NCBI RefSeq assembly: GCF_016595525.1 | Contig: NZ_JAENII010000012.1 | Span: 1 to 64,000 of the forward strand | Source of the DNA: Haloferula rosea | GTDB lineage: Bacteria > Verrucomicrobiota > Verrucomicrobiia > Verrucomicrobiales > Akkermansiaceae | DNA: 64,000 nt | Reading direction: 5' to 3' | Shown here: positions 1 through 64,000 of the stretch, in pieces | How positions within the stretch are numbered: the first letter of the stretch is position 1 | Layout of the letters: every line of letters starts with the position of its first letter | Notes under the pieces: generated by a model | Seen by the model: only the letters and a program-made list of their open reading frames with translations | Told to the model about the DNA's origin: nothing | The model's database searches: none | Program-made: the position numbers and the translations under genes

Positions 1-80
1 GTCGTTTTTTCTTGGGAACGTGGGGTCCCAAGCCGCCTCCAACAGCGAGCTGTGGGCATCAATCCCACACGCCGGATCCA

Positions 81-458
81 TCAATTCACCGGCACCAGCG
101 GGAATCCCTGGGGTTGCGGATTGCGCACCTTCCCGTCCTGCACCAGATACACCTTCATGTCGTCACCCACGATCAGGGCCGACTCGTTGAGAAGCTTCGG
201 GTCCATCGACAGACGGTAGTGATACACCTTGCCCCAGCGATCGAGGTTGAACTGCTGAGGGAAGGCCGTGTCGAAACGCAGCTCGGCTCCTTCCTCCGGA
301 TTGAGCACCACCTTGTCCACTCCCGCGCCGCTGATATTCAGCATCAGCGGAGCACGGCTGCCATTGTCGAAGGTCACCACCCGTTGGGAGGAGGCGCAGG
401 ATGAAAGCAGCAGCACCGAGAACGACACGCCGATAAGGGAACACCAGACAGGTTTCAT
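81..458 (-). CDS. Small lipoprotein of unknown function
   Basis: A 125-residue protein starting at the ATG at 458, where a signal peptide begins. The hydrophobic stretch ends in a lipobox (LLLSSCASS) with the lipidated cysteine at residue 21, so it should be anchored in the envelope. The rest is a compact, mostly beta-looking domain (GSRAPLMLNISG near residue 33) that I do not recognise. An in-frame extension up to 701 lacks the signal peptide at its N terminus and was not used. It is the last gene of the leftward exopolysaccharide/PKS-NRPS block within the window, 62 bp after a small membrane-protein gene, so it may be co-transcribed. No function assigned. Confidence 0.75.
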   Translation of the reverse strand: MKPVWCSLIGVSFSVLLLSSCASSQRVVTFDNGSRAPLMLNISGAGVDKVVLNPEEGAELRFDTAFPQQFNLDRWGKVYHYRLSMDPKLLNESALIVGDDMKVYLVQDGKVRNPQPQGFPLVPVN

Positions 459-520
459 GAAGCGAGGATGGGGACGGAATCCACCATCCGTCAACTGGGG
501 AGAAGCAACGCCTCCAAAAC

Positions 521-796
521 CTACTCGGTGATCGACCCCTGCTTCGATGGAGCCATCAGCCAACCTGCAACGCCGTCGGCGAACTTCCATAAACCCACCC
601 CGAAAAGAGCAACGCAGCCATGAAGTAGCAGGGTGGGCATGAAGCTCAGACCGAACCAGCACGCAGAAAAAACCGCAACAGAAGCGGCGATGAGGCCGCA
701 CCCCAGCATGACCTTGCGGAAGTGGTCTGAACGAATGGTCCGAACCCGGTCAGCCACAGCCCTTGCATACAACTGATCCGAATGCTCTCGAGGCAC
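521..796 (-). CDS. Small two-helix membrane protein, unknown
   Basis: A 91-residue ORF from a GTG at 796. A charged N-terminal part of about 28 residues is followed by two hydrophobic segments (about 30-50 and 53-78), suggesting a hairpin inner-membrane protein. The start is uncertain: it overlaps the end of the preceding 46-codon ORF by 47 bp, and an internal ATG at 709 would avoid this and give 62 residues. It sits at the distal end of the exopolysaccharide block and could be an accessory membrane subunit, but nothing in the sequence identifies a function. Confidence 0.5.
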   Translation of the reverse strand: MPREHSDQLYARAVADRVRTIRSDHFRKVMLGCGLIAASVAVFSACWFGLSFMPTLLLHGCVALFGVGLWKFADGVAGWLMAPSKQGSITE

Positions 797-890
797 CTTG
801 TTGACGCCAAGGGGCCCATGCTGCCAACGCGAACAGCCCTACAAGCACGCCGACCATCCCCAGCACGACTATTTGGATCGCCTTGGTCAT
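750..890 (-). CDS. 46-residue single-helix membrane peptide
   Basis: The ATG at 890 overlaps the flippase stop codon as ATGA, a typical arrangement for translational coupling. The product has one transmembrane segment (about residues 5-26), then a short basic tail with a CKGC motif at the C terminus. Length and composition are compatible with a small membrane peptide made together with the flippase. No family is recognised, and with so few residues the coding call rests mainly on the ATGA overlap. Confidence 0.45.
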   Translation of the reverse strand: MTKAIQIVVLGMVGVLVGLFALAAWAPWRQQGASRAFGSVVCKGCG

Positions 891-2215
891 GAAACTCCCT
901 CTCTCAACCGCGCCCGCACTTTCAGCGGCAGCGCCCAGCCGGTGATGCCGGCGATGACGATGGCCATGGTCACCAGCATGGGGCCCATCCCGCCGTATCG
1001 CAGCGCCAGCCAGGCAGCCACCGCGAGGATCCCGGTTTCCACGAATTGAACGCGCGCCAGAGACATCACCTGACCGGTCCCGATCATGAGCGCGTGGTTC
1101 AGGTGGCGCCAGACGTGGGCGACAAAGTAGCACGAGTAGGCGGCCAGCAGGCCCCGGCTGATTCCGGCAAACTTCTCACCCAGCCAGAGTTCAAGCACCC
1201 AGGGACCGACGGACACCATGCCGATCAACGAGCAGATCGCGAAGCCGACTCCAAACAGATAGAGCTTCCTCGACGCCTTCCTCGCCCAGTCGAGGTCGCC
1301 CCGGGCCAGCGCCTCGGCCACCGCCGGCCAGGTCGGCGTGCTGAGCATGATGACGAAGCCCAACTGCATGACCGAGAGCGAGATCAACACCCCGTAAAGG
1401 GCCACTTGCGACGGACCGTCGATCTGCCCGATCATCCACGTGCAGAAATTGTACTCCACCACTCCGACCAGCAGGCAGCAGGTGGCGAAGGCCGCGCCAT
1501 CGGAAAACAAGTGACGGGCGATGCCACCATCCACCAATCGCAGCGACGGGATCAGGTCCGGATGCTTTCTCCACAGTGCCGCGGTATTCGCTAGCTTCGC
1601 CACCACCACCGAACCGTGAACGGCAATCACCAGGAACCACACCTCCGGAACCAACCAGACACCGACACCCACCGCAACGGCCGCAAGGAGATTGCCGGCC
1701 GCCCCCCACAGATTCGTCTGCGCCACTTCGAGCAATCCCTCGCGCAGCCGATCCGTGAGATTGAGCACGAAGAGCAGGAGGAACAGAACCAGACCGATCC
1801 ACAAGGCCGGGCGCATCAGTGATTCAGAACCGGCATACTCCGCGCCAAACAGGGTGGGAATGGGAACGAGGGCCAGAACGGCGGCCAAGGCACCCCCGGC
1901 CATCAGACTGAGTCCAAGCATCAAGGCGAAGGCCGTGGAAGCCAACTGGCGACTCCTTCCCACGTCATCCTTCGCGCGGGCGTCAGCCAGCCCGTGGGCG
2001 AGTGCCGGACCAATGCCGATCTCCAACAGGGCCACGGTGGATAGCGCAAGGCTGACGCTGGTGTAGAGCCCGAATTCCTCGCGCCCCATGACCCGCACCG
2101 CCAGCGGGATCGCAAGGAGCTGCAGCAGCGCCGTACCTCCCTTCGAAAGGATGGACGTGACGACGGCCAGGCGGATCGATCGATCCCTCCGCGTCGCATT
2201 GCCATCAGCTTCCAT
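887..2215 (-). CDS. Polysaccharide flippase (Wzx/MATE-like)
   Basis: A 442-residue polytopic membrane protein with roughly 12-14 hydrophobic segments. It begins with a short polar N terminus followed by the usual first-helix pattern of oligosaccharide flippases (VTSILSKGGTALLQLLAIPL). Proteins of this fold move undecaprenyl-pyrophosphate-linked oligosaccharides, or comparable lipid-linked substrates, from the cytoplasmic to the periplasmic leaflet. It lies 114 bp downstream of the initiating sugar transferase, on the same strand as the Wza/Wzc-like genes, which fits a Wzx/Wzy-type export pathway. No Wzy polymerase is visible in the window. The start is the ATG at 2215. Confidence 0.82.
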   Translation of the reverse strand: MEADGNATRRDRSIRLAVVTSILSKGGTALLQLLAIPLAVRVMGREEFGLYTSVSLALSTVALLEIGIGPALAHGLADARAKDDVGRSRQLASTAFALMLGLSLMAGGALAAVLALVPIPTLFGAEYAGSESLMRPALWIGLVLFLLLFVLNLTDRLREGLLEVAQTNLWGAAGNLLAAVAVGVGVWLVPEVWFLVIAVHGSVVVAKLANTAALWRKHPDLIPSLRLVDGGIARHLFSDGAAFATCCLLVGVVEYNFCTWMIGQIDGPSQVALYGVLISLSVMQLGFVIMLSTPTWPAVAEALARGDLDWARKASRKLYLFGVGFAICSLIGMVSVGPWVLELWLGEKFAGISRGLLAAYSCYFVAHVWRHLNHALMIGTGQVMSLARVQFVETGILAVAAWLALRYGGMGPMLVTMAIVIAGITGWALPLKVRARLREGVS

Positions 2216-2329
2216 GACGGGGACGGTAGCTGAACTCCGGACCGATCACCATGCCCAACCCAAGCGACTCCGATTCCACCTTGGGAATCCGGAGACCCCC
2301 TGCGTGTTCATCGGAATGGCAAGCCCGGT

Positions 2330-3838
2330 TCAGCAGGCTCCCTTCCGCTTGAAGAAGGTCATGACCATGATCTGGAAATCGAGGAGGAAGTTCCAGTTCT
2401 CGATGTAGTCCAGATCAAACTTCACCCGCTCCCGCAGGCAGGTATCGCCGCGCAGTCCGTGAACCTGGGCCCAACCGGTCACGCCCGGCTTGACGTTGTG
2501 CCGCACGTTGTAGTGGCGGATGTCCTCCTTGAAATCCTCGATCAACTCGGGACGCTCAGGGCGGGGACCGACGAGGCTCATGTCACCGCGCAGGACGTTC
2601 CAGAACTGTGGCAGCTCATCGATGTTCCATGCGCGCATGAAGGCGCCAACCTTCAGGCGGCGGGGATCATCCGCGACCGTCCAGCCCACTTGGCCATCGG
2701 TTTCGGCATCGGGCTTCATGCTGCGGATCTTGAAGATATCAAACGGCTTGCCGTTCAGGCCGATGCGGCGCTGACGGTAAATCACCCGTCCGGGCGACTC
2801 GATGAAGACCATGAGCGCGAAGACCGCCATGACCGGAAGGGAGAGCATCAGGCCAATGAGTGCGCCGAAGATGTCAACGACGCGCTTGCTGACATGATTG
2901 AAGGCATGGTGGAGCGGCAGGCGTCCGACGCCCAGCACCGGCATGCCGTGAACACTCTCCAACTGCAGCCCGGAAACGAGCACCTGGAAGCAACTCGGCA
3001 CCAACTTGAAATCCACGAACTCCTTGCCGCAGGTCTCGGCGAGCTCGATCATGCGGTCGTGGCTCAACGACGAGTCCACCGCCATGACCATGTCAGCGCC
3101 GGTTTCGCGGATCGCATCTCGTACTTCATCCATCGTACCCAGCATCGGCACGTCGGCCGGAGGAGCCTCTTCGAAATCCTTTTTCTCACCAGCCATCACG
3201 CCAACGGCTTCGAACGACTTGGCCCGGCCGAGAGAGAAACGGGAAACCACACGCTCACATTCCGCATTCCAACCGACAAAAAGGACGCGCTGCCGGAGGG
3301 TCGATGCGATCGGCTCACGCCGCATCACACAGTAGAGGACCCATCTCCACAGGCAGAGACCCACCAAGGACAGAACCGCTCCAATCACACAGAAGACCCG
3401 GCTGATGCCCGGCTCAAGTTTGAGCAGCAGCGTGATGCCCAGGAAGCAGACGAGCCAGAGTGCGCATGACTTTCCGATCAAGCGGAAGATCCGGCGGATA
3501 TCGAGGAAGTTCCGCGGGTCGTGCACGCGGAAGTTTGCCAGCATGAACATCAGCAGCAGCGCTCCGAAGCCGACATGGCCCAGATAGCTCTGAAAGCTGA
3601 CCGCTTCATCCAGCAGGCCAACTCCACGCATCGGAGTTTCAAAGCGAAGCAGGTAGGCGCCCACGATGGCGAACAGAACGACCGCCGTATCACCCAGGAA
3701 ACTGAGGGTCACCAGCTTCTGGTGAGCCATCCAGGTACGGTGGCGCTGACGCAGGGAAAATCGCCTCGAGGGCGGATTGATGTCACAAGCGTCCTGTGGG
3801 GGGCAGGTCGCCTGAGACTCCGGAATGGAAGTCTTCAT
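2330..3838 (-). CDS. Polyprenyl-phosphate sugar-1-phosphate transferase (WcaJ/EPS type)
   Basis: 502 residues in the large PHPT layout: several N-terminal membrane helices (about 35-150), a Rossmann/CoA-binding-like soluble domain (about 165-290), a further membrane segment, and the C-terminal bacterial sugar transferase domain. The last carries the hallmark DELPQFWNVLRGDMSLVGPR, including the DE pair needed for phospho-sugar transfer. The family starts repeat-unit synthesis by moving hexose-1-phosphate from a UDP-sugar to undecaprenyl phosphate. It is the only glycosyl-transfer enzyme seen in the block. Its start at 3838 is 115 bp after the Wzc-like gene, in a gap filled by two hairpins. Confidence 0.9.
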   Translation of the reverse strand: MKTSIPESQATCPPQDACDINPPSRRFSLRQRHRTWMAHQKLVTLSFLGDTAVVLFAIVGAYLLRFETPMRGVGLLDEAVSFQSYLGHVGFGALLLMFMLANFRVHDPRNFLDIRRIFRLIGKSCALWLVCFLGITLLLKLEPGISRVFCVIGAVLSLVGLCLWRWVLYCVMRREPIASTLRQRVLFVGWNAECERVVSRFSLGRAKSFEAVGVMAGEKKDFEEAPPADVPMLGTMDEVRDAIRETGADMVMAVDSSLSHDRMIELAETCGKEFVDFKLVPSCFQVLVSGLQLESVHGMPVLGVGRLPLHHAFNHVSKRVVDIFGALIGLMLSLPVMAVFALMVFIESPGRVIYRQRRIGLNGKPFDIFKIRSMKPDAETDGQVGWTVADDPRRLKVGAFMRAWNIDELPQFWNVLRGDMSLVGPRPERPELIEDFKEDIRHYNVRHNVKPGVTGWAQVHGLRGDTCLRERVKFDLDYIENWNFLLDFQIMVMTFFKRKGAC

Positions 3839-3866
3839 GTTCGGGGGGTGTTGGGGGGATAAACAG

Positions 3867-3918
3867 CTGCCAGAAAATGGGGAGTCTTCTGACAGGCCCG
3901 ATCCTGCATGAATCGGGC
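3867..3918 (-). other. Two adjacent hairpins between wzc-like and PHPT genes
   Basis: One inverted repeat spans 3867-3895 (CTGcCAGAA against TTCTGaCAG, one mismatch) and the next spans 3896-3918 (GCCCGAT against ATCGGGC, 9-nt loop). They fill most of the 115-bp gap. Neither is followed by a T-run on the minus strand, so they are not classic terminators. They could protect or attenuate the transcript between the co-polymerase and the sugar transferase. Confidence 0.4.
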
Positions 3919-3953
3919 GTTGGATGTCAAACGAGTGCTTCTACGTAATCACG

Positions 3954-6116
3954 TCAGTCGGAGGTTGCTTCAGAGATGGAAAGAGTGTGTTCCCCGCGGG
4001 CGGGAAGAGCGGTTCGTGGCGCGACAAGGCTCGGAGCGTCACCGGGGGAGGTCGGGTGCTCATTCCACACGAAACCCACCAGCTTGGCACCGCCACCCCG
4101 CAACATCTCGGCGGTCTGGCGAAGCTCTGTCGACTTGCTGCCACCCTCGCCGATCACCATGCAGGTCCGGTCCGCGTAGCGTGCCACGGCTTGAGCATCA
4201 CTCGTGCCAAGCACCGGCGGAGCATCAATGACAACCCGGTCGAACCAGCGATACGCTTCCTCCAGCAGGACCGGGAAGCGGGAACTTCCCAGAAGCTCGG
4301 AGGCATCCGCCTTCAGCTCACCGGAAGAAATCAGATAAAGGCCGGGAACGGGTGTGCGCACGCAGGTATCCGCGGCCGTCGCATTGCCCGCAAGCAGGTC
4401 GCTCAGACCGGTTGGCGTTTCCTTGAGCTGTTCGCGGCTCAGGCCGGGACTGCGGAGGTCCGCATCGATGAGCAGCGTGCGATGACCTTGCACCGCGAGA
4501 GAAACCGCGTGGTTCACCGCGCAGAAGGAAGCCCCCTCGCCCGCCCGGGCTCCGGTGAACATGATCGTTTGTGCCTTGGATTCGGCACTCGCAGGAATCA
4601 GGACGGAACGCAGTCGGCGGAACGCTTCAGCCGCAGCCGAGCTGGGCGAAGACAACAGGAGCATCCCTTCGGAAGCCCCGACGGCGGGGATCCGCGCCAA
4701 CAGGGGAACCCCGGTCGCGCGGCTGGCAGCCGCGGTGTCGCGGACGGTGCCACCTTTCAATTCCAGACCGGCCACGAGCATCAGACCCAGGCAAAGCCCG
4801 GCCATCCCGGCAATCGGGGTGAACAAGGCACGCTTCGGCTTCGATGCCTCCTCGGGCACCAGCGGCTGGTCACGCCAGCTCAGGACGGAAGCAGGAACCG
4901 AACCGGCAAGCATCGTCTCACGCAGGCGACGCGACACCGAGCCATGCAACTCGCGGTCGGCTTCCGCCTCGCGGCTCAAGGCGGCAAACTGCGCACGCAG
5001 ACCATCAACGTCCACCGCATCTCCGCTCGCGATCGCGACTTCATTCTCCAGCGCCTTCTCCTGGGCAAGCGCCACCTGGTAGCCCTTCTCCACGGCCTCA
5101 CCGGCGGTGATCATGGCAACCGCCAGATCTTCCTTCACGGACTCCACGTCACGTGCCGCCCGCTTGTAGTCCGGGTGCTTGAAAAGATAGCGCTCCTTGA
5201 CGCGATCAAACTCGAGTTCCTTCTCCCGCAGATCGCGCACCAGTGAAAGCACCTCCGCCCCGTGATCACTCCGGCGCAGTCCCGCCAGCGCGTCCGGGTT
5301 GTCGGCGTCGAACTTCGCGAAGGCATCGCGCTCGGCTTCCAACTCCATCCGGCTGGTCTTCGCTTCGGTGAGTCGCTCGCTCAGAATGCCCAGCCGATCG
5401 CGCGCGGATCCCGTGGCACGGATTCCCTCCAAACCGGGAACCGGATGCTCTTCGCGGAATGCCTGAAGCTTCTCCTCGGACAACTCCATGCGCTTGCGCA
5501 ATCGGCCTTCCTCGTTGGCCAGGCCGATGCTGACTTCCTCGATGAGGGCGGTCTGACGCTCGGCGCTCCACGTCTCATACTCCGACTTGATCGAAGCCAC
5601 CAGGTCGCGGGCCCGGACCGGATCGGTATCCTCGACCCAGATGTCGATGTAGCGGGAACCCCGGCGGAGTTCGACGCCGACACGGTCCGCCAGCTCTCCA
5701 AGTACGCCCTGACGGGTCTTGGCCTCCGGCGCGAAAGTGGGATCACCGACGAGCTGATGCTTGTCGATCACCCGCAGCAACAGCGTGTTCGAGAGCATCC
5801 CCTGCTCCACCGAGTGCATGCTCTCGAGGTCTTCGGAATCCTCGTCGGTCATCTCCTGGACCTCGAAGAAATTCACGGTATCCGCACTGACATAGACCGA
5901 TCCCGAGGACTGATAGATCTTCGGCATCCGGCCCATCGCGAACCATGTGGCGACGGCGGCAAGCACCATCAGCAGGATGGCAATCCAGCCGTGGCGAACC
6001 AGCGCACCGAGGAAACGGGGAAGCTCGGCCTTGGGAAGGTAGAAGGTCGGATCCGAAGTCGGCGCGCCAAGCTCTTGGCGGCCCTCCTGCTCCGATTTGA
6101 TGATGGGGGAACTCAT
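3954..6116 (-). CDS. Wzc-like polysaccharide co-polymerase with degenerate BY-kinase domain
   Basis: 720 residues. A Wzz-type N-terminal domain has a first membrane helix (about 40-60), a periplasmic region rich in coiled coil (about 170-400) and a second helix near 440-460. A cytoplasmic BY-kinase/CpsD-like domain follows (about 500-690). Walker A' (LLIDADLRSPG) and Walker B (VVIDAPPVLG) are clear, but the Walker A loop reads GARAGEGASF, with Ala529 where the family has lysine. The C terminus has no tyrosine cluster. Wzc proteins control chain length and couple synthesis to Wza. This one probably keeps the structural role while nucleotide binding or autophosphorylation is weakened or lost. 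It lies 36 bp after the export gene. Confidence 0.88.
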   Translation of the reverse strand: MSSPIIKSEQEGRQELGAPTSDPTFYLPKAELPRFLGALVRHGWIAILLMVLAAVATWFAMGRMPKIYQSSGSVYVSADTVNFFEVQEMTDEDSEDLESMHSVEQGMLSNTLLLRVIDKHQLVGDPTFAPEAKTRQGVLGELADRVGVELRRGSRYIDIWVEDTDPVRARDLVASIKSEYETWSAERQTALIEEVSIGLANEEGRLRKRMELSEEKLQAFREEHPVPGLEGIRATGSARDRLGILSERLTEAKTSRMELEAERDAFAKFDADNPDALAGLRRSDHGAEVLSLVRDLREKELEFDRVKERYLFKHPDYKRAARDVESVKEDLAVAMITAGEAVEKGYQVALAQEKALENEVAIASGDAVDVDGLRAQFAALSREAEADRELHGSVSRRLRETMLAGSVPASVLSWRDQPLVPEEASKPKRALFTPIAGMAGLCLGLMLVAGLELKGGTVRDTAAASRATGVPLLARIPAVGASEGMLLLSSPSSAAAEAFRRLRSVLIPASAESKAQTIMFTGARAGEGASFCAVNHAVSLAVQGHRTLLIDADLRSPGLSREQLKETPTGLSDLLAGNATAADTCVRTPVPGLYLISSGELKADASELLGSSRFPVLLEEAYRWFDRVVIDAPPVLGTSDAQAVARYADRTCMVIGEGGSKSTELRQTAEMLRGGGAKLVGFVWNEHPTSPGDAPSLVAPRTALPARGEHTLSISEATSD

Positions 6117-6152
6117 GATGGGTGGGGGAAAGGGTGAGTTTCGTGATTCTTG

Positions 6153-6713
6153 TTAGAACAAGCTCTCGGGGATCGTGATGATGTCTCCGTCCTGCAGGGG
6201 GATGTCCTTCGCCTTGCCGGCCGTGATGGCCCGCAGGTCGATGCGGATCGGATTCTCCAGATTGCGACGCTTGAGGGTGATCTTCTTCGCATTCCCGATC
6301 CGCGTCACACCGCCTGCCAGGCCGATGGCCTCCACCAGTGTGAGCTTGCGGTTCGGATCGAGACGGAAGAGCCCCGGCTTCTGCGCCTCGCCCAGGACAG
6401 TGACCGTCTTGCGCACCCGCGCCGTGATCGAGACGGTGACTTCAGGGCGCACGAGGTAGCCGTCACGGAGCTTGCGCTCGATCAGGTTGGCAGCAGCATC
6501 CGTCGACATTCCCGCCACCTTCACCGTGCCGATCAATGGCATGTCGATGGTGCCGGAAGCCGATAACTGACCGCGGGTGGTCAGGTCGTCCTCGCGGAAG
6601 ACGCGGATCTCGATGCTGTCGCGGCTACCGATGGTGCCGGATCCACGCTCGCCTTGGGCAGCCGCGGGAAGAAGCGCAATCAGACTGAAGATGATGGAAA
6701 GGATGGTTTTCAT
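6153..6713 (-). CDS. Polysaccharide export protein, short Wza-like (Poly_export/SLBB)
   Basis: 186 residues with a signal peptide (MKTILSIIFSLIALLPAAAQ) but no lipobox cysteine. The mature part contains a polysaccharide-export domain (about 28-105, with GTIDMPLIGTVKVAG) and one SLBB domain (about 108-180, TVLGEAQKPGLFRLDPNRKL). This is about half the length of Wza and lacks its C-terminal outer-membrane helix. It therefore probably forms a periplasmic ring and relies on a separate outer-membrane pore. The adjacent beta-barrel gene, 16 bp upstream, is the obvious partner. Confidence 0.9.
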   Translation of the reverse strand: MKTILSIIFSLIALLPAAAQGERGSGTIGSRDSIEIRVFREDDLTTRGQLSASGTIDMPLIGTVKVAGMSTDAAANLIERKLRDGYLVRPEVTVSITARVRKTVTVLGEAQKPGLFRLDPNRKLTLVEAIGLAGGVTRIGNAKKITLKRRNLENPIRIDLRAITAGKAKDIPLQDGDIITIPESLF

Positions 6714-6729
6714 GATGAGGTCGGGGGGG

Positions 6730-7998
6730 TCAGAAGTCGTAGGTCATGTCGACTCCGATCTGGTTCTGCTTGTATCCGAAGGTGGGGCCACTCGAATCGT
6801 TCTTCTCGTAGCGGTAGAAGACACTGGCCCGGAACTGATCAGTCAGCTGATACTCCAGGCTTGGTCGGAGATAGAAAATGTTGTCCTTGCGCCGCGCTGG
6901 AGTGAATCCAGTCACACGCTTGTAGCGGTTGCTCTCGAATCCAAGCTCCAGCTGCCCGGTCCAGCGGGACCCGAAGCGCTGCGCCACACCGATGCCGACT
7001 CCTGAGACTTCGATGTTCTGCCCGGGGAACGAAGCGGAACTCTCTTCGCGGCGATAGGCCGTCAGATAAACTCCGGTGGCCTCACGCAGCTGCCAATCGA
7101 CACGCGCGTCGAGGACCGGATACAGGTCGGATCCGGTTTCATAATTGCGATGCTCCACGCCGGCCTCGATGTCGACGGACCATTTCTGTCTGGGACGCCA
7201 GATCAGCCGGGCGGTCGCCCGATTGACATCCTGGGTACCTCCGGGGTCCACCTTGTCGCGCCCGAACCTCCATGCTGCTCCGATCTCGGTCTTGGGCGAA
7301 TACGCATAGCGCACGGCCAATTCACCGTAGGTCCGATCCGAATCGGAAAACCTGCTTTCATCGTAATCCTCACCGGAAAGTCCCGCGGCCACTTCAAGCT
7401 TCACCTTCTCACGCGGGCGCCAGACGTAGCGGACTTCGCCGAGATACTCGGTGCGCTCGGTCGTCGTTCCCGTGTCGGGGGTGGCGTCGCCGAGTCTGCG
7501 CACGACCGTCGACACGCCCAGCTCATGGCGTCGCCCGACCACTCCCGCCTGCAACTCGAAGTCCTGGTCGATCCGGCTCTCGTCGGAATTCTCCGCGAAC
7601 AGCACACCGCTCGGGCGATACACCAGGCGCACGTAGCAACCGGGATCATCCGGACGACCGAAGGCGTAGGCAATGCGTGGCGTGATCTGCAGCACGAGGT
7701 CGGATTGCGGACGGTTCGCGCTGAGGAAAATGTTGTCGTCATAGGCGACGCGGAGCGCCAGCCCGAGATCCCAGCCTTCCTCGGTCAGCGGGGCTTGTTC
7801 ATCGCGTGGAGCCAGCCCCGTCCCGGCATCCAGGGCATCATCGATCCGCTCCGACTCCGCACCGGGCTCTGCGAACTCCACGGCGTCCGCCCCTTCCAGC
7901 GGGATGTACTCAACCGGCGACGGCTCGCTGGCCACAGCAAGGCGGCAAGCGAGTATCGTGGCCAGAAGGCCAAGGGGGGCTGGTTTGATGGGAGTCAT
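6730..7998 (-). CDS. Outer-membrane beta-barrel protein of the EPS cluster
   Basis: 422 residues with a signal peptide (about 1-23), an acidic linker (about 24-70), then many alternating amphipathic strands ending in a C-terminal phenylalanine (GVDMTYDF), as expected for outer-membrane barrels. It resembles the beta-barrel proteins found beside polysaccharide-export genes of Verrucomicrobiota and Proteobacteria. It sits between the megasynthase gene, 71 bp upstream, and the short export protein, 16 bp downstream. I infer that it forms or supports the outer-membrane exit for the polymer. The exact family name is not certain. Confidence 0.78.
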   Translation of the reverse strand: MTPIKPAPLGLLATILACRLAVASEPSPVEYIPLEGADAVEFAEPGAESERIDDALDAGTGLAPRDEQAPLTEEGWDLGLALRVAYDDNIFLSANRPQSDLVLQITPRIAYAFGRPDDPGCYVRLVYRPSGVLFAENSDESRIDQDFELQAGVVGRRHELGVSTVVRRLGDATPDTGTTTERTEYLGEVRYVWRPREKVKLEVAAGLSGEDYDESRFSDSDRTYGELAVRYAYSPKTEIGAAWRFGRDKVDPGGTQDVNRATARLIWRPRQKWSVDIEAGVEHRNYETGSDLYPVLDARVDWQLREATGVYLTAYRREESSASFPGQNIEVSGVGIGVAQRFGSRWTGQLELGFESNRYKRVTGFTPARRKDNIFYLRPSLEYQLTDQFRASVFYRYEKNDSSGPTFGYKQNQIGVDMTYDF

Positions 7999-8069
7999 GA
8001 TGAGCGGGACAACTCAGCGACGATCTCTATCGACAGGATCGAAAGTGTAACAGATTGGAGGTCAGGAGG

Positions 8070-11000
8070 CTACTGGCGAAATGAATCGGGGTTTACAAGG
8101 GGAGAACCATGGGATGGCGACGACGGACCGGCCTCAAGACTCTCCTTGAGTGCTTGGGAAACATGGCCAGCGAGAGGGCCGACATGGCCGCTGTCGAAGA
8201 GTGTCAGGTGCTCACCGGGCACTTCCACGACCTTCAACTCGTCCACCCGGTCGGACCAACCGTAGTCATCCGGGATCTCGAACTTGTCGTTCACCGCATC
8301 CGCGCGGAACAGGTTGAGCGTGCCGTGGAACGGGCCGGGTTGGTAGGCGTCCATGGCAGCTTCGTGAGCCTCCCGGAGTTGGACGGCACGAAGCTCGGTG
8401 TGGGCTTCAGCCGCCGCGCTCCTCTGCGCCTCAGCCACTTCGGCCTTCACCTTGATGTGGGTTTCCACCCCATCCTTGAAGCGACCGGCCAGGCGAGTGA
8501 TCCGCTCGGAGAGCGACAAATTGCTACTAGCATTCCAGTAAACCGAAACCCGTTCACTCAAGGCATAGGGACGGATTTCCGTTGCCGGATTCAGCGTGTC
8601 GAACAAGCCGAGGAACGGCACCGACTCGCCCGCCTCGGTCAACTGCCTGGCCATCTCGTAGGCCACCACACCGCCGTAGGAGTAACCCGCCAGCAGATAC
8701 GGGCCTTCGGGCTGACGAGCCCTCAGGATGGCGATGTAGTCCGCCGCCGTTTCTTCGATCGGCTTCACCTGGATCTCGTCGCTGTGTCCGAGTTCGGGTG
8801 ACTCGATCGCCACGAACGGGCGATCCTGCGGCAAGCGCTCGGCGAGCTGGCGATAGAAGAGAATGCCTCCGTCACCACCGTGAATTCCGCACAGCACCGG
8901 AGGACTCCCCTTCGGTTGCACTTCAGCAAGATGTCCATGGATCGTCGCCAAAGCCGAACCTCCGGAACCTCCCTCGATGGCCGTTGCCAGAGCACGGACG
9001 GAACGTGCCTTGAGCAAGGTGGCCAGCGGCAGGGACACGCCGAATTCCTTCTGGATCCGGGCGAACATCCTCAGGCCGGCAAGCGAGTTGCCCCCGAGTT
9101 CGAAGAAGTCCTGATCACGACCGGGCGAGGCAACCCCCAGAAGCTCACTCCAGATGGCGGCCAACCTGATCTCGGTTTCACCATCGGGCGCCTCGCGCTC
9201 TTCGGATTGGCGGACTTCGGGTTCAGGCAGTTTCTCCACCACCACCTTGCCGTTCGCATTCAGCGGCATCTCATCGATGGCCACGATCTGCTCGGGCAAC
9301 ATGAACCGTGGAACCCGCTGTGACAGCCAGGCACCCAGCTCGCTCTCGTCGAGTTGGCTTCCCTCGGCAGTCACATACCATGCCAGCAATCTCTTGTCGC
9401 CGGCACCACTGCCACGAACCACGGCCTTGGCCTGACTCACCGATGGATGCTCCACCAGCGCAGCCTCGAGTTCTCCAAGCTCGATGCGGAACCCACGCAG
9501 CTTCACCTGATGATCGCTGCGACCGACGAAGGAGATGGTGCCGTCCGCATTCCACACGCAGAGGTCACCGGTGAGATACATGGTGCCTTTCGATGTCTCG
9601 ACAAAACGCTCGGCAGTCAGATCCGGACGATTGAGATAGCCGAGGGCCAGCCCGGTTCCGCCACAGCGAAGCTCACCCGGCACTCCGACAGGCACCGGCT
9701 TGCCGTCTCGGTCCACGATCTCGACAAAAGTTCCCGGGACGACGCTGCCAATCGGGATCGGTGAGCCATCGAGATCGCTTTCACGCAGAGTGTGACAGGT
9801 CGTGAAGGTCGCATTCTCCGTGGGGCCATAGCCATTGATGAGGCGCGTATCAGGCAGACCCTCGAAGGCACGTTTCGCGTGAGGCGGCGAAATCACATCG
9901 CCCCCTGCAAGCAGCTGACGCAGACCCACCAGGTCTTCGAGGTGCTCCTCCACCATCAGCTCGAATAATCCAGCGGTAAGCCAAAGCGTGGTCACTCCAC
10001 GACTCTTGACCGTATTCGCAATTCCAGAAAGCGAGGTGTCTTCCGAGTCGAGTAGCACCAGACGTCCACCATTGAGCAAGGCGCCGAAGATCTCAAACAA
10101 GGACGCATCGAACGCCACCGTGGAAGCGAGAAGAAGCGTCTCATCAGCTCCGAGCTCGCAGAAGTCAGGTTGCTTGACCAAGCGAAGAACCCCCTGATGG
10201 GTGCCCACCACTCCTTTCGGCACGCCCGTGGAACCTGAGGTGAACATCACGTAGGCAGGATCCTCCGAACGACCCACCACGGCTTGCGGTGCTGCCGTCG
10301 GCGTCGATGCCGGGTTCAGCGTGCGGAAGCCATCCACCGGCTGACCGGAGACCACCAGCGAGACATCCGCTTCGGAAAGAATGGTCGTGCGACGGGTCGC
10401 AGGGAATTCGGGATCAATCGGCACGTAACACGCCCCCACTTCAAGAATGGCCAGGATGGAAGCCACCAGATCAGGGCTGCGTGGAAGCAGGATCCCGACT
10501 CGGTCTCCGGCTTTGGTGCCATGCTGACGAAGTCCTTCCGCGATGGCACTCACCCGCTCGGCCAACTGCCTGTAGGTGAAGGTTCCACCGTTCCAGACCA
10601 AGGCCTCACGATCTGCATGCGCAGCAACCGTTTGGCGGAAGTCCTCGCCGATCGAGCCGGTCGGATTCGACTCCGGCCCGTGGGACCATTGCTCGATCTG
10701 CTCGAGTCCGGCGCGGTCGAGGATCTCGAGGTCGGCCACCGACTGGTGCGGGTCTTCGGCCGCATCGAGGAGCAACTGGCTCAGCGATTCGAGCCAGCGT
10801 TTCATCGTGCCCTCATCGAGCAATTCGCAGTTGTAGGTCGACGACAGCAGGAGCCCGTCCGGCTGCTGCATCAGGTTGAGGAAAATCGTCGAGTTGCTGT
10901 AGCGGGCGGGCACGGTCTCAACCCGGGAAGTCAAGCCACCGAACTCACCCGGATCTCCCGAAGGCTCGAGGTTGAAGATCACTTCCATCATCGGGCGGCG

Positions 11001-14000
11001 ACCTCCCTCACGACCAAGCTTGAGGGCGCGAAGCAAGCGACCATAGGTCAGCTTGCCATGCTCCAGCGCATCCATCTGCGCGGCCGATGCATGCGAAACC
11101 AGATCCTTGAACGACTTTCCGGCATCCACCTTGGCAAGCAGTGGCAGGAAGTTCACGCAGTGACCCACCAGTTGCTCGTCACCGGCTTCCATCTGCCCGG
11201 CAGACGGGAAAGTCATGACGAACTCGTCCTGGTCACTCAGCTTGTGCAGCAATGCCTGGAAGCCGGCGAGAAGCGTGCTGTTCAGCGTTCCTCCACAGTC
11301 CCTCGCGAGCTTGCGCAGTCGATCGAACTTCTCCGCATCCAGCATGACCTCACAGGTCGACGAGGCGTAACTCGGTGAGGCGCCGTAGCCCTTCTTGAGC
11401 GGGAGTTCCACCTCGGGAACCCCTTCCTTGAAGACCTCCGTCCACCACTCGAGCGAGCTGTCCGCCATCTCGGAATCCTGACTCTCGCGCAGCGCTCGAT
11501 CCACGATCGATGGCGCCACCATCAAACTCTTCTTGCGACCTTGAAGCCGGGCTTCATAGCAGTGCGTGAAGTCCTCGATCAGCACTTCAAACGACCAGCC
11601 GTCGGCCGCGAGGTGATGGGCCACGAACTGCAGCACCACTTCCTCATCGGAAAGCTTTGCCATCACCACCCGGAACAGGGGGCCACGGGCGACATCAAAT
11701 GCCGTTTCGCGCTGCTGCAAACCGCACTCGATCAAAGCCGCCTCGGGGTCGGCTTCCGCACTGAGATCCTTCTCAATGACCGTCACTGGCTGATCCACAT
11801 CGATCACGAAAACCGCCGCGCGGTCGTCGGGAGCCCGCAGGCGCAGGGCATCGTGCCGATCCACCAGATCCTGGATTGCCAGCTTGGCGAGTTCGCCATT
11901 CACCGGACCGGTCAGACGCAGTTGCAGCATCTCGTTGAATGCCAGGTTTGCCTCGTCACCCAGCAGCGACGCCAGCCAGATCTCGGCCATGGGCTCGGTC
12001 ATCGGGAACGGCCCGCGCACGCCTTCACCTACGACGAGCGTCGTTTCCGGAAGCTGCGGCTGCGGCAGGAATCCACCATTCTGAAGCTCCTCGATCGACT
12101 CCCGAAATGCGCGGATCACGAAATCCACATCCTCATCCGTATGCGCTGCCGTCAGATAGAAGGGAAGACCTTCCATCGCGAAGACACCCCGCTTGCGCAG
12201 GTGGTAGAAGATCAGGTTGCCATGCTTGGCGTCATCGCCAATCCGCAGATACATCTGCGAGTTGAAGTTGACCATGGTGATGTCGATGCCCTGATCCTTG
12301 AACAGGCGGTCCACTGTCCGGACAAGACGGTCGGCACGTTCACCGATCCCCTGCCAGTAGTCGGCCGGCTGCGACTTGATGTGGTGGAGCACCGCACGAC
12401 AGGCAGCCATCGCCAGTGGGAGACGGACGAAGGTTCCGGCGAAGAAGGTCACATCCTTCTCCGGGAACGAATCATCGCCATACTGCCACTGACCACCGTC
12501 AAAGGTATCCATGTATTCGGCCTTGCCACCGACGATCCCGATGGGCAGAGCACCACCCCCGAAGACCTTGCCGTAGGTCGCGAGATCCGCTTCGATCCCA
12601 TAGAGCTCCTGCGCACCACGCGGCCCCTGACGGACACCCGTGATCACTTCATCGAAGACCAGGAGGAAGCCGTTCTCCTCACTGATCTTCTTCACTTCGC
12701 GAACGAAATCGATCGGGATCAGCTCAGGCTGGCGACTCTGGACCGGCTCCACGAGCACCGCGGCCAGTTCACCCGCCACCTCGCGGATCATGTCGAGGGC
12801 CTCGGGGCGACCCCATGGCACCACGATCACATCCTGCACGGCCGACTCCGGAATCCCGGGAGCCAGAGGCAGCGTGCGACGGCGCGCCCCCTTCCCCACG
12901 CTGCGCACGAGCACCGGGTCCATGTTGCCATGGTAGTCCTTGTCGAAGACGAGAATCTTGTCGCGTCCGGTCACCGTGCGGGAAATCCGCATCGCCGCCT
13001 GGACGGCCTCGGAACCGGTATTCAGGAAACAAACCCGCTCGTTGTTCGTCACTTCGCAGAACAACCTGGCGGTCTCCATCGCGACCTGACACTGCGGCCC
13101 AATCTCCAGACCGGTCGCAAGTTGTTCCTGAATGGCTTCCGTGACGAAGTCCGGCGAGTGCCCGAGGAAGTTCGGACCGAAGCCATTGACCATGTCGATG
13201 TACTCGTTTCCATCCACATCCCACATGCGGCATCCCTTCATCCGGGTCGCCACCACCTGATAGACCATCTCCTTCCACAGTCGGTTGAAGCCATTGACGG
13301 TCCGTGCATCGGCGAGCCACTTGCGGTGTTCCTGGGTCAGTTCCTTCGACTTGCGGGTCTTCTCACAGTAACTCTTCACCAGCGCATCGAGGTGCTCACG
13401 CTGCTGCACGGTGAGCTCATCGCCGGTGGACACCCGGTCGATCCGGGTCCGGGGACCCGCCACACCCGATTCTTCTTCCGGCTCGTTCGATGGCGCGACT
13501 TCCTCAGCCGCCGGAGTTGGAGCTACCGGCTTGGCGGCCGCACCCGATACCTCAACGGTCGAGTTTGCCTCAAGGTGCTTCACCAGCTCCTCGAGGTTCG
13601 GATAGTTCTGCATCAGGTCGCGGAATGCGATCGGCACTCCGAAGCTCTTCTGCAATTCGCGGGCCGCCTGCGTCAGCAGTAGCGAGTCGAAGCCCATCTC
13701 GAGGAAAGTCGATTGAAGCCCCATCTCGTCGGCCGGAATCCCCGACAGGTTCTCCAGCACTTCACGGATGCGTGCGAGCAAGCCGACGGGAGCCGCTTCT
13801 TCGACGACCTCCGGGGTCTCCACCTGCTGGGATACCGCAGCGACGGCCCCACGGACCGGAAGCGGACGATCCAACAACTGGCATTCAAGCCACGCACGCC
13901 GACGCTGGAACGGGTACGTTGGAAGCGGCACACGCTGAGCGGATGCATCACCATGCACCACCGACCAATCGACCTCGACTCCGCGAGCCCACAGGTCGCC

Positions 14001-17000
14001 GAGGGATTGCAGCATGCGGGCGCCATCCGGAGCACCGCTGGCAGGGTGCTCACAGGTCGGCACACAGGCTTTGGCACGACGTCCGGCCGTCTGACGAGCC
14101 AAGGTCGTCAGGGTCTGACCCGGACCGACCTCAAGATAGATCCGACCTTCCGCAAGACTCGCGGCAGCCTCGATGGCACCATGGAAATTCACGGTTTCCC
14201 GCAGATGCCCGGCCCAGTAGCCCGGGTCGGTGGCTTGCGCCTCGTCGAGCAATCCGCCGGTGACGGTCGAGAGGATGCTCATCTTCGGAGCATGAAGGTC
14301 CACACGTTCGATGACCTCGCGGAACTTCGCCACCACCGAATCCATCATGCGGCTGTGGAATGCATGCGACGTGTGCAGCTCGCGCACATTGACCCCGTCC
14401 GCTTCGAGCTGTTGGGCGAATGCGGCGACAGCGGCAGTCTCGCCTGCGACAACACAAAGCTCCGGCCCATTGATCGCGGCAAGATCCAGCTCGGCGGGAA
14501 GCCGCTCGCGGAGAGCATCCGCGGCGAGCCGCACCGACAACATCGAGCCGCCGGGCACCTCGCCCATCAGCTTTCCTCGCTCGGCGAGAATCCGTAGTCC
14601 GTCCTCGATCGAGAACACTCCGGCAAGGCAGGCCGCGGTGAACTCACCCACGCTGTGGCCGACCATGACATCCGGCCGGACACCCCAGCGGGCCCATTGT
14701 CTGGCGAGCGCCCACTCGACCACGAAGATCGCAGGCTGTGCGAGCACGGTGTGCTTGAGGCGTTCCGCCGCATCTCCGCCATCTTCGGCAAACAGCACTT
14801 CGCGCAGGTCCTCACCAAGCAGGGGCCGGAGAAACTCGGAACAGAAATCGATGTCGTGACGATAGCCGGCTTGAGACTGATAGAGATCCGCCGTCATCCC
14901 CGGGTGCTGGGCTCCCTGACCGGGGAACATCCACACCTGCTCGGGTGCCACACCCGCCGCTTCCAACTTCTGCAGTCGGCCGGCGCCAAGCTTTTCGGCA
15001 AGTGACTTCCAGTCATGCGCCACCACCGAGGCACGTTGACCCATCGCCTTGCGTCCCATCGACATGGTGCGCGCGGCTGCGGCAAAATCGATGCCATCCG
15101 CTTGCCCGGCAAAGGTCGCGAGTTTCGCAGCCAGTTGATCGACCGCTTCATCGGTGCGCCCGGAAAGCACCCAGAGGCGGTCACCTTCGACCTGGGAGCG
15201 AGGAGTCACATCCCGCGGGGCTTCCTCGACCACCACGTGGACGTTGGTGCCTCCCACGCCGAACGAGCTCACGCCCGCACGCCTTGGCGCCTCACCCGTG
15301 CTCTTCCATTCGCGCAGCCGGTCATTGACGAAGAACGGGGAGTTGGAGAAATCGATCCGCGGATTTGGTTTCTCAAAGTGAAGCACCGCCGGAAGCTCCC
15401 CCTTCTCCAGGGACATCGCGGTCTTGATCAGGCCACACACACCGGCAGCGGTGTCGAGGTGACCCAGGTTTGATTTCAGTGATCCGATCGCACAGAACCC
15501 GGTATCCGTCGTACTTGCGCGGAAGGCCTGGGTCAGACCAGTGACCTCGATCGGGTCGCCCAACGGCGTGGCCGTGCCATGGGCCTCGACATAGCTGATC
15601 GTGCGCGCATCCACGCCGGCATCACGATGCGCCCGACGGATGGCATCCGCCTGTCCCTCGACGCTTGGAGCCGCGTAGCTGTGCTTCACGCCACCGTCAT
15701 TGTTCATGCCGAAGCCTCGCACGACGGCATGGATGTGATCGCCATCGCGCACCGCATCATCCAGGCGCTTCAGGAGAACGCAGCCAGCCCCGTTGCTGAA
15801 CACCGTGCCGGAGCTCTCGGCATCAAAGGGTCGGCAACGACCGTCCTTGGAAAGCATCCCGCCTTCCTCGTGATGGTAACCCCGCTTCTGCGGCACCGTG
15901 ACTGTCACTCCGCCGGCGAGCGCCATGTCGCACTGACCCGTCCGCAGCGCCATCGCCGCGTGGGCCACCGCCACCAGCGAGCTCGAACATGCCGTCTGCA
16001 CGGTCAGGCTCGGCCCTTTCAGATTCAGTTTGAAGGCCACCCGTGTCGCCAGGTGATCCTTGTCATTGCCGAACTCCACCGACAGGGCGCCCACCTGCGC
16101 CTCCGCCAGGTGACGGCGGTGGTATTCAGGGTCCGAGAGAATGTGGTGCGGGAGATAAGTGTCGTAGTAACAACCGGCATAGATGCCGATGCGGCCACCG
16201 TCCTTCTCCGCGTCGTCGGGCACGTAGCCACCCCGCTCAAGTGCTTCCCAGCAAAGCTCGAGGAAGACGCGCTGCTGCGGATCGATCATCTCGGCCTCGC
16301 GTGGCAGGATGCCGAACAAGCCGCCATCCAGACCTTCATAAACCTCGGGATCCAGCAAGCCACGGGCGCACACGAAGTCCGGATCGTTGTCCGGCACCGG
16401 CACATCCGCATCGGCGGGATCGAAGTGCGTGATCGAGTTCTTCCCTTCGCGCAGATTTTCCCACAACTCCTCGGGAGATGACGCGTCGGGGAGACGCAGC
16501 GACATGCCGACGATGGCCAGCGCCTCGCCCGATCCTTCGGACGAGGCCGCGGCCTCGACCACCGGCTGCGAGGACGGCTGATCGGCCGAAACCAATCCAG
16601 CCTGAGCCGAGACGGTCGGATTCTCGAACATCCGGACGAGTTCGAATCGCACGCCGAACTCGCGCTGCATGCGGGCGTGCACGCGGACGAGCTGGATCGA
16701 TGAACCACCAAGGTCGACGAACCGATCCGAGCGACCCACTTCCTCCAGACCGAGAACCTCAGCCCAGATTCCAGCGATTCTGGTTTCCACATCACCCTGG
16801 GGAGCGACCATGCGCTCGCTGAGGTCCGGGCGCGGCTGCAGCGGTGGGCTTGCCCACTTCATCACTGCCGGAACCGAGTGCAATTCATGGGCAATCCGTC
16901 CGATCAGGTCCGGATCCGCCAAGGGCGTGGTGACTTCATCCACGGAACGATCGGATCGTGCCGCGATCGGCAAAAGCGCACAGTTGGCGGCGACTTCCGC

Positions 17001-18602
17001 AGGGATGACCCGGACACCGTTGTCCCAGCTGCCGGGGATACTCTCAAGGAACTCAAGCACCGGCTGGTTGCGACCGGTGTCGTTGAACCAGATCGCCACC
17101 TCCGTAAGCTGGAGTTGGGCAGCCAGCTCACCGAGGTAGCGCAGCATGCGCTGCTCGACCCCTTTGCCCAGAGCCCGACAACTGAGAAGGAAGGTTTCGG
17201 CCCAAAGCCGCCCGCTGTCCTCGCGCGTGCACATCAGACCCACGGAGCCATAGTCGCCGAATCGGTCGCTCACCTTGACCAGCTGGGCACGCATCCCGCG
17301 GCAGGCCTGCATCAGGGCCGCCTCATCGCGCGGTTGCGGGCAGGCATTGAACTGGTTCGTGCGCTGGGTCAGCTGGCTTGCCCGGGCCAGATCATCATCC
17401 GCCACCGGGACGATCTCCATCCTAAGCTCAAGCCCTTCGATGAACGACTCATAGCTGGATGCCCGCTCACGCAGATCGAGCCGACGCGCCTCATCATGGT
17501 AGAAATCCGCACGGCGTGTATCCTCCTCCGAACCATGCGCGCGGTCGAGCGCCCACAGATGACGGACGAAGCGAGGCAACTCGGAGACATCCTCGGGAAT
17601 ACGCAGTGAAAGGACCGCCGGAGCATTCGCTTCGACCTCGGCCACCTCCGCCGGGTTATCATCGAGGAAGACGAAGCTGTCCAAGCCCAGATTCAACCGC
17701 TCGGACAAGCGTCGCAAATTGGACGACTTCGGGTCCCAGTTGATCATTCCCGCCACGAAGGCATCGCGCGTGATCACCATGCCTGCATTCTCACGGAACA
17801 CGGCTTCCACATCCTCAGGATGATTCTTCGAAACGAGGCAAAGCAGGTAACCCTCGGCCCGGCGTGCCAGCAGGAACTCCTGAAAGGCACGTCGTGGTCC
17901 ATCGACCACGACTCCCGTGGGGCCTGCTTCCCCGCAAACCCCGGTCCAGAGCGTGTGATCGCAATCCACCGCAATTACCTTGTACGGCTTCCGTCGTAGA
18001 GCGAGCATCCGCCGGGCGATCATCGTTCCGATCGCCGCGAACATCTCCTCGCTGAAAGGAACGCATGCCGCGGCCTCAGCCTCCGCATCGAAGACCCGGG
18101 CGACCGGATACGCCTCCATCCATTCGGTCACGGCAAGAAGTTCGACGCCTGCCACGCCCTCGACCTGCTCACGCAAATCGGCGAGGAAGGTGGCTTCGAC
18201 TTCCGCTCCGTCGGCTGCCGGACAAACCACCACCAGAGTCTGCGAACCATCGCGGTTCGATGCCTCCGCAAGGGCGGCCCCCACTTCGCGGGCTGCCGAG
18301 CGGGCGCGCGCCGGCGAGTCCGCCGAAAGATCGCACGCCCGGGCAAGAACGACGTTCACGCCACCACGGTGACTGGCGAGCAGACTGCCCGGATCGAGCA
18401 GTTGCTGAAGCACCTGATGGTAAGGGGCGAACTGAACATCGGGCGCGAATCCGAATTCACGAAGCCACGACTCGAGCACCGCCTGCAACGGTTCAGCGGT
18501 GAAGGTCGCCGAAAGGCGCACCGTCATTGGGGACAAAGAGGATGTCATTGGGACTGGGGGAACAGCTTGGGGATCCACCATGGGTGTGATGGACGGTGCC
18601 AT
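8070..18602 (-). CDS. Hybrid PKS/NRPS megasynthase: FkbH-ACP-KS-AT-ACP-AMT-C-A-PCP-TE
   Basis: About 3510 residues, counted from the ATG at 18602 (a TTG at 18611 and later ATGs are possible). Domains in order: FkbH/HAD-IIIC glyceryl loader (DCDHTLW from Asp213, followed by GVCGE); ACP1 (LGGSS, Ser635); KS (TACSSS Cys872, His1008, His1048); AT (GHSVGE Ser1317, HAFH at 1413, the malonyl signature); ACP2 (GFDS, Ser1640); class III PLP aminotransferase (YGKVFGGG, Lys2012); condensation (HHLAADG, His2329-Asp2334); adenylation (FTSGSTGVPKG from 2787, NGK Lys3119); PCP (LGGNS, Ser3173); thioesterase (GYSYGG Ser3308, PGEH His3465). There is no KR, DH or ER. Every catalytic motif checked is present. 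Inferred product: a 3-amino-4,5-dihydroxypentanoyl unit coupled to one amino acid. It is co-directional with the EPS genes downstream. Confidence 0.93.
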   Translation of the reverse strand: MAPSITPMVDPQAVPPVPMTSSLSPMTVRLSATFTAEPLQAVLESWLREFGFAPDVQFAPYHQVLQQLLDPGSLLASHRGGVNVVLARACDLSADSPARARSAAREVGAALAEASNRDGSQTLVVVCPAADGAEVEATFLADLREQVEGVAGVELLAVTEWMEAYPVARVFDAEAEAAACVPFSEEMFAAIGTMIARRMLALRRKPYKVIAVDCDHTLWTGVCGEAGPTGVVVDGPRRAFQEFLLARRAEGYLLCLVSKNHPEDVEAVFRENAGMVITRDAFVAGMINWDPKSSNLRRLSERLNLGLDSFVFLDDNPAEVAEVEANAPAVLSLRIPEDVSELPRFVRHLWALDRAHGSEEDTRRADFYHDEARRLDLRERASSYESFIEGLELRMEIVPVADDDLARASQLTQRTNQFNACPQPRDEAALMQACRGMRAQLVKVSDRFGDYGSVGLMCTREDSGRLWAETFLLSCRALGKGVEQRMLRYLGELAAQLQLTEVAIWFNDTGRNQPVLEFLESIPGSWDNGVRVIPAEVAANCALLPIAARSDRSVDEVTTPLADPDLIGRIAHELHSVPAVMKWASPPLQPRPDLSERMVAPQGDVETRIAGIWAEVLGLEEVGRSDRFVDLGGSSIQLVRVHARMQREFGVRFELVRMFENPTVSAQAGLVSADQPSSQPVVEAAASSEGSGEALAIVGMSLRLPDASSPEELWENLREGKNSITHFDPADADVPVPDNDPDFVCARGLLDPEVYEGLDGGLFGILPREAEMIDPQQRVFLELCWEALERGGYVPDDAEKDGGRIGIYAGCYYDTYLPHHILSDPEYHRRHLAEAQVGALSVEFGNDKDHLATRVAFKLNLKGPSLTVQTACSSSLVAVAHAAMALRTGQCDMALAGGVTVTVPQKRGYHHEEGGMLSKDGRCRPFDAESSGTVFSNGAGCVLLKRLDDAVRDGDHIHAVVRGFGMNNDGGVKHSYAAPSVEGQADAIRRAHRDAGVDARTISYVEAHGTATPLGDPIEVTGLTQAFRASTTDTGFCAIGSLKSNLGHLDTAAGVCGLIKTAMSLEKGELPAVLHFEKPNPRIDFSNSPFFVNDRLREWKSTGEAPRRAGVSSFGVGGTNVHVVVEEAPRDVTPRSQVEGDRLWVLSGRTDEAVDQLAAKLATFAGQADGIDFAAAARTMSMGRKAMGQRASVVAHDWKSLAEKLGAGRLQKLEAAGVAPEQVWMFPGQGAQHPGMTADLYQSQAGYRHDIDFCSEFLRPLLGEDLREVLFAEDGGDAAERLKHTVLAQPAIFVVEWALARQWARWGVRPDVMVGHSVGEFTAACLAGVFSIEDGLRILAERGKLMGEVPGGSMLSVRLAADALRERLPAELDLAAINGPELCVVAGETAAVAAFAQQLEADGVNVRELHTSHAFHSRMMDSVVAKFREVIERVDLHAPKMSILSTVTGGLLDEAQATDPGYWAGHLRETVNFHGAIEAAASLAEGRIYLEVGPGQTLTTLARQTAGRRAKACVPTCEHPASGAPDGARMLQSLGDLWARGVEVDWSVVHGDASAQRVPLPTYPFQRRRAWLECQLLDRPLPVRGAVAAVSQQVETPEVVEEAAPVGLLARIREVLENLSGIPADEMGLQSTFLEMGFDSLLLTQAARELQKSFGVPIAFRDLMQNYPNLEELVKHLEANSTVEVSGAAAKPVAPTPAAEEVAPSNEPEEESGVAGPRTRIDRVSTGDELTVQQREHLDALVKSYCEKTRKSKELTQEHRKWLADARTVNGFNRLWKEMVYQVVATRMKGCRMWDVDGNEYIDMVNGFGPNFLGHSPDFVTEAIQEQLATGLEIGPQCQVAMETARLFCEVTNNERVCFLNTGSEAVQAAMRISRTVTGRDKILVFDKDYHGNMDPVLVRSVGKGARRRTLPLAPGIPESAVQDVIVVPWGRPEALDMIREVAGELAAVLVEPVQSRQPELIPIDFVREVKKISEENGFLLVFDEVITGVRQGPRGAQELYGIEADLATYGKVFGGGALPIGIVGGKAEYMDTFDGGQWQYGDDSFPEKDVTFFAGTFVRLPLAMAACRAVLHHIKSQPADYWQGIGERADRLVRTVDRLFKDQGIDITMVNFNSQMYLRIGDDAKHGNLIFYHLRKRGVFAMEGLPFYLTAAHTDEDVDFVIRAFRESIEELQNGGFLPQPQLPETTLVVGEGVRGPFPMTEPMAEIWLASLLGDEANLAFNEMLQLRLTGPVNGELAKLAIQDLVDRHDALRLRAPDDRAAVFVIDVDQPVTVIEKDLSAEADPEAALIECGLQQRETAFDVARGPLFRVVMAKLSDEEVVLQFVAHHLAADGWSFEVLIEDFTHCYEARLQGRKKSLMVAPSIVDRALRESQDSEMADSSLEWWTEVFKEGVPEVELPLKKGYGASPSYASSTCEVMLDAEKFDRLRKLARDCGGTLNSTLLAGFQALLHKLSDQDEFVMTFPSAGQMEAGDEQLVGHCVNFLPLLAKVDAGKSFKDLVSHASAAQMDALEHGKLTYGRLLRALKLGREGGRRPMMEVIFNLEPSGDPGEFGGLTSRVETVPARYSNSTIFLNLMQQPDGLLLSSTYNCELLDEGTMKRWLESLSQLLLDAAEDPHQSVADLEILDRAGLEQIEQWSHGPESNPTGSIGEDFRQTVAAHADREALVWNGGTFTYRQLAERVSAIAEGLRQHGTKAGDRVGILLPRSPDLVASILAILEVGACYVPIDPEFPATRRTTILSEADVSLVVSGQPVDGFRTLNPASTPTAAPQAVVGRSEDPAYVMFTSGSTGVPKGVVGTHQGVLRLVKQPDFCELGADETLLLASTVAFDASLFEIFGALLNGGRLVLLDSEDTSLSGIANTVKSRGVTTLWLTAGLFELMVEEHLEDLVGLRQLLAGGDVISPPHAKRAFEGLPDTRLINGYGPTENATFTTCHTLRESDLDGSPIPIGSVVPGTFVEIVDRDGKPVPVGVPGELRCGGTGLALGYLNRPDLTAERFVETSKGTMYLTGDLCVWNADGTISFVGRSDHQVKLRGFRIELGELEAALVEHPSVSQAKAVVRGSGAGDKRLLAWYVTAEGSQLDESELGAWLSQRVPRFMLPEQIVAIDEMPLNANGKVVVEKLPEPEVRQSEEREAPDGETEIRLAAIWSELLGVASPGRDQDFFELGGNSLAGLRMFARIQKEFGVSLPLATLLKARSVRALATAIEGGSGGSALATIHGHLAEVQPKGSPPVLCGIHGGDGGILFYRQLAERLPQDRPFVAIESPELGHSDEIQVKPIEETAADYIAILRARQPEGPYLLAGYSYGGVVAYEMARQLTEAGESVPFLGLFDTLNPATEIRPYALSERVSVYWNASSNLSLSERITRLAGRFKDGVETHIKVKAEVAEAQRSAAAEAHTELRAVQLREAHEAAMDAYQPGPFHGTLNLFRADAVNDKFEIPDDYGWSDRVDELKVVEVPGEHLTLFDSGHVGPLAGHVSQALKESLEAGPSSPSHGSPLVNPDSFRQ

Positions 18603-18898
18603 CCTAACCAAAATATTTTAAAAAACAAGACTATCGACAACCCTGAATCCAACACCATATCAACAAACAACTATCTGGAATTCAGTGATTTATGAATACG
18701 TAGATTACCGACCCACGCGATCCCGTAGGGCGCTCAATTGGGGCAATCGGAGCCCTTTTGCTCCCCCATAACGCTGGCCTCCGGACTCCATTTTCAAAAT
18801 TTCCGCAACACCCGTTCGGAGCGGGCAAACCCGGCCCCCTCCCCTTGCTGCACCTTCTTCGTGACACCGCTTGCGCTTGCCGCTCAGAGTTTCAAGGC
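18603..18898. promoter_or_regulatory. Divergent AT-rich control region of megasynthase and PPTase genes
   Basis: This 296-bp gap is far richer in A and T than its surroundings on the megasynthase side. Reading leftwards, a TTGTCG element and an AATATT/TATTTT element lie just before the ATG at 18602, a weak -35/-10 candidate. The half next to the PPTase gene is GC-rich, with no clear promoter box. No gene is seen here. The assignment is positional, and the promoter boxes are eyeballed. Confidence 0.45.
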
Positions 18899-19549
18899 AT
18901 GGCCGACATTCAACTGCATCTCATCGATCCCACCAAGATCGACGCCGCTTGGGCGAGATCAGTCCTGAGCATCGACGAGAAGGCACGCGCCGATCGATTC
19001 GTGTTTCCAGACGATGCCCGTCGCTGGACCTGCGTCCGGGCCGAGTGCCGACGTCACTTGGCCGCACATCTCGACATCCCCATCGACGAGATCACCTGGG
19101 AATATGGAGCCTACGAAAAGCCATCCATCACCGGCCACCCCCTGGCCTTCAACCTGAGCCACAGCAAATCCCTGTCCGCTCTCGCCATCGCCACGAAGGG
19201 CCCGCTCGGGGTGGATCTCGAACCCGAAGCGCGCGGCGAGGATCTGGTGGCCGACCTGCATGCGTTCTGCCACCCCGAGGAAATCGCCCGGCTTCCGGAT
19301 CTCGGCAGAGCCAGGGCCTTGATCGAATTGTGGACGGCCAAGGAGGCTTTCCTCAAAGCCCTTGGCACCGGACTTTCCCAACCACCCGAGCAGGTGAGTG
19401 TGGATGGGCGCACTGCCCGAGGCCCTGTCCCCGGCTTGGCAGCCCTCCATTTGATCCGTCCCCGCCATCCGGCTCTCCGTCACCACGCACTCGCCATCGC
19501 GGCCCCCGTCGAACTCGGCGAAGTGGAGGTGCTTCACCACCACGAGTGA
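18899..19549 (+). CDS. Sfp-type 4'-phosphopantetheinyl transferase
   Basis: 216 residues from the ATG at 18899. It carries the family motifs GVDLEP (about 103-108, Mg-binding acidic residues) and WTAKEAFLKALGTG (about 145-158), plus the FNLSHS segment. The enzyme moves 4'-phosphopantetheine from CoA to the serine of carrier domains, turning apo-ACP/PCP into holo forms. The three carrier domains of the divergent megasynthase (Ser635, Ser1640, Ser3173) are the likely substrates. A longer in-frame reading from 18758 has no family similarity at its N terminus. Confidence 0.9.
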   Translation: MADIQLHLIDPTKIDAAWARSVLSIDEKARADRFVFPDDARRWTCVRAECRRHLAAHLDIPIDEITWEYGAYEKPSITGHPLAFNLSHSKSLSALAIATKGPLGVDLEPEARGEDLVADLHAFCHPEEIARLPDLGRARALIELWTAKEAFLKALGTGLSQPPEQVSVDGRTARGPVPGLAALHLIRPRHPALRHHALAIAAPVELGEVEVLHHHE

Positions 19550-19594
19550 AGGTCGACATGCCGGTGGCCCTGTGGCAACTTGATGCGCACCCTC

Positions 19595-21016
19595 ATGGAC
19601 ATCATCCAGTTCCATTGCCCCGCTTGCCGCACCCTTCTTCGAGTGCCACCCGCCGCCGCTGGGTTCCAAGGTCCCTGCCCGGCCTGCCAACGCGAGATCG
19701 TCGGCCCCGTTCCGGCAAAGGGTCTGGAAGCACGCCTTGCCCCTGAAGACGCCTTCACCCCATTTCCGGGCAGCCCCATCCCGGCGCCTCCCTCGGAACC
19801 AGAGCCGACTCCCCCGGCCAGCGAACCAACGCCCGAGCCAGAGCCGGAACTTCACCAGCCGCCTCAACCGCAACCCCAGTCGGAGCCCGGGCCGGAACTC
19901 CCGCGGAAGGACGATACGCCTCCCTTCCCCACTGCTGAAGAGCCCGAACCCTTCAGACCATTCTCCGACACGCCGGATGACCTCGCTCCTCCTGAAAATT
20001 CGAGCGAACCGATCACGTCAGAGCCCGCACTTCCTCAATCGGACAGTGGCGAGCCTGCTTCCCCACAGGTCCCCACCGAATGCCTCGCACCGAAGTCCGT
20101 GCGTCGACTGCGTGCCGCCGTCCTGATTCTTTCCTGCCTGCTTTGTTCGGTCATCAGCTACGTCTTTGGCTACGTGATGGCACAGAAATCACGCAGCTTC
20201 GCCCCGCCGATCTTCGCGGATCCGGCCGCCATCCTCGATAGCCCCGGAGTCCCCGAGGAACGCACCGAGACTCCACCGCCCGACCTCCCCGAGCTGCCCG
20301 ACGACACTCCGTCCGAGGCCGACCTTGATGCCGACCCTCCGGAAATCGACCTGTCCGGCACCCCTGAATCCACCTCACCGGCTCCAGCGGCACGTGCCAC
20401 ACTCGACGCCTTCCTCAGCGCACCCGACTGGGCCAGCCGCAGTGCCTACGTCCTCGCCGCAGATGAAGTCCGCGCCGACATGAAGGCCCACGCCGAAGAA
20501 TTCGGCGACGGCCCGATTGATACGACCGGGATCGAGCCCGCCTATGCCTTCCCCGACCAAGAGCACTTCATCGTCCGCACGGAAACCATTCCCACCGGCT
20601 TTCCCGTCACGCTTCAAAAGATCGGCACGGACTGGCGCGTCGACTGGCAGGTCTTCCACGAGTTCCACGGCGACCTTTTCCGCCGGTTCGCATCCGGGAA
20701 ACTCGGAGCCACCGGTGAGTTCCACCTCTACCTGCGACCTCACGCCAAGCAGGACGCCAATGGCTTCACCCGCTATCAACTGACCGCCCCGATCGAAGGG
20801 CGCAGCTACCCTGCCTTCGGCAAACGGGGCAGCATGGCTCAGGCGAAAATCACCGCCTTGCTGGACAGCGAGGAATTCCGCAGCAACCCCGACATCCAGG
20901 AACTCCTCGACAAGGACGGAGTGCCGCTCGTGCTGAAGCTCAGCTACCAGTCGCGCGGCCAAGATCAGAACTTCCTCCTGATCGAGGACCTCGTCGCCCA
21001 GGGCTGGGGCCGCTGA
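19595..21016 (+). CDS. Zinc-ribbon, proline-rich single-pass membrane protein
   Basis: 473 residues from the ATG at 19595, chosen because the protein opens directly into a zinc ribbon (FHCPACRTLL then CPACQRE). TTG 19580 and ATG 19583 are alternatives. A long Pro/Glu/Ser-rich linker (about 50-170) leads to one membrane helix (about 178-200), another acidic Pro-rich linker, and a C-terminal globular domain of about 200 residues with an FHEFHGDLFRRFASGKLG stretch. This layout is common in Verrucomicrobiota proteins without assigned function. Its TGA abuts the xylB stop on the other strand with no base between. Confidence 0.8.
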   Translation: MDIIQFHCPACRTLLRVPPAAAGFQGPCPACQREIVGPVPAKGLEARLAPEDAFTPFPGSPIPAPPSEPEPTPPASEPTPEPEPELHQPPQPQPQSEPGPELPRKDDTPPFPTAEEPEPFRPFSDTPDDLAPPENSSEPITSEPALPQSDSGEPASPQVPTECLAPKSVRRLRAAVLILSCLLCSVISYVFGYVMAQKSRSFAPPIFADPAAILDSPGVPEERTETPPPDLPELPDDTPSEADLDADPPEIDLSGTPESTSPAPAARATLDAFLSAPDWASRSAYVLAADEVRADMKAHAEEFGDGPIDTTGIEPAYAFPDQEHFIVRTETIPTGFPVTLQKIGTDWRVDWQVFHEFHGDLFRRFASGKLGATGEFHLYLRPHAKQDANGFTRYQLTAPIEGRSYPAFGKRGSMAQAKITALLDSEEFRSNPDIQELLDKDGVPLVLKLSYQSRGQDQNFLLIEDLVAQGWGR

Positions 21017-22561
21017 TCACCCGATCGCCGCCTCGAACGCCTCTTCATTGGCCGCGTAATCACTGCCGCCGCGAGGCGAAATCGTCCCGGCTTCATCCGC
21101 CTTGCAGAAAACCGCTTCAAGCTCAGTCAAGGAAGCACCCAGACTCGAGCATGCGGCACGCATCGCTCCGCCCAGCGCGACCGAGCTCGAAACCACAAGG
21201 CGCTGCACCTTGGCGCCGAACACATCGGCCGCGACCTGCGCCACCTCATCGTTCTGCGAAGCGCCACCCGTTAGATAAATCACTTCGGTCTCCAACTTCA
21301 TCCAGCGGGTCCGGCTGCGCATGTTGATGAACTGACCCTCCACGCAGGCGCGAACCGCCGCTTCGGGTTCCTTCCACGACTCGAAATCGCCTCCACCCAC
21401 CAGCACCGGCTCGGACGACTCCGTGCGCGGGCTGATCTCCGGACGGAAAAACGGCACCATGACCTTGCCGCCATTCCCCTCGGGCGTCGAGGCGAGCGCG
21501 GCAGAAAATTCATCCCAACCCATGCCGAACCGGTCCTTCACCGCCTCACGCGCCAAGGATCCATTGATGAAGCACTGCAGCGACATCGAACCACCGGATG
21601 GATTGCCGAACACATGCCCACAGCCATCCGGGTCGGACAGCACCTCGGGCATCGCAGCGAAGAACGTGTCGGAGGTCCCGAGCGAGACCACCACCTTGCC
21701 CGGCGTCGAAGCACCCATCCCGACAAGGCTGCTCGGATTATCTCCGGTGAATACCGTAACCGGCACATCGGCACCGAAACCGAAGCGCTTCTGGAAGTAG
21801 CCACAGACGGATCCCGCGACGTGGTCGCCCTGCACCACCGCCGGAAGCCGATCGCGCAAGCCGTCGGCAGTGGCTTCAAGAAGCACCTCGTCCCAATCCC
21901 AGTTGCCCAAATTGAGCAGGTTCATCCCGGCGCCGTCGCCCGTGTCGATCGGAGCATCCGTGCCGCACAGCACGCTGCACAGGAACGAACTCACCAAGTG
22001 AATCCTCGTGGTCGCCGCGTAGCCCTCCGGATCGATCTTCGAGAAGCGACGAATCTGCGGACCCGTGAAGCGTTCGATCGCAATCGACCCGGAGCGCACA
22101 CAGACCTCACGGTCCCCGCCCACCGCGTCGGCAATCTCGCGACACTCCACCGTCGTCGATCCATCCATCCAGATTGGTGAAGTCTCACGCGCCAGACAAG
22201 GCCCGAGCTGCTCGGCGAGCGGGCTCGACGCATTCAGCGACGCCACCACCCCGGGCCAGCGTTCATTCAGATACACCGAGCCATGCTGCTGCCCGGCACC
22301 CGATACCGCCACCACCTGTGACAAGTCACATTTCCCACCCAGCTCCTCGAGCATCAGCTCGAGGGCATCCAGCCACATCCGCGGATCCGAATGGACTTCA
22401 CCGTCCGCTCCGTCCGGGATGAATCCCGAGGGCGCACCATACTTCGGCAGGCGCTCACCGAAGTTCACCGAGGCCTCCGCCACCACCTTGCCGGCGGCAG
22501 GATCGATGACGATGGCCGAGCAAGACTGGGTCGAGGAATCAATACCAAGCGTGTAGGACAT
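21017..22561 (-). CDS. xylB: Xylulokinase
   Basis: 514 residues of the FGGY carbohydrate kinase family. The N-terminal ATPase lobe opens with MSYTLGIDSSTQS, contains SGAGQQHGSVY, and carries the catalytic-Asp region GDGAGMN. The C-terminal lobe has the glycine-rich TGGASQND segment. It phosphorylates D-xylulose to xylulose-5-phosphate with ATP. It lies 95 bp downstream of xylA on the same strand, and XylR is divergent to the pair, so the substrate assignment is supported by context. Its 3' end is convergent and abutting with the zinc-ribbon gene. Confidence 0.92.
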   Translation of the reverse strand: MSYTLGIDSSTQSCSAIVIDPAAGKVVAEASVNFGERLPKYGAPSGFIPDGADGEVHSDPRMWLDALELMLEELGGKCDLSQVVAVSGAGQQHGSVYLNERWPGVVASLNASSPLAEQLGPCLARETSPIWMDGSTTVECREIADAVGGDREVCVRSGSIAIERFTGPQIRRFSKIDPEGYAATTRIHLVSSFLCSVLCGTDAPIDTGDGAGMNLLNLGNWDWDEVLLEATADGLRDRLPAVVQGDHVAGSVCGYFQKRFGFGADVPVTVFTGDNPSSLVGMGASTPGKVVVSLGTSDTFFAAMPEVLSDPDGCGHVFGNPSGGSMSLQCFINGSLAREAVKDRFGMGWDEFSAALASTPEGNGGKVMVPFFRPEISPRTESSEPVLVGGGDFESWKEPEAAVRACVEGQFINMRSRTRWMKLETEVIYLTGGASQNDEVAQVAADVFGAKVQRLVVSSSVALGGAMRAACSSLGASLTELEAVFCKADEAGTISPRGGSDYAANEEAFEAAIG

Positions 22562-22656
22562 GGGAAGAGTCAGGAAAGGAATGGAAGGCAGGAAACGGGC
22601 AACGTGGCCGACCGCGCGGAACCCGCCACGCGGTCATCGGCACCCACATGCAGGAA

Positions 22657-23961
22657 TCAGATGAACTCGTTGATCAGGTTCTCCAGCATCTCCTGGCGAC
22701 CGGACGCAAGCGTCGGCTCACCGTTGGCCAGGGCGATCTTTTCAAGATCCTCGAAGCTGCATTGTCCCGCTTCGACCTTCTTGCCCAGCTCGCTGTCGAA
22801 ACTGCTGTAGCGCTCCTTGACGAATTCCGCGAGGCGGCCGTCGGCGCGGATCGCGCTGGCGATCTTCAGGCCACGGGCAAAGGTGTCCATGCCACCGACG
22901 TGTGCGTGCATCAGGTCGATCGGATCGTGCGACTCGCGGCGGCGCTTCGCATCGAAGTTCAGCCCACCCGTGGTGAAGCCACCCATGCCGAGCACGACAA
23001 GCATCACCTGCGTGGTGCCGTAGATGTCGGTCGGGAACTGATCAGTATCCCAACCAATCAACGTGTCACCCCGGTTGGCATCGATGCTCCCCAGCATTCC
23101 GGCATTCGCCGAAACGGTGAGCTCGTGCTCCATGGTGTGGCCCGCAAGGGTCGCGTGGTTGGTCTCGATGTTCAGCTTGAAGTGATCCATCAGGCCATAC
23201 TCGCGGAGGAAATTCAGGCAGGCAGCCGCGTCGCTGTCGTACTGGTGCGTCGAAGGTTCACGCGGCTTCGGCTCGATGTAGAAGGGACCGTCGAAGCCGA
23301 TCTTCTTTGCGTGGTCGACCGCCATGTGCAGGAACGCACCGAGGTGATCCAACTCACGCTTCATGTCGGTATTGAGAAGTGTCGCGTATCCTTCCCGGCC
23401 GCCCCAGAAGGTGTAGCCCAGTCCATCGAGTTCCTTCGTGCACTCCAGCGCCTTCTTCACCTGCGCCGCCGCATAGGCATACACGCTGGCATCCGGTGAA
23501 GTCGCCGCACCTTGCGCGTAGCGAGGGTGGGAGAAAAGACAGGCCGTTCCCCACAGCAGCTTCACGCCCGTCTCAGCCTGCTTCTCCTTCAGCTTGGCCA
23601 CCACGGTGTCCAGCGCCTTGTTCGAAGCCGCGAGGTCGCCCAGCTCCGGGGCGATGTCGCGGTCGTGCCAGCAGTAATAGTCGATCCCGATCTTCTCGAG
23701 GAACTCGAAGAACACATCGACACGCTTCACGGCGTTCTCCGTCGAGTTCGATCCATCATCCCATGGCATCACCGCCGTGCCACCGCCGAAGGGATCCCCC
23801 AGCTCGTTGCGCATCACGTGCCAGTACGGAGCCGCGAAGCGCAAATGCTCCTTCATGCTCTTGCCATCGACAAGCTCCTCGGGGTTGTAGTGCTTGAAAG
23901 CCAGCGGGTTCTTGGACGTCGGGCCTTCGTATTGGATCTTGTCGCAGTCGAAATAACTCAT
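22657..23961 (-). CDS. xylA: Xylose isomerase
   Basis: 434 residues from the ATG at 23961 ([14 protein letters not shown]). An upstream in-frame extension to 24021 runs into the control region and is not needed. It carries the family signatures CWHDRD (catalytic His) and [15 protein letters not shown] (metal and substrate site). The enzyme interconverts D-xylose and D-xylulose in the cytoplasm with two divalent metals. First gene of the xylAB unit and likely controlled by the divergent regulator. Confidence 0.95.
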
Positions 23962-24016
23962 GTGTTCTGGATTAGGTTGGCCTCCATCCTCCACCAGCCC
24001 CACCCGAGACCGAAAC

Positions 24017-24048
24017 CGCAAATTGCGACTCAGTTCTGTTGATTTGCG
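24017..24048. promoter_or_regulatory. Candidate XylR operator: 21-bp-spaced direct repeats
   Basis: The 114-bp gap between xylA and the regulator contains AAATTGCG (24020-24027) and GATTTGCG (24041-24048). They match at 6 of 8 positions with a 21-bp period, i.e. two helical turns on one DNA face. The first lies inside the perfect inverted repeat CGCAAATTGCG (24017-24027). AraC-type activators typically bind paired direct repeats at this spacing, so this is the most likely site for the adjacent regulator. Confidence 0.5.
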
Positions 24049-24075
24049 CCAAACAAGCTGCTCTCATGGCCGCCG

Positions 24076-25215
24076 ATGCCTTCAACGATCGCGATCGTGA
24101 TGTCCGAGGTCTTCCTCCGCCGTCTCACCCCTTCCCTGACTCCCTTCGTCCGGCGCCAGCAGGACTTCCACATCCTCAGCATCCACCGCCCCATCGAGGA
24201 ACTGCGGCAACGACTGCAGGACCTCCAACCCGCCGGACTCATCACCGAGTGGCTGCCCGCCATCACCGACAGACTCCTCCAGCTGGAACTTCCCACCGTC
24301 ATTGCCGACACCGATTTCACCTACCCGGGCGTGACCAGCATCGACGTGGATGACCACGCCGTCGGGGCCGAGGCCGCCCGCGCATTTCTCGAGGCCGGCT
24401 ACCGCAGTTTCGCCTGCCTGGGGAATGGGGCTCCCTACTCGGACCAGCGCATCCATGGATTCCGCCAAGCCCTCGAAGCCGACACCTCATGCTCCGTGCA
24501 CACCGAACCCTCCTTGCTCGAAGCCCGCTACAGTGAGAGCTTCACCAGCCCGAGCGATGCCATGCAGCAGTGGCTTCACGACCTGCCGAAGCCGGTCGGC
24601 ATCTTCGCCGTCCATGATCCCCTCGGTCGCTTCCTCTGCGGCGCGTGCCAGACGCTGGGTCTGAAGGTTCCCGAACAAGTCGCTGTCATCGGCGCCAACA
24701 ACGACGAACTCGTCTGCGGCTTGAGCTACCCGATGCTCTCCAGCGTCGCCATTCCCTGGGAAAAGATCGGTGCCGTGGTCGGCGAGGCGATGGAACGCCA
24801 ACTCGCAGGCGAAACCGCCCCGCCCTCACCCATCCAGATCCCACCCGGTGGCGTCGTCCTGCGCCACTCCGCCAATCACCTTGCCGTCGAAGACGAGATG
24901 CTCCGTCGTGCCATGTCATACCTCTCCGAGCACCTTCAGGACCCCATCAGCATCGGCGAACTCTGCCACGACCTCAGGATCGCCCGGCGCAGTCTGGAGC
25001 GGAAGTTCCGCGAGTTCTACCGCTGCACCCCGTGGGAAATGCTCTGCCGGATGCGCGTCCGCCACGCCCGCCATCTCCTCGTTCAGACCAATCACCCGAT
25101 CTCCCGCATCGCCGAGCTGTGCGGCTTCAATGATCCCGAGCGCATGGCCGTCGTCTTCAAACGCATCACCCACCAATCACCCAGCCACTTCCGGCGCACA
25201 CCCCGCCCCGGATGA
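24076..25215 (+). CDS. xylR: XylR: LacI-like sensor fused to AraC-type HTH
   Basis: 379 residues. The N-terminal 260 or so form a periplasmic-binding-protein-like sugar sensor (VTSIDVDDHAVGAEAARAF, VAVIGANNDELVCGLSYP). The C-terminal 100 are a two-HTH AraC domain (RRSLERKFREFY; ISRIAELCGFNDPERMAVVF). This is the layout of E. coli XylR, which activates xylose genes when bound to xylose. It is divergent from xylA with the putative operator between them. The ATG at 24076 puts the sensor fold close to the N terminus. Confidence 0.9.
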   Translation: MPSTIAIVMSEVFLRRLTPSLTPFVRRQQDFHILSIHRPIEELRQRLQDLQPAGLITEWLPAITDRLLQLELPTVIADTDFTYPGVTSIDVDDHAVGAEAARAFLEAGYRSFACLGNGAPYSDQRIHGFRQALEADTSCSVHTEPSLLEARYSESFTSPSDAMQQWLHDLPKPVGIFAVHDPLGRFLCGACQTLGLKVPEQVAVIGANNDELVCGLSYPMLSSVAIPWEKIGAVVGEAMERQLAGETAPPSPIQIPPGGVVLRHSANHLAVEDEMLRRAMSYLSEHLQDPISIGELCHDLRIARRSLERKFREFYRCTPWEMLCRMRVRHARHLLVQTNHPISRIAELCGFNDPERMAVVFKRITHQSPSHFRRTPRPG

Positions 25216-25275
25216 CCCCGCTTTGCCAGCCCTTCCTTGCCGGTGGAAGGCACGCTTGATAGATCTTCAACCACA

Positions 25276-26307
25276 ATGAGCGATTGGTATTACTCCCACC
25301 AAGGGAAGCAGCTTGGCCCCGTCCCCGTGTCCGAACTGGAACGGCTTGCCTCCAACGGAGAGTTCGACCCGGAAAAAGGTCTCGTCTGGAAGGACGGCAT
25401 GGCCGACTGGCTGCCCGTCGCCTCCGTCCCCGAACTCGCATCCAACTTCAAGAAGCAGGATCAGCGCGGACCCCGGCAGAGCGAACCCACCCCACCTCCC
25501 CCGGAGGAGAGCAACCCCTACGCCACCCCGGAGGTCCAGAGTGCGGACCACTACCCGACCGACGGATCCACCCTTCCGGAAATCGAGCCCGGCAGCGAAC
25601 CCGTCGACATCGCCGCCATCCTCAAAGCCTCCTTCGAAATCACGAAGCGCCACATCGGCATGCTGTTCATCATCGGTGCCATCATGATTTCCATCACGCT
25701 CGGCGTCAGCATCCTGATGGGATACATCGATACCTTGATCGGATACACCCCGAAGGAAGCCACCGATTTCGGCATCTCCACGGACAACCCGGATCTCGAC
25801 GAGGCATTCGCCGATGCCCTCGACTCGGGAAGCCTCCTGAACCAGATCGTCAGCTCGCTCGTCGGCGTCTTCCTCGGCCTCGGAATCTTCCGGGTGGGAC
25901 TCAACATCATCGACGGCCGCCCCTACACGATCGGCTCACTCTTCTCCCAGGGTGCACTCACCTTCCGCGCGTTTCTCGCCCAGGTTCTCTTCGGTCTGTT
26001 GTTCGGCGTGGGCATCCTCCTGTTCGTGGTTCCCGGCATCTACATTCTTCTACGGCTTGGACAGTACCAATTCGCCATCGTCGACAAGCACGCCGACGTC
26101 CTCGGTTCGTTCGCCTACAGTTCACGGATCACCACCGGCACCAAGATGCCCCTCTTCGGCCTCTACATCATCCTCTTCCTCATCAACATGCTCGGTGCGA
26201 TCCCACTCTTCATCGGGCTCGTGTTCACCATCCCCTTCAGCGTCGTCTCGATGTCCCTCGCCTACCGCTGGATGCAGCACGGATCCGCCGCAGTGGCACC
26301 ACGCTGA
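25276..26307 (+). CDS. GYF-domain polytopic membrane protein
   Basis: 343 residues from the ATG at 25276. The N terminus is a GYF_2 domain (about 1-50: DWYYSHQGKQLGPV, then GLVWKDGMADWLPV), thought to bind proline-rich partners. A Pro-rich linker follows, then about six hydrophobic segments (about 120-340) resembling the membrane part of glycerophosphodiesterase-associated/DUF975-like proteins. The architecture is frequent in Planctomycetes-Verrucomicrobia genomes; its role is unknown. A terminator follows the stop. Confidence 0.82.
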   Translation: MSDWYYSHQGKQLGPVPVSELERLASNGEFDPEKGLVWKDGMADWLPVASVPELASNFKKQDQRGPRQSEPTPPPPEESNPYATPEVQSADHYPTDGSTLPEIEPGSEPVDIAAILKASFEITKRHIGMLFIIGAIMISITLGVSILMGYIDTLIGYTPKEATDFGISTDNPDLDEAFADALDSGSLLNQIVSSLVGVFLGLGIFRVGLNIIDGRPYTIGSLFSQGALTFRAFLAQVLFGLLFGVGILLFVVPGIYILLRLGQYQFAIVDKHADVLGSFAYSSRITTGTKMPLFGLYIILFLINMLGAIPLFIGLVFTIPFSVVSMSLAYRWMQHGSAAVAPR

Positions 26308-26330
26308 TTCAGACTCCCTGCGCCCCGACC

Positions 26331-26367
26331 ACCCGCCCCGGATCAACCGGTGCGGGTTTTGTTTTTT
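26331..26367 (+). terminator. Intrinsic terminator after GYF gene
   Basis: ACCCGCCCCGG pairs with CCGGTGCGGGT (one mismatch) around a 5-nt loop and is followed by TTTTGTTTTTT. Confidence 0.8.
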
Positions 26368-26440
26368 GCCGGAAATGAAGATTCCACTGAATACATTTCA
26401 TCATCACCGGGTCAAAGGAACTGAATCTGAAAAACAACAC

Positions 26441-26806
26441 ATGAAGACCTTACTCACCTTACTCGCCGTTCTCGGAGCCCAGTTCATCGCAGCCCCGGAA
26501 GCAGAGGCCAGACCGTGCCAGCAGACCCACCGCTACGTCACCAGCCGTACTTCATGTGGATGCCCGATCTACACCCAGCGATACATCTCCTACTACGATC
26601 GCTGCGGCAATCCGGTCTACCGCTACCGCACCGAACCCGTCGTCCACCGCTGCAGACCGGCCCACCGGCATTCGAACACCGGCTACCGGAACCCCTACCA
26701 TCCGCACTCGAAGCACCGCGCCGTTGCACCTCCGCGCTGCGGAAGCCCTCACGGCCACAGCCGGACGACCTATCGGCGCCCGTCCATCTTCAACCTGTTC
26801 CGCTGA
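26441..26806 (+). CDS. Small secreted Cys/His/Arg/Tyr-rich protein
   Basis: 121 residues from the ATG at 26441. A signal peptide (about 1-23, ending AAPEAEA) is followed by a mature part unusually rich in Arg, His, Tyr and Pro, with six cysteines (CQQ, CGC, RCG, RCR, RCG contexts). The composition suggests a disulfide-stabilised or metal-binding exported protein, but I recognise no family. It is a single-gene unit, bounded by a terminator upstream and another downstream. Confidence 0.72.
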   Translation: MKTLLTLLAVLGAQFIAAPEAEARPCQQTHRYVTSRTSCGCPIYTQRYISYYDRCGNPVYRYRTEPVVHRCRPAHRHSNTGYRNPYHPHSKHRAVAPPRCGSPHGHSRTTYRRPSIFNLFR

Positions 26807-26825
26807 GGACCGGTTCTGATCTCCC

Positions 26826-26863
26826 GCCGCCATCCCGTAATCCGGGGTGGCGGCTTTCATTTT
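26826..26863 (+). terminator. Intrinsic terminator after the Cys/His-rich gene
   Basis: GCCGCCATCCC pairs with GGGGTGGCGGC (one G-T pair) around a short loop and is followed by TTTCATTTT. Confidence 0.8.
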
Positions 26864-26927
26864 CCATGATTTCGCGGCACGACTGCTTGCAACTGCACCG
26901 CTGAAAAGGCACCTCCCTTTCGTGCCC

Positions 26928-27935
26928 ATGCGATTCCTTTTCCTTTCCCTCCTTCTGCTCGCTCCGCTTTCAGCGAGAGCCGATCAGGCCGTCGATGAAT
27001 TGCTTGCCGCCTTCCAGACCCAACTGGAATCCGGCGGGGACATCACCCAACTCTGCAACAGCCTGGAGAATGCCGAACCCAAGACGCTCAACGCACTCTC
27101 CACCGCGCTCAACAAAGCGTGGCCCGGCGTGCGCGACCGCTACCTCAGCGCACTGACCGCCGCTGCCAAGCAGGGCGTGACCGGTGACCGGGCCGCCGCA
27201 TCACGCCGCGTGCGTGAATTGCGCGGCGAATTCATGGCCGTCTACGGCCTCGGCGAAGCGCAGATGAAACCCCTGCTCAAGAGCAAGAGCATGCCGGCCC
27301 TCAAGGAGTTGCGAAAACTGCTCGAACCCACACCCGACGAGGTCATCGCCGGCGCCTCCGACGAAGTGAAGGCACTTCGATCCGCCGCAACCAAACTTGC
27401 CCGCTTCCGCGATGCCGCTCTGGACGCCGCCCTCTCCACCACTCCCACGGATTCCATGTCCTCCCTGAAGGCGAGCGAAAAGGAAATCGCCGCCAGCGCA
27501 GGTGATCTCCCGAGGGATGGCCTGAAGATTCTCGAGAAGAACCGGAAGATCGCGGAGAACGATGGTGTGCCCGCGGACGAAGCAAAGGGCGTCGAGGAAT
27601 GCAATCGCTGGCGCCTCTACGTCGGACTCAACGCCCTCGTCCTCGACCCCGAGCTCTGCGAAGCATCGCGTGACCACTCCACCGACATGAAGGAGAAGGG
27701 GTTCTTCGCCCACGAGTCGCCGGTGCCCGGAAAGAAAACCCCTTGGGATCGTGCCAAGAATTTCGGCACCACCTCATCCGGAGAGAACATCTACATGGGC
27801 AGCACCGACCCCCATGGCGCCAATACCGGCTGGTTCTACTCACCCGGCCACCACAAGAACATGTTCAACCGCGGCCATTCCCGCATCGGCCTCGGCCGTG
27901 CCGGCGGTCACTGGACCCAGATGTTCGGTCGCTGA
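26928..27935 (+). CDS. Secreted CAP (SCP/PR-1) domain protein
   Basis: 335 residues from the ATG at 26928, where the signal peptide MRFLFLSLLLLAPLSARA begins. Residues 25-220 are mostly helical with no named domain. The C-terminal 115 residues form a CAP domain: NRWRLYVGLNALVLDPEL, a HSTDMKEKGFFAHESP segment with conserved His, SGENIYMG, and WFYSPGHHKNMFNRGHSRIGLG. CAP proteins are exported and often stabilise or bind envelope or extracellular ligands; the biochemical role in bacteria is unsettled. It ends with the domain, with no C-terminal anchor. Confidence 0.85.
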   Translation: MRFLFLSLLLLAPLSARADQAVDELLAAFQTQLESGGDITQLCNSLENAEPKTLNALSTALNKAWPGVRDRYLSALTAAAKQGVTGDRAAASRRVRELRGEFMAVYGLGEAQMKPLLKSKSMPALKELRKLLEPTPDEVIAGASDEVKALRSAATKLARFRDAALDAALSTTPTDSMSSLKASEKEIAASAGDLPRDGLKILEKNRKIAENDGVPADEAKGVEECNRWRLYVGLNALVLDPELCEASRDHSTDMKEKGFFAHESPVPGKKTPWDRAKNFGTTSSGENIYMGSTDPHGANTGWFYSPGHHKNMFNRGHSRIGLGRAGGHWTQMFGR

Positions 27936-27953
27936 CCGGAAGCCGGAGATGGA

Positions 27954-27974
27954 TGACCGGATTCCCTCCGGTCA
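27954..27974. other. Perfect hairpin between convergent genes
   Basis: TGACCGGA and TCCGGTCA form an 8-bp perfect stem with a 5-nt loop in the 57-bp gap between two converging genes. Without a T-run it is not a canonical terminator, but it may act as a bidirectional stop or 3'-end stabiliser. Confidence 0.4.
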
Positions 27975-27992
27975 CCCGCCCCACCAAGTCGA

Positions 27993-28241
27993 TCACCCGG
28001 CGTGTTGAGCTCGCCCGGTCGATGCCAGACACCACAGGAGTGTCACCGCACCGGTCGCCCCCAGTACCGCACCGGCCAGTAGGCCGAGGCCGACCACACC
28101 CGCATCCCCCGAAAGGACCGCGAGCACCAGCGACCCCGCCATCAGCGCCGGGCTCGCAAGCGTGAGGCCGATGGCCACCAGATAACTCAATCCGGGCAGC
28201 ACCCGGTCCTTCCACACATCCACTTTATTTTCTTCGTTCAT
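27993..28241 (-). CDS. Small membrane protein, unknown
   Basis: 82 residues from the ATG at 28241 (MNEENKVDVWKDR). A short charged N terminus is followed by two hydrophobic helices (about 17-40 and 45-70) rich in Gly, Ala and Leu. The in-frame extension to 28313 adds a non-hydrophobic segment overlapping the end of ribD and is less likely. It lies 68 bp downstream of ribD on the same strand. No family recognised. Confidence 0.6.
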   Translation of the reverse strand: MNEENKVDVWKDRVLPGLSYLVAIGLTLASPALMAGSLVLAVLSGDAGVVGLGLLAGAVLGATGAVTLLWCLASTGRAQHAG

Positions 28242-28309
28242 AGCTTGTCGTTGTTGGACGAAGACAAGCTGCTCCCCACCCATGAACGGAGAATGAGGGG
28301 GCGGTGAAA

Positions 28310-29386
28310 TCAATGCGCGGACGCCGTGAGGGAAGCATGCTCCACCACGCCACGCATCATCACATCGTCATCGAAGCGTGCGAATTGAATCTCGCTCAGT
28401 TTGACGCCGTCGGCAACCCCCTCACCCCCCAGCGCGGAAACCGGACCTCCACACAACATCGGTGCCGCAAACACCACGACCTCATCAATCAGTCCGTCAT
28501 CCATGCAGACACCCGCCAGGTTTCCTCCGCATTCCAGAAGCACGGTGTGCACCCCGAGCTCATCAACCATGCGACGCAGCATCCCACGGACATCATCCCC
28601 CTTCCACACCCGGGTGCGGTCGGCATGGGCATCGGTGAACAAAGGGGCATCCTCAGGCAGCGCCCTCCCTTGTCGACTGATCACCACCCTCCACGGTTGC
28701 TCCCGCCCCTCCAACCACTGGGGATCTCGTAGATCGAGCCGCGGGTTGTCACGCCGCACGGTTTCACCCGAGGTAACGATGCCGTCCACCTCGGCACGCA
28801 GGCGCTGGACTTCGGCACGGGAGGACGTCCCGGTCAACCACATGCCCTCACCCGGAGGACGGGTCAACCGACCATCCAGGCTCATCGCCGTTTTCCAGAT
28901 CATCCATGGCAATCCCGTTCTCTGAACCTTGTCAAAACCCCGGAGCAAGCGAAGCCCCTCATCCGCCAACACTCCGGCTCGAACCTCGATGCCCGCATCC
29001 CTGAGAATCCCATCCGCCGCCCCCGCATGCGCGGGATTCGGATCCGCGACGGCATACACCACCCTTGCGATGCCGTGTTCGATCAACCCTTCCGTGCAGG
29101 CCGGTGTTCTTCCCCGGGTCGAACACGGCTCCAACGTGACATAAGCCGTCGCACCACGCAGCACTTCACCGCCATGTCGCCCGATCACATCGGCCATCGC
29201 CTCACGCTCGGCGTGGGGCATGCCCGCACGTCGGTGCCAACCCGCACCGAGCTCGACCCCATCGCGAACGATGACGCAGCCGACCGCCGGATTCGGAGCC
29301 GTTCTCCCGATACCCCGGGCCGCTTCCTCAAGCGCCCGTCGCATCCACTGTTCATCCTCTTCCACACCCACGAAATGCAGGTTCAT
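28310..29386 (-). CDS. ribD: Riboflavin biosynthesis deaminase/reductase RibD
   Basis: 358 residues, close to the usual length. The N-terminal deaminase domain has the zinc-site residues HAE (His58, Glu60) and PCxxxxxxxxC (Cys88, Cys97). The C-terminal reductase domain (about 150-355) starts near GLPWMIWKTAMSLDGRL. It converts the GTP-cyclohydrolase product to 5-amino-6-ribitylamino-uracil phosphate in two steps. No FMN riboswitch is visible upstream. Confidence 0.94.
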   Translation of the reverse strand: MNLHFVGVEEDEQWMRRALEEAARGIGRTAPNPAVGCVIVRDGVELGAGWHRRAGMPHAEREAMADVIGRHGGEVLRGATAYVTLEPCSTRGRTPACTEGLIEHGIARVVYAVADPNPAHAGAADGILRDAGIEVRAGVLADEGLRLLRGFDKVQRTGLPWMIWKTAMSLDGRLTRPPGEGMWLTGTSSRAEVQRLRAEVDGIVTSGETVRRDNPRLDLRDPQWLEGREQPWRVVISRQGRALPEDAPLFTDAHADRTRVWKGDDVRGMLRRMVDELGVHTVLLECGGNLAGVCMDDGLIDEVVVFAAPMLCGGPVSALGGEGVADGVKLSEIQFARFDDDVMMRGVVEHASLTASAH

Positions 29387-29497
29387 CGCAACTTGGGCAA
29401 CTACTCTATTGAAGAAGCCGTGAATTGGTTCACAGTAAGAGATAGTAGAAATGGGACCCGCTCATCGTCGAAAACCCTATCTCCAACCCACAATCCA

Positions 29498-30058
29498 ATG
29501 AAACTCAGCCTGATTCTAACCACACTTGTGCTTTCTCTGACCCCAGCCTTCGCCGACAAGGCCGATGACCTCTACAAACAAGGCATGGCGGCCGCCAAAC
29601 AAGGAGATGCCGTCAAGGCTCGGGCCCTGCTGAATGAGGCTCTACGCCTGCGTCCGGACCATCCCTACGCACGTTTCCAACTCGGTCGACTCAAGGGAGC
29701 GGACAGCACCATGGCTGCCAAACAACGCGCTGCCAAACTCGCCGCCGTCACCGTCAGTGTGAACTTCCAGGAAGCCGAACTCGGAGATGCACTGGAAGCC
29801 CTCGGCATGATGGTTGAAAAGAAGACATCGGATGAACATGGTGAAGACAAAGCATTCACACCTAACTTCATGATTCAGGACCGGAGTGGGGAACTCGCCA
29901 AGTCACCCATCACCCTTCAACTCAAGGGAGTGCCCGCCAACAAGGTGATGGACTTCATGCTCCAGCAGGCCGGCGGCAACGTGCGCTATGATGAACACGC
30001 CATCATCATCCGCCCGAATCAGCCGGTCAAGCAAGCCACCCCGACCACCGAAGAATAG
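29498..30058 (+). CDS. Secreted TPR/STN-domain protein
   Basis: 186 residues from the ATG at 29498. A signal peptide (about 1-19, ending AFA) is followed by a TPR-like helical pair (DLYKQGMAAAKQGDAVKARA) and a C-terminal domain resembling the secretin/TonB short N-terminal (STN) fold (about 80-180; VNFQEAELGDALEALGMMVE, then GVPANKVMDFMLQQAGGNVR). STN domains usually sit at the N terminus of secretins or TonB receptors; here it stands alone after a TPR unit. It probably works in the periplasm as an adaptor, but this is inference. Confidence 0.7.
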   Translation: MKLSLILTTLVLSLTPAFADKADDLYKQGMAAAKQGDAVKARALLNEALRLRPDHPYARFQLGRLKGADSTMAAKQRAAKLAAVTVSVNFQEAELGDALEALGMMVEKKTSDEHGEDKAFTPNFMIQDRSGELAKSPITLQLKGVPANKVMDFMLQQAGGNVRYDEHAIIIRPNQPVKQATPTTEE

Positions 30059-30099
30059 TCGCTTCCCCTCCGGACCACTCCGCCCCACCCTCGCCCGCG

Positions 30100-30744
30100 A
30101 TGAACGAGCGAGTCCTGATCACCGGCGGCGAAGGCGATCTGGCAGCAGCCATCGCGGACACGTTTCGCCGGGCCGGCTTCGATGTGAGGAATCCCGGACG
30201 CCGGGAACTCGACGTTTCGTCTCCCGAGTCGGTCTCGGACTATTTCTCCAGCGCCGCGCCCATCGATCTCCTCATCGCCAATGCCGGATGCGCCGAGAAC
30301 GGACTGCTCGCAAGGACGACCGAGTCCGCTTGGGACCGCCAGTTTGAAATCAATCTGCACGGCGCCTTTCGCTGCGCCCGCGCCGCCCTTCGCCCGATGG
30401 TCAAGCGGCGCCACGGGCACTTGATCTTTCTGTCCAGCTACTCCGCTCTTCACCCTCCCGCTGGGCAGGTGGCCTACGCCTCCGCCAAGGCCGGACTCCT
30501 CGGGCTCAGTCAATCGCTCGCTCAGGAGGTCGGACCTGCCAATATCCGCAGCAACGTCATCCTGCCAGGCTTCCTCGAAACCAAAATGACACGGGATCTC
30601 CCGCAAGCCCGCCGCGAACAGGTCCTCCAGGACCACCGACTCGAACGCTTCAATACCCTCGAAGCCACCGCCGAATTCATCCTGCATCTGCACCGCTCGA
30701 TGCCCCACACCTCGGGTCAATGCTTCCAGCTCGACAGCCGTTGA
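30100..30744 (+). CDS. Short-chain dehydrogenase/reductase (FabG-like)
   Basis: 214 residues, classical SDR layout: TGGEGDLA at the dinucleotide site, ANAG in place of NNAG, catalytic Ser in FLSSYSA, and YASAK for the Tyr-Lys pair. It should be an NAD(P)-dependent oxidoreductase acting on a hydroxyl or keto group. The glycine-rich loop lacks the usual second glycine spacing, suggesting altered cofactor preference. The substrate cannot be told from sequence. The start is 41 bp after the STN gene. Confidence 0.85.
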   Translation: MNERVLITGGEGDLAAAIADTFRRAGFDVRNPGRRELDVSSPESVSDYFSSAAPIDLLIANAGCAENGLLARTTESAWDRQFEINLHGAFRCARAALRPMVKRRHGHLIFLSSYSALHPPAGQVAYASAKAGLLGLSQSLAQEVGPANIRSNVILPGFLETKMTRDLPQARREQVLQDHRLERFNTLEATAEFILHLHRSMPHTSGQCFQLDSR

Positions 30745-30792
30745 GAAATTGTCGGATTGACCCCGCTCCCTCTCCCACTAGGATTCCGCCCC

Positions 30793-31089
30793 ATGAAAGC
30801 CCTCGTCCTTGTTGCCCTCGCCGGGGTCACTGCATGCCTGAGCTCCTGCAGCACCGGAGCCCGCAGCCTGCAATCCCTGACCCGCTCAGGCGAAGTTGCA
30901 TCCCGGTCGATCAGCAATTTGGACGATGCCGCCATCCGTTCGCAGGGCACCCTGCTCCGCACGGGTGATACCGCCGCCCGCAGTTACAACAACTACGAGC
31001 GTGCCCGCGCCAATGCACCGCGCACCGCGGCCCGCACCGCAGGAACCGTCAGCCGGCTGCTCGACTCGATCGGCCGCTCCTTCCGCTGA
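30793..31089 (+). CDS. Small lipoprotein, alanine/arginine/serine-rich
   Basis: 98 residues from the ATG at 30793. A signal peptide carries cysteines at 15 and 19 (TACLSSC), the second preceded by a lipobox-like LSS. The mature part is low-complexity Ala/Arg/Ser/Thr with repeated TAAR-type words and no known domain. A likely small basic outer-membrane lipoprotein; function unknown. It is 48 bp after the SDR gene. Confidence 0.65.
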   Translation: MKALVLVALAGVTACLSSCSTGARSLQSLTRSGEVASRSISNLDDAAIRSQGTLLRTGDTAARSYNNYERARANAPRTAARTAGTVSRLLDSIGRSFR

Positions 31090-31101
31090 TCTGCCGTCAG
31101 A

Positions 31102-31533
31102 TCAGGGGCCGGTCGCTTCTGTGACCCGACGCGACCCGTCCGGCTGAATCTCGAATTTCAGCCATTTTGCATCCTCCGGCAACATGTCGGGGAATCGATC
31201 TCCCCATTCCGCGACGATCACGCCCTCCTCATCGAGCATTTCGTCCCAACCGATCCCCAGCAATTCCCCGGCAGACTCCAGACGGTAGAAATCCAGATGG
31301 AAAACCGGCAGTCGCCCTCCCCGATACTCCTGGACCAAGGCAAAGGTCGGGCTGGTCACTTCACCACCGTGACCCAATGCCGCCGCCAATCCCTTGGTAA
31401 AGTGGGTCTTGCCCGCCCCCAGTCCGCCCACCAGCGCGACCACTTCGCCGCCACGGAGCCCCGCTGCCACTTCCGCGCCCAGCGCCTCCATCATCTCCAC
31501 GCTTTCGATCGACCATTCCACGGCGCTGAACAA
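31102..31533 (-). CDS. tsaE: tRNA threonylcarbamoyladenosine biosynthesis ATPase TsaE
   Basis: 143 residues when started at the TTG at 31533, which has a GGCGGA about 8 nt upstream; GTG 31521 is an alternative. A reading up to 31650 would run into the divergent rplU start. Walker A is GGLGAGKTHF, followed by the family segment EVTSPTFALVQEY and the LDFYRLE and VAEWGDR motifs. TsaE works with TsaB/TsaD in making t6A at position 37 of ANN-decoding tRNAs. Confidence 0.9.
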   Translation of the reverse strand: MFSAVEWSIESVEMMEALGAEVAAGLRGGEVVALVGGLGAGKTHFTKGLAAALGHGGEVTSPTFALVQEYRGGRLPVFHLDFYRLESAGELLGIGWDEMLDEEGVIVAEWGDRFPDMLPEDAKWLKFEIQPDGSRRVTEATGP

Positions 31534-31648
31534 AGCGATTTTCCGCCCAAGATCGAATTCAAAAAATTCCCTTGCCGCCTGCGTGAGGCTGTGGTGTCCT
31601 CCCCGCCCGCCGCAGAACCGCGGTGGACTCAACCTTTCTTCTACGGCC

Positions 31649-31960
31649 ATGGCCTACGCAGTGATCAAAACCGGCGGTAAACAATACCGCGTCCAACAAG
31701 GCGACAAAATCGACGTTGAAAACCTCAACCTCGATGAAGGAACCATCCTTGAATTCAGCCCGCTGATGGTCGGCGAAGGTGCCGACGTCAAAGTTGGCGC
31801 TCCCGTCGTCGATGGCGCCAGCGTGAAGGCCACCGTGGTCAGCAACTTCCGCGGCCCCAAGGGCATCGCTTTCAAATTCAAGCGCCGTAAGGGTTTCCAC
31901 AAAACCAAAGGCTTCCGCCGCGCATTCACCAAGCTCGAGATCAACGAGATCGCGGGCTGA
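31649..31960 (+). CDS. rplU: 50S ribosomal protein bL21
   Basis: 103 residues, full length, with the bL21 signature (MAYAVIKTGGKQYRV at the N terminus; FKFKRRKGFHKTKGFR near the end). It is a 23S rRNA-binding protein of the large subunit. It is first in an rplU-rpmA unit, 36 bp before rpmA and divergent from tsaE. Confidence 0.97.
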   Translation: MAYAVIKTGGKQYRVQQGDKIDVENLNLDEGTILEFSPLMVGEGADVKVGAPVVDGASVKATVVSNFRGPKGIAFKFKRRKGFHKTKGFRRAFTKLEINEIAG

Positions 31961-31996
31961 TCCGGCAATCCCTGAAATTCACAACCTTCCAAGGAC

Positions 31997-32257
31997 ATGG
32001 CTCATAAAAAAGGACAAGGCTCCGTCAAAAACGGTCGCGACTCCCGCTCCAAGCGCCTCGGCGTGAAGAAGTTCGGTGGCGAATCCGTCATCCCCGGCAA
32101 CATCATTCTTCGCCAGCGCGGCACCAAGTGGCACCCAGGCAAGAACGTGTTCATGGGCAAGGACTACACCATCCACGCCGGCGTCGAAGGCAACGTTTAC
32201 TTCGACCGCAACGGTCGTCGCGTGAACGTCCAGCCTCTCGAAGTGGCTGCGAACTGA
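31997..32257 (+). CDS. rpmA: 50S ribosomal protein bL27
   Basis: 86 residues. The N terminus [16 protein letters not shown] reaches toward the peptidyl-transferase centre in this family, and [12 protein letters not shown] is typical. There is no Firmicutes-type cleavable leader. Second gene of the rplU-rpmA unit, followed by a strong terminator. Confidence 0.97.
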
Positions 32258-32280
32258 GTTCGACCCGATCCCGATTCTTC

Positions 32281-32315
32281 AAAAGCCGCCGCCCCGCAAG
32301 GGACGGTGGCTTTTT
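32281..32315 (+). terminator. Intrinsic terminator after rpmA
   Basis: AAAGCCGCCGCCC pairs with GGGACGGTGGCTTT (one G-T pair, one mismatch) around GCAA and runs into TTTTT. Confidence 0.85.
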
Positions 32316-32446
32316 CTTTGGCATCGATGACCCACCCCGATCGCTGAATATTGATCATCTCCATGCTCCCCGGCTTGACACGTCTCGGTGACCATGCATT
32401 CTCCCCGCCCCGCTGCGTTGGAACGTAGCATCTACCACCATCCGCC

Positions 32447-32725
32447 ATGAAAAAGGATCTTCATCCCGAATACCATCCGGCCATCTTTGTCGACATGACG
32501 ACAGGTGCCCGTTTCGTGACCCGTTCGACCAAGTCTTCCGAGAAGAAGGAAACGATCGACGGCGTTGAATACAACCTGATCTCGATGGGTGTCACCTCCG
32601 ACTCCCACCCGTTCTTCACCGGTCAGAAGCAGTTCGTCGATACCGAAGGACGCATCGACAAATTCCAGAAGCGTTTCGGTGCTGTGCGCCGTGCCGGCAA
32701 GCCGAAGCTCGGCGCCGACAGCTGA
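32447..32725 (+). CDS. rpmE2: 50S ribosomal protein bL31, type B
   Basis: 92 residues: MKKDLHPEYHPAIF at the N terminus, SDSHPFFTGQKQFVDTEGRI at the core. There are no cysteines, so it is the zinc-independent type B paralogue, longer than the C+ type A form. It forms part of the central protuberance of the 50S subunit. A monocistronic unit with its own terminator. In many bacteria type B bL31 is induced when zinc is scarce; no Zur-like box was found by eye. Confidence 0.94.
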   Translation: MKKDLHPEYHPAIFVDMTTGARFVTRSTKSSEKKETIDGVEYNLISMGVTSDSHPFFTGQKQFVDTEGRIDKFQKRFGAVRRAGKPKLGADS

Positions 32726-32750
32726 TCGCTGGAATACCAAGCGATTTTCC

Positions 32751-32785
32751 AACGCCCGTCCGCACCTCGCGGCCGGGCGTTTTTC
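32751..32785 (+). terminator. Intrinsic terminator after bL31
   Basis: AACGCCCG pairs with CGGGCGTT, followed by a T-run. Confidence 0.85.
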
Positions 32786-32892
32786 TTGTGCAGGGATCCG
32801 CCTCTCTGACACGCCAACCTCCACTCGCAACAGAGCCGCTTCGAACCCTTGCTCAGGAGACGGCCCGGTCGGCTACGGACGGGCGGGATGCC

Positions 32893-33984
32893 CTAACGCT
32901 TTTTCACCGCCGCGCTGACCTGGGCGACCAACCGGTGCAGCACCAGTCGATGATCCAGCCCGGTGGTCACCAGCGCCTGATCCGCCTTCAAGGCGGACTC
33001 CATCACCGCACGCAATCCATCGAGACGAAACCGCGAGGCCGCCTGCATCGAAAGGAACAAGGGGTAGGCATTCACCCCGCCCGCCTTCTTCTGTGGAAGC
33101 CAGGCGCGCTGGATCTCCGGCAGTGCATCCAGTGCGCCCGCGAAGGCCCGGTAGTTGCCGCCACGCACCCCCATGTCCGCCACCACGCGAGCCATGAAAA
33201 GATTCCTCACCGTGGGAATGATCGAGGCACGCATCACCCCGATGGCACTCTCACCGCGCTCCAGCTGCTGATCGATCAGCTCGATCGCCCGCGCCGCATC
33301 GCCCACCTGCAGGGCCCGTCCGATTTCGAAAACCACCCCGGCGCGACTCATCGGCACCATCTTGCGGACGTCATCCAGCGACACCAAACGACGGTCCGCC
33401 CCGAGATACAGGTCGAGCTTCTCCAGCTCGCTGCCGATCTGACGGGTCGCTTCACCGGCGAGCATCACGAACAGCTCCAAGGCATCGTCTTCAAACTGAA
33501 GCCCCAGATCCTTGGCCCGGCCTACGACCAGCCCGGCGACCTCCTCCTCCCAGCCTTCCTTGGAAGTATCGATCTTCTCGTAACTGCGGACCTCCGCATG
33601 CTTCTGCAGGAACTTCCAGAACGCCCGACGCTTGTCGATGCCGGTCGCACTCAGCAGAAACACGACACCCGGTCCCAACCCACCGGCGAGACACTCGCGC
33701 AGCATCTCGACCCCACTCTGGGTCCGCTCGGAACGACCGGTCACGTCATCGACCAGAAAACTCGCCGACTTCAGCCAGACCACCTTCTCCCCTCCGAAAA
33801 AGGGCAGCGTGTTCAGCGATTCGACGACCTGCGAGCAGATCTGGAATGCCCCGTCCGAATTGTCCGCCGTGCCATCGATCGTCTCGTGGGTGAATCCGTC
33901 ATCATTGCCACCAGTCAGTTCCTGATGAAGCCGCACGGCTTCCTCCTTCACCCGACCTTCATCGGTGCCGATGATTGCGTACAT
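32893..33984 (-). CDS. holA: DNA polymerase III subunit delta
   Basis: 363 residues from the ATG at 33984 (MYAIIGTDEGRVKEEAV), the usual start of the delta N-terminal domain. Domain I has a degenerate AAA+ fold, with FFGGEKVVWLK near the beta-clamp-opening element region. Domain III is the collar-forming helical part with a LERGESAIGVMRASII segment. Delta opens the sliding clamp within the clamp loader. An upstream extension to 34059 is not family-like. Confidence 0.88.
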   Translation of the reverse strand: MYAIIGTDEGRVKEEAVRLHQELTGGNDDGFTHETIDGTADNSDGAFQICSQVVESLNTLPFFGGEKVVWLKSASFLVDDVTGRSERTQSGVEMLRECLAGGLGPGVVFLLSATGIDKRRAFWKFLQKHAEVRSYEKIDTSKEGWEEEVAGLVVGRAKDLGLQFEDDALELFVMLAGEATRQIGSELEKLDLYLGADRRLVSLDDVRKMVPMSRAGVVFEIGRALQVGDAARAIELIDQQLERGESAIGVMRASIIPTVRNLFMARVVADMGVRGGNYRAFAGALDALPEIQRAWLPQKKAGGVNAYPLFLSMQAASRFRLDGLRAVMESALKADQALVTTGLDHRLVLHRLVAQVSAAVKKR

Positions 33985-34067
33985 CCCTGCCACGACGGGG
34001 AGCGTGGCCACTCCCGCGCTCACTGCCAAGCCGTAAGGAGCGCGGGCAATCCTGCCCACCGAATCAC

Positions 34068-34115
34068 CAAAACAAAAGCACCTCCCCCCGGCGACCCGCG
34101 CCGGGGAAAGATGCT
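34068..34115 (-). terminator. Strong terminator of the metal-efflux operon
   Basis: On the minus strand a stem of about 17 pairs (AGCATCTTTCCCCGGCG against CGCCGGGGGGAGGTGCT, with a few G-U pairs) closes a 5-nt loop and is followed by TTTTGTTTT. It lies 45 bp after the last gene of the efflux operon. Confidence 0.88.
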
Positions 34116-34159
34116 TACCATCACCTCTTCAGGAAGCGGTCTGCTCCCCGCTCGACCCT

Positions 34160-34615
34160 TCAGTGTTCGTGGTCGCAGGTGCAGGCATACTCGAGGTATT
34201 CGCACCCCGGACAGTCCGCCAGATTCAGCTGGAAGCGCTCGAATACCGGCTTGCCGTTGCTCTTGACCTGGAGCACCGCCGGGAAATTCTTGCCCTCCGG
34301 GAGCACCTCCTTCGATACCAGACTCTTGCCGTCCTTCTCGAAAGTCATGCGAACCGGGTTTGCCCTCTCACCGCAGGTCAGCTTGACCGTGGTCTCTCCC
34401 GGATCCACAGCCTGCTTCTTCTCATCGAGGAAGGTGATCTTCACCTTGCGATCCTCCGTTACCAGCAGCTCGAGGTGGGGTTCCACAGCCGTCACCAGCC
34501 GTCCCCCGTTTGGGCCCGCTTCCTTCTTCGCAGGATCGTGGTCATCCGCGGCCAGGGCTGCGAGGGAAGTCATCAGCGCCAGCGCGCCGGTCATCAGTCG
34601 TTGTCGTATTTTCAT
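34160..34615 (-). CDS. Periplasmic Cys/His-tailed protein of the efflux operon
   Basis: 151 residues with a signal peptide (about 1-22). The mature protein opens with a PNGGRLV motif seen in exported proteins next to copper/zinc efflux genes. It continues with a beta-sandwich-like body and ends with a Cys-rich tail (CPGCEYLEYACTCDHEH). Four cysteines plus His-Glu-His at the C terminus suggest metal capture or delivery to the RND pump. It is 37 bp downstream of the pump gene, last in the operon. Confidence 0.75.
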   Translation of the reverse strand: MKIRQRLMTGALALMTSLAALAADDHDPAKKEAGPNGGRLVTAVEPHLELLVTEDRKVKITFLDEKKQAVDPGETTVKLTCGERANPVRMTFEKDGKSLVSKEVLPEGKNFPAVLQVKSNGKPVFERFQLNLADCPGCEYLEYACTCDHEH

Positions 34616-34652
34616 GGTATGTTGTGGGTTTGAGACGGTTGAGATTGAAAAG

Positions 34653-37600
34653 TCATTCGATCGCGGCAGCTCCCTTCGCCAGGGCCCGCTCGGCAGCCCG
34701 GCGTCCGAAAAGCCGGAACAAGGCAGGGGTCACACCGAGACCCAGGAGCGTCGAGGTGCACAGCCCCCCGACGATCACCACCGCCACTGGATGCAGGATC
34801 TCCTTGCCCGGGGCTTCCGAGGCCAGAACCAGCGGGATCAGCGCCAATCCGGCCGACAACGCGGTCATCAACACCGGCACCAGCCGCTCCAGGGTCCCCC
34901 GCTCGATCATCTCGCGGCTGAAACCCTCGCTGCGCATCAGGTTCAGGTAATGCGATACCAGCATGATACTGTTCCGTGCGGCAATGCCCGCCACCGCGAT
35001 GAAACCGACCAGCGTGGCAATGCTGATGTTGTCGACAAGCTGCTTCGTCAGAAGCACCCCACCAATCAACGCCAGTGGGATCTCACAGAGGATCTGCGCC
35101 GCGAACACGGTCGTCCGGAAATAGCTGAACAGCAGGAATGCCACCACCAGCAGCACCAGCACCGACGAGATCGCGATGTTGCGCGCCGCATCCGCCTGCG
35201 CCTCGAACTCACCCTCATAGCTGATGAAGTAGCCCGACGGAAGATCCACCCGCTCGGTGACTTCATCACGCAGACGATTGACCAGACCGGTGAGGTCGCG
35301 TTCGGTCGGATTGATGCTGACCACGAATCGACGCTGCGTGTTCTCACGCTGGATCACATTCGGCCCCCGCGCCTCACGCAGGTCCGCGACCAGAGAAAGA
35401 GGCACCCTCCGCCCTGATTCGGTATCGATGTAGAGATCCTCGAGCTTCGAGGAGTCCTCCCTCCATTCATCGGGAAGACGCAGCACCAGATCAATGGTAC
35501 GTTGACCCTCGTAGATCGACCCGACCTTCTCGCCACCCATCAGGGCCGCGAGCTGCTCGTTGAGCGACCCCGGAGTCACCCCGTAGGCCATCGCCCGATC
35601 CCGGTCGATCTCGATCCTCAACTGCGGGATCGGCGCCTGCTGTTCCAGCTTTGCCGCCTCGAGCCCGGGAATCCCGCGGGCAACCTCCTGGATTTCCTCC
35701 CCGATGCTCCGCAGTTCTTCCAGGTCCGGCCCGAAGACCTTGATCGCCACCTTGGCGGAAACCCCACTGAGCATGTGGCCGATCCGGTCAGCCAACGGCC
35801 CGGAAACCACGCTGAAGGTCCCCGGCACCTCGCGGGCCACCCTGCCGATCTCTTCCAGCACCTCACGCCGGGTTCGCTCGCTCTCCTCGAAGTCGATGTC
35901 GAATTCCACCGTCGATACCGGCACCACATGGTCCCCTCGCTCGGCACGACCCAGTCGCTGACCCACGTGCTTCACCCCCTCCACCGCCATCAGCCGCTTC
36001 GACATCACGCGCGCCAGCTCATTCGTCTGCGTGATCGATGTCCCCGGAGCCGCCGCCATGGCGACCACCGCGGTCTCCTCCTTGAAGGCAGGCAGAAAGT
36101 CCCGACCCATGGTTGGCACCACGGCGATGGCCCCGACAAGTGCCAGCAGACCGATCGCCACCGCAAGGATGGGAGCATCGAGCGCGACCTTCAGCCACGT
36201 GTGCTTGTGGAGCCACTTGAGTCCGCGGACCAATGCCGACTCCCCCTTCGGTTTCCGCCCGGCCCGTGGCTTGAGCAGGAAGGAACAAAGTACGGGAATC
36301 ACCGTCAGTGAGACCACGAAGGACGCCGCCATGCTCACCATGGTCGCGACCGCGATCGGCGTGAAAAGCCGACCTTCCACACCGCTGAGCCCGATCAATG
36401 GAACGAAAACGAGGATGATGAGCACCGTCGCGTAGAGGATGGAATTCCGGACTTCAGCGGAAGCGCGGGCGATCACCTTCACCGCCGGCTCCGGCGTCTC
36501 GCGGGAGGCATTCTCGCGCAACCTCCGGAAGACGTTCTCAACGTCGACGATGGCATCATCGACCACCATGCCGATGGCCACCGCGAGCCCACCAAGGGTC
36601 ATCGAATTCACGCTGATCCCCGCCAACTTGAAGACAAAGAGCGTGATCGCGAACGACAAGGGGATCGCCGTGAGCGTGATCAAGGTGGTGCGGAAATTCA
36701 GCAGGAACAGGAACAGGATCAGCGTCACCATGATCGCACCATCCCTCAGTGCCTCCTCCAGATTGCCGATCGCGTGGTTGATGAAGTCCGCCTGCTTGAA
36801 GAGCGGCGTGATGACCACACCCTCGGCCACGGCACCCTGCAATTCCTCCACCGCCTCATTGACCCTGTCGGTGACCTTCAGCGTGTCGAACCCGGGAGAC
36901 TTGGTGACGCTGAGGATCACTCCCGCATGACCATTGATCGCCGCATCCCCACGCATGGGTTCGATTCCCCATACCACGTCCGCCACATTTTCAATCGTCA
37001 CCGAACGGTCATTGATCTGTCGGACCACGGTGGACGCGATCTCATCGAGCTCGCGGGTCATCGCCAGGTTGCGCACCATGATCTCCTTCGATCCCCCGGT
37101 CAGGAATCCCCCGGTCGAATTGCGCACCGCCTCCGCGGCAGCCTCACGCAGCTCCGCGAAACTGATGCCGTGGGCCAGCATGCGTTCCGGGTCGGGCTGA
37201 ATCTGGACCTGCTTCACCCCACCACCCATCGCCAGCACCTCGGCCACCCCGGGAATCGCCTGCAGCCGCTGACGCACCGCCCAATCCGCCTCGTAGCGCA
37301 GATCACGCGGGCTCACCGAACCATCCTCCGAGTGCATGCCGATGAGCATGATTTCCCCCATCAGTGAAGCCACCGGCGTCATGTAGGGAGCCACCCCGTC
37401 GGGCATCTCCACGGCCTGCAGCCTTTCCCACACGAACTGGCGGGCCTGATAGATATCGGTATCCCAGTCGAACTCGACGAAGGTCAGCGAAAGCCCGACA
37501 TCCGACGTCGTCCGCAGCCGCGTCACGCCTGCCACCCCCATCAGCGCATTCTCAAGCGGCAGGGTCACCAGGGTCTCGACCTCCTCCGGCGCCAACCCCG

Positions 37601-37760
37601 GCGACTCGGTCAGAATCGTCACCGTCGGCTTTGTTAGATCGGGAAGCACTTCCACAGGCAGCTCCCGAACGGTCCGGAAGCCCAACCACAGCAAGGCCAT
37701 CGCCACCATCAGCACGAGCGACCGATGGGACAACGAAAAGCGAATGAGATGATTCAGCAT
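34653..37760 (-). CDS. RND efflux pump inner-membrane subunit (CusA/CzcA type)
   Basis: 1035 residues with the twelve-helix RND layout: first helix at the N terminus, two large periplasmic loops, and the helix-4 charged motif VVDDAIVDVENVFRRL near residue 400, which carries the proton-relay acids. Early segments such as ELPVEVLPDLTKPTVTI match the heavy-metal branch. The substrate metal is not clear from sequence. Adaptor, TolC-like channel and His-rich protein genes lie upstream on the same strand, 4 bp from the adaptor stop. Confidence 0.92.
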   Translation of the reverse strand: MLNHLIRFSLSHRSLVLMVAMALLWLGFRTVRELPVEVLPDLTKPTVTILTESPGLAPEEVETLVTLPLENALMGVAGVTRLRTTSDVGLSLTFVEFDWDTDIYQARQFVWERLQAVEMPDGVAPYMTPVASLMGEIMLIGMHSEDGSVSPRDLRYEADWAVRQRLQAIPGVAEVLAMGGGVKQVQIQPDPERMLAHGISFAELREAAAEAVRNSTGGFLTGGSKEIMVRNLAMTRELDEIASTVVRQINDRSVTIENVADVVWGIEPMRGDAAINGHAGVILSVTKSPGFDTLKVTDRVNEAVEELQGAVAEGVVITPLFKQADFINHAIGNLEEALRDGAIMVTLILFLFLLNFRTTLITLTAIPLSFAITLFVFKLAGISVNSMTLGGLAVAIGMVVDDAIVDVENVFRRLRENASRETPEPAVKVIARASAEVRNSILYATVLIILVFVPLIGLSGVEGRLFTPIAVATMVSMAASFVVSLTVIPVLCSFLLKPRAGRKPKGESALVRGLKWLHKHTWLKVALDAPILAVAIGLLALVGAIAVVPTMGRDFLPAFKEETAVVAMAAAPGTSITQTNELARVMSKRLMAVEGVKHVGQRLGRAERGDHVVPVSTVEFDIDFEESERTRREVLEEIGRVAREVPGTFSVVSGPLADRIGHMLSGVSAKVAIKVFGPDLEELRSIGEEIQEVARGIPGLEAAKLEQQAPIPQLRIEIDRDRAMAYGVTPGSLNEQLAALMGGEKVGSIYEGQRTIDLVLRLPDEWREDSSKLEDLYIDTESGRRVPLSLVADLREARGPNVIQRENTQRRFVVSINPTERDLTGLVNRLRDEVTERVDLPSGYFISYEGEFEAQADAARNIAISSVLVLLVVAFLLFSYFRTTVFAAQILCEIPLALIGGVLLTKQLVDNISIATLVGFIAVAGIAARNSIMLVSHYLNLMRSEGFSREMIERGTLERLVPVLMTALSAGLALIPLVLASEAPGKEILHPVAVVIVGGLCTSTLLGLGVTPALFRLFGRRAAERALAKGAAAIE

Positions 37761-37764
37761 CGGT

Positions 37765-38880
37765 CTAACTTGGTTTCCGGATCACCCAACTGAGGACGAG
37801 CAGCACCAGGAGCAGACCGCACGCGATTGCGAGGAAGCGATTCAGCGAATGCGCTTCCTCTCCGTGGTCGTGATCATCCTCACCGTCTCCGCCCGCTGAC
37901 TCCTTCTGCTCGCCGGTCATCTCGGATCCGTCCTCGTTGTGCTCGTGGCCATGGGCGGCATCGAGCGCCTCCTTGAGCGACATGCTGCTCCCGGCTCCGA
38001 CGAAACTCATCGGGTAGGCCCCTTGCACGACCACCTCGTCGCCCTCGAACAACCCACCGAGGATCTCGATGCGCCCGCCATTCGTCTGCCCCGTCGACAC
38101 CGGCGCCTTGATGAAGGCATTCGGGATCTCGAAGTCCTTCACGAACACATAGCGGCTCGCCGAATCCCCCTGCACCGCTTCCCGCGGCACGCTGAGAACA
38201 CCATCCCGCTCGGACAGCACGATCTGGAACTCCGCGCGCATCCCCGGACGCATCCGCATCGCCTCATTCGGAACCCGGAAGATCGCATCAATCGTGCCGC
38301 TTTCACGGTCCGCCGCCGTGCCGAAACGAAGCAACTCCCCCTCGATCTTCTCGTCACCCGTCGCCGTCACCCGGATCCACGCACGGCTGCCCGGTTTCAT
38401 CGCGGCAGCGCGATACTCGGGCACCCGCGCGATCGCCCATACCTCCTTCAGGTCGGAAATGTCCATGAGCTCACGATCCGGCTGCACCGGTTCGCCAATC
38501 CGCACATGGGATGCCGTGACCAGCCCCCCGATCGGTGCCTTCAGGTCGATCACCGGCGGCGGGTCACCCGGCTGACGGCTTTCCACCCGCACTAGCGTCT
38601 GCCCCTTCTCCACCACATCGCCCTCGTAGGCGAGGATCTCGACAATCCGGCCGGCGATGCGGCTGCTCAACACCCCGTGGCGTGACGACACCTCCTCGAT
38701 CCTACCCACGGCAAAAACCGATTCCTCGAACACCCCCTCCGCCACCATCTCGGTTTCCACCCCGAGGTTGGCCACCCCCATGTCATCGAGCAGCACCATC
38801 CCCTTGAGACGCGAGTTGTCTTCTTCCGCGACCGCGAACAGCCCGCTCAGGAGCCCCAACATCATGATCCATCGTTTCAT
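37765..38880 (-). CDS. RND periplasmic adaptor with His/Asp-rich linker and C-terminal membrane helix
   Basis: 371 residues from the ATG at 38880 (signal peptide about 1-18). A lipoyl/barrel-sandwich part (about 65-150; SRIAGRIVEILAYEGDVVEKG) and a beta-barrel (about 170-270) match CusB-type membrane fusion proteins that bridge pump and channel. After the usual end there is an unusual tail: an acidic His-rich linker (HGHEHNED, DDHDHGEEAH) and a hydrophobic helix (about 342-366) ending in RKPS. Standard adaptors have no C-terminal anchor. Confidence 0.88.
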   Translation of the reverse strand: MKRWIMMLGLLSGLFAVAEEDNSRLKGMVLLDDMGVANLGVETEMVAEGVFEESVFAVGRIEEVSSRHGVLSSRIAGRIVEILAYEGDVVEKGQTLVRVESRQPGDPPPVIDLKAPIGGLVTASHVRIGEPVQPDRELMDISDLKEVWAIARVPEYRAAAMKPGSRAWIRVTATGDEKIEGELLRFGTAADRESGTIDAIFRVPNEAMRMRPGMRAEFQIVLSERDGVLSVPREAVQGDSASRYVFVKDFEIPNAFIKAPVSTGQTNGGRIEILGGLFEGDEVVVQGAYPMSFVGAGSSMSLKEALDAAHGHEHNEDGSEMTGEQKESAGGDGEDDHDHGEEAHSLNRFLAIACGLLLVLLVLSWVIRKPS

Positions 38881-38890
38881 AGCTTCGTCT

Positions 38891-40114
38891 TCAAAGGTTC
38901 CCGAGAGTGGTTTCGTAGCGGATGCGCGCGAGATGGTAGTCGCGCCGCGCATCCAGCTGGGCCGCGAGCAACTCCAGACGCTTCTCACGGGCACTCAGCA
39001 CATCCCGCAGCTCTCCCTGACCGTTGCGCCAAGCCTGCTCGGAGAGAGCGGCTTGCTCCTCCGCCAGGGGAAGCAGGTCATCCTCGATCATCCGCACCAG
39101 TCCCGCCCACTCCGACATCTCGGATTTCGCCGCATCCGCTTCCAGTTGGATGCCGCTGCGAATCGCCTCGACCTCCTGCTTGCGACGCTCGGTTTTTGCC
39201 ACCGCCGCGTCGATGTTGCCCTCGTTCTTGTCCCACCACGGCAGTGGGATCTTGAAACGAAGCCCGACGATGCCATCCGTCTCTCCACCTTCCGGCTCGT
39301 CGACCTCCCGCTCCACGCCTGCAAACAGACCCGCCTCGATGTCGCCATACTGCTTGGCCCGCTCGATCGCCGCCTCCTTCTCCGCCGCCGTCACGGCCGC
39401 CTCACCCAGCTCCAGCAACGGTCGGCCGCCGACACTCCGACGCCCCTCGCCGACCTCGGGAAGACTGCCCGATACGTGCAGCGTCTCACCCGCCTCCATC
39501 CCGAGCAGCGGCTTCAGCACCCCCATGACGCGCGCCGACTGCGCTTCAAGCTGCCGCCGCTCGGTCTCCAACCGAACCGCTTCAAGACGGGCCTGACCCG
39601 CTTCCAATACCGAGCCCTCTCCCCGCTTCGCCGCTTCGCTGATGAATGCCGCAAGCTCCTTGGCGAGGTCCATCTGCTCCGCCAGCAGCGCCTTCCTCCG
39701 CCGGATCGCCAAGACCTCCACCACGGCCTGACGCGCCTCGCCGCGCAGCTGATTTTCCACTTCCCGGACCTCCGCCTTCGCCGCGTCCAGCCCGATCGCC
39801 CCCAGCTCCTTTTCCAGGGAAAGTCGATCGGTCACCGGGAAGCGCTGATTCAGCCCGATCGCGAAGCTTCCCTCGTTGAATCGAAGGTTGTGCTCGAGCT
39901 CGCTCTCCAGCTCCGGATTGGGAAGCCGCCCAGACTGCTTCAGCCGACCCTCCGCTTCCCGGATTTTCCAGCGGGCCGCCACCAGTTCAGGATTCTGTGC
40001 ACGGACGCGGTCGCCGACGCTCGCCAGTGACACCACCACTCCGGCTTCCGCCAACAACGGCGCGGCCGGGAGTAGCAGCAAATTGGCTGCAACAATGAGG
40101 ATACGAAAATTCAT
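38891..40114 (-). CDS. TolC-like outer-membrane efflux channel
   Basis: 407 residues with a signal peptide (about 1-22). Two long helical hairpin regions contain repeated outer-membrane-efflux-protein features (KIREAEGRLKQSGRLPNPEL near the start, AWRNGQGELRDVLSAREKRL near the end). It lacks a lipobox. In the family, trimers form the tunnel from periplasm to outside. It is 10 bp upstream of the adaptor, giving the order channel-adaptor-pump. Confidence 0.9.
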   Translation of the reverse strand: MNFRILIVAANLLLLPAAPLLAEAGVVVSLASVGDRVRAQNPELVAARWKIREAEGRLKQSGRLPNPELESELEHNLRFNEGSFAIGLNQRFPVTDRLSLEKELGAIGLDAAKAEVREVENQLRGEARQAVVEVLAIRRRKALLAEQMDLAKELAAFISEAAKRGEGSVLEAGQARLEAVRLETERRQLEAQSARVMGVLKPLLGMEAGETLHVSGSLPEVGEGRRSVGGRPLLELGEAAVTAAEKEAAIERAKQYGDIEAGLFAGVEREVDEPEGGETDGIVGLRFKIPLPWWDKNEGNIDAAVAKTERRKQEVEAIRSGIQLEADAAKSEMSEWAGLVRMIEDDLLPLAEEQAALSEQAWRNGQGELRDVLSAREKRLELLAAQLDARRDYHLARIRYETTLGNL

Positions 40115-40251
40115 GGAAATAGAGATGTGTGGACCAAGCCCGGTCCGGGTTTGAGAAGAGACGTGACCACCATTCCCAAAGAGGGATCGGCAGGGTGAAA
40201 GCAGGGCACGGGATCAAGGTCCGCACCTCAGGCTCGAAGGAGCCGTGTCGC

Positions 40252-40614
40252 TCAGATCAACGGGGGCTTGTCCATGGGGAAGACCGGCCCGTCGGGCGCG
40301 GCATCATCGCCATGGTTCCACTGCGTCCGCTGTCCCCAAAGGGCCACCAGACGGCAGTGCCTTACATCATCCATTACGAGAATTCCCGACGAACACTGGG
40401 CACCATGGTGATGGTGGGGGGTCGCCGGACAATCAGGACCATGCGAATCATCCGAAGGCGAGTCGTGATCATGATCATGCGAGTGGTCATGACCCTCGCA
40501 GGAACTCTCGACCGGCACGCAGCCGACCTCTGCACCCAGCGGCTGAATCAGCACACGACTGCCCATTCCAGCGATGGCGCTGAGAAAGATGAGGCAGGCG
40601 ATCAAGCGATGCAT
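40252..40614 (-). CDS. Small His/Asp-rich exported protein
   Basis: 120 residues from the ATG at 40614. An N-terminal signal or anchor helix (about 1-24) is followed by a metal-binding-looking stretch (GHDHSHDHDHDSPSDDSHG, then HHHHG) with several cysteines around it. It is the first gene of the tripartite efflux unit, 137 bp upstream of the channel gene. The most likely role is periplasmic binding or sensing of the exported metal; no enzyme domain is present. The longer in-frame reading to 40671 is less signal-like. Confidence 0.7.
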   Translation of the reverse strand: MHRLIACLIFLSAIAGMGSRVLIQPLGAEVGCVPVESSCEGHDHSHDHDHDSPSDDSHGPDCPATPHHHHGAQCSSGILVMDDVRHCRLVALWGQRTQWNHGDDAAPDGPVFPMDKPPLI

Positions 40615-40712
40615 TGACGCGACTGAACACCCAGCAAGCAGAAACTCAAGCCGATTTCTGGATCGACCCAATCGCGATTCGACATTGGAACCCCATCCCC
40701 CAAACTCCGCCC

Positions 40713-41201
40713 ATGGGCGTCACCGAGCCTCACAAGGAACTTCGCTTTACCCGCGCGGCCCAGGCCGTGCCCTTCTGGATCAGCGCCGCCATCTGCGCCG
40801 CCGTCGCCATCCTGTTGGTCTCCATTTCCCTCCACCGCGCCGACAACCCCGCGCTTCCGCATCCCGCATGGGCACTGCTTCCCTCCCTCATCTGCTGGGC
40901 ATCCGTCCGCGCCGCGCTGCACTGCACACGCAAGGCCTACCTCATCCTCAGCCCCCTCGGCGTCGAGATCTTCCCCCTCCTCCGCCCCGTCAAGGGCATG
41001 CAGATGGTCCCATGGGGCCAGATCGACTCGGTCGAAGTCGGCGACTACCTCATCACCCTCCACTTCGACGACTCCCAGTCGTCCGGCATCCACCTCACCC
41101 TCTCCCCCATTCCCAAGGCCAAACGCCCTCTCCTCGCCAAAGCCCTCACCCATCGGATCGAAAACAATCGACAATCCGCAATCTCCAATCCGCAATCCTG
41201 A
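40713..41201 (+). CDS. Small membrane protein with PH-like domain
   Basis: 162 residues from the ATG at 40713. Two hydrophobic segments (about 17-40 and 53-72) precede a soluble beta-rich part (YLILSPLGVEIFPLLRP, MVPWGQIDSVEVGD) resembling bacterial PH/DUF2244-like membrane proteins. An upstream in-frame ATG at 40614 would overlap the start of the divergent His-rich gene. It lies 1 bp before the YbjN-domain gene, so the two are probably co-transcribed. No specific role known. Confidence 0.68.
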   Translation: MGVTEPHKELRFTRAAQAVPFWISAAICAAVAILLVSISLHRADNPALPHPAWALLPSLICWASVRAALHCTRKAYLILSPLGVEIFPLLRPVKGMQMVPWGQIDSVEVGDYLITLHFDDSQSSGIHLTLSPIPKAKRPLLAKALTHRIENNRQSAISNPQS

Positions 41202-41202
41202 C

Positions 41203-41718
41203 ATGCGCCCACCCTCCCTGCAGATCGAGTCCGTTCAGGATGCCTTCGGCCGAAACAGCTGGCACTGCGAACCCGTCGAAGGCAAAGACGTCCTCCGTGC
41301 CGTCTTCTCCGGTCACCACACACGCATCGAGCTCATCGCCCAGGCCTACACGCCCATGAATGCCCTCGCCGTGATCGGTGAGATGCCGCTGCCGCTCGAC
41401 GACGACCACCTGCAAGCCGGACTCGAACTCCTCGCACGAGCCAACAAGTCGCTCAACCTCGGAGGATTCGAATACGACATCGACCGCGAGCGCCTCGTCT
41501 TCCGCATCACCAACATCTTCGAGAAAGAGAAATACGATCCCGACATCGTCACCTCCATGGTCCACTGCGCCGTCGCGGAGCTCGACCGACTCGCTCCCTA
41601 CGCCACCACCGTGGCCGGCACCCCCGCCGACCTGCTTCACGATCTCGACCTGCAGCTACTCCTCATGCGCGAAGACCTCATCCCGCCCGTCCCCGGGGAC
41701 GAGGATGACATGCCCTGA
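41203..41718 (+). CDS. YbjN-domain protein
   Basis: 171 residues resembling the YbjN/type III secretion chaperone-like fold: an N-terminal ligand-free alpha/beta part, then LANKSLNLGGFEYD-like and RLVFRITNIFEKEKYD segments and a helical end. No catalytic motif or signal peptide. YbjN-type proteins are associated with stress and envelope phenotypes in Enterobacteria, but a precise activity is not established. Translated just after the PH-like membrane protein. Confidence 0.65.
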   Translation: MRPPSLQIESVQDAFGRNSWHCEPVEGKDVLRAVFSGHHTRIELIAQAYTPMNALAVIGEMPLPLDDDHLQAGLELLARANKSLNLGGFEYDIDRERLVFRITNIFEKEKYDPDIVTSMVHCAVAELDRLAPYATTVAGTPADLLHDLDLQLLLMREDLIPPVPGDEDDMP

Positions 41719-41733
41719 CCCGGAAAATAGGGA

Positions 41734-41763
41734 GCCCCGCCAGATTCGAAAACCTGACGGGGC
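41734..41763 (+). terminator. Possible terminator hairpin after YbjN gene
   Basis: GCCCCGCCAG pairs with CTGACGGGGC (one mismatch) around a 10-nt loop, just after the stop. There is no T-run, so termination is only possible. Confidence 0.4.
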
Positions 41764-41836
41764 CAACCGATCCCTACGAATAATGAATGAAACCAAGTGG
41801 CAGTAACACACCCAACACTTCGTCTCAACCATAAAC

Positions 41837-41850
41837 TTAACCTAGGTTAA
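41837..41850. promoter_or_regulatory. Perfect palindrome upstream of PagL-like gene
   Basis: TTAACCTAGGTTAA is a perfect 14-bp palindrome ending 18 bp before the start codon, inside an AT-rich patch that stands out in this GC-rich DNA. Position and symmetry suit an operator or a dimer-binding site. The cognate regulator is unknown. Confidence 0.5.
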
Positions 41851-41868
41851 CTACTTGTCTACGAATTC

Positions 41869-42471
41869 ATGAAATCCCTCATCCTCCTTCTTTCACTTTC
41901 AGCTGTGGCCTCGGCCGGCGAACTCATCACTCCGACCAGCGCTCCCGATCCCGCCCATCCTGCCGACGCCTGGGAACTGACCCTCGAATCCGGCTACACC
42001 TGGAACATCGGCTCAAACACCCCGATCGACTACGAGATCATCCCCACCCAACTCACCCTGCGCACCCCCACCCACATGACATGGTGGGAGGATGAGAACG
42101 GCGCCCGGCTCATCGTCCGTGGCCGCTTCTCGCTCATGATGGAGAGCATCGTCCAAGGGCCCGAATCCTACTACATCGGTCTCGGCGGCGCCCCCTCGAT
42201 CGAGTACTGGCTTCCCGACGCCCGCACCTCGTTCTTCTTCTCCATCGGTGGCGGTGTCGGCCTCACCGACTCCACCCGCGTCCCCGGCGGGCAGGGTCAG
42301 GACTTCACCTTGAACTGGTTCGCCCACCTCGGCATCCGTCGTGAGATCGCCGAGAACCTCTCACTACTAGGTGGGGCGTACTTCGTCCACCACTCCAACG
42401 GCGGTCAGACCAACCCGAACCCCGGCATCGACGCCCTCGGCTTCACCATCGGCCTCGGCTGGAGCTTCTAG
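41869..42471 (+). CDS. PagL-like lipid A 3-O-deacylase (acyloxyacyl hydrolase family)
   Basis: 200 residues with a signal peptide (about 1-16), then an eight-strand-like outer-membrane barrel ending in a terminal phenylalanine. The PagL active-site motif is present as HHSNGG (His174 and Ser176). The third catalytic acid is not certain: an aspartate (188) lies about where the glutamate is expected. The family removes the 3-O acyl chain of lipid A from the outside leaflet. Its own AT-rich promoter region holds a palindrome. Confidence 0.78.
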   Translation: MKSLILLLSLSAVASAGELITPTSAPDPAHPADAWELTLESGYTWNIGSNTPIDYEIIPTQLTLRTPTHMTWWEDENGARLIVRGRFSLMMESIVQGPESYYIGLGGAPSIEYWLPDARTSFFFSIGGGVGLTDSTRVPGGQGQDFTLNWFAHLGIRREIAENLSLLGGAYFVHHSNGGQTNPNPGIDALGFTIGLGWSF

Positions 42472-42508
42472 TCTCCACCCCGCTGCGGTCCCGCAGTGAC
42501 CGCCGACA

Positions 42509-43069
42509 TCATCGGTCAAACATGACCGGGCACTGCGTCGCCCATACGCCGATCACCGCCAGCGTGGTGATCACTGAAACGACCTTGAAGGGGATATCAC
42601 CGGTCATCACCGTCCCGCGCCTGCCGACCAGCATCGTCTTCGGGAGCGATTTCGAGTCGAGCGTTTCCCCCTCCACCTGCGAGAAGTATTTTTCCAAGGT
42701 TTTGCCCGCCCCCGCGATCTGCCGCTGTCGGATCAGCATCCTGCAGTTCTGGTGGCTCGCCCAGGCGAAGACGATCCATCCGAACACAGCGATCATGGTG
42801 ATGCCCGCCGCCTTCCACGTGTCGAGAGAACCCTCTGACAACGCGATGATCCCGATGCAGGCCGTGACCGAGAAGGTGGCCACCGCCAAGCGCACATTGC
42901 TGTAGTGGATCGCCCACGCACCCGCATTCTGATAGCGGGTCGCCAGCGTCACTCCCTCTTGGCCCAGCTCATCCAGATCAGCCCGGAGCTTCCGGATCCG
43001 ATCCTCGATGCCATCCAGTTCCTGATCGGAACCAACGGCCGTCACTTTCCCCTCGGGTTTGGCGTCCAT
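42509..43069 (-). CDS. Membrane protein with coiled-coil N terminus, unknown
   Basis: 186 residues. A charged heptad-like region (about 15-45, EDRIRKLRADLDELGQEG) precedes two closely spaced membrane helices (about 58-100), a basic loop (HQNCRMLIRQRQIAGAGKTL) and a third hydrophobic segment near the end. The layout resembles small two-helix effector-like membrane proteins, but no family is recognised. Convergent with the PagL-like gene. Confidence 0.65.
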   Translation of the reverse strand: MDAKPEGKVTAVGSDQELDGIEDRIRKLRADLDELGQEGVTLATRYQNAGAWAIHYSNVRLAVATFSVTACIGIIALSEGSLDTWKAAGITMIAVFGWIVFAWASHQNCRMLIRQRQIAGAGKTLEKYFSQVEGETLDSKSLPKTMLVGRRGTVMTGDIPFKVVSVITTLAVIGVWATQCPVMFDR

Positions 43070-43174
43070 CTCGTGATCCTGTCAGTCCGACGACGAGGGA
43101 TCAAGCTGCATTCCAGAGCCGGCAACCCGCCGAACCCGATGGGCGAGCCGGTCAACCGACAAGGCGGGCGCAAT

Positions 43175-43471
43175 CTAACCGATCTGGCTCATCTCGTGGA
43201 TCGTGAAGTCAGCAACCGCTCCCTCGGTGGCGGTCAGATAGTCGGCGAGGTGCTTCGCCTTCATGTGCTCTTCCCACAGCTCCCGGGTCTCCCAGTTCTC
43301 GAAGAACAGGAAGTGGGCCGGGTCTTCGTTGTCCTGATGAAGATCGTAGTTGATGCAGCCCTTCTCCGCCCTCGTGATGTCGATGAGCTTCTCCAGTTCC
43401 GCTTTCACCAGCTCGACCTGGTCGGCTTTGGCATGGATGTTGGCGACGACCGTCAGTTTGTTGGAACTCAT
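43175..43471 (-). CDS. ABM-domain monooxygenase-like protein (YgiN type)
   Basis: 98 residues from the ATG at 43471. It matches the antibiotic biosynthesis monooxygenase fold: VVANIHAKADQVELVKAEL, EKGCINYDLHQDNEDP, and FFENWETRELWEEHM. Members are small dimers that oxidise quinol-like or polyketide aromatic compounds without a prosthetic group, or are of unknown role. Its own unit, 105 bp from the neighbouring membrane-protein gene. Confidence 0.85.
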   Translation of the reverse strand: MSSNKLTVVANIHAKADQVELVKAELEKLIDITRAEKGCINYDLHQDNEDPAHFLFFENWETRELWEEHMKAKHLADYLTATEGAVADFTIHEMSQIG

Positions 43472-43594
43472 GATGACCGATTCCATACCCTGACTTTCGT
43501 GACAGCTTCCAGCTTCAATCCATCGCCTCCCGGGTTCGACACACCGGGGATCTTCGATTAGGGATCTCCTCCTGGTCCCGACAGGACTCCCATC

Positions 43595-43990
43595 ATGGCC
43601 ACGGTCGAACCCTTCATCACCCTCGTCTTTTTCGCCCTTTACGTCGCTCTCCTCACCGTTTGCCTGAAGAGAAGAAGCCGCGGATCATTCCCACTGACCG
43701 CAGTCATCGGCCCATGGTTGATGGTGTTCATCTCCACCCTCGGAGTGGCGGAAATGATCATTGGTGAGCAACGATTCGAAGTCATCCTCCAGACTTTGAT
43801 CCCAGACAAGTGGGCTGCAGAACCTTCTTATGCCCGGTCATCCCTCAGCGTGTGGCTCAACTACAGCACCATCACCGGGCTGATCAACCTGGCCGGGATG
43901 CTCCTCTTCGCCATCGGCATCTTCACACTCGCCCGTCGCCGCACGCGCGCCGCCGTCGCCGCCCAACAAGTCCTGCCCGAAACACCATGA
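43595..43990 (+). CDS. Small membrane protein 1 of four-gene overlapping unit
   Basis: 131 residues with three hydrophobic segments (about 5-25, 35-57, 85-112) and a basic C-terminal tail. No domain recognised. Its TGA overlaps the next ATG (ATGA), the first of three such overlaps that chain four tiny membrane-protein genes together. Confidence 0.65.
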   Translation: MATVEPFITLVFFALYVALLTVCLKRRSRGSFPLTAVIGPWLMVFISTLGVAEMIIGEQRFEVILQTLIPDKWAAEPSYARSSLSVWLNYSTITGLINLAGMLLFAIGIFTLARRRTRAAVAAQQVLPETP

Positions 43991-44367
43991 GTTTCCTCCC
44001 GGCATCGTTCTTCATCATCTTCGGTTGCTTCGGTCTCCTCTACGGGCTGATGTTCGCCTGCCTGCTGCTCTCCTGCGGCAAGCTCCACCGCCTCGAAGGA
44101 CAAGAAGCGTGGCGGGTCGGATTCTATTGCATCCTCATCCAAGCCATCCTCGTTTGCCTGTCCGTGGCCGCCAGCGCACTCCTGATCTATCAGCTCAGAT
44201 TCAGCGGCGTCCAATGGTTCGAGGCCACTTCGACCGCAAACACCATCATCTCCTACGCCTCGCGCCTGTTCGAATTCGCGGGTTTCACCGCGATCACCCT
44301 CGCCCTCGCCCGGCCATTCAGGAAATCCGCATCCACTAAAACCTCGGAGAACACTCCTTCCGCATGA
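43987..44367 (+). CDS. Small membrane protein 2 of the unit
   Basis: 126 residues. Three predicted helices (about 5-30, 45-70, 85-110) and a polar Ser/Thr-rich tail. Starts at ATG 43987 inside the previous stop and ends with the next ATGA overlap at 44364. Hydrophobic profile similar to its neighbours, hinting at related proteins or one hetero-oligomer. Confidence 0.65.
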   Translation: MSFLPASFFIIFGCFGLLYGLMFACLLLSCGKLHRLEGQEAWRVGFYCILIQAILVCLSVAASALLIYQLRFSGVQWFEATSTANTIISYASRLFEFAGFTAITLALARPFRKSASTKTSENTPSA

Positions 44368-44747
44368 GCTATCAACTGAACGCCATCACCCTGGCAGCCT
44401 GCAGCCTGATTCTGCTGCTCGTCGTACTTCGATGCCGCCGGTTCACCGTGCCCCGACGAATGAAGGCCGGAGCCATCATCCTGTGCATCTCCCAGATCTT
44501 TCCCCTCGCCTCGGCCATCGTCGGGTTCGAACGAATCAGCCGACTGCTGGAGGGCAAGTTCTTCCCAGACGACGAATCAACCAGCTACTTCATCAGCGAA
44601 ACCCCCGTCTCCGCCGACTACTTCCAGGTCAGCGAGCTCTTCGGGGCGCTCGGACAGGTCGGAGTCCTCCTCCTCGCACTTGGGTTCCTGAAAATCGTCC
44701 GCCAACAGATCGCCGACCATCAGGCCCAACTCGTCCAGCCGTCATGA
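44364..44747 (+). CDS. Small membrane protein 3 of the unit
   Basis: 127 residues. Helices at about 8-24, 34-54 and 90-112, with a charged soluble stretch (FERISRLLEGKFFPDDE) between the second and third. ATGA overlaps at both ends imply strict translational coupling. No named family. Confidence 0.65.
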   Translation: MSYQLNAITLAACSLILLLVVLRCRRFTVPRRMKAGAIILCISQIFPLASAIVGFERISRLLEGKFFPDDESTSYFISETPVSADYFQVSELFGALGQVGVLLLALGFLKIVRQQIADHQAQLVQPS

Positions 44748-45097
44748 TCTTCAGTGCCATCATCAGCTCCATCAGTTCGCTGGGCGCCCTGATCACAAGC
44801 GTCATGCTCTTGCTCGCCTTCTGGCGACTGCACCTGTTCTCATCCACTCCCGCAGCCCGGATCGGCGCGGTCGCCAGCCTGCTCCACCTGCTCATCTGGT
44901 TGTTCTACGGATTGCTTTGGATCGTCTCGGCGATTCCTGGCGATTTGTGGATGAGCCTCCAGTTCATCTACGAATTCCCCATTCTTTTTGAGATCATTTG
45001 GCTTCTCGGCACACTGTCTCTTGGCAGCGCTTTGCTTGCCATGGCATGGGTCCTGCACCACGGAGTTACTCCCCCTGCCCTTCCTGGCGATACCTGA
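44744..45097 (+). CDS. Small membrane protein 4 of the unit
   Basis: 117 residues from the ATG at 44744, overlapping the previous stop. Three or four hydrophobic helices with little loop. It is followed, after 108 bp, by the lectin-like Ser/Thr kinase gene on the same strand, so the membrane proteins and kinase may form one functional set. Confidence 0.65.
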   Translation: MIFSAIISSISSLGALITSVMLLLAFWRLHLFSSTPAARIGAVASLLHLLIWLFYGLLWIVSAIPGDLWMSLQFIYEFPILFEIIWLLGTLSLGSALLAMAWVLHHGVTPPALPGDT

Positions 45098-45205
45098 CTG
45101 CAAAAAGCCACGCACGCGTGACGTATCCGGCTCCCCTGCCGGTCGATTTTTCATCGAAACCCGCCACCCGTCCGGGCACGGTCCACGCGCTCACCTGATA
45201 CGGAA

Positions 45206-47722
45206 ATGTCCCACAACCCCTTCGTCGCACCATCCCTCGAATCGCTTGCCGCGTCCCTGCCGGCATTCGAGTTCGAGCGGCTGATCGCCAAGGGGGGCAT
45301 GGGCGCCGTTTACAAGGCAAGACATCGACTGCTGGAACGCGACGTCGCCATCAAGGTCCTCCCGCCGGAGCTGGGCGACGACGACGGCTACCGCGCCTGC
45401 TTCGAAGCCGAAGCCCAGGTGATGGCCAAGGTGACTCACCCCAACCTCGTCACGATCTACGAATCAGGCGACGTCGACGGATTGCTCTTCATCGTGATGG
45501 AATACGTTGAAGGCAAATCGCTCTTCGACCATGCCCACCAGTTCGCCATCGACCCCCAGAAGGCCGTCGGCTGGATCCTCGACATCTGCCGCGGCCTTGG
45601 CGAAGCGCACAAGGCGGGCATCGTCCACCGTGACATCAAGCCCGCCAACATCCTGCTGACTTCTTCCGGCAAACCCAAGATCGCCGACTTCGGATTGGCC
45701 CGCCCGGCCGGTCACCAGGCTGGCGGACTTGCCATGGGCACCCCGGGATACACCGCCCCTGAGATCAGCCATCACCCGGAGCTCGCCGACCCTCGATCAG
45801 ACATCTTCTCAGTCGGGGTGATCCTGCAGGAACTGCTCACCGGCATCTCGGCCGATGACGACAAGTTCTCCGACGAACTCATCGCCGACCCGGACCTGAA
45901 GAAGATCTGCCGCATGGCCAGCCACGCGGATCCCAGCAAGCGCTTCAAGAGCACCAATGCGATGATCCATAGCCTCGAGCAATGGATGCAGACGCATTCG
46001 GCAGCGCCTGCCCCGAAGCGATCACGCCGAAGATCGCGCCGAAAACGCTCCCCCCACCAAGCCCTGATCCGGACGCTCGCGATCATCGCAGTCCTCGCCA
46101 CGGCCTTCGTCACCACCTGGAAAATACGCGAAGCCCGGGGAGAAAACCAGACCGTGGAGAACCTCCCAACTCCACCGGCCAACCCAACCGAACCCACCAC
46201 CCCGACGCCCGAGCCCCCTACACCTGAGCCACTTTGGCCGGATCGCCCCGTGGTGCCGGTCGTCCCCGAAGCTCCCCCGGTGGCCACCCAGCCACCCGCA
46301 CCGACTCCCCCGGCAAATCCGCCCCCTCCAAGCAATGAAACACCGGCACAATCGCTCCTGCGACTGCGCTCCGCCCTCGCCGAGGGAAACTTCAGCGAAT
46401 TGCCGATCGGCACCCTGACCCACGGCGATTCCCACTATTTCTACGTCCCCCGCTCCACCCCGTGGGAATCCGCCAGCCGGCTCGCCCGCGCCTACGGAGG
46501 CCACCTGCCGATCATCCGCGACCAGGCCGAGCTCGAATGGCTGGCCGCCTCCATCCCACCGCCGCCCGAAGACGACCCCACCAAGGAGCTCACCTGGATC
46601 GGAGCCTCACGCACCTCACCCGATTTCTGGCAGTGGGTGAGCAGCCTGCCTTGGGACCTCGACACACCACCCGCCGGCAACGGGTCCCATGCCGCCATCC
46701 GTCGAGACGGAGGCATCGAGACCGCCAGCGCCACCGCAGCCCACCCCTTCTTCATCCAGTGGCACCGCGATGGTTCCAATCCCACCAACCTGCGCCAGAT
46801 CCTCGCCGAATGCGCTGCGTCGCAGGAAACCGAGAACCCGTTCTATCCGCCCGGCATCCAGACCTTCGGCAACCGCCGCATCCTGATCGTTCAGGAAACC
46901 CATACCCACGCCGACGCCATCGACCTCGCCGAAGTCGGCGGCGGGAAGCTGATGAGCGCAGCGACCATGGAGGAGGCCGACTGGCTGGAAAAGCAGCTCA
47001 GCCGACTCTCCGCACCCCAGGGGCTGTGGCTCGGGGCCACCCACCGCAATGACCTCTGGCAGTGGGATGACCAGCAAGCCTGGACCTTCGCCCGCTGGGC
47101 CGATGACTCCCGCCCCGGCGCAGGCGACACCCTGCTCATCCAGCCGAACAAGGGCTGGTATGGCGTCGACTCCGACCACCAGGCCTCCGGCATGGTCATC
47201 GAATGGAGCGAAGAAACCCGCTCCGAATCGCCACGCCGGCCGTCAGACGACCTCGAGGCCTTCGAACAACGAGCCAGCGAACTGCTCAACGAGTTCGATC
47301 TGCTGCGGGACAAGGCCGTGCTCAAGAATGCCAAGGACTACCTCTGGCAGCTCGATATCTGGCTGCGCCGCCGACGCAACAGCGCCGAAATTGACGAATG
47401 GCGCCCCCGTGTCCGCAACGTGAAATCCAAGGTCAAAGGAGGCCGTCTGCCCGACAACATCCCGTCCAAACCCGACTCGACCTACCACCCTCCGCTGCAC
47501 GAGATCGCCAAATTCCACGCGAAGAAACAGGTAGAGCTCGACCGCGAATTCCTGACTAAGGCCATGACCGTCCGCGATTCCTACGTCGGCCGCTTGATTG
47601 AAGAGGCCACCAAAGCCCAAGGCATCGGCCAGCGCGAGGCCGCACGCATTTTCAGAGAGAAGGCCGCCGCAGCCGGCGACCTCCGCGCCTGGGTCGCCAC
47701 CTTCAAGTTCGAAAACGACTGA
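45206..47722 (+). CDS. Transmembrane Ser/Thr kinase with two C-type-lectin-like domains
   Basis: 838 residues. The N-terminal Hanks-type kinase (about 22-270) has a glycine-rich loop (AKGGMGAVYKA), Lys50 of VAIK, HRDIKPAN (141-148) and DFG (161-163), all intact, then a basic strip and one membrane helix (about 290-310). A Pro-rich spacer leads to two C-type-lectin-like domains (about 405-515 and 555-672; paired WESASRLARAYGGHLP and ADAIDLAEVGGGKLM starts, WIGASR and WLGATH cores) and a C-terminal helical region. Inferred job: sense an extracellular or periplasmic ligand and phosphorylate cytoplasmic targets. Confidence 0.9.
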   Translation: MSHNPFVAPSLESLAASLPAFEFERLIAKGGMGAVYKARHRLLERDVAIKVLPPELGDDDGYRACFEAEAQVMAKVTHPNLVTIYESGDVDGLLFIVMEYVEGKSLFDHAHQFAIDPQKAVGWILDICRGLGEAHKAGIVHRDIKPANILLTSSGKPKIADFGLARPAGHQAGGLAMGTPGYTAPEISHHPELADPRSDIFSVGVILQELLTGISADDDKFSDELIADPDLKKICRMASHADPSKRFKSTNAMIHSLEQWMQTHSAAPAPKRSRRRSRRKRSPHQALIRTLAIIAVLATAFVTTWKIREARGENQTVENLPTPPANPTEPTTPTPEPPTPEPLWPDRPVVPVVPEAPPVATQPPAPTPPANPPPPSNETPAQSLLRLRSALAEGNFSELPIGTLTHGDSHYFYVPRSTPWESASRLARAYGGHLPIIRDQAELEWLAASIPPPPEDDPTKELTWIGASRTSPDFWQWVSSLPWDLDTPPAGNGSHAAIRRDGGIETASATAAHPFFIQWHRDGSNPTNLRQILAECAASQETENPFYPPGIQTFGNRRILIVQETHTHADAIDLAEVGGGKLMSAATMEEADWLEKQLSRLSAPQGLWLGATHRNDLWQWDDQQAWTFARWADDSRPGAGDTLLIQPNKGWYGVDSDHQASGMVIEWSEETRSESPRRPSDDLEAFEQRASELLNEFDLLRDKAVLKNAKDYLWQLDIWLRRRRNSAEIDEWRPRVRNVKSKVKGGRLPDNIPSKPDSTYHPPLHEIAKFHAKKQVELDREFLTKAMTVRDSYVGRLIEEATKAQGIGQREAARIFREKAAAAGDLRAWVATFKFEND

Positions 47723-47777
47723 AACCGGCGCTTCTTTTCTCTGGCCTCAGGGCCGGAGTCTCTGGTCTCTTCCGCGC

Positions 47778-49262
47778 ATGTCCGACGCCGACACGACGCC
47801 GCAAGCCCCGCAATCGACCGAAGCCGAACTCATCGCCGTTCGCCGCGAGAAACTCGCCAAGCTTCGTGAACTCGGCGTGGACCCGTTCGGCCAGGCCTTC
47901 GAGACCACCCACACCCCCGCCGATCTGCGCGCCCAATTCGAAGAAGGCCAGCAGGTCAAGGTCGCCGGCCGCATCACCGGCCTCCGCAACATGGGCCGCT
48001 CGTGCTTCTTCCACATCGCCGACGTCCTCGGCAACATCCAGGGCTTCATCGCCGTGAAGAAACTCTCGGAAGAACAACTCGCCGTCTTCGAATGCCTCGA
48101 CCGCGGCGACTGGCTCGGCATCGAGGGCGAAACCTTCATCACCCGCACCGGAGAACCGACCATCAAGGTCGAAAATTTCACCATCCTTTCCAAGTCACTG
48201 CGCCCCATGCCCGACAAGTGGCACGGCGTCGCCGACCGCGAGCTGAAGTACCGCAAGCGCCACCTCGACCTGATGTCGAACGAGGAAAGCGCCGCCACCT
48301 TCGTCGCCCGCTCGCAGATGGTCGGAGCCATCCGCGATTTCTTCCACGAGCGCGGCTACCTCGAAGTCGAGACTCCGATGCTCCAGAGCGTTGCCGGCGG
48401 TGCCGCCGCGCGTCCCTTCGAGACCCACCACAACGCGCTCGGCATGCCGCTCACCATGCGCATCGCGCCCGAGCTCTTTCTCAAGCGCCTGCTTGTCGGT
48501 GGCTTCACCAAACTCTTCGAACTCAACCGCAACTTCCGCAACGAAGGCATCTCACGCCGTCACAACCCGGAGTTCACCATGCTCGAGGCCTATCAGGCCT
48601 TCGCCGACTTCGAGATCATGGCCGAACTCGTCGAGGAACTCACCTGCTTCCTCGCCGAGAAATTCTGCGGCGGTCTGCAAATTGAACACAAGGACGAGAA
48701 CGGCGAGGTAATCCGCACCATCAACCTCGAGCGCCCGTGGAAGCGTGCCGCTTACCATGACCTCGTCAAGGGCGTCGCCGGCGATGACTTCTTCGACATC
48801 ACCCCCGAGCAGCGCCGCGCCAAGTGCGACGAACTCGGCGTCCAGATCTCGCCTGAAATGGAAGACTACGAAGTCATCCAACAGGTCTTCGAGAAGAAGG
48901 TCGAGGAGCACACCTTCGACCCCTGCTTCGTCACGCGCGTCCCCAGCGAGCTCATCCCGCTCGCCAAGGTCACCCCTGGCGGCAAAACGGTGGAGGTTTA
49001 CGAACTCATCATCAACGGCCAGGAGATCAGCCCCGGCTACTCGGAACTCAACGACCCCGACGTCCAGCGCGAACGCCTCGAGCACCAGGCCGGCGGCGAA
49101 GAGGAACAGCTCGTCGACTACGACTTCATCGAGACCCTTGAGCACGGCATGCCACCCGCCGGCGGCATCGGCATCGGCATCGACCGCCTCATCATGATGC
49201 TCACCGGCGCCCCCACCATCCGCGACGTCGTCCTCTTCCCGCTGTTGAAGAAGAAAGACTAA
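47778..49262 (+). CDS. lysS: Lysyl-tRNA synthetase, class II
   Basis: 494 residues from the ATG at 47778. An N-terminal OB-fold anticodon-binding domain (about 55-170) precedes the class II catalytic core: motif 1 around FFHERGYLEVETPML, motif 2 FELNRNFRNEGISRRHNPEF, motif 3 GIGIGIDRLIMMLTG. It charges tRNA-Lys with lysine. A 60-codon upstream in-frame stretch overlaps the kinase end and is not part of the protein. Confidence 0.96.
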   Translation: MSDADTTPQAPQSTEAELIAVRREKLAKLRELGVDPFGQAFETTHTPADLRAQFEEGQQVKVAGRITGLRNMGRSCFFHIADVLGNIQGFIAVKKLSEEQLAVFECLDRGDWLGIEGETFITRTGEPTIKVENFTILSKSLRPMPDKWHGVADRELKYRKRHLDLMSNEESAATFVARSQMVGAIRDFFHERGYLEVETPMLQSVAGGAAARPFETHHNALGMPLTMRIAPELFLKRLLVGGFTKLFELNRNFRNEGISRRHNPEFTMLEAYQAFADFEIMAELVEELTCFLAEKFCGGLQIEHKDENGEVIRTINLERPWKRAAYHDLVKGVAGDDFFDITPEQRRAKCDELGVQISPEMEDYEVIQQVFEKKVEEHTFDPCFVTRVPSELIPLAKVTPGGKTVEVYELIINGQEISPGYSELNDPDVQRERLEHQAGGEEEQLVDYDFIETLEHGMPPAGGIGIGIDRLIMMLTGAPTIRDVVLFPLLKKKD

Positions 49263-49296
49263 TAACAAGCACAAGGGTTTCACCCCCTTCAGCGTC

Positions 49297-49324
49297 GCCG
49301 GTTCCCTTGCAAGCCGGCCTCTTT
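49297..49324 (+). terminator. Weak terminator-like hairpin after lysS
   Basis: GCCGGTT and AAGCCGGC can pair (one bulge) and are followed by CTCTTT. The T-run is short, so this is a low-confidence call. Confidence 0.35.
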
Positions 49325-49475
49325 ATGCTCGTGGCGGGAGCGACCATCACCTTCATTGCCACGATGCACACCGTGGTTGACGGCTTGAGGAAGCCAAACC
49401 GGACTGCCCTTCAATGCAGCCGAACGCTTCCCAACCCTGTCGGCACGTGAGCAACTGGCCTGAAATCCTCATTTG

Positions 49476-50228
49476 ATGAAGCTCCTCCTCGTCGCCGATC
49501 TCCACTACACCCTGCGCCAGTGGGATTGGGTGCTGTCGATGGGTGAACGCTTCGACATGGTGATCATCGCAGGAGACCTGTTGGACATCGCCTCCATCGT
49601 GCCGCTGGAAGCCCAGATCGTGGTGATCCGAAAGTACCTCGAACGCATCGCAGCGAAGGCCCCGCTCCTCGTGGCATCCGGCAACCACGATGTCCTCGAA
49701 GATCCCCGACTCTCCGAAAAAACCGCCGCATGGCTCCTCGATGACCTTCCGGCCAGCGCCTTCAGCGACGGCGACGGCGTGGCTCGCGACGATCTCTTTT
49801 TCAGCGTGCTCCCTTGGTGGGACGGCCCCGAAGTGCGCCAACAAATCGAAAACCAACTCGCCGAACAGGCTGAGCTCGCTCGAGGCAAGCGATGGATCTG
49901 GGTACACCACCCACCTCCGATGGATACCGCTGTCGCGTGGGATGGCCACCGGGACCGTGGCGATGAGATACTCCGCGAATGGATTCAGACCTACCATCCC
50001 TGGCTCGTCCTTGGAGGCCACATTCACAACGCCCCCTTCGTTTCCCGAGGTTCTTGGATCGATCTCCTCGGCTCCACCTGGATTTTCAATGGCGGCCGGC
50101 AAATCGGCGGCGTGCCGACCTTCACCCTGATCGACACCGAAAAGCAGGAAGCCAGCTGGGTCTCCATGGAGAATGCCGAGAAGGCTTGCCTTGAGGAACC
50201 GCTGCAGCGCCACCCCCTCGTTCCCTGA
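49476..50228 (+). CDS. Calcineurin-like metallophosphoesterase
   Basis: 250 residues from the ATG at 49476. All five blocks of the metallophosphoesterase fold are visible: VADLH at the N terminus, AGDLLD, GNHDVL, HHPP and GGHIHN, the residues that hold the two metals. The substrate is unknown: the family includes nucleases, cyclic-nucleotide and lipid phosphatases. No signal peptide. The 213-bp region before it shows no convincing gene. Confidence 0.86.
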   Translation: MKLLLVADLHYTLRQWDWVLSMGERFDMVIIAGDLLDIASIVPLEAQIVVIRKYLERIAAKAPLLVASGNHDVLEDPRLSEKTAAWLLDDLPASAFSDGDGVARDDLFFSVLPWWDGPEVRQQIENQLAEQAELARGKRWIWVHHPPPMDTAVAWDGHRDRGDEILREWIQTYHPWLVLGGHIHNAPFVSRGSWIDLLGSTWIFNGGRQIGGVPTFTLIDTEKQEASWVSMENAEKACLEEPLQRHPLVP

Positions 50229-50240
50229 GCGCCCTCCTGA

Positions 50241-50681
50241 TCAGTGCTTCACTTGAAGCAATGAATCGATCACTTCGTGCACCATCCCCAATTGTCCTTC
50301 CTCAGCTCCATACTGTTGCTTGAGATCCACGAGATAGCAGGTGGTCACATCGACCTTTTTCGCCAGCGAACGAGCGATGTAGAGGCTGACCTTCGGGTGG
50401 TCATGAAGGAACTTCTCCGGGTCCTCCGCCACATGAAAGGAACAATCCTCCACCGCCCGCACCTCCGCGATGTGGGTCCGGTCCAACAGGATCGAGATTT
50501 CACCCAACACCAGGCCGGGAGTATCCAGCTTGGCAACCAGCGTCCCATCCCGCGAAATCTCCACACTGCCATCGATCAGGAAATACAGCGCTCCCGATTT
50601 CGCCCCTTCTTCAATGACCACCTCACCGGCCGCAAATCGACGGGTCGGCAGCGCTTCGCACTCGCACTTGAAATCAAACAC
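50241..50681 (-). CDS. Cyclic-nucleotide-binding domain protein
   Basis: 146 residues forming a single cNMP-binding domain: beta-roll with FAAGEVVIEEGAKSGALYFLIDG, LVLGEISILLDRTHIAEVRA in the phosphate-binding cassette position, and helical end. There is no DNA-binding HTH after it, so it is not a CRP-type activator by itself. The conserved Arg of the cassette is visible in DRTHIAEVRA. Convergent with the phosphoesterase gene, 12 bp apart. Confidence 0.85.
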   Translation of the reverse strand: MFDFKCECEALPTRRFAAGEVVIEEGAKSGALYFLIDGSVEISRDGTLVAKLDTPGLVLGEISILLDRTHIAEVRAVEDCSFHVAEDPEKFLHDHPKVSLYIARSLAKKVDVTTCYLVDLKQQYGAEEGQLGMVHEVIDSLLQVKH

Positions 50682-50784
50682 ACTGACAGCAAATCACCGA
50701 TCCTCGCGTAACACCATCCAACAATGCCCACGGCCGCAGACACGGAATCCGCTCGGTTTCCGGCTGGGTCTACGCTACCTCCCC

Positions 50785-51609
50785 ATGCACATGAAACCTT
50801 GGAATGTCTTGCTCACGCTCATCATCGGAGCAGCCCCGCTCCACGCCGACGACCCGGTCTTTGTCGAGAAGAAAGGCATCGTCGCGATGGAGGCCGAATC
50901 CACCACGTCCAATCTTCGACGCTGGATCAAGAAGACCGACGTCAAGGACTTCAGCGGGGAATGCCACATCGAGTTCACCGGAAACAAGGCCGAAAGCGGA
51001 CCGCCCGATTCCCCGCTCAAGTATGCATTCAAGATCAACAAGGGCGGCGTCTATCAGCTGACGATCCGCGGTCACAAACGCCTCGAAACCAAACGTCAGG
51101 ACATCTCCAATGACTGTTTCGTCGCCCTCGACGGAGACTTCGACGAAGCAGGTGGTGCTCCGCTCAAGATCCTGCGCACCGACACCAAGATGTTCGGAGG
51201 ATCGGCCGACGGATGGGGCTGGACCACCCAGCTCGACGTCAACCACAAGAAATACCCCGCACTCTATCAGCTCAAGTCGGGCGAGACCTACGAGCTGACC
51301 ATTTCCGGCAGGTCGAAGAACTTCAACATCGACCGCATCCTGTTCGTCCACGAGGACAAGAACCTGCGCGAGGTCCAGCGCGACAACCCGGACGAAAGCG
51401 CGCGTGAATCAGGCGGGATCACCACCTCCCGATTGAAACCGAAAACCTTCCGCACCCTGACCAACGCCGAAGGACGCGAGATCAAGGCCGAACTCGTCAG
51501 CAAGCTGGACGACACCCTGATCATCCGCGTGCAGGGAAAACGCTTCGAGATCGCCATCTCTTCCCTGAGCGAAGACGACCAGAAGTTCATCAAGGACTGG
51601 CAGCCCTGA
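50785..51609 (+). CDS. Secreted carbohydrate-binding-like protein with SHD1 domain
   Basis: 274 residues from the ATG at 50785. A signal peptide (about 1-22, ending HADD) is followed by a beta-sandwich carbohydrate-binding-module-like part (about 25-195; KKGIVAMEAESTTSNLRRWI, INKGGVYQLTIRGHKR). The C-terminal 55 residues are an SHD1 domain (RTLTNAEGREIKAELVSKL, ISSLSEDDQKFIKDW), common in Planctomycetes and Verrucomicrobia exported proteins. Likely binds an extracellular polysaccharide; no catalytic site seen. Confidence 0.78.
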   Translation: MHMKPWNVLLTLIIGAAPLHADDPVFVEKKGIVAMEAESTTSNLRRWIKKTDVKDFSGECHIEFTGNKAESGPPDSPLKYAFKINKGGVYQLTIRGHKRLETKRQDISNDCFVALDGDFDEAGGAPLKILRTDTKMFGGSADGWGWTTQLDVNHKKYPALYQLKSGETYELTISGRSKNFNIDRILFVHEDKNLREVQRDNPDESARESGGITTSRLKPKTFRTLTNAEGREIKAELVSKLDDTLIIRVQGKRFEIAISSLSEDDQKFIKDWQP

Positions 51610-51714
51610 GACGGGCGTTCCATCCGAGTCCCTCGGCCGGACGAGCTACGGATTCCATTCACCCGGCCACATCCATCATCGACACCCCCCCGGCCACTGC
51701 CGAAGATCCACGCT

Positions 51715-52407
51715 GTGAGTGAACTCATGCGAGATCTACCGGATGACGAAAAGCCGCGCGAGAAACTGGCTCGTCACGGCCCCGGCCATCTCGACCATGC
51801 CGAACTCCTCGCCCTATTCCTGGGCACCGGCATGAAAGGCAAGAGCGCGATCCAACTGGGCCGCGACATCCTCCGACACTTCGGGTCGCTTCATGCACTG
51901 GGCTCTGCCGACCTCGAGGAACTGATGAGCTGCCCCGGTCTGGGACCGGCGAAATCCTGCCAGCTCGCCGCCGCCTTCGAGATGGGTGCACGTCTCGCAC
52001 GCGAACAAATTTCGGCCACCCCACTCGACAGCCCGGAACGCATCCACCAGGCCTTCGGCCCGCAGTTGGCCCACCTCGCCCACGAGAAATTGATCGTCGC
52101 CATGGTCAATACCCGCCTCGAACACGTCCACACCACCACCGTGAGCTCCGGCGTGCTCACCGAGACCACCGCCCACCCGCGGGAAATCCTCCAACCCGTG
52201 ATCCTGCGGAAGGCCTACGGCTTCGTCCTCATCCACAATCACCCCTCCGGCGATCCCACCCCGAGTCAGGCCGATCGCACCTTCACCCGGCGACTGCAGG
52301 AAGGTGCCGAACTCCTCGGCCTGCGCTTCGTCGACCACATCGTGATCGGTCGCCCCGCCCCCGGAAGGGAGCCCTACCACTCGTTTCGCGAACACGGCTT
52401 GCTCTGA
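51715..52407 (+). CDS. radC: RadC-family JAB/MPN protein
   Basis: 230 residues from GTG 51715 (ATG 51727 is also possible). N-terminal helix-hairpin-helix part (LFLGTGMKGKSAIQLGRDIL, LMSCPGLGPAKSCQL) and C-terminal JAB domain with the metal motif HNHPSGDPTPSQAD. RadC was named for DNA repair but its activity remains unproven; the JAB site predicts a metalloprotease- or deubiquitinase-like fold. Confidence 0.92.
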   Translation: MSELMRDLPDDEKPREKLARHGPGHLDHAELLALFLGTGMKGKSAIQLGRDILRHFGSLHALGSADLEELMSCPGLGPAKSCQLAAAFEMGARLAREQISATPLDSPERIHQAFGPQLAHLAHEKLIVAMVNTRLEHVHTTTVSSGVLTETTAHPREILQPVILRKAYGFVLIHNHPSGDPTPSQADRTFTRRLQEGAELLGLRFVDHIVIGRPAPGREPYHSFREHGLL

Positions 52408-52482
52408 CCACCCGATACGGGTTGATACGGATTTCCCTCCCGCTGCCTTGAATCTCCGCGGCCGCAGCGCAAGACTCCCCGC

Positions 52483-52833
52483 ATGTTCACCGTCACCAAG
52501 GAGTTCCGCTTCGAGGCCGCCCACGCCCTTCCCCACCTTCCGGAAGGGCACAAGTGCCGGCGCCTCCACGGGCATTCCTACAAGTTCCGCGTCGAAGTGG
52601 ATGGCGAACTGGACGAACGCGGCTTCGTCATCGACTACGCCGAGATCTCCGCCGAGGTGAACCCCATCGTCGATTACCTCGACCACAAGAACCTGAACGA
52701 CCTGTTCGACTTCCACACCTCCGCCGAGAACCTCGCCAAGTGGATCTTCGATGAACTGTCCAAGACACTCGCCGTCTCCCGCATCGTTCTCTTTGAAACG
52801 GCGAACACGAGCGTGATTTACCCGGCCAGATAA
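52483..52833 (+). CDS. queD: 6-carboxytetrahydropterin synthase
   Basis: 116 residues of the QueD/PTPS fold. Zinc ligands His14, His29 and His31 and the catalytic Cys25 are in place (FEAAHAL; CRRLHGHSYK), followed by VIDYAEISAEV and DHKNLND. It converts dihydroneopterin triphosphate to 6-carboxytetrahydropterin on the queuosine route. No preQ1 riboswitch is evident upstream. Confidence 0.92.
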   Translation: MFTVTKEFRFEAAHALPHLPEGHKCRRLHGHSYKFRVEVDGELDERGFVIDYAEISAEVNPIVDYLDHKNLNDLFDFHTSAENLAKWIFDELSKTLAVSRIVLFETANTSVIYPAR

Positions 52834-52908
52834 GGGCCACCAAGGGCTTCAGCGCCCCCCGGTTCCATGTTTGACCTCGCGCCAACGCTCGCCTAGCCTC
52901 CGCCCGCT

Positions 52909-55119
52909 ATGCCTCAGGGCCTCAACGGATTAACCATGCGTCTCCCCCTCTTCGCTGCCTGCCTGTGGGCCGTGGGTGGCGTCGTTTCCGCGCCCGCCCA
53001 GCTCGCCCCGCGCCCGGCCGCCCAGCCAGCCCCGAATTTCGATCCATCCGACGTCTACTTCCAGGGCTGGTTGCTTTCGAAGGATGCCGACAAGCTCGCC
53101 GAGAAAGGCAAGGCCACCGAGGCGCTTGAAAAATACCGTCGCGCCCAGCAGCTCTTCGATACCATCGCTCGATCCTTCCCCGAGTGGAAAAAGGAGATGG
53201 TCGAGGGCCGGCGCACGAAGACCGTCAACGCCATCGCCTCCGTCGCCCCCGAGGCACTGAAAGAGAAGGAAGCCGACGCCCGGGTCGTCGCCGAGCTCGA
53301 AGGCGGCGCCCGCACCGGTGCCGGTCCGGATGGCAACCAGCCCAACCGCCTCGACACCGGAATCCCCGCCGCCCCCATCCCCTCCACGCGCCCGATCGAG
53401 ACGCTGGAGTCACGACGCATCGCCGACTTGGAAAAGCAGGTCACCGCACTGCAGGACCAGATCAAACGCGGAACCGGAGGCAACGCCGACCCGACGACGA
53501 CCGAACGCCAACGCGACCTCGCCATTTCCGAACTGCAGAAAACCCGCGCCGAGCTCGACCGCCTGCGCCGCTCCTCCGCCCAGGTGCCGATGCAGCGCGA
53601 ACTCGACGCCCTGTCGCGACGCATCAATTCCATCGAAGGCGAAAAGGCCGCCATGGCCCGCGCGCTCGATGCCAGCCGCGGCGAAACCAAGCAGGCCAAA
53701 GCCCAGATCGATGCCCTTCAGGTCGAGCGTGGCCGCCTGCTTCAGCAGGTGAAACAACTCGAACAACAGGTCGCCGACGCCAAGGGCAACCTCGAGATCG
53801 AACGCAAGGCCGCCAATGAAGTGGTCGCCGGCCAGCTCAATCAAATCAAGGAACTGCAGAGTTCGCTGACCAAGAAGGACAAGGAACTAGCGCGTGCCAA
53901 CAAGCACATCCGCTCGCTCGAAAGCGCCCTCCAGGAAGTCCGCGACTCGCTCGACGAAGTGGAGGAAGAGCGCGACGAACTCCTGCGCGAGCGCGACCAG
54001 ATGGCAGCCCTGCTCAAGCTCAATGAAGCCGGCCAGCTCCAGGAGGTCATCGACCAGAACATGGCGCTCGACCGCGAACTCCGCGAAACCAAGGACCGCT
54101 ACGAAGCCCTCCAGGAGGACAGCGATGCCTCCAAGGACGACCTGCTCGAAGCCCTCCGTGACCTCGCCATCAGCAAACTGCGCATTCAGGAATACCGACG
54201 CGAGAACACCGAGCAACAGGAACGGCTCGACCAGCTGCAAGCCCGCCTCGAACGGGAGGCCATGATGCTCGACTCCTCCGACGTCGACCCCGCGGAAGCC
54301 GCCGTGCTGCGCGGCATCATCAACAAACAACTGCAGATCCAGAAGAAGCGCAGTCAGGCGCGCGAGCTACTGATGGAAGCCCTCGGCGAGAAGGCCAGCC
54401 AAGACGAGGACATCCGCACCGCGATGAACATCTTCCAAGGCGCCGAGCTCAACCTCTCGCCCGAGGAACTCAGCGTCATCGACGGCCAGGAGGTCGACGG
54501 CGTCATCGTCTCGCCCTTCGCGCGGCCGCGGTCGGAAGTCGAACGCAGCGAAGCCGGCCTGCGCAGCGAGTTGAAACCCTACATCAAGGCCGGCGTTCGC
54601 TCGTTCCGTGAAGGCCGCCCGCAGGCATCGCGCGAGATTTTTGAAATGGTCATCGAGCGGAACCCCGGCGACACCATGACCATGTGCATGCTGGGGCTCG
54701 TCGAATACAAGCTGGAGAACCCGGTGGCCGCCGCCGACATGTTCCAGCAAGTCACCGAGCTCGACCCGCGCAATCCCTACGCCCACCGGATGCTCGGCCA
54801 CACCCTGACCAAGATCGGAGAATTCGAGCCCGCCATCAAATCGCTCGAGCGCGCGGTCGAATACGCCCCGACCAATGCCGAAGGGCACCTGCTCCTCGCC
54901 AATGCCCTCTTCCGCTACGGCAACCTCGAAGCCGCCGAAGAATCCTTCCGCACCTCCCTTTCCTGCGACCCCACCAGCGCCGAGGCCCACTACAACCTCG
55001 CCGTCCTCTACAACCGTCAGGGGAAACGCAAAAACGCGCTGGAACACTACGCCAAAGCCCTCGAGCTCGGCGCCGCACCGAACCTCGACCTCGAGAAAAG
55101 CCTCGGCAAGCTGGACTAG
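52909..55119 (+). CDS. Exported coiled-coil and TPR protein
   Basis: 736 residues. Signal peptide near the N terminus (ATG 52936 also possible, giving a more standard signal), an Ala/Pro-rich stretch, then a long coiled coil (about 155-480; runs such as LEKQVTALQDQIKRG and ELARANKHIRSLESALQEV). A C-terminal set of TPR motifs (about 570-730; AADMFQQVTELDPRNPYAHR, AEESFRTSLSCDPTSAEAHY) follows. Likely an envelope scaffold or assembly adaptor; no enzyme motif. Confidence 0.8.
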   Translation: MPQGLNGLTMRLPLFAACLWAVGGVVSAPAQLAPRPAAQPAPNFDPSDVYFQGWLLSKDADKLAEKGKATEALEKYRRAQQLFDTIARSFPEWKKEMVEGRRTKTVNAIASVAPEALKEKEADARVVAELEGGARTGAGPDGNQPNRLDTGIPAAPIPSTRPIETLESRRIADLEKQVTALQDQIKRGTGGNADPTTTERQRDLAISELQKTRAELDRLRRSSAQVPMQRELDALSRRINSIEGEKAAMARALDASRGETKQAKAQIDALQVERGRLLQQVKQLEQQVADAKGNLEIERKAANEVVAGQLNQIKELQSSLTKKDKELARANKHIRSLESALQEVRDSLDEVEEERDELLRERDQMAALLKLNEAGQLQEVIDQNMALDRELRETKDRYEALQEDSDASKDDLLEALRDLAISKLRIQEYRRENTEQQERLDQLQARLEREAMMLDSSDVDPAEAAVLRGIINKQLQIQKKRSQARELLMEALGEKASQDEDIRTAMNIFQGAELNLSPEELSVIDGQEVDGVIVSPFARPRSEVERSEAGLRSELKPYIKAGVRSFREGRPQASREIFEMVIERNPGDTMTMCMLGLVEYKLENPVAAADMFQQVTELDPRNPYAHRMLGHTLTKIGEFEPAIKSLERAVEYAPTNAEGHLLLANALFRYGNLEAAEESFRTSLSCDPTSAEAHYNLAVLYNRQGKRKNALEHYAKALELGAAPNLDLEKSLGKLD

Positions 55120-55282
55120 GCGCCCCCGCCACCACGCCCGCCACCGATCCCCCCGCGGGATGGGGAGTTCCCACAAATCCCGCGGAACCCGAGGACGCCC
55201 GGGCACCTGCAGCGCCCACTCCCTGTCCCCCCGACACGCTCCTCCCGAGGAATTAGTTTTGACAATTTTCGGGCTGCCCCGC

Positions 55283-56044
55283 ATGTCCACGGCGATGACA
55301 ACAGCGCCAAATGTCTCGGTTTTTCGCAGAAAAGAAGACGCATGCCGCCAACTCGCCCTCGATGTCGCCGGACTGATCGAAAGCATCAACGCCTCGGGAC
55401 GCCCCGCCGTTCTCGGCCTCGCCACCGGCAGCACCCCAATTCCCTTCTACAAGGCGCTCATCGAATTGCACCAAGCCGGCAAGGTCTCCTTTCAGCAGGT
55501 CATCACCTTCAATCTCGACGAATACCTCGGTCTCCCACGGGAACACCCGGAAAGCTACTGGAGCTTCATGCACCGCCAGCTTTTCGATCACATCGACATC
55601 CCCGCCGACCACATCCACCTGCCACGCGGCATCGTCGACGACGTCCCAGCCCACTGCCGCGAATACGAGCAGGCCATCGCCGACGCCGGCGGCATCGACT
55701 TCCAGCTCCTTGGCATCGGCCGCACCGGCCACATCGGCTTCAACGAACCCGGATCGCCACGCGATTCCCGCACCCGCGAGATCCACCTCGATCCCATCAC
55801 CCGCCAGGATGCCGCGCCGGCATTCGGCGGACTCGATCAGGTCCCGACCAGCGCCATCACCATGGGCTGCGGCACCATCCTCGCGGCCAGACGCATCGCC
55901 CTCCTCGCCTTCGGCTCCCACAAGGCGGCCATCGTCAAGGATGCCCTCCAGGGCCCCATCACGGACCAGGTCAGCGCCTCATTCCTGCAGGAACACCCGG
56001 ACGCGAATTTCTACCTCGACCAGGAAGCCTCAGCCGAGCTGTAG
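55283..56044 (+). CDS. nagB: Glucosamine-6-phosphate deaminase
   Basis: 253 residues from the ATG at 55283. Core signatures: LATGSTPIPFYKAL, FNLDEYLGLPREHPESYWSF and GIGRTGHIGFNEPGS (normally DGH; here TGH). It converts glucosamine-6-phosphate to fructose-6-phosphate and ammonia. Slightly shorter than E. coli NagB and without its allosteric C-terminal extension. No nagA alongside. Confidence 0.9.
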   Translation: MSTAMTTAPNVSVFRRKEDACRQLALDVAGLIESINASGRPAVLGLATGSTPIPFYKALIELHQAGKVSFQQVITFNLDEYLGLPREHPESYWSFMHRQLFDHIDIPADHIHLPRGIVDDVPAHCREYEQAIADAGGIDFQLLGIGRTGHIGFNEPGSPRDSRTREIHLDPITRQDAAPAFGGLDQVPTSAITMGCGTILAARRIALLAFGSHKAAIVKDALQGPITDQVSASFLQEHPDANFYLDQEASAEL

Positions 56045-56113
56045 CCTCCGCTCCTTCCATTCTTCACCGAACTTTCGCATCGCTCCCCGCCCCATCTGCG
56101 CTAGGATGGAGGC

Positions 56114-57469
56114 ATGTCGAAGGACGCCCCTGCCTCCAAACTTCAGTCCGCGTGGTCGCGCGAAGCCTCGAAAATCGCCCGCCGCATCAATCTCGGCTGG
56201 TGGCTTGAGTCGCTGATGGCACCCGTCGTCGTCATCGGACTGATCGGCACCTGCGTGCTGATGTTCGTGCGCCGCGAAGCCCCGGAAACCGCCGCATGGC
56301 AGCTGGCCCTCGGCGTGGCAGGCATGCTCGCCGCCGTCGGTGCCGTCGCCCTGTTCATCGCCCGACGTCACTTTGAAACTCCCGAGCGCTCCATGGTCCG
56401 CATCGAGGACTCCATGCGCATGCGCAATGCCCTCTCGGCCGCTCAGGCAGGCGTCGCCCCATGGCCCGAGCTTCCCGAGAAGGTCAATGCCGGGGTGTCC
56501 TGGAACTGGCAGCGCCTCGTCATCCCACCCATCGCCGTCCTCGCCTTCCTCCTCGCCGGCCTTCTCATCCCCGTCTCCGCCCTGCCCGGAGAAGATGAAG
56601 ATCCACCCGAAGCCCCGCTCGCTTGGGAACAGATCGAAGCCGACCTCGAACGCCTCGGACAGGATGACATCATCGACGAGACCTACCTCGAAGAGATGCA
56701 GAAGAAACTCGACGAACTGCGATCGAAGGAAGAAGAGGAATGGTTCAGCCACTCGTCGCTCGAAGCCACCGACTCACTCAAGCAGCAGCACAAGTCCGAA
56801 CTCGAACGACTGCAACGCGACCTCGACCGCGCCGAACGCGCCCTCGGCAACCTCCAACAGAATGCCGGCAACATCCCGCAGGCCCAGAAGGACCAACTCC
56901 TGAACCAATTCGATCAGGCCCTGCAGGGGCTGCAGAACGGCGCACTCAAACCGAATCCCGACCTCCTCGACCAACTCCAGCAGCTCGATCCGAACCAACT
57001 GGGCAACCTCAATCAGGAACAGCTCGAGCAACTCCGCGAAAACATGCAGAAGGCCGGACAGGCCTGCAAGGACTGCCAAGGAGGCGGCGGTGGAGGCGAG
57101 GGCGATGAATGGCTCGACGAACTGCTCGACGGTCAGTGTGAGGGCGACGGACAACAGGGCAACCAACCCGGACCCGGCAACGGCAACGGCGGCGTCCAAC
57201 GCGGACCCGGCCACGCTCCCGGCGTGCTCGGCAAGGAAGGTGACTCCCTGAAGACCGGCGACCTCGAATCCCTCGAAGCCGAAGACCTCTCCCGCTCCCT
57301 TCCCGGTGATCTGCTCCAGCTCCAGGACGGTGAGCACGAGGTCGACAAATCAGCCACCGGCACACAGACCGGCGGCGGCGTGCAGTCGACGGGATCCGGT
57401 GGCGACCGCGTCTGGCGGGAGTCGCTCGACCCCGACGAACAGCGCACCCTGAAGCGCTTCTTCGAGTAA
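56114..57469 (+). CDS. Membrane-anchored coiled-coil protein, Gln/Gly-rich
   Basis: 451 residues. Three hydrophobic segments (about 34-54, 62-82, 135-155) are followed by a long acidic coiled-coil region (about 170-330; EEMQKKLDELRSKEEE, LERLQRDLDRAERALG), then a Gly/Gln/Asp-rich low-complexity tail with a CKDCQ motif. It resembles proteins found next to MoxR/von Willebrand-type genes in Verrucomicrobiota, though none of those genes is here. Function unknown. Confidence 0.72.
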   Translation: MSKDAPASKLQSAWSREASKIARRINLGWWLESLMAPVVVIGLIGTCVLMFVRREAPETAAWQLALGVAGMLAAVGAVALFIARRHFETPERSMVRIEDSMRMRNALSAAQAGVAPWPELPEKVNAGVSWNWQRLVIPPIAVLAFLLAGLLIPVSALPGEDEDPPEAPLAWEQIEADLERLGQDDIIDETYLEEMQKKLDELRSKEEEEWFSHSSLEATDSLKQQHKSELERLQRDLDRAERALGNLQQNAGNIPQAQKDQLLNQFDQALQGLQNGALKPNPDLLDQLQQLDPNQLGNLNQEQLEQLRENMQKAGQACKDCQGGGGGGEGDEWLDELLDGQCEGDGQQGNQPGPGNGNGGVQRGPGHAPGVLGKEGDSLKTGDLESLEAEDLSRSLPGDLLQLQDGEHEVDKSATGTQTGGGVQSTGSGGDRVWRESLDPDEQRTLKRFFE

Positions 57470-57483
57470 GGGCCCTTATGCCT

Positions 57484-58761
57484 CTACGCCTGGGCCTCCG
57501 CCCAGGCGCGCGCGACTTCCTCGCCGATGGTGCGGATGCCGTCCTGTACGATCCGTTCCTCCATCGTGAAGGTCATGCGCAGGCACTCACGGCGGTGACG
57601 CCAGTCCTCATCCTCGAGGCCGAAGAAGAAATAGTGCCCGGACACGATCAGCACACCCCGCGCCTTCAGGCGCTCGTAGAGCTCCGCCGAGCTGATCGGC
57701 AGACCGGGGAACCACAGCCACAGGAAAAGCGCACCTTCACTACGGTGCACATAGTAGTCGAATCCTTCACCGAAGCTCTCCGCCACCCACTCGCGGGCCT
57801 GACGTGACTTTTCGATGTAGAACGGCTTCACCGTTTCATTCGCCAGACGCAGGATCTCCCCACTCTCGATGAGCGGGCGCGCGATGGTCTGACCGATGTT
57901 CGGATTCGCCAGACCCACGACCGAGCTCATCGACGCCATCGCCGCCGCAATGCGTGGATGCGCCACCACGATCCCCGTGCGGGTGCCCGGGAGGCCAATC
58001 TTCGAAAGACTGAGCGTCAGGATGATGTGCTCATCCCACACCGGCGTCGCATCCCCGAAGATGATGTTGGGAAACGGAGCACCATACGCATTGTCGATGA
58101 TCAGCGGGATCCCGTGCGCTTTGGCGAGTTTCGACAGGCGCTCGATCTCGCCGTCCGTCAGCACATTGCCGGTCGGGTTCGTCGGGCGCGACACACAGAT
58201 TGCCGCGATGTCGTCGGTGATCTCCAACGCATCGAAGTCGACCCGATACTTGAATTCATGCTCGCCGGTCTTCTCGATCTTCGGCGGCACGGCGCGGAAC
58301 AAGTTACCACAGGTCCCCTGGTTCGCATAGCCGATGTACTCCGGCACCAGCGGCAGCAGGATCCGCTTCCGGCTCCCATCCGGCATCTCCCCCGCCAGCA
58401 GGTTGAAGAGGAAAAAGAAGGCCGTCTGACCACCCGCCGTGACCGAGAAATTCGCATCCGTGACCGGCCAGCCGAACTCGCGTTGGAAAAGAGTCGTCAG
58501 CGCCTCGATGAATCTCGGGTTCCCCTTCGGCGGGTCGTAGTTCGCCAGCATCCGCTCCAGCGCTCCGGGCTCGGCGAGGATTTCCTCCATCCGCCGACGC
58601 CAGATCGCGTTCACTTCCGGGATGTGTGCCGGCTGCCCGCCCCCGAGCATCCGGATGTCGTCACCCCCGGAATTCAGGGCCTCACCGAGGTCCGCCATCA
58701 GCTCTTCGATGCCGCTGCCTCCGGCAAGTTCTTGTCCCAATTTGGAAAAATCGAATTTCAT
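57484..58761 (-). CDS. avtA: Valine-pyruvate aminotransferase
   Basis: 425 residues of the fold-type I PLP aminotransferase family. PLP lysine in TLSLSKIGLPGTRTG, substrate Asn in SRPTNPTGNVLTDGE, and IIDNAYGAPFPNI. The N-terminal MKFDFSKLGQELAGGSGIEEL is typical of AvtA. Converts 2-oxoisovalerate and alanine to valine and pyruvate. Divergent from the peroxiredoxin gene. Confidence 0.9.
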   Translation of the reverse strand: MKFDFSKLGQELAGGSGIEELMADLGEALNSGGDDIRMLGGGQPAHIPEVNAIWRRRMEEILAEPGALERMLANYDPPKGNPRFIEALTTLFQREFGWPVTDANFSVTAGGQTAFFFLFNLLAGEMPDGSRKRILLPLVPEYIGYANQGTCGNLFRAVPPKIEKTGEHEFKYRVDFDALEITDDIAAICVSRPTNPTGNVLTDGEIERLSKLAKAHGIPLIIDNAYGAPFPNIIFGDATPVWDEHIILTLSLSKIGLPGTRTGIVVAHPRIAAAMASMSSVVGLANPNIGQTIARPLIESGEILRLANETVKPFYIEKSRQAREWVAESFGEGFDYYVHRSEGALFLWLWFPGLPISSAELYERLKARGVLIVSGHYFFFGLEDEDWRHRRECLRMTFTMEERIVQDGIRTIGEEVARAWAEAQA

Positions 58762-58841
58762 GTCCTTTGGATCCGTTGACCTGACGCCACTTCAGCCTAT
58801 GCTGCCGACGAATTCTTCATAGCAACAACCCCGAAAAGATC

Positions 58842-59336
58842 ATGGCACTCAAAATTGGCGACAAAGCCCCCGACTTCACTCTCGTTAGCAAAGGCCCTGA
58901 TGGCCCGGAACTCGTGAAACTCAGCGACTTGGTCGGCAAGACCAATCTCGTCCTCTTGTTCGTACCCATGGCCTTCACTGGTGTTTGTACCCAAGAGTTC
59001 TGCGACATCACTTCCGGCATCAAGGACTACGAAGACCTCGATGCGACCGTCATCGGCATCTCCGGTGACAACCCCTTCGCTCAGGAAGCCTGGGCCCAGA
59101 AGGAAGGTATCGGCATCCAGCTCCTCAGCGACTACGAACACACCGTCGCCGCCGACTACGGCGTCGCCTACGACCAGTTCCTACCCGAGGCCAATCTGAT
59201 CATGGGTGGCGTGGCCAAGCGCTCTGCCTTCGTCGTCGACAAGGCCGGCGTGATCCAATACGCCGAAGTCCAGGACCACCCGAAGGACCTCCCTGACTTC
59301 GCCGCCGTCAAGGCCGCCCTGCAGGGCTTGAGCTGA
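58842..59336 (+). CDS. Peroxiredoxin (AhpC/TSA family, AhpE-like)
   Basis: 164 residues with the PxxxTxxC site: Pro42, Thr46 and peroxidatic Cys49 ([14 protein letters not shown]), plus a second cysteine at 54 that may act as a nearby resolving residue. Reduces peroxides in the cytoplasm using thiol donors. Single-gene unit closed by a strong terminator. Confidence 0.92.
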
Positions 59337-59374
59337 ACGGGAGGCGCACGGTCCACCCCTCACACCCATCCATC

Positions 59375-59409
59375 AAAAAAGCCGCGGGTCTCACGACCCG
59401 CGGCTTTTT
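59375..59409. terminator. Strong bidirectional terminator
   Basis: GCCGCGGGTC pairs perfectly with GACCCGCGGC around a TCAC loop, with an A6 run before and a T5 run after. It can therefore stop both the peroxiredoxin transcript and the converging lipoprotein transcript. Confidence 0.92.
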
Positions 59410-59435
59410 CATGATTGGGTTCGAACTCCCGAGCC

Positions 59436-60059
59436 TTACTCGGGGTCAGCGGCGCCTTCCGGTTCACTCGCCACATCGTCCGGGCTGGCCTCCTCAGTCG
59501 TTGGATCTGGCAGCGGTGGCTCGGCGCCCAGACCAGGCGTCGGGGCGTCATCAGGCAGCGGTGGCAAGTCCGCCGGCGCATCCGGATCGATGGTCGGAGG
59601 CACCACCGGCACGTCCGGGTCAGTCGTCGTCGGGTCGCCCTGAAGCGGGATCACCCCATCAACCGGAGGATACACCTGATACTCGCTGCCGGAATACTGC
59701 GCGGCCTGATCCTCCTTGCCCATCACCATGACCGAAGGCACGAAGCCGACTTCACCGCTATCCAGCTCGGCCTTGACGAAGCTCCCGTCGTCGGAAATCA
59801 CCTTCATCATCGTGTCCGCAGGCAGCAGGCGATCCGCCGTCGCGTCCCCGGATGGCTTGTTCTTGAAAAAGGCCGTGTTCGGTGAGACCGAGCGCACGAA
59901 CTCACCGGGACGATACCCGGTATTGGCCACGGCCACACCGGCACCACCGCCACCCGCAGGGTCCAGAGGATCGAAGCCACCGGAGTCATACGGACCGCCA
60001 AGCTCACAGCTGGCAAGCGCCAGACAGGCTACGGGGAGGAAAGAAATACAGCGATTCAT
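59436..60059 (-). CDS. SH3-type lipoprotein with Pro/Asp/Glu-rich tail
   Basis: 207 residues with a lipoprotein signal (ALASC, Cys18). A bacterial SH3-like domain follows (about 50-115: VRSVSPNTAFFKNKP, LLPADTMMKVISDDGSFVKAEL, GEVGFVPSVMVM). The last 80 residues are low-complexity Pro/Asp/Glu with no structure expected. Likely an outer-membrane lipoprotein that binds peptidoglycan; inferred from the SH3 fold only. Confidence 0.78.
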   Translation of the reverse strand: MNRCISFLPVACLALASCELGGPYDSGGFDPLDPAGGGGAGVAVANTGYRPGEFVRSVSPNTAFFKNKPSGDATADRLLPADTMMKVISDDGSFVKAELDSGEVGFVPSVMVMGKEDQAAQYSGSEYQVYPPVDGVIPLQGDPTTTDPDVPVVPPTIDPDAPADLPPLPDDAPTPGLGAEPPLPDPTTEEASPDDVASEPEGAADPE

Positions 60060-60096
60060 GAGAAGTGCCTAACACTGGCACGCGCCCCCATACCGG

Positions 60097-60963
60097 TCAA
60101 CGGCTTATGGAAACACCATCCACGTAATCCCCAAGCGCCTCCCGCCAATCCCGCGGCGCCTCCCCCAGAAGATCCGTCAGCCGCGCCGTCGACATCGCCG
60201 TATGCCGCGGCCTCACCGCACGGAAAACCTCCATCTCATCCAGCCGCTGCTCCTCCACCCGCACCGGCTCCTTCAGCTCCCCCCGCTCGACCAGCCGCGC
60301 CACGATGAACTCCGCCATTCCGTGCCAACTCGTCGGACCGCCACCCTGACAAGCATGCAGGATACCCGCCGGACACCCCTCAGCCACCACCCGCTCCACC
60401 CAGTCCGCCAAATCCCGCGTCGCACACGGCAACGACGTCTTGTCCCCCACCGCCGCAAGCGACTCGCCCGCCAGCGCACGCTGCACCACCTGATCCGGAA
60501 ATGCCGCCCGCTCCGGGCCGAAGACCCACGACACCCGCATCACACATCCACCCTCTTCCCGCACCGCCTCCTCCGCATCCGCCTTCGTCATCGCATACAC
60601 CGAGCGGGGATCCACCGCCTCATCCTCCGCATGCAGACCCGCCTCGTCCCCGCCCAGCACATAGTCCGTGCTGAAGAAGATCATCCTCCGCCCCGCCTTC
60701 CGGCAGCACCGGGCCAAACGCGCCGTCGCCTCGAAATTCACCTGCCGCGCCAGCAATGGCGCATCCAGACACCCCTCCAGCGACGTCATCGCCGCCGGAT
60801 GCAGCAGCACATCGAAGCCCCCCGCCGATACCTGCCCGACCGCATCCGGGTCCGACAAATCCAGCACCTCACGGGGCAACTCGATCACCTCGTGGCGCGG
60901 ACCAAACCGATCCGCCAACGCCCGACCGACGCGGCCACCCGTGCCAGTCACCGCAATGCGCAT
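60097..60963 (-). CDS. RmlD-like dTDP-4-dehydrorhamnose reductase family protein
   Basis: 288 residues, extended SDR of the RmlD type: GTGGRVGRAL at the N terminus, FFSTDYVLGG, YAMTK as Tyr-Lys pair, and SWVFGPE. The true substrate may be dTDP-4-keto-rhamnose or another deoxysugar nucleotide; no other rml gene lies nearby and the exopolysaccharide block is 50 kb away, so the specific reaction is uncertain. Confidence 0.82.
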   Translation of the reverse strand: MRIAVTGTGGRVGRALADRFGPRHEVIELPREVLDLSDPDAVGQVSAGGFDVLLHPAAMTSLEGCLDAPLLARQVNFEATARLARCCRKAGRRMIFFSTDYVLGGDEAGLHAEDEAVDPRSVYAMTKADAEEAVREEGGCVMRVSWVFGPERAAFPDQVVQRALAGESLAAVGDKTSLPCATRDLADWVERVVAEGCPAGILHACQGGGPTSWHGMAEFIVARLVERGELKEPVRVEEQRLDEMEVFRAVRPRHTAMSTARLTDLLGEAPRDWREALGDYVDGVSISR

Positions 60964-60981
60964 CCCCCGGAACTCCCCGAT

Positions 60982-61290
60982 TCAGATCACCCCAGTTTCC
61001 TCCAGCGCATCCTCCACCACACCGTCACCGGCATCACGGATCCCACGCAGACGCCGCTGCACACCGCGCCGCGTCTTCGGTCCATTCACCTTGTTCACGA
61101 TGCCCGAGACCGCCAGCGGCATCAGCGCCGCTACCCCGAGAGCCGCCAGGCCGATGGCAATGCCACGCCGTGCATTGGCATGCATCACCTCACCCAGGAT
61201 CAGCCCCGCAGCCGCACCAAGCAAAGCCGGTGAAGCCAGGGCCGTGGTCTCCTCCCAAGCCTTGTCGTGATCGTCATTCGTCGCGTCCAT
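60982..61290 (-). CDS. Small membrane protein, unknown
   Basis: 102 residues. A polar N terminus (MDATNDDHDKAWEE) precedes two Gly/Ala-rich helices (about 18-36 and 43-62) and a basic tail (KTRRGVQRRLRGIRD). It lies 18 bp upstream of the RmlD-like gene on the same strand. No family recognised. Confidence 0.6.
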   Translation of the reverse strand: MDATNDDHDKAWEETTALASPALLGAAAGLILGEVMHANARRGIAIGLAALGVAALMPLAVSGIVNKVNGPKTRRGVQRRLRGIRDAGDGVVEDALEETGVI

Positions 61291-61400
61291 GTCCTCAACC
61301 TAGCAGTTCCCCGCGCCGCGACAACACCTGAAACCCGCTTCTTCACCACCCCGACCAATTCCCTTGAGCCCCGACCGGAACCCTCCAATCCTGCCAACAC

Positions 61401-62972
61401 ATGGTCGCCATCTTCATCACCGTCGCCTTCATCGCCGGACTGATCGCCAAGAAGATCGGCCTGCCCCCCATGGTCGGCTTCCTCGTCGCCGGCTTCGCCC
61501 TCCGGGCCGCCGATTTCGAGGCTCCCGAAGCCCTCCCCACCGTCGCCGACTTCGGAGTCACTCTCCTCCTCTTCACCATCGGCCTGAAACTCAAGGTCCG
61601 CTCGCTGCTCCGCCCCGAAGTCTGGGCCGGCACCACCCTGCACATGGCCGTTACCTCCGTGTGCTTCGCCGCCCTCGCCCTCGCCCTCGGCGCCTGCGGG
61701 CTCCCCCTCTTCGACGAACTCGAGTTCCGAACCGCCCTCATCATCGGCTTTGCCCTCAGCTTCTCCAGCACCGTCTTCGCCGCCAAGGCCTTCGAAGACC
61801 GGGCCGAGCTCGCCACCCGCCACGCCGCCACCGCCATCGGCATCCTCATCATGCAGGACGTCATCGCCGTCGTCTTCCTCACCCTGTCCAAAGGCCAGAC
61901 CCCCTCCCCCTGGGCACTCGCCCTCCTCCTCATCCCCCTGCTCCGCCCTCTCGCCATCGGCCTGCTCGACCGCGTCGGCCGCGGCGAACTCCTCCTCCTC
62001 TTCGGATTCTGCATGACCTTCGCCGGCTACGTCCTCTTCGAGCAGGTCGGGCTCAAGGGCGACCTCGGTGCCATCGCCATCGGCATGCTCCTCGCCTCCT
62101 CACCCCGCGCCGAAGAACTCGCCAGGAACCTCTTTGGCTTCAAAGACCTCTTCCTCGTCGCCTTCTTCCTCAGCATCGGCCTCTCCGAAGACCTCTCCCC
62201 CGCCGCCTTCCTCGCCGCCCTCATCTTCCTCCCCTTCCTCGTCCCCAAGGCACTCGGCTTCTACGCCATCCTCTGCGGCTTCCGCCACCGCGCCCGCCCC
62301 GCCTTCTTCGCAAGCGTCGGCCTCGCCAACTTCAGCGAGTTCGGCCTCATCGTCGGAAACGTCGCCGTGCTCTCCGGATGGCTGTCCAGCGATTGGCTCG
62401 TCGCCATCGCCATCCTCGTCGCCCTCAGCTTCGTCGTCGCCGCCCCCCTCAACTCCGCCCCCTCCGTCCTCTTCGACCGCTTCGCGAAAAAACTCAAAGC
62501 CCTCGAACGAGCCACCCCGCTCCCCGAGGACCGCCCCATCGTCAGCACCCACCCCGACGTCGTCATCTTCGGCATGGGCCGCATCGGCACCGGTGCCTAC
62601 GACTGGTTGATCGAGCACCGCAAGCTTCACGTCGTCGGCGTCGACTCCGATCCCACCGCCCACCAGGAGCACGTCAAAGCCGGACGCAACATCATCTTCG
62701 CCGACGGCACCGATCCCGGCTTCTGGGAACGCCTCGACCTCTCCGTGAAACCCAAGATGGTGATCATCGCCACCCGCAACTTCCGCGCCACCGTCCGCAT
62801 CGCCTCCCGTCTCTGCTCCTACCAGGCAGGCGTCCCCATCACCGCCCTCGTCAAGCACCCCGACGAGGCCGAAGAACTCAAAAAACTCGGCGTCCACTCC
62901 GTCTTCGATCTCTACCACGAAGCCGGCACCGCCTTCGCCGCCGAAAGCTGGCACGAACTCGAAGAAGCCTAA
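61401..62972 (+). CDS. Kef-type monovalent cation/H+ antiporter with RCK domain
   Basis: 523 residues. About 11-12 membrane helices (1-370) with the CPA2 motif around FALSFSSTVFAAKAFEDR, then an RCK-N/TrkA-N nucleotide-binding domain from about 388 (VVIFGMGRIGTGAYDWL, with the GxGxxG-type turn). Resembles KefB/KefC/GerN antiporters that exchange K+ or Na+ for H+. No ancillary kefF/G gene alongside. The start is at the first hydrophobic helix. Confidence 0.9.
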   Translation: MVAIFITVAFIAGLIAKKIGLPPMVGFLVAGFALRAADFEAPEALPTVADFGVTLLLFTIGLKLKVRSLLRPEVWAGTTLHMAVTSVCFAALALALGACGLPLFDELEFRTALIIGFALSFSSTVFAAKAFEDRAELATRHAATAIGILIMQDVIAVVFLTLSKGQTPSPWALALLLIPLLRPLAIGLLDRVGRGELLLLFGFCMTFAGYVLFEQVGLKGDLGAIAIGMLLASSPRAEELARNLFGFKDLFLVAFFLSIGLSEDLSPAAFLAALIFLPFLVPKALGFYAILCGFRHRARPAFFASVGLANFSEFGLIVGNVAVLSGWLSSDWLVAIAILVALSFVVAAPLNSAPSVLFDRFAKKLKALERATPLPEDRPIVSTHPDVVIFGMGRIGTGAYDWLIEHRKLHVVGVDSDPTAHQEHVKAGRNIIFADGTDPGFWERLDLSVKPKMVIIATRNFRATVRIASRLCSYQAGVPITALVKHPDEAEELKKLGVHSVFDLYHEAGTAFAAESWHELEEA

Positions 62973-62996
62973 CACCCCCAACAAAGCAACCCCACC

Positions 62997-63084
62997 TTCG
63001 GACCTTCAGACCTTCAGACCTCCAGACCTCCAGACCTCCAGACCTCCAGACCTCCAGACCTCCAGACCTTCAGACCTTCAGACC
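62997..63084. repeat. 8-bp tandem repeat, 11 units
   Basis: Eleven consecutive 8-mers: one TTCGGACC, two TTCAGACC, six TCCAGACC, two TTCAGACC. The array begins 24 bp after the antiporter stop and ends 17 bp before the ATG of a 37-codon ORF. Such short, near-perfect arrays change length by slippage. Confidence 0.93.
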
Positions 63085-63101
63085 TTCCACCTCGCCTACC
63101 C

Positions 63102-63215
63102 ATGCTGAAGAAGCTGGGCCAGATCGCCAGACACTTTGGCGCGGTCGTGGCGAGCGATGACGGTGATATCTGGACCATCGACGAGGACGGCCGAGTATCG
63201 ATCGAGGGCTCTTGA
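63102..63215 (+). CDS. 37-residue ORF downstream of the tandem repeat
   Basis: An ATG-TGA reading of 37 codons giving a basic N-terminal part (MLKKLGQIARHFG) and an acidic end with a DDGDIWTIDEDGRVSIEG stretch. It looks like a real small protein: balanced composition with no low-complexity sequence. It is 17 bp after the repeat, so repeat length could affect its expression. Family unknown. Confidence 0.4.
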   Translation: MLKKLGQIARHFGAVVASDDGDIWTIDEDGRVSIEGS

Positions 63216-63260
63216 TATCCCTCCGATCTAACGGCTTCCATGCAGATTAAGACGAGCAAG

Positions 63261-63270
63261 CCCCCCCCCC
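63261..63270. repeat. C10 homopolymer tract
   Basis: Ten consecutive cytosines about 108 bp upstream of the following start codon. Tracts like this vary by slippage and are prone to sequencing error. Confidence 0.85.
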
Positions 63271-63377
63271 ACTCAACACCTCTCCCGAGCTCTTGCCGTC
63301 TCCTTCGGAAGCTGATTGGATACATGTGGCGTTCGTGGTCCAATAATCGGGAACACTTGGGCTTTTGCAGGGAAACC

Positions 63378-63986
63378 ATGAATCAACTCGCTTCCATTCT
63401 GATCTTTCTCGTACTTCCATCGATGCTTGGTGGCACAACCCTTGCTGACCCACCAACGGATACGGGGCTTGATTTCAAGGTCATCAAGGCGGATCGAAAC
63501 AAGAAGGACGATACAGGATTCGACCTGCTGACAGTGCGGATCACGAACGAATCGAAGTCCAACTATTGGATCATGACTGGCGAAAAGGACCCGGTTGAGA
63601 GGTTTTCCAGGACGAATCCGGACGCATTGATCTACTTGATGCACCATTCTTTCACGACGGATCACGGCGATCATTATCACGTTCGAAAAGGTGGCAGCTG
63701 GAAGCGCATCCACCCCCTTGGTTTCCGAAGAACCACGAACGAGCGCTGGATCAAGATCGGCCCTGGCGATCATAAAGAGATGAGTATTCCGGTAGCGGAT
63801 ACACTGGTAGATCATGCGGCAGAAATCGACCTCACCATGTTTTTCTCACGGGATGAGAAGGGACAAGACCGGTTCCACTTGGTGAGCAATGCAGTGATCG
63901 TCAAGACTCACCAACCAAACGCCCCCAACCATCCTTCTGCTCCCCGAGCCGGTTCAGAGCCTTCCGTTCGTGGCTCGGAAGAATAA
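63378..63986 (+). CDS. Secreted protein of unknown function, lower GC
   Basis: 202 residues from the ATG at 63378, which has AGGGA about 4 nt upstream and starts a signal peptide (about 1-23). The mature part is a single beta-rich domain (LDFKVIKADRNKKDDTGFD, ITNESKSNYWIMTG, VADTLVDHAAEIDLTMFF) followed by a Pro/Ser-rich tail. The gene is less GC-rich than its neighbours. Not recognised. Upstream 62973-63377 holds the repeat, the 37-codon ORF and the C-tract, and nothing else. Confidence 0.7.
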   Translation: MNQLASILIFLVLPSMLGGTTLADPPTDTGLDFKVIKADRNKKDDTGFDLLTVRITNESKSNYWIMTGEKDPVERFSRTNPDALIYLMHHSFTTDHGDHYHVRKGGSWKRIHPLGFRRTTNERWIKIGPGDHKEMSIPVADTLVDHAAEIDLTMFFSRDEKGQDRFHLVSNAVIVKTHQPNAPNHPSAPRAGSEPSVRGSEE

Positions 63987-64000
63987 GACCGCTGGAGAAA

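Follow-up and report, generated by a model that had tools for sequence, protein, structure and literature searches.

What does a bacterium make with one gene that joins an FkbH-type loading domain, a PKS module, an aminotransferase and an NRPS module, and does such a gene act alone? The question is raised by a locus of Haloferula rosea in a 64,000-nucleotide stretch of DNA (the window), where an earlier note had described a single self-contained gene for a glycerate-primed beta-amino acid dipeptide. We infer the substrates, amino donor, product and polymer link of this enzyme, and at roughly even odds (about 0.5) we read it as a glycerate-primed beta-amino-acyl-valine synthase that would work with a Wza/Wzc-type polysaccharide. 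The window is the start of its contig, which begins at base 1, in a genome of 4.68 Mb and 69 contigs.

Domain organization of the synthase

The synthase, its domains in order of translation and the gene beside it are as follows.

8070-18602, minus strand: one-protein PKS-NRPS, FkbH-ACP-KS-AT-ACP-AMT-C-A-PCP-TE (Pfam, NCBIfam, motifs)
17034-17981, minus strand: FkbH domain, with HAD phosphatase part and GNAT-like part (TIGR01686; structure model and fold search)
16572-16805, minus strand: ACP1, presumed glyceryl carrier (carrier matches; DLGGSSI motif)
15372-16523, minus strand: KS (Pfam, motifs)
14082-14936, minus strand: AT, malonyl-type HAFH (Pfam, motif)
13572-13772, minus strand: ACP2 (PP-binding; EMGFDSL motif)
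12084-13301, minus strand: AMT, class-III aminotransferase, MycA-like (Pfam/NCBIfam; 6kfm, E 2e-123; PLP lysine)
10698-11981, minus strand: condensation domain (Pfam; HHLAADG)
9246-10640, minus strand: adenylation domain, code DAFWLGGTF, presumably valine-like (Pfam, TIGR01733, code)
8973-9179, minus strand: PCP (third PP-binding stretch; ELGGNSL)
8481-8894, minus strand: thioesterase, best Pfam stretch of a domain that extends towards the stop (PF00975; GYSYGG and His)
18899-19549, plus strand, divergent from and adjacent to the synthase: Sfp-type phosphopantetheinyl transferase (PF01648; NCBIfam 4PPT matches below their cut-offs)

The open frame runs on the minus strand from a TTG at 18611 through an ATG at 18602 to the stop at 8070 and encodes about 3,510 amino acids. 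Counted in residues from the TTG, profiles match FkbH (TIGR01686) at 211-526, KS at 697-1080, AT at 1226-1510 and Aminotran_3 at 1785-2094, followed in the C-terminal half by C at 2211-2638, A at 2658-3122 and TE at 3240-3377; three PP-binding stretches are matched as well. The order given by Pfam and NCBIfam is the one that had been read from the letters, and every domain named then is recovered by profile search, including FkbH at 276.4 bits against a cut-off of 146.65. The absence of KR and DH also holds, as neither profile matches the synthase.

The catalytic motifs that were checked, previously described as intact, were all found, those of the KS and the aminotransferase included, and none is broken. 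The PKS portion has the features of a type I module: the Cys/His/His residues of the KS, the GHSVG and HAFH motifs of the AT (the latter confirming the malonyl signature claimed before) and the ACP serine. The KS cysteine stands in TACSTS or SACSTS in aligned relatives. The aminotransferase claimed in the PKS line is placed as in MycA, with the Aminotran_3 match between the PKS ACP and the NRPS C domain and the PLP lysine present. The NRPS portion carries C HHxxxDG, motifs A3, A5 and A10, the PCP serine, and the GYSYGG serine and the histidine of the TE, while DxDxT, SKN, DD and SCR are present in the FkbH domain. All three carrier serines are in place. Judged from these sequence features, the gene is best explained as coding for a functional PKS-NRPS in one protein.

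The possibility of a chance or broken frame was considered and is ruled out by the intact motifs together with conservation in relatives, because 16 of the 19 long synthases compared carry all domains from FkbH to TE, in that order, in a single frame of 3.4-3.9 kaa. The exceptions are two synthases without a TE (G031 and G184) and one divided into two genes with extra NRPS domains (G032). In G035 and G058 the line is divided over two frames.

The Sfp-type gene noted earlier beside the synthase accounts for one of the genome's two PF01648 matches. It adjoins a gene for a 478-residue protein (19580-21016, plus strand) that has no Pfam match and whose relatives in five genomes of the genus are likewise neighbors of Sfp. 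Scans for promoters and terminators gave no signal above shuffled sequences. Beyond the Sfp-type gene and the omega-amidase-like and export genes described below, a first comparison of the surroundings of the synthase revealed no neighboring set of tailoring enzymes common to more than five genomes.

Starter unit, amino acid and predicted product

The bit score of the FkbH domain places it in family TIGR01686, and its motifs are strongly conserved: both aspartates of the HAD DxD motif and the DD motif are invariant in 31 of 31 aligned rows, and SKN in 22 of 22. Equally invariant (31 of 31) is the cysteine of the SCR motif near the C-terminal end of the region, which may hand on the glyceryl group. 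A model of the FkbH region and the N-terminal part, built with 31 sequences, has a pLDDT of 91.8. Its best solved match in a fold search is 3slr, a Bacteroides protein with an HAD phosphatase domain, followed by MDP-1 (HAD) and many GNAT acetyltransferases, and the region therefore combines a phosphatase fold with a GNAT-like transferase fold.

By analogy, this domain would place a glyceryl starter on ACP1. An alternative for this role is another FkbH unit such as lactate, which would lead to 3-amino-4-hydroxypentanoyl-valine. Lactyl-loading FkbH domains exist, as in BryA of the bryostatin pathway, and sequence alone cannot tell glyceryl from lactyl here. However, three sources describe the FkbH unit as glyceryl, which is loaded on carriers in the vioprolide, cystomanamide and corramycin lines (PMC10099666, PMC8949500) and feeds tetronates elsewhere (PMC7489565). 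We regard a lactate starter as unlikely and retain glyceryl in what follows.

The adenylation domain has the code DAFWLGGTF; the tenth letter, K, was supplied by the script and not taken from the sequence. Known codes include DAFWIGGTFK for valine and DILQLGLIWK for glycine, and we take DAFWLGGTF to be a valine code, so that the amino acid activated is probably valine. A code was obtained for 16 of the 19 long FkbH-type synthases, the search pattern giving none for G032, G039 and G088, and D[AI][FLM]W[LIV]G[GA]TF fits 14 of these 16. The two exceptions are the TE-less relatives G031 (locus L052) and G184 (locus L056), whose codes differ from the valine type. G184 also has alterations in the KS histidine (EANGT), the AT (GCGVGE, no HAFH) and the PLP lysine, and this copy therefore looks decayed or mis-assembled. 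In two other relatives, L048 (G091) and L050 (G088), the TE nucleophile is cysteine (GYCFGG) instead of serine, and the AT has HGFH instead of HAFH.

Colinearity combined with the valine code thus predicts (3-amino-4,5-dihydroxypentanoyl)-valine as the product. The proposal of a glycerate-primed dipeptide stands in so far as profiles, motifs and homologues support an FkbH starter, one amino acid and release by the TE; the glyceryl identity and the dipeptide itself draw on knowledge of the families, and the amino acid can now be specified as probable valine.

A different outcome would result if the gamma-hydroxyl attacked the thioester before condensation, yielding a tetronate or a 3-amino-gamma-lactone and leaving C-A-PCP-TE to a slow or side reaction. 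A 3-oxo-4-hydroxyacyl thioester could in chemical terms close to a five-membered ring, and FkbH units do feed tetronates in other systems (PMC7489565). Against this, no motif of C, A, PCP or TE is broken in the window, and most relatives retain them, which argues that the dipeptide step is under selection. Early cyclization therefore seems very improbable, and the dipeptide remains the product that we favor.

Neighboring genes and relatives

Downstream of the synthase, five genes follow on the same strand.

6730-7998, minus strand: outer-membrane beta-barrel, BBP2_2, TIGR03016-like (profile matches)
6153-6713, minus strand: Wza-type polysaccharide export protein (PF02563/SLBB)
3954-6116, minus strand: Wzc-type chain-length/tyrosine autokinase protein (profile matches)
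2330-3838, minus strand: WcaJ-like polyprenyl-phosphate sugar-phosphate transferase (PF02397; TIGR03025 above cut-off)
887-2215, minus strand: Wzx-like flippase, Polysacc_synt (PF01943; no NCBIfam match)

The barrel gene begins only 71 bp past the synthase. Wza, Wzc, an initiating transferase and Wzx, the combination by which a Wzx/Wzy locus is recognized, thus occur together in the window. No glycosyltransferase or Wzy was recognized in the window's part of the operon, where the contig starts at base 1, nor did we recognize a candidate enzyme for linking the product to a sugar. In G120 the gene directly after Wzx was read by eye as UvrC, with no glycosyltransferase or Wzy in that place, while two Pfam glycosyltransferases follow the cassette at L176 and similar genes, identified by eye, lie near it in G094. 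The same order of synthase, barrel, Wza, Wzc and transferase is present in the window, G120, G183, G247, G094 and L076 (with no Wzx match in G247), and in G104, G222 and G032 the barrel-Wza-Wzc genes lie divergently on the opposite side of the synthase. Luteolibacter pohnpeiensis KCTC 22041 and Haloferula luteola YC6886 are among the strains that have both the synthase and the cassette.

The association extends to synthases with a different starter. Among the 12 genomes of the window's genus (the Luteolibacter/Haloferula group) that were searched, five have the FkbH line, and six of the other seven have an AMT line lacking FkbH within 10 kb of Wza. The starter of these lines was read in four of the six (all except G114 and G143) and is an A domain in each case (G064, G100, G265 and L141, the record of G154). 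The remaining congener, G123, matched neither the N-terminal nor the AMT query at the thresholds applied. In G100 the final gene of the A-starter line is followed by one (L155, 16974-17882) for a 303-residue protein matched by neither Pfam nor NCBIfam, and relatives of this protein likewise follow the line in G064 and G265. These arrangements indicate that in its genus the synthase heads an exopolysaccharide export operon, with which it would be co-transcribed. The description of the synthase as a single self-contained gene is therefore not upheld, the more so since an omega-amidase-like gene precedes it in many relatives.

Proximity of Wza (PF02563) to the AMT was counted in 85 genomes, which are not a random sample. 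In a first set of 61, including hand-picked genomes, some of them chosen because Wza showed in the locus, 21 have Wza within 10 kb (0.97 expected). A further 24, added as an offset, contribute one within 10 kb and three within 30 kb (0.36 and 1.03 expected). Combined, the two sets give 22 genomes with Wza within 10 kb (about 1.3 expected) and 36 with Wza within 30 kb (about 3.8 expected). These expectations assume random placement and, because they ignore kinship and the hand-picking of part of the first set, overstate independence. Excluded were G295 (a copy of G154), G240 (contig ending inside the synthase), and G231 and G123 (without an AMT match at the threshold). G320 and G322, with no clear starter, enter the total only, and second AMT copies of G300, G320, G339 and G340 were not counted. 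The qualitative pattern, in which several arrangements and two synthase groups occur beside the same kind of cassette, is a stronger argument than the counts.

These data bear on a rival view, that the product is a stand-alone secreted small molecule (a siderophore, signal or antibiotic) and the export genes are mere neighbors or are co-regulated for surface or biofilm life. Wza is missing within 10 kb in 63 of the 85 genomes and within 30 kb in 49, partly since contigs end, and a free acid is the ordinary outcome of a C-terminal thioesterase. However, the excess of Wza within 10 kb, the recurrence of the same cassette kind beside two synthase clades and the position of the gene at the head of the operon, with the barrel gene only 71 bp further on, all speak against this view. 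Such a molecule is possible, if somewhat doubtful. Since the synthase heads a Wza/Wzc/Wzx operon, its product most likely serves the exopolysaccharide instead of acting as a stand-alone antibiotic, and the recurrent adjacency suggests that the synthase and export pathways work together.

The second recurrent neighbor is a carbon-nitrogen hydrolase of 257 residues (PF00795). The best of its nine NCBIfam matches is PRK10438, the YafV omega-amidase, at 176.7 bits compared to a cut-off of 249, and we therefore call it omega-amidase-like only. In 11 of 22 FkbH-type genomes its gene immediately precedes the synthase gene in the same orientation, the two matches being 24-123 bp apart; in another five it is located elsewhere (E 1e-52 or better). 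Roseibacillus persicicus is among the species with such an omega-amidase-like protein. In three of those five genomes (G019, G101 and G130) a divergent barrel-Wza-Wzc cassette lies beside the hydrolase gene, including a transferase and Wzx in G101 and G130; the synthase of these three is on another contig, the contigs being short or the genes near contig ends. An Sfp-type gene stands beside the omega-amidase-like gene in G019, and a gene for a SerA-type phosphoglycerate dehydrogenase lies next to these two (L174, 12656-14248); the substrate expected for FkbH is closely related to 3-phosphoglycerate. G019 (L069) and G130 (L070) each encode a further FkbH-containing megasynthase, different from the first and about 2,950 residues long. 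At E 1e-12 nothing omega-amidase-like is matched in the window genome. Together with four other genomes of the genus and G094 it makes up the group of six closest to the window, and in those five the hydrolase has only distant relatives.

The nearest solved structure to the AMT in the PDB set is mycosubtilin synthase subunit A, MycA (6kfm, E 2e-123), whose amino donor is reported as glutamine (PMC3870968). With this precedent and the omega-amidase-like neighbor in relatives, glutamine is probably the donor here. The by-product would therefore be 2-oxoglutaramate, whose hydrolysis would pull the reaction, and the omega-amidase-like gene suggests glutamine-dependent amination with disposal of this compound.

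The distribution of the synthase was surveyed in two ways. A query with its N-terminal 704 residues found matches at E 1e-20 or better in 63 of the order's 288 genomes, in many cases to short FkbH proteins. Scanning genomes of 84,980 species with the AMT alignment yielded 278 relatives, and 80 of these loci were retained. The resulting tree has 80 rows, comprising 79 of these loci (L096 was left out as incomplete) and the window. By the labelling used, 25 rows have FkbH starters and 36 have A-domain starters, 14 are truncated at contig ends and five are ambiguous. FkbH starters are absent from one main group, to which the lines of Haloferula BvORR071 and Luteolibacter marinus belong; the other, which includes the window, mixes FkbH and A starters. 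The tree requires at least three starter changes. By aminotransferase, the nearest named relatives of the window are from Luteolibacter, Haloferula and a Verrucomicrobiaceae. FkbH lines outside Verrucomicrobia (Parvularculaceae, Neomegalonema, a gammaproteobacterium and Bryobacteraceae) are encoded in shorter frames or contain additional C and A domains; among the relatives examined, the one-gene form is thus seen only in Verrucomicrobia.

Proposed pathway and comparison with known systems

In the pathway that we favor, FkbH would take a glyceryl group from 1,3-bisphosphoglycerate to ACP1, and the KS and AT would add malonyl to give 3-oxo-4,5-dihydroxypentanoyl-ACP2. The MycA-type AMT, probably with glutamine, would convert this to 3-amino-4,5-dihydroxypentanoyl-ACP2, in many relatives pulled forward by an upstream omega-amidase-like enzyme that destroys 2-oxoglutaramate. 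The C domain would join the 3-amino-4,5-dihydroxypentanoyl unit to valine on the PCP, and the TE would free 3-amino-4,5-dihydroxypentanoyl-valine or its lactone or lactam. This compound might serve the exopolysaccharide as a substituent, a building block or a co-produced matrix molecule.

A broader and tentative proposal, which we hold to be rather unlikely as a whole, is that exopolysaccharides of Verrucomicrobia, Acidobacteria and Alphaproteobacteria carry or contain beta-amino-acyl peptides from PKS-AMT-NRPS lines, with glycerate (by FkbH) or an amino acid as starter and an omega-amidase driving amination in some lineages. If so, assembly-line chemistry and Wza/Wzc polymer export would form one pathway. 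If the product is bound to polymer, some bacterial slimes would carry non-ribosomal peptide parts, and their gene clusters would be misread as sources of free antibiotics. The omega-amidase-like neighbor offers a simple prediction on how PKS transamination is driven. The stronger point is that PKS-AMT-NRPS lines are recurrently paired with polysaccharide export genes in several phyla.

Each domain of the synthase is of a known type. In the open-access literature searched we recognized no FkbH-KS-AMT line, no complete single chain in which a glyceryl starter is passed to an aminotransferase, and no PKS-NRPS joined to Wza/Wzc. The closest parallel is MycA/ItuA, the A subunits of mycosubtilin and iturin synthases, which are PKS-AMT-NRPS proteins with the same kind of AMT. 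MycA has the same KS-AT-ACP-AMT-C order but is primed by a fatty acid, whereas the window line is primed by an FkbH module and ends with one A-PCP-TE in the same chain. The vioprolide, cystomanamide and corramycin lines likewise have FkbH load glyceryl on a carrier within an assembly line. The glyceryl enters an NRPS module there, behind a fatty acyl unit in vioprolide and corramycin; in the window line, glyceryl would instead be a PKS starter that is extended with malonate and aminated.

The export genes resemble Wzx/Wzy exopolysaccharide loci of the XrtA/PEP-CTERM-like kind in their barrel, Wza, Wzc, polyprenyl-phosphate sugar transferase and Wzx, and differ in having a PKS-NRPS at the head and no recognized glycosyltransferase or Wzy in the window's part. 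The relatives recall the glutamine transaminase/omega-amidase pair (YafV-like) by placing an aminotransferase expected to use glutamine beside a PRK10438-like hydrolase. Here, however, the aminotransferase is a megasynthase domain, and the hydrolase scores under the PRK10438 cut-off and is absent from the window genome. What is new, then, is that such a line is paired with genes for polysaccharide export and, in relatives, also with one for an omega-amidase-like enzyme.
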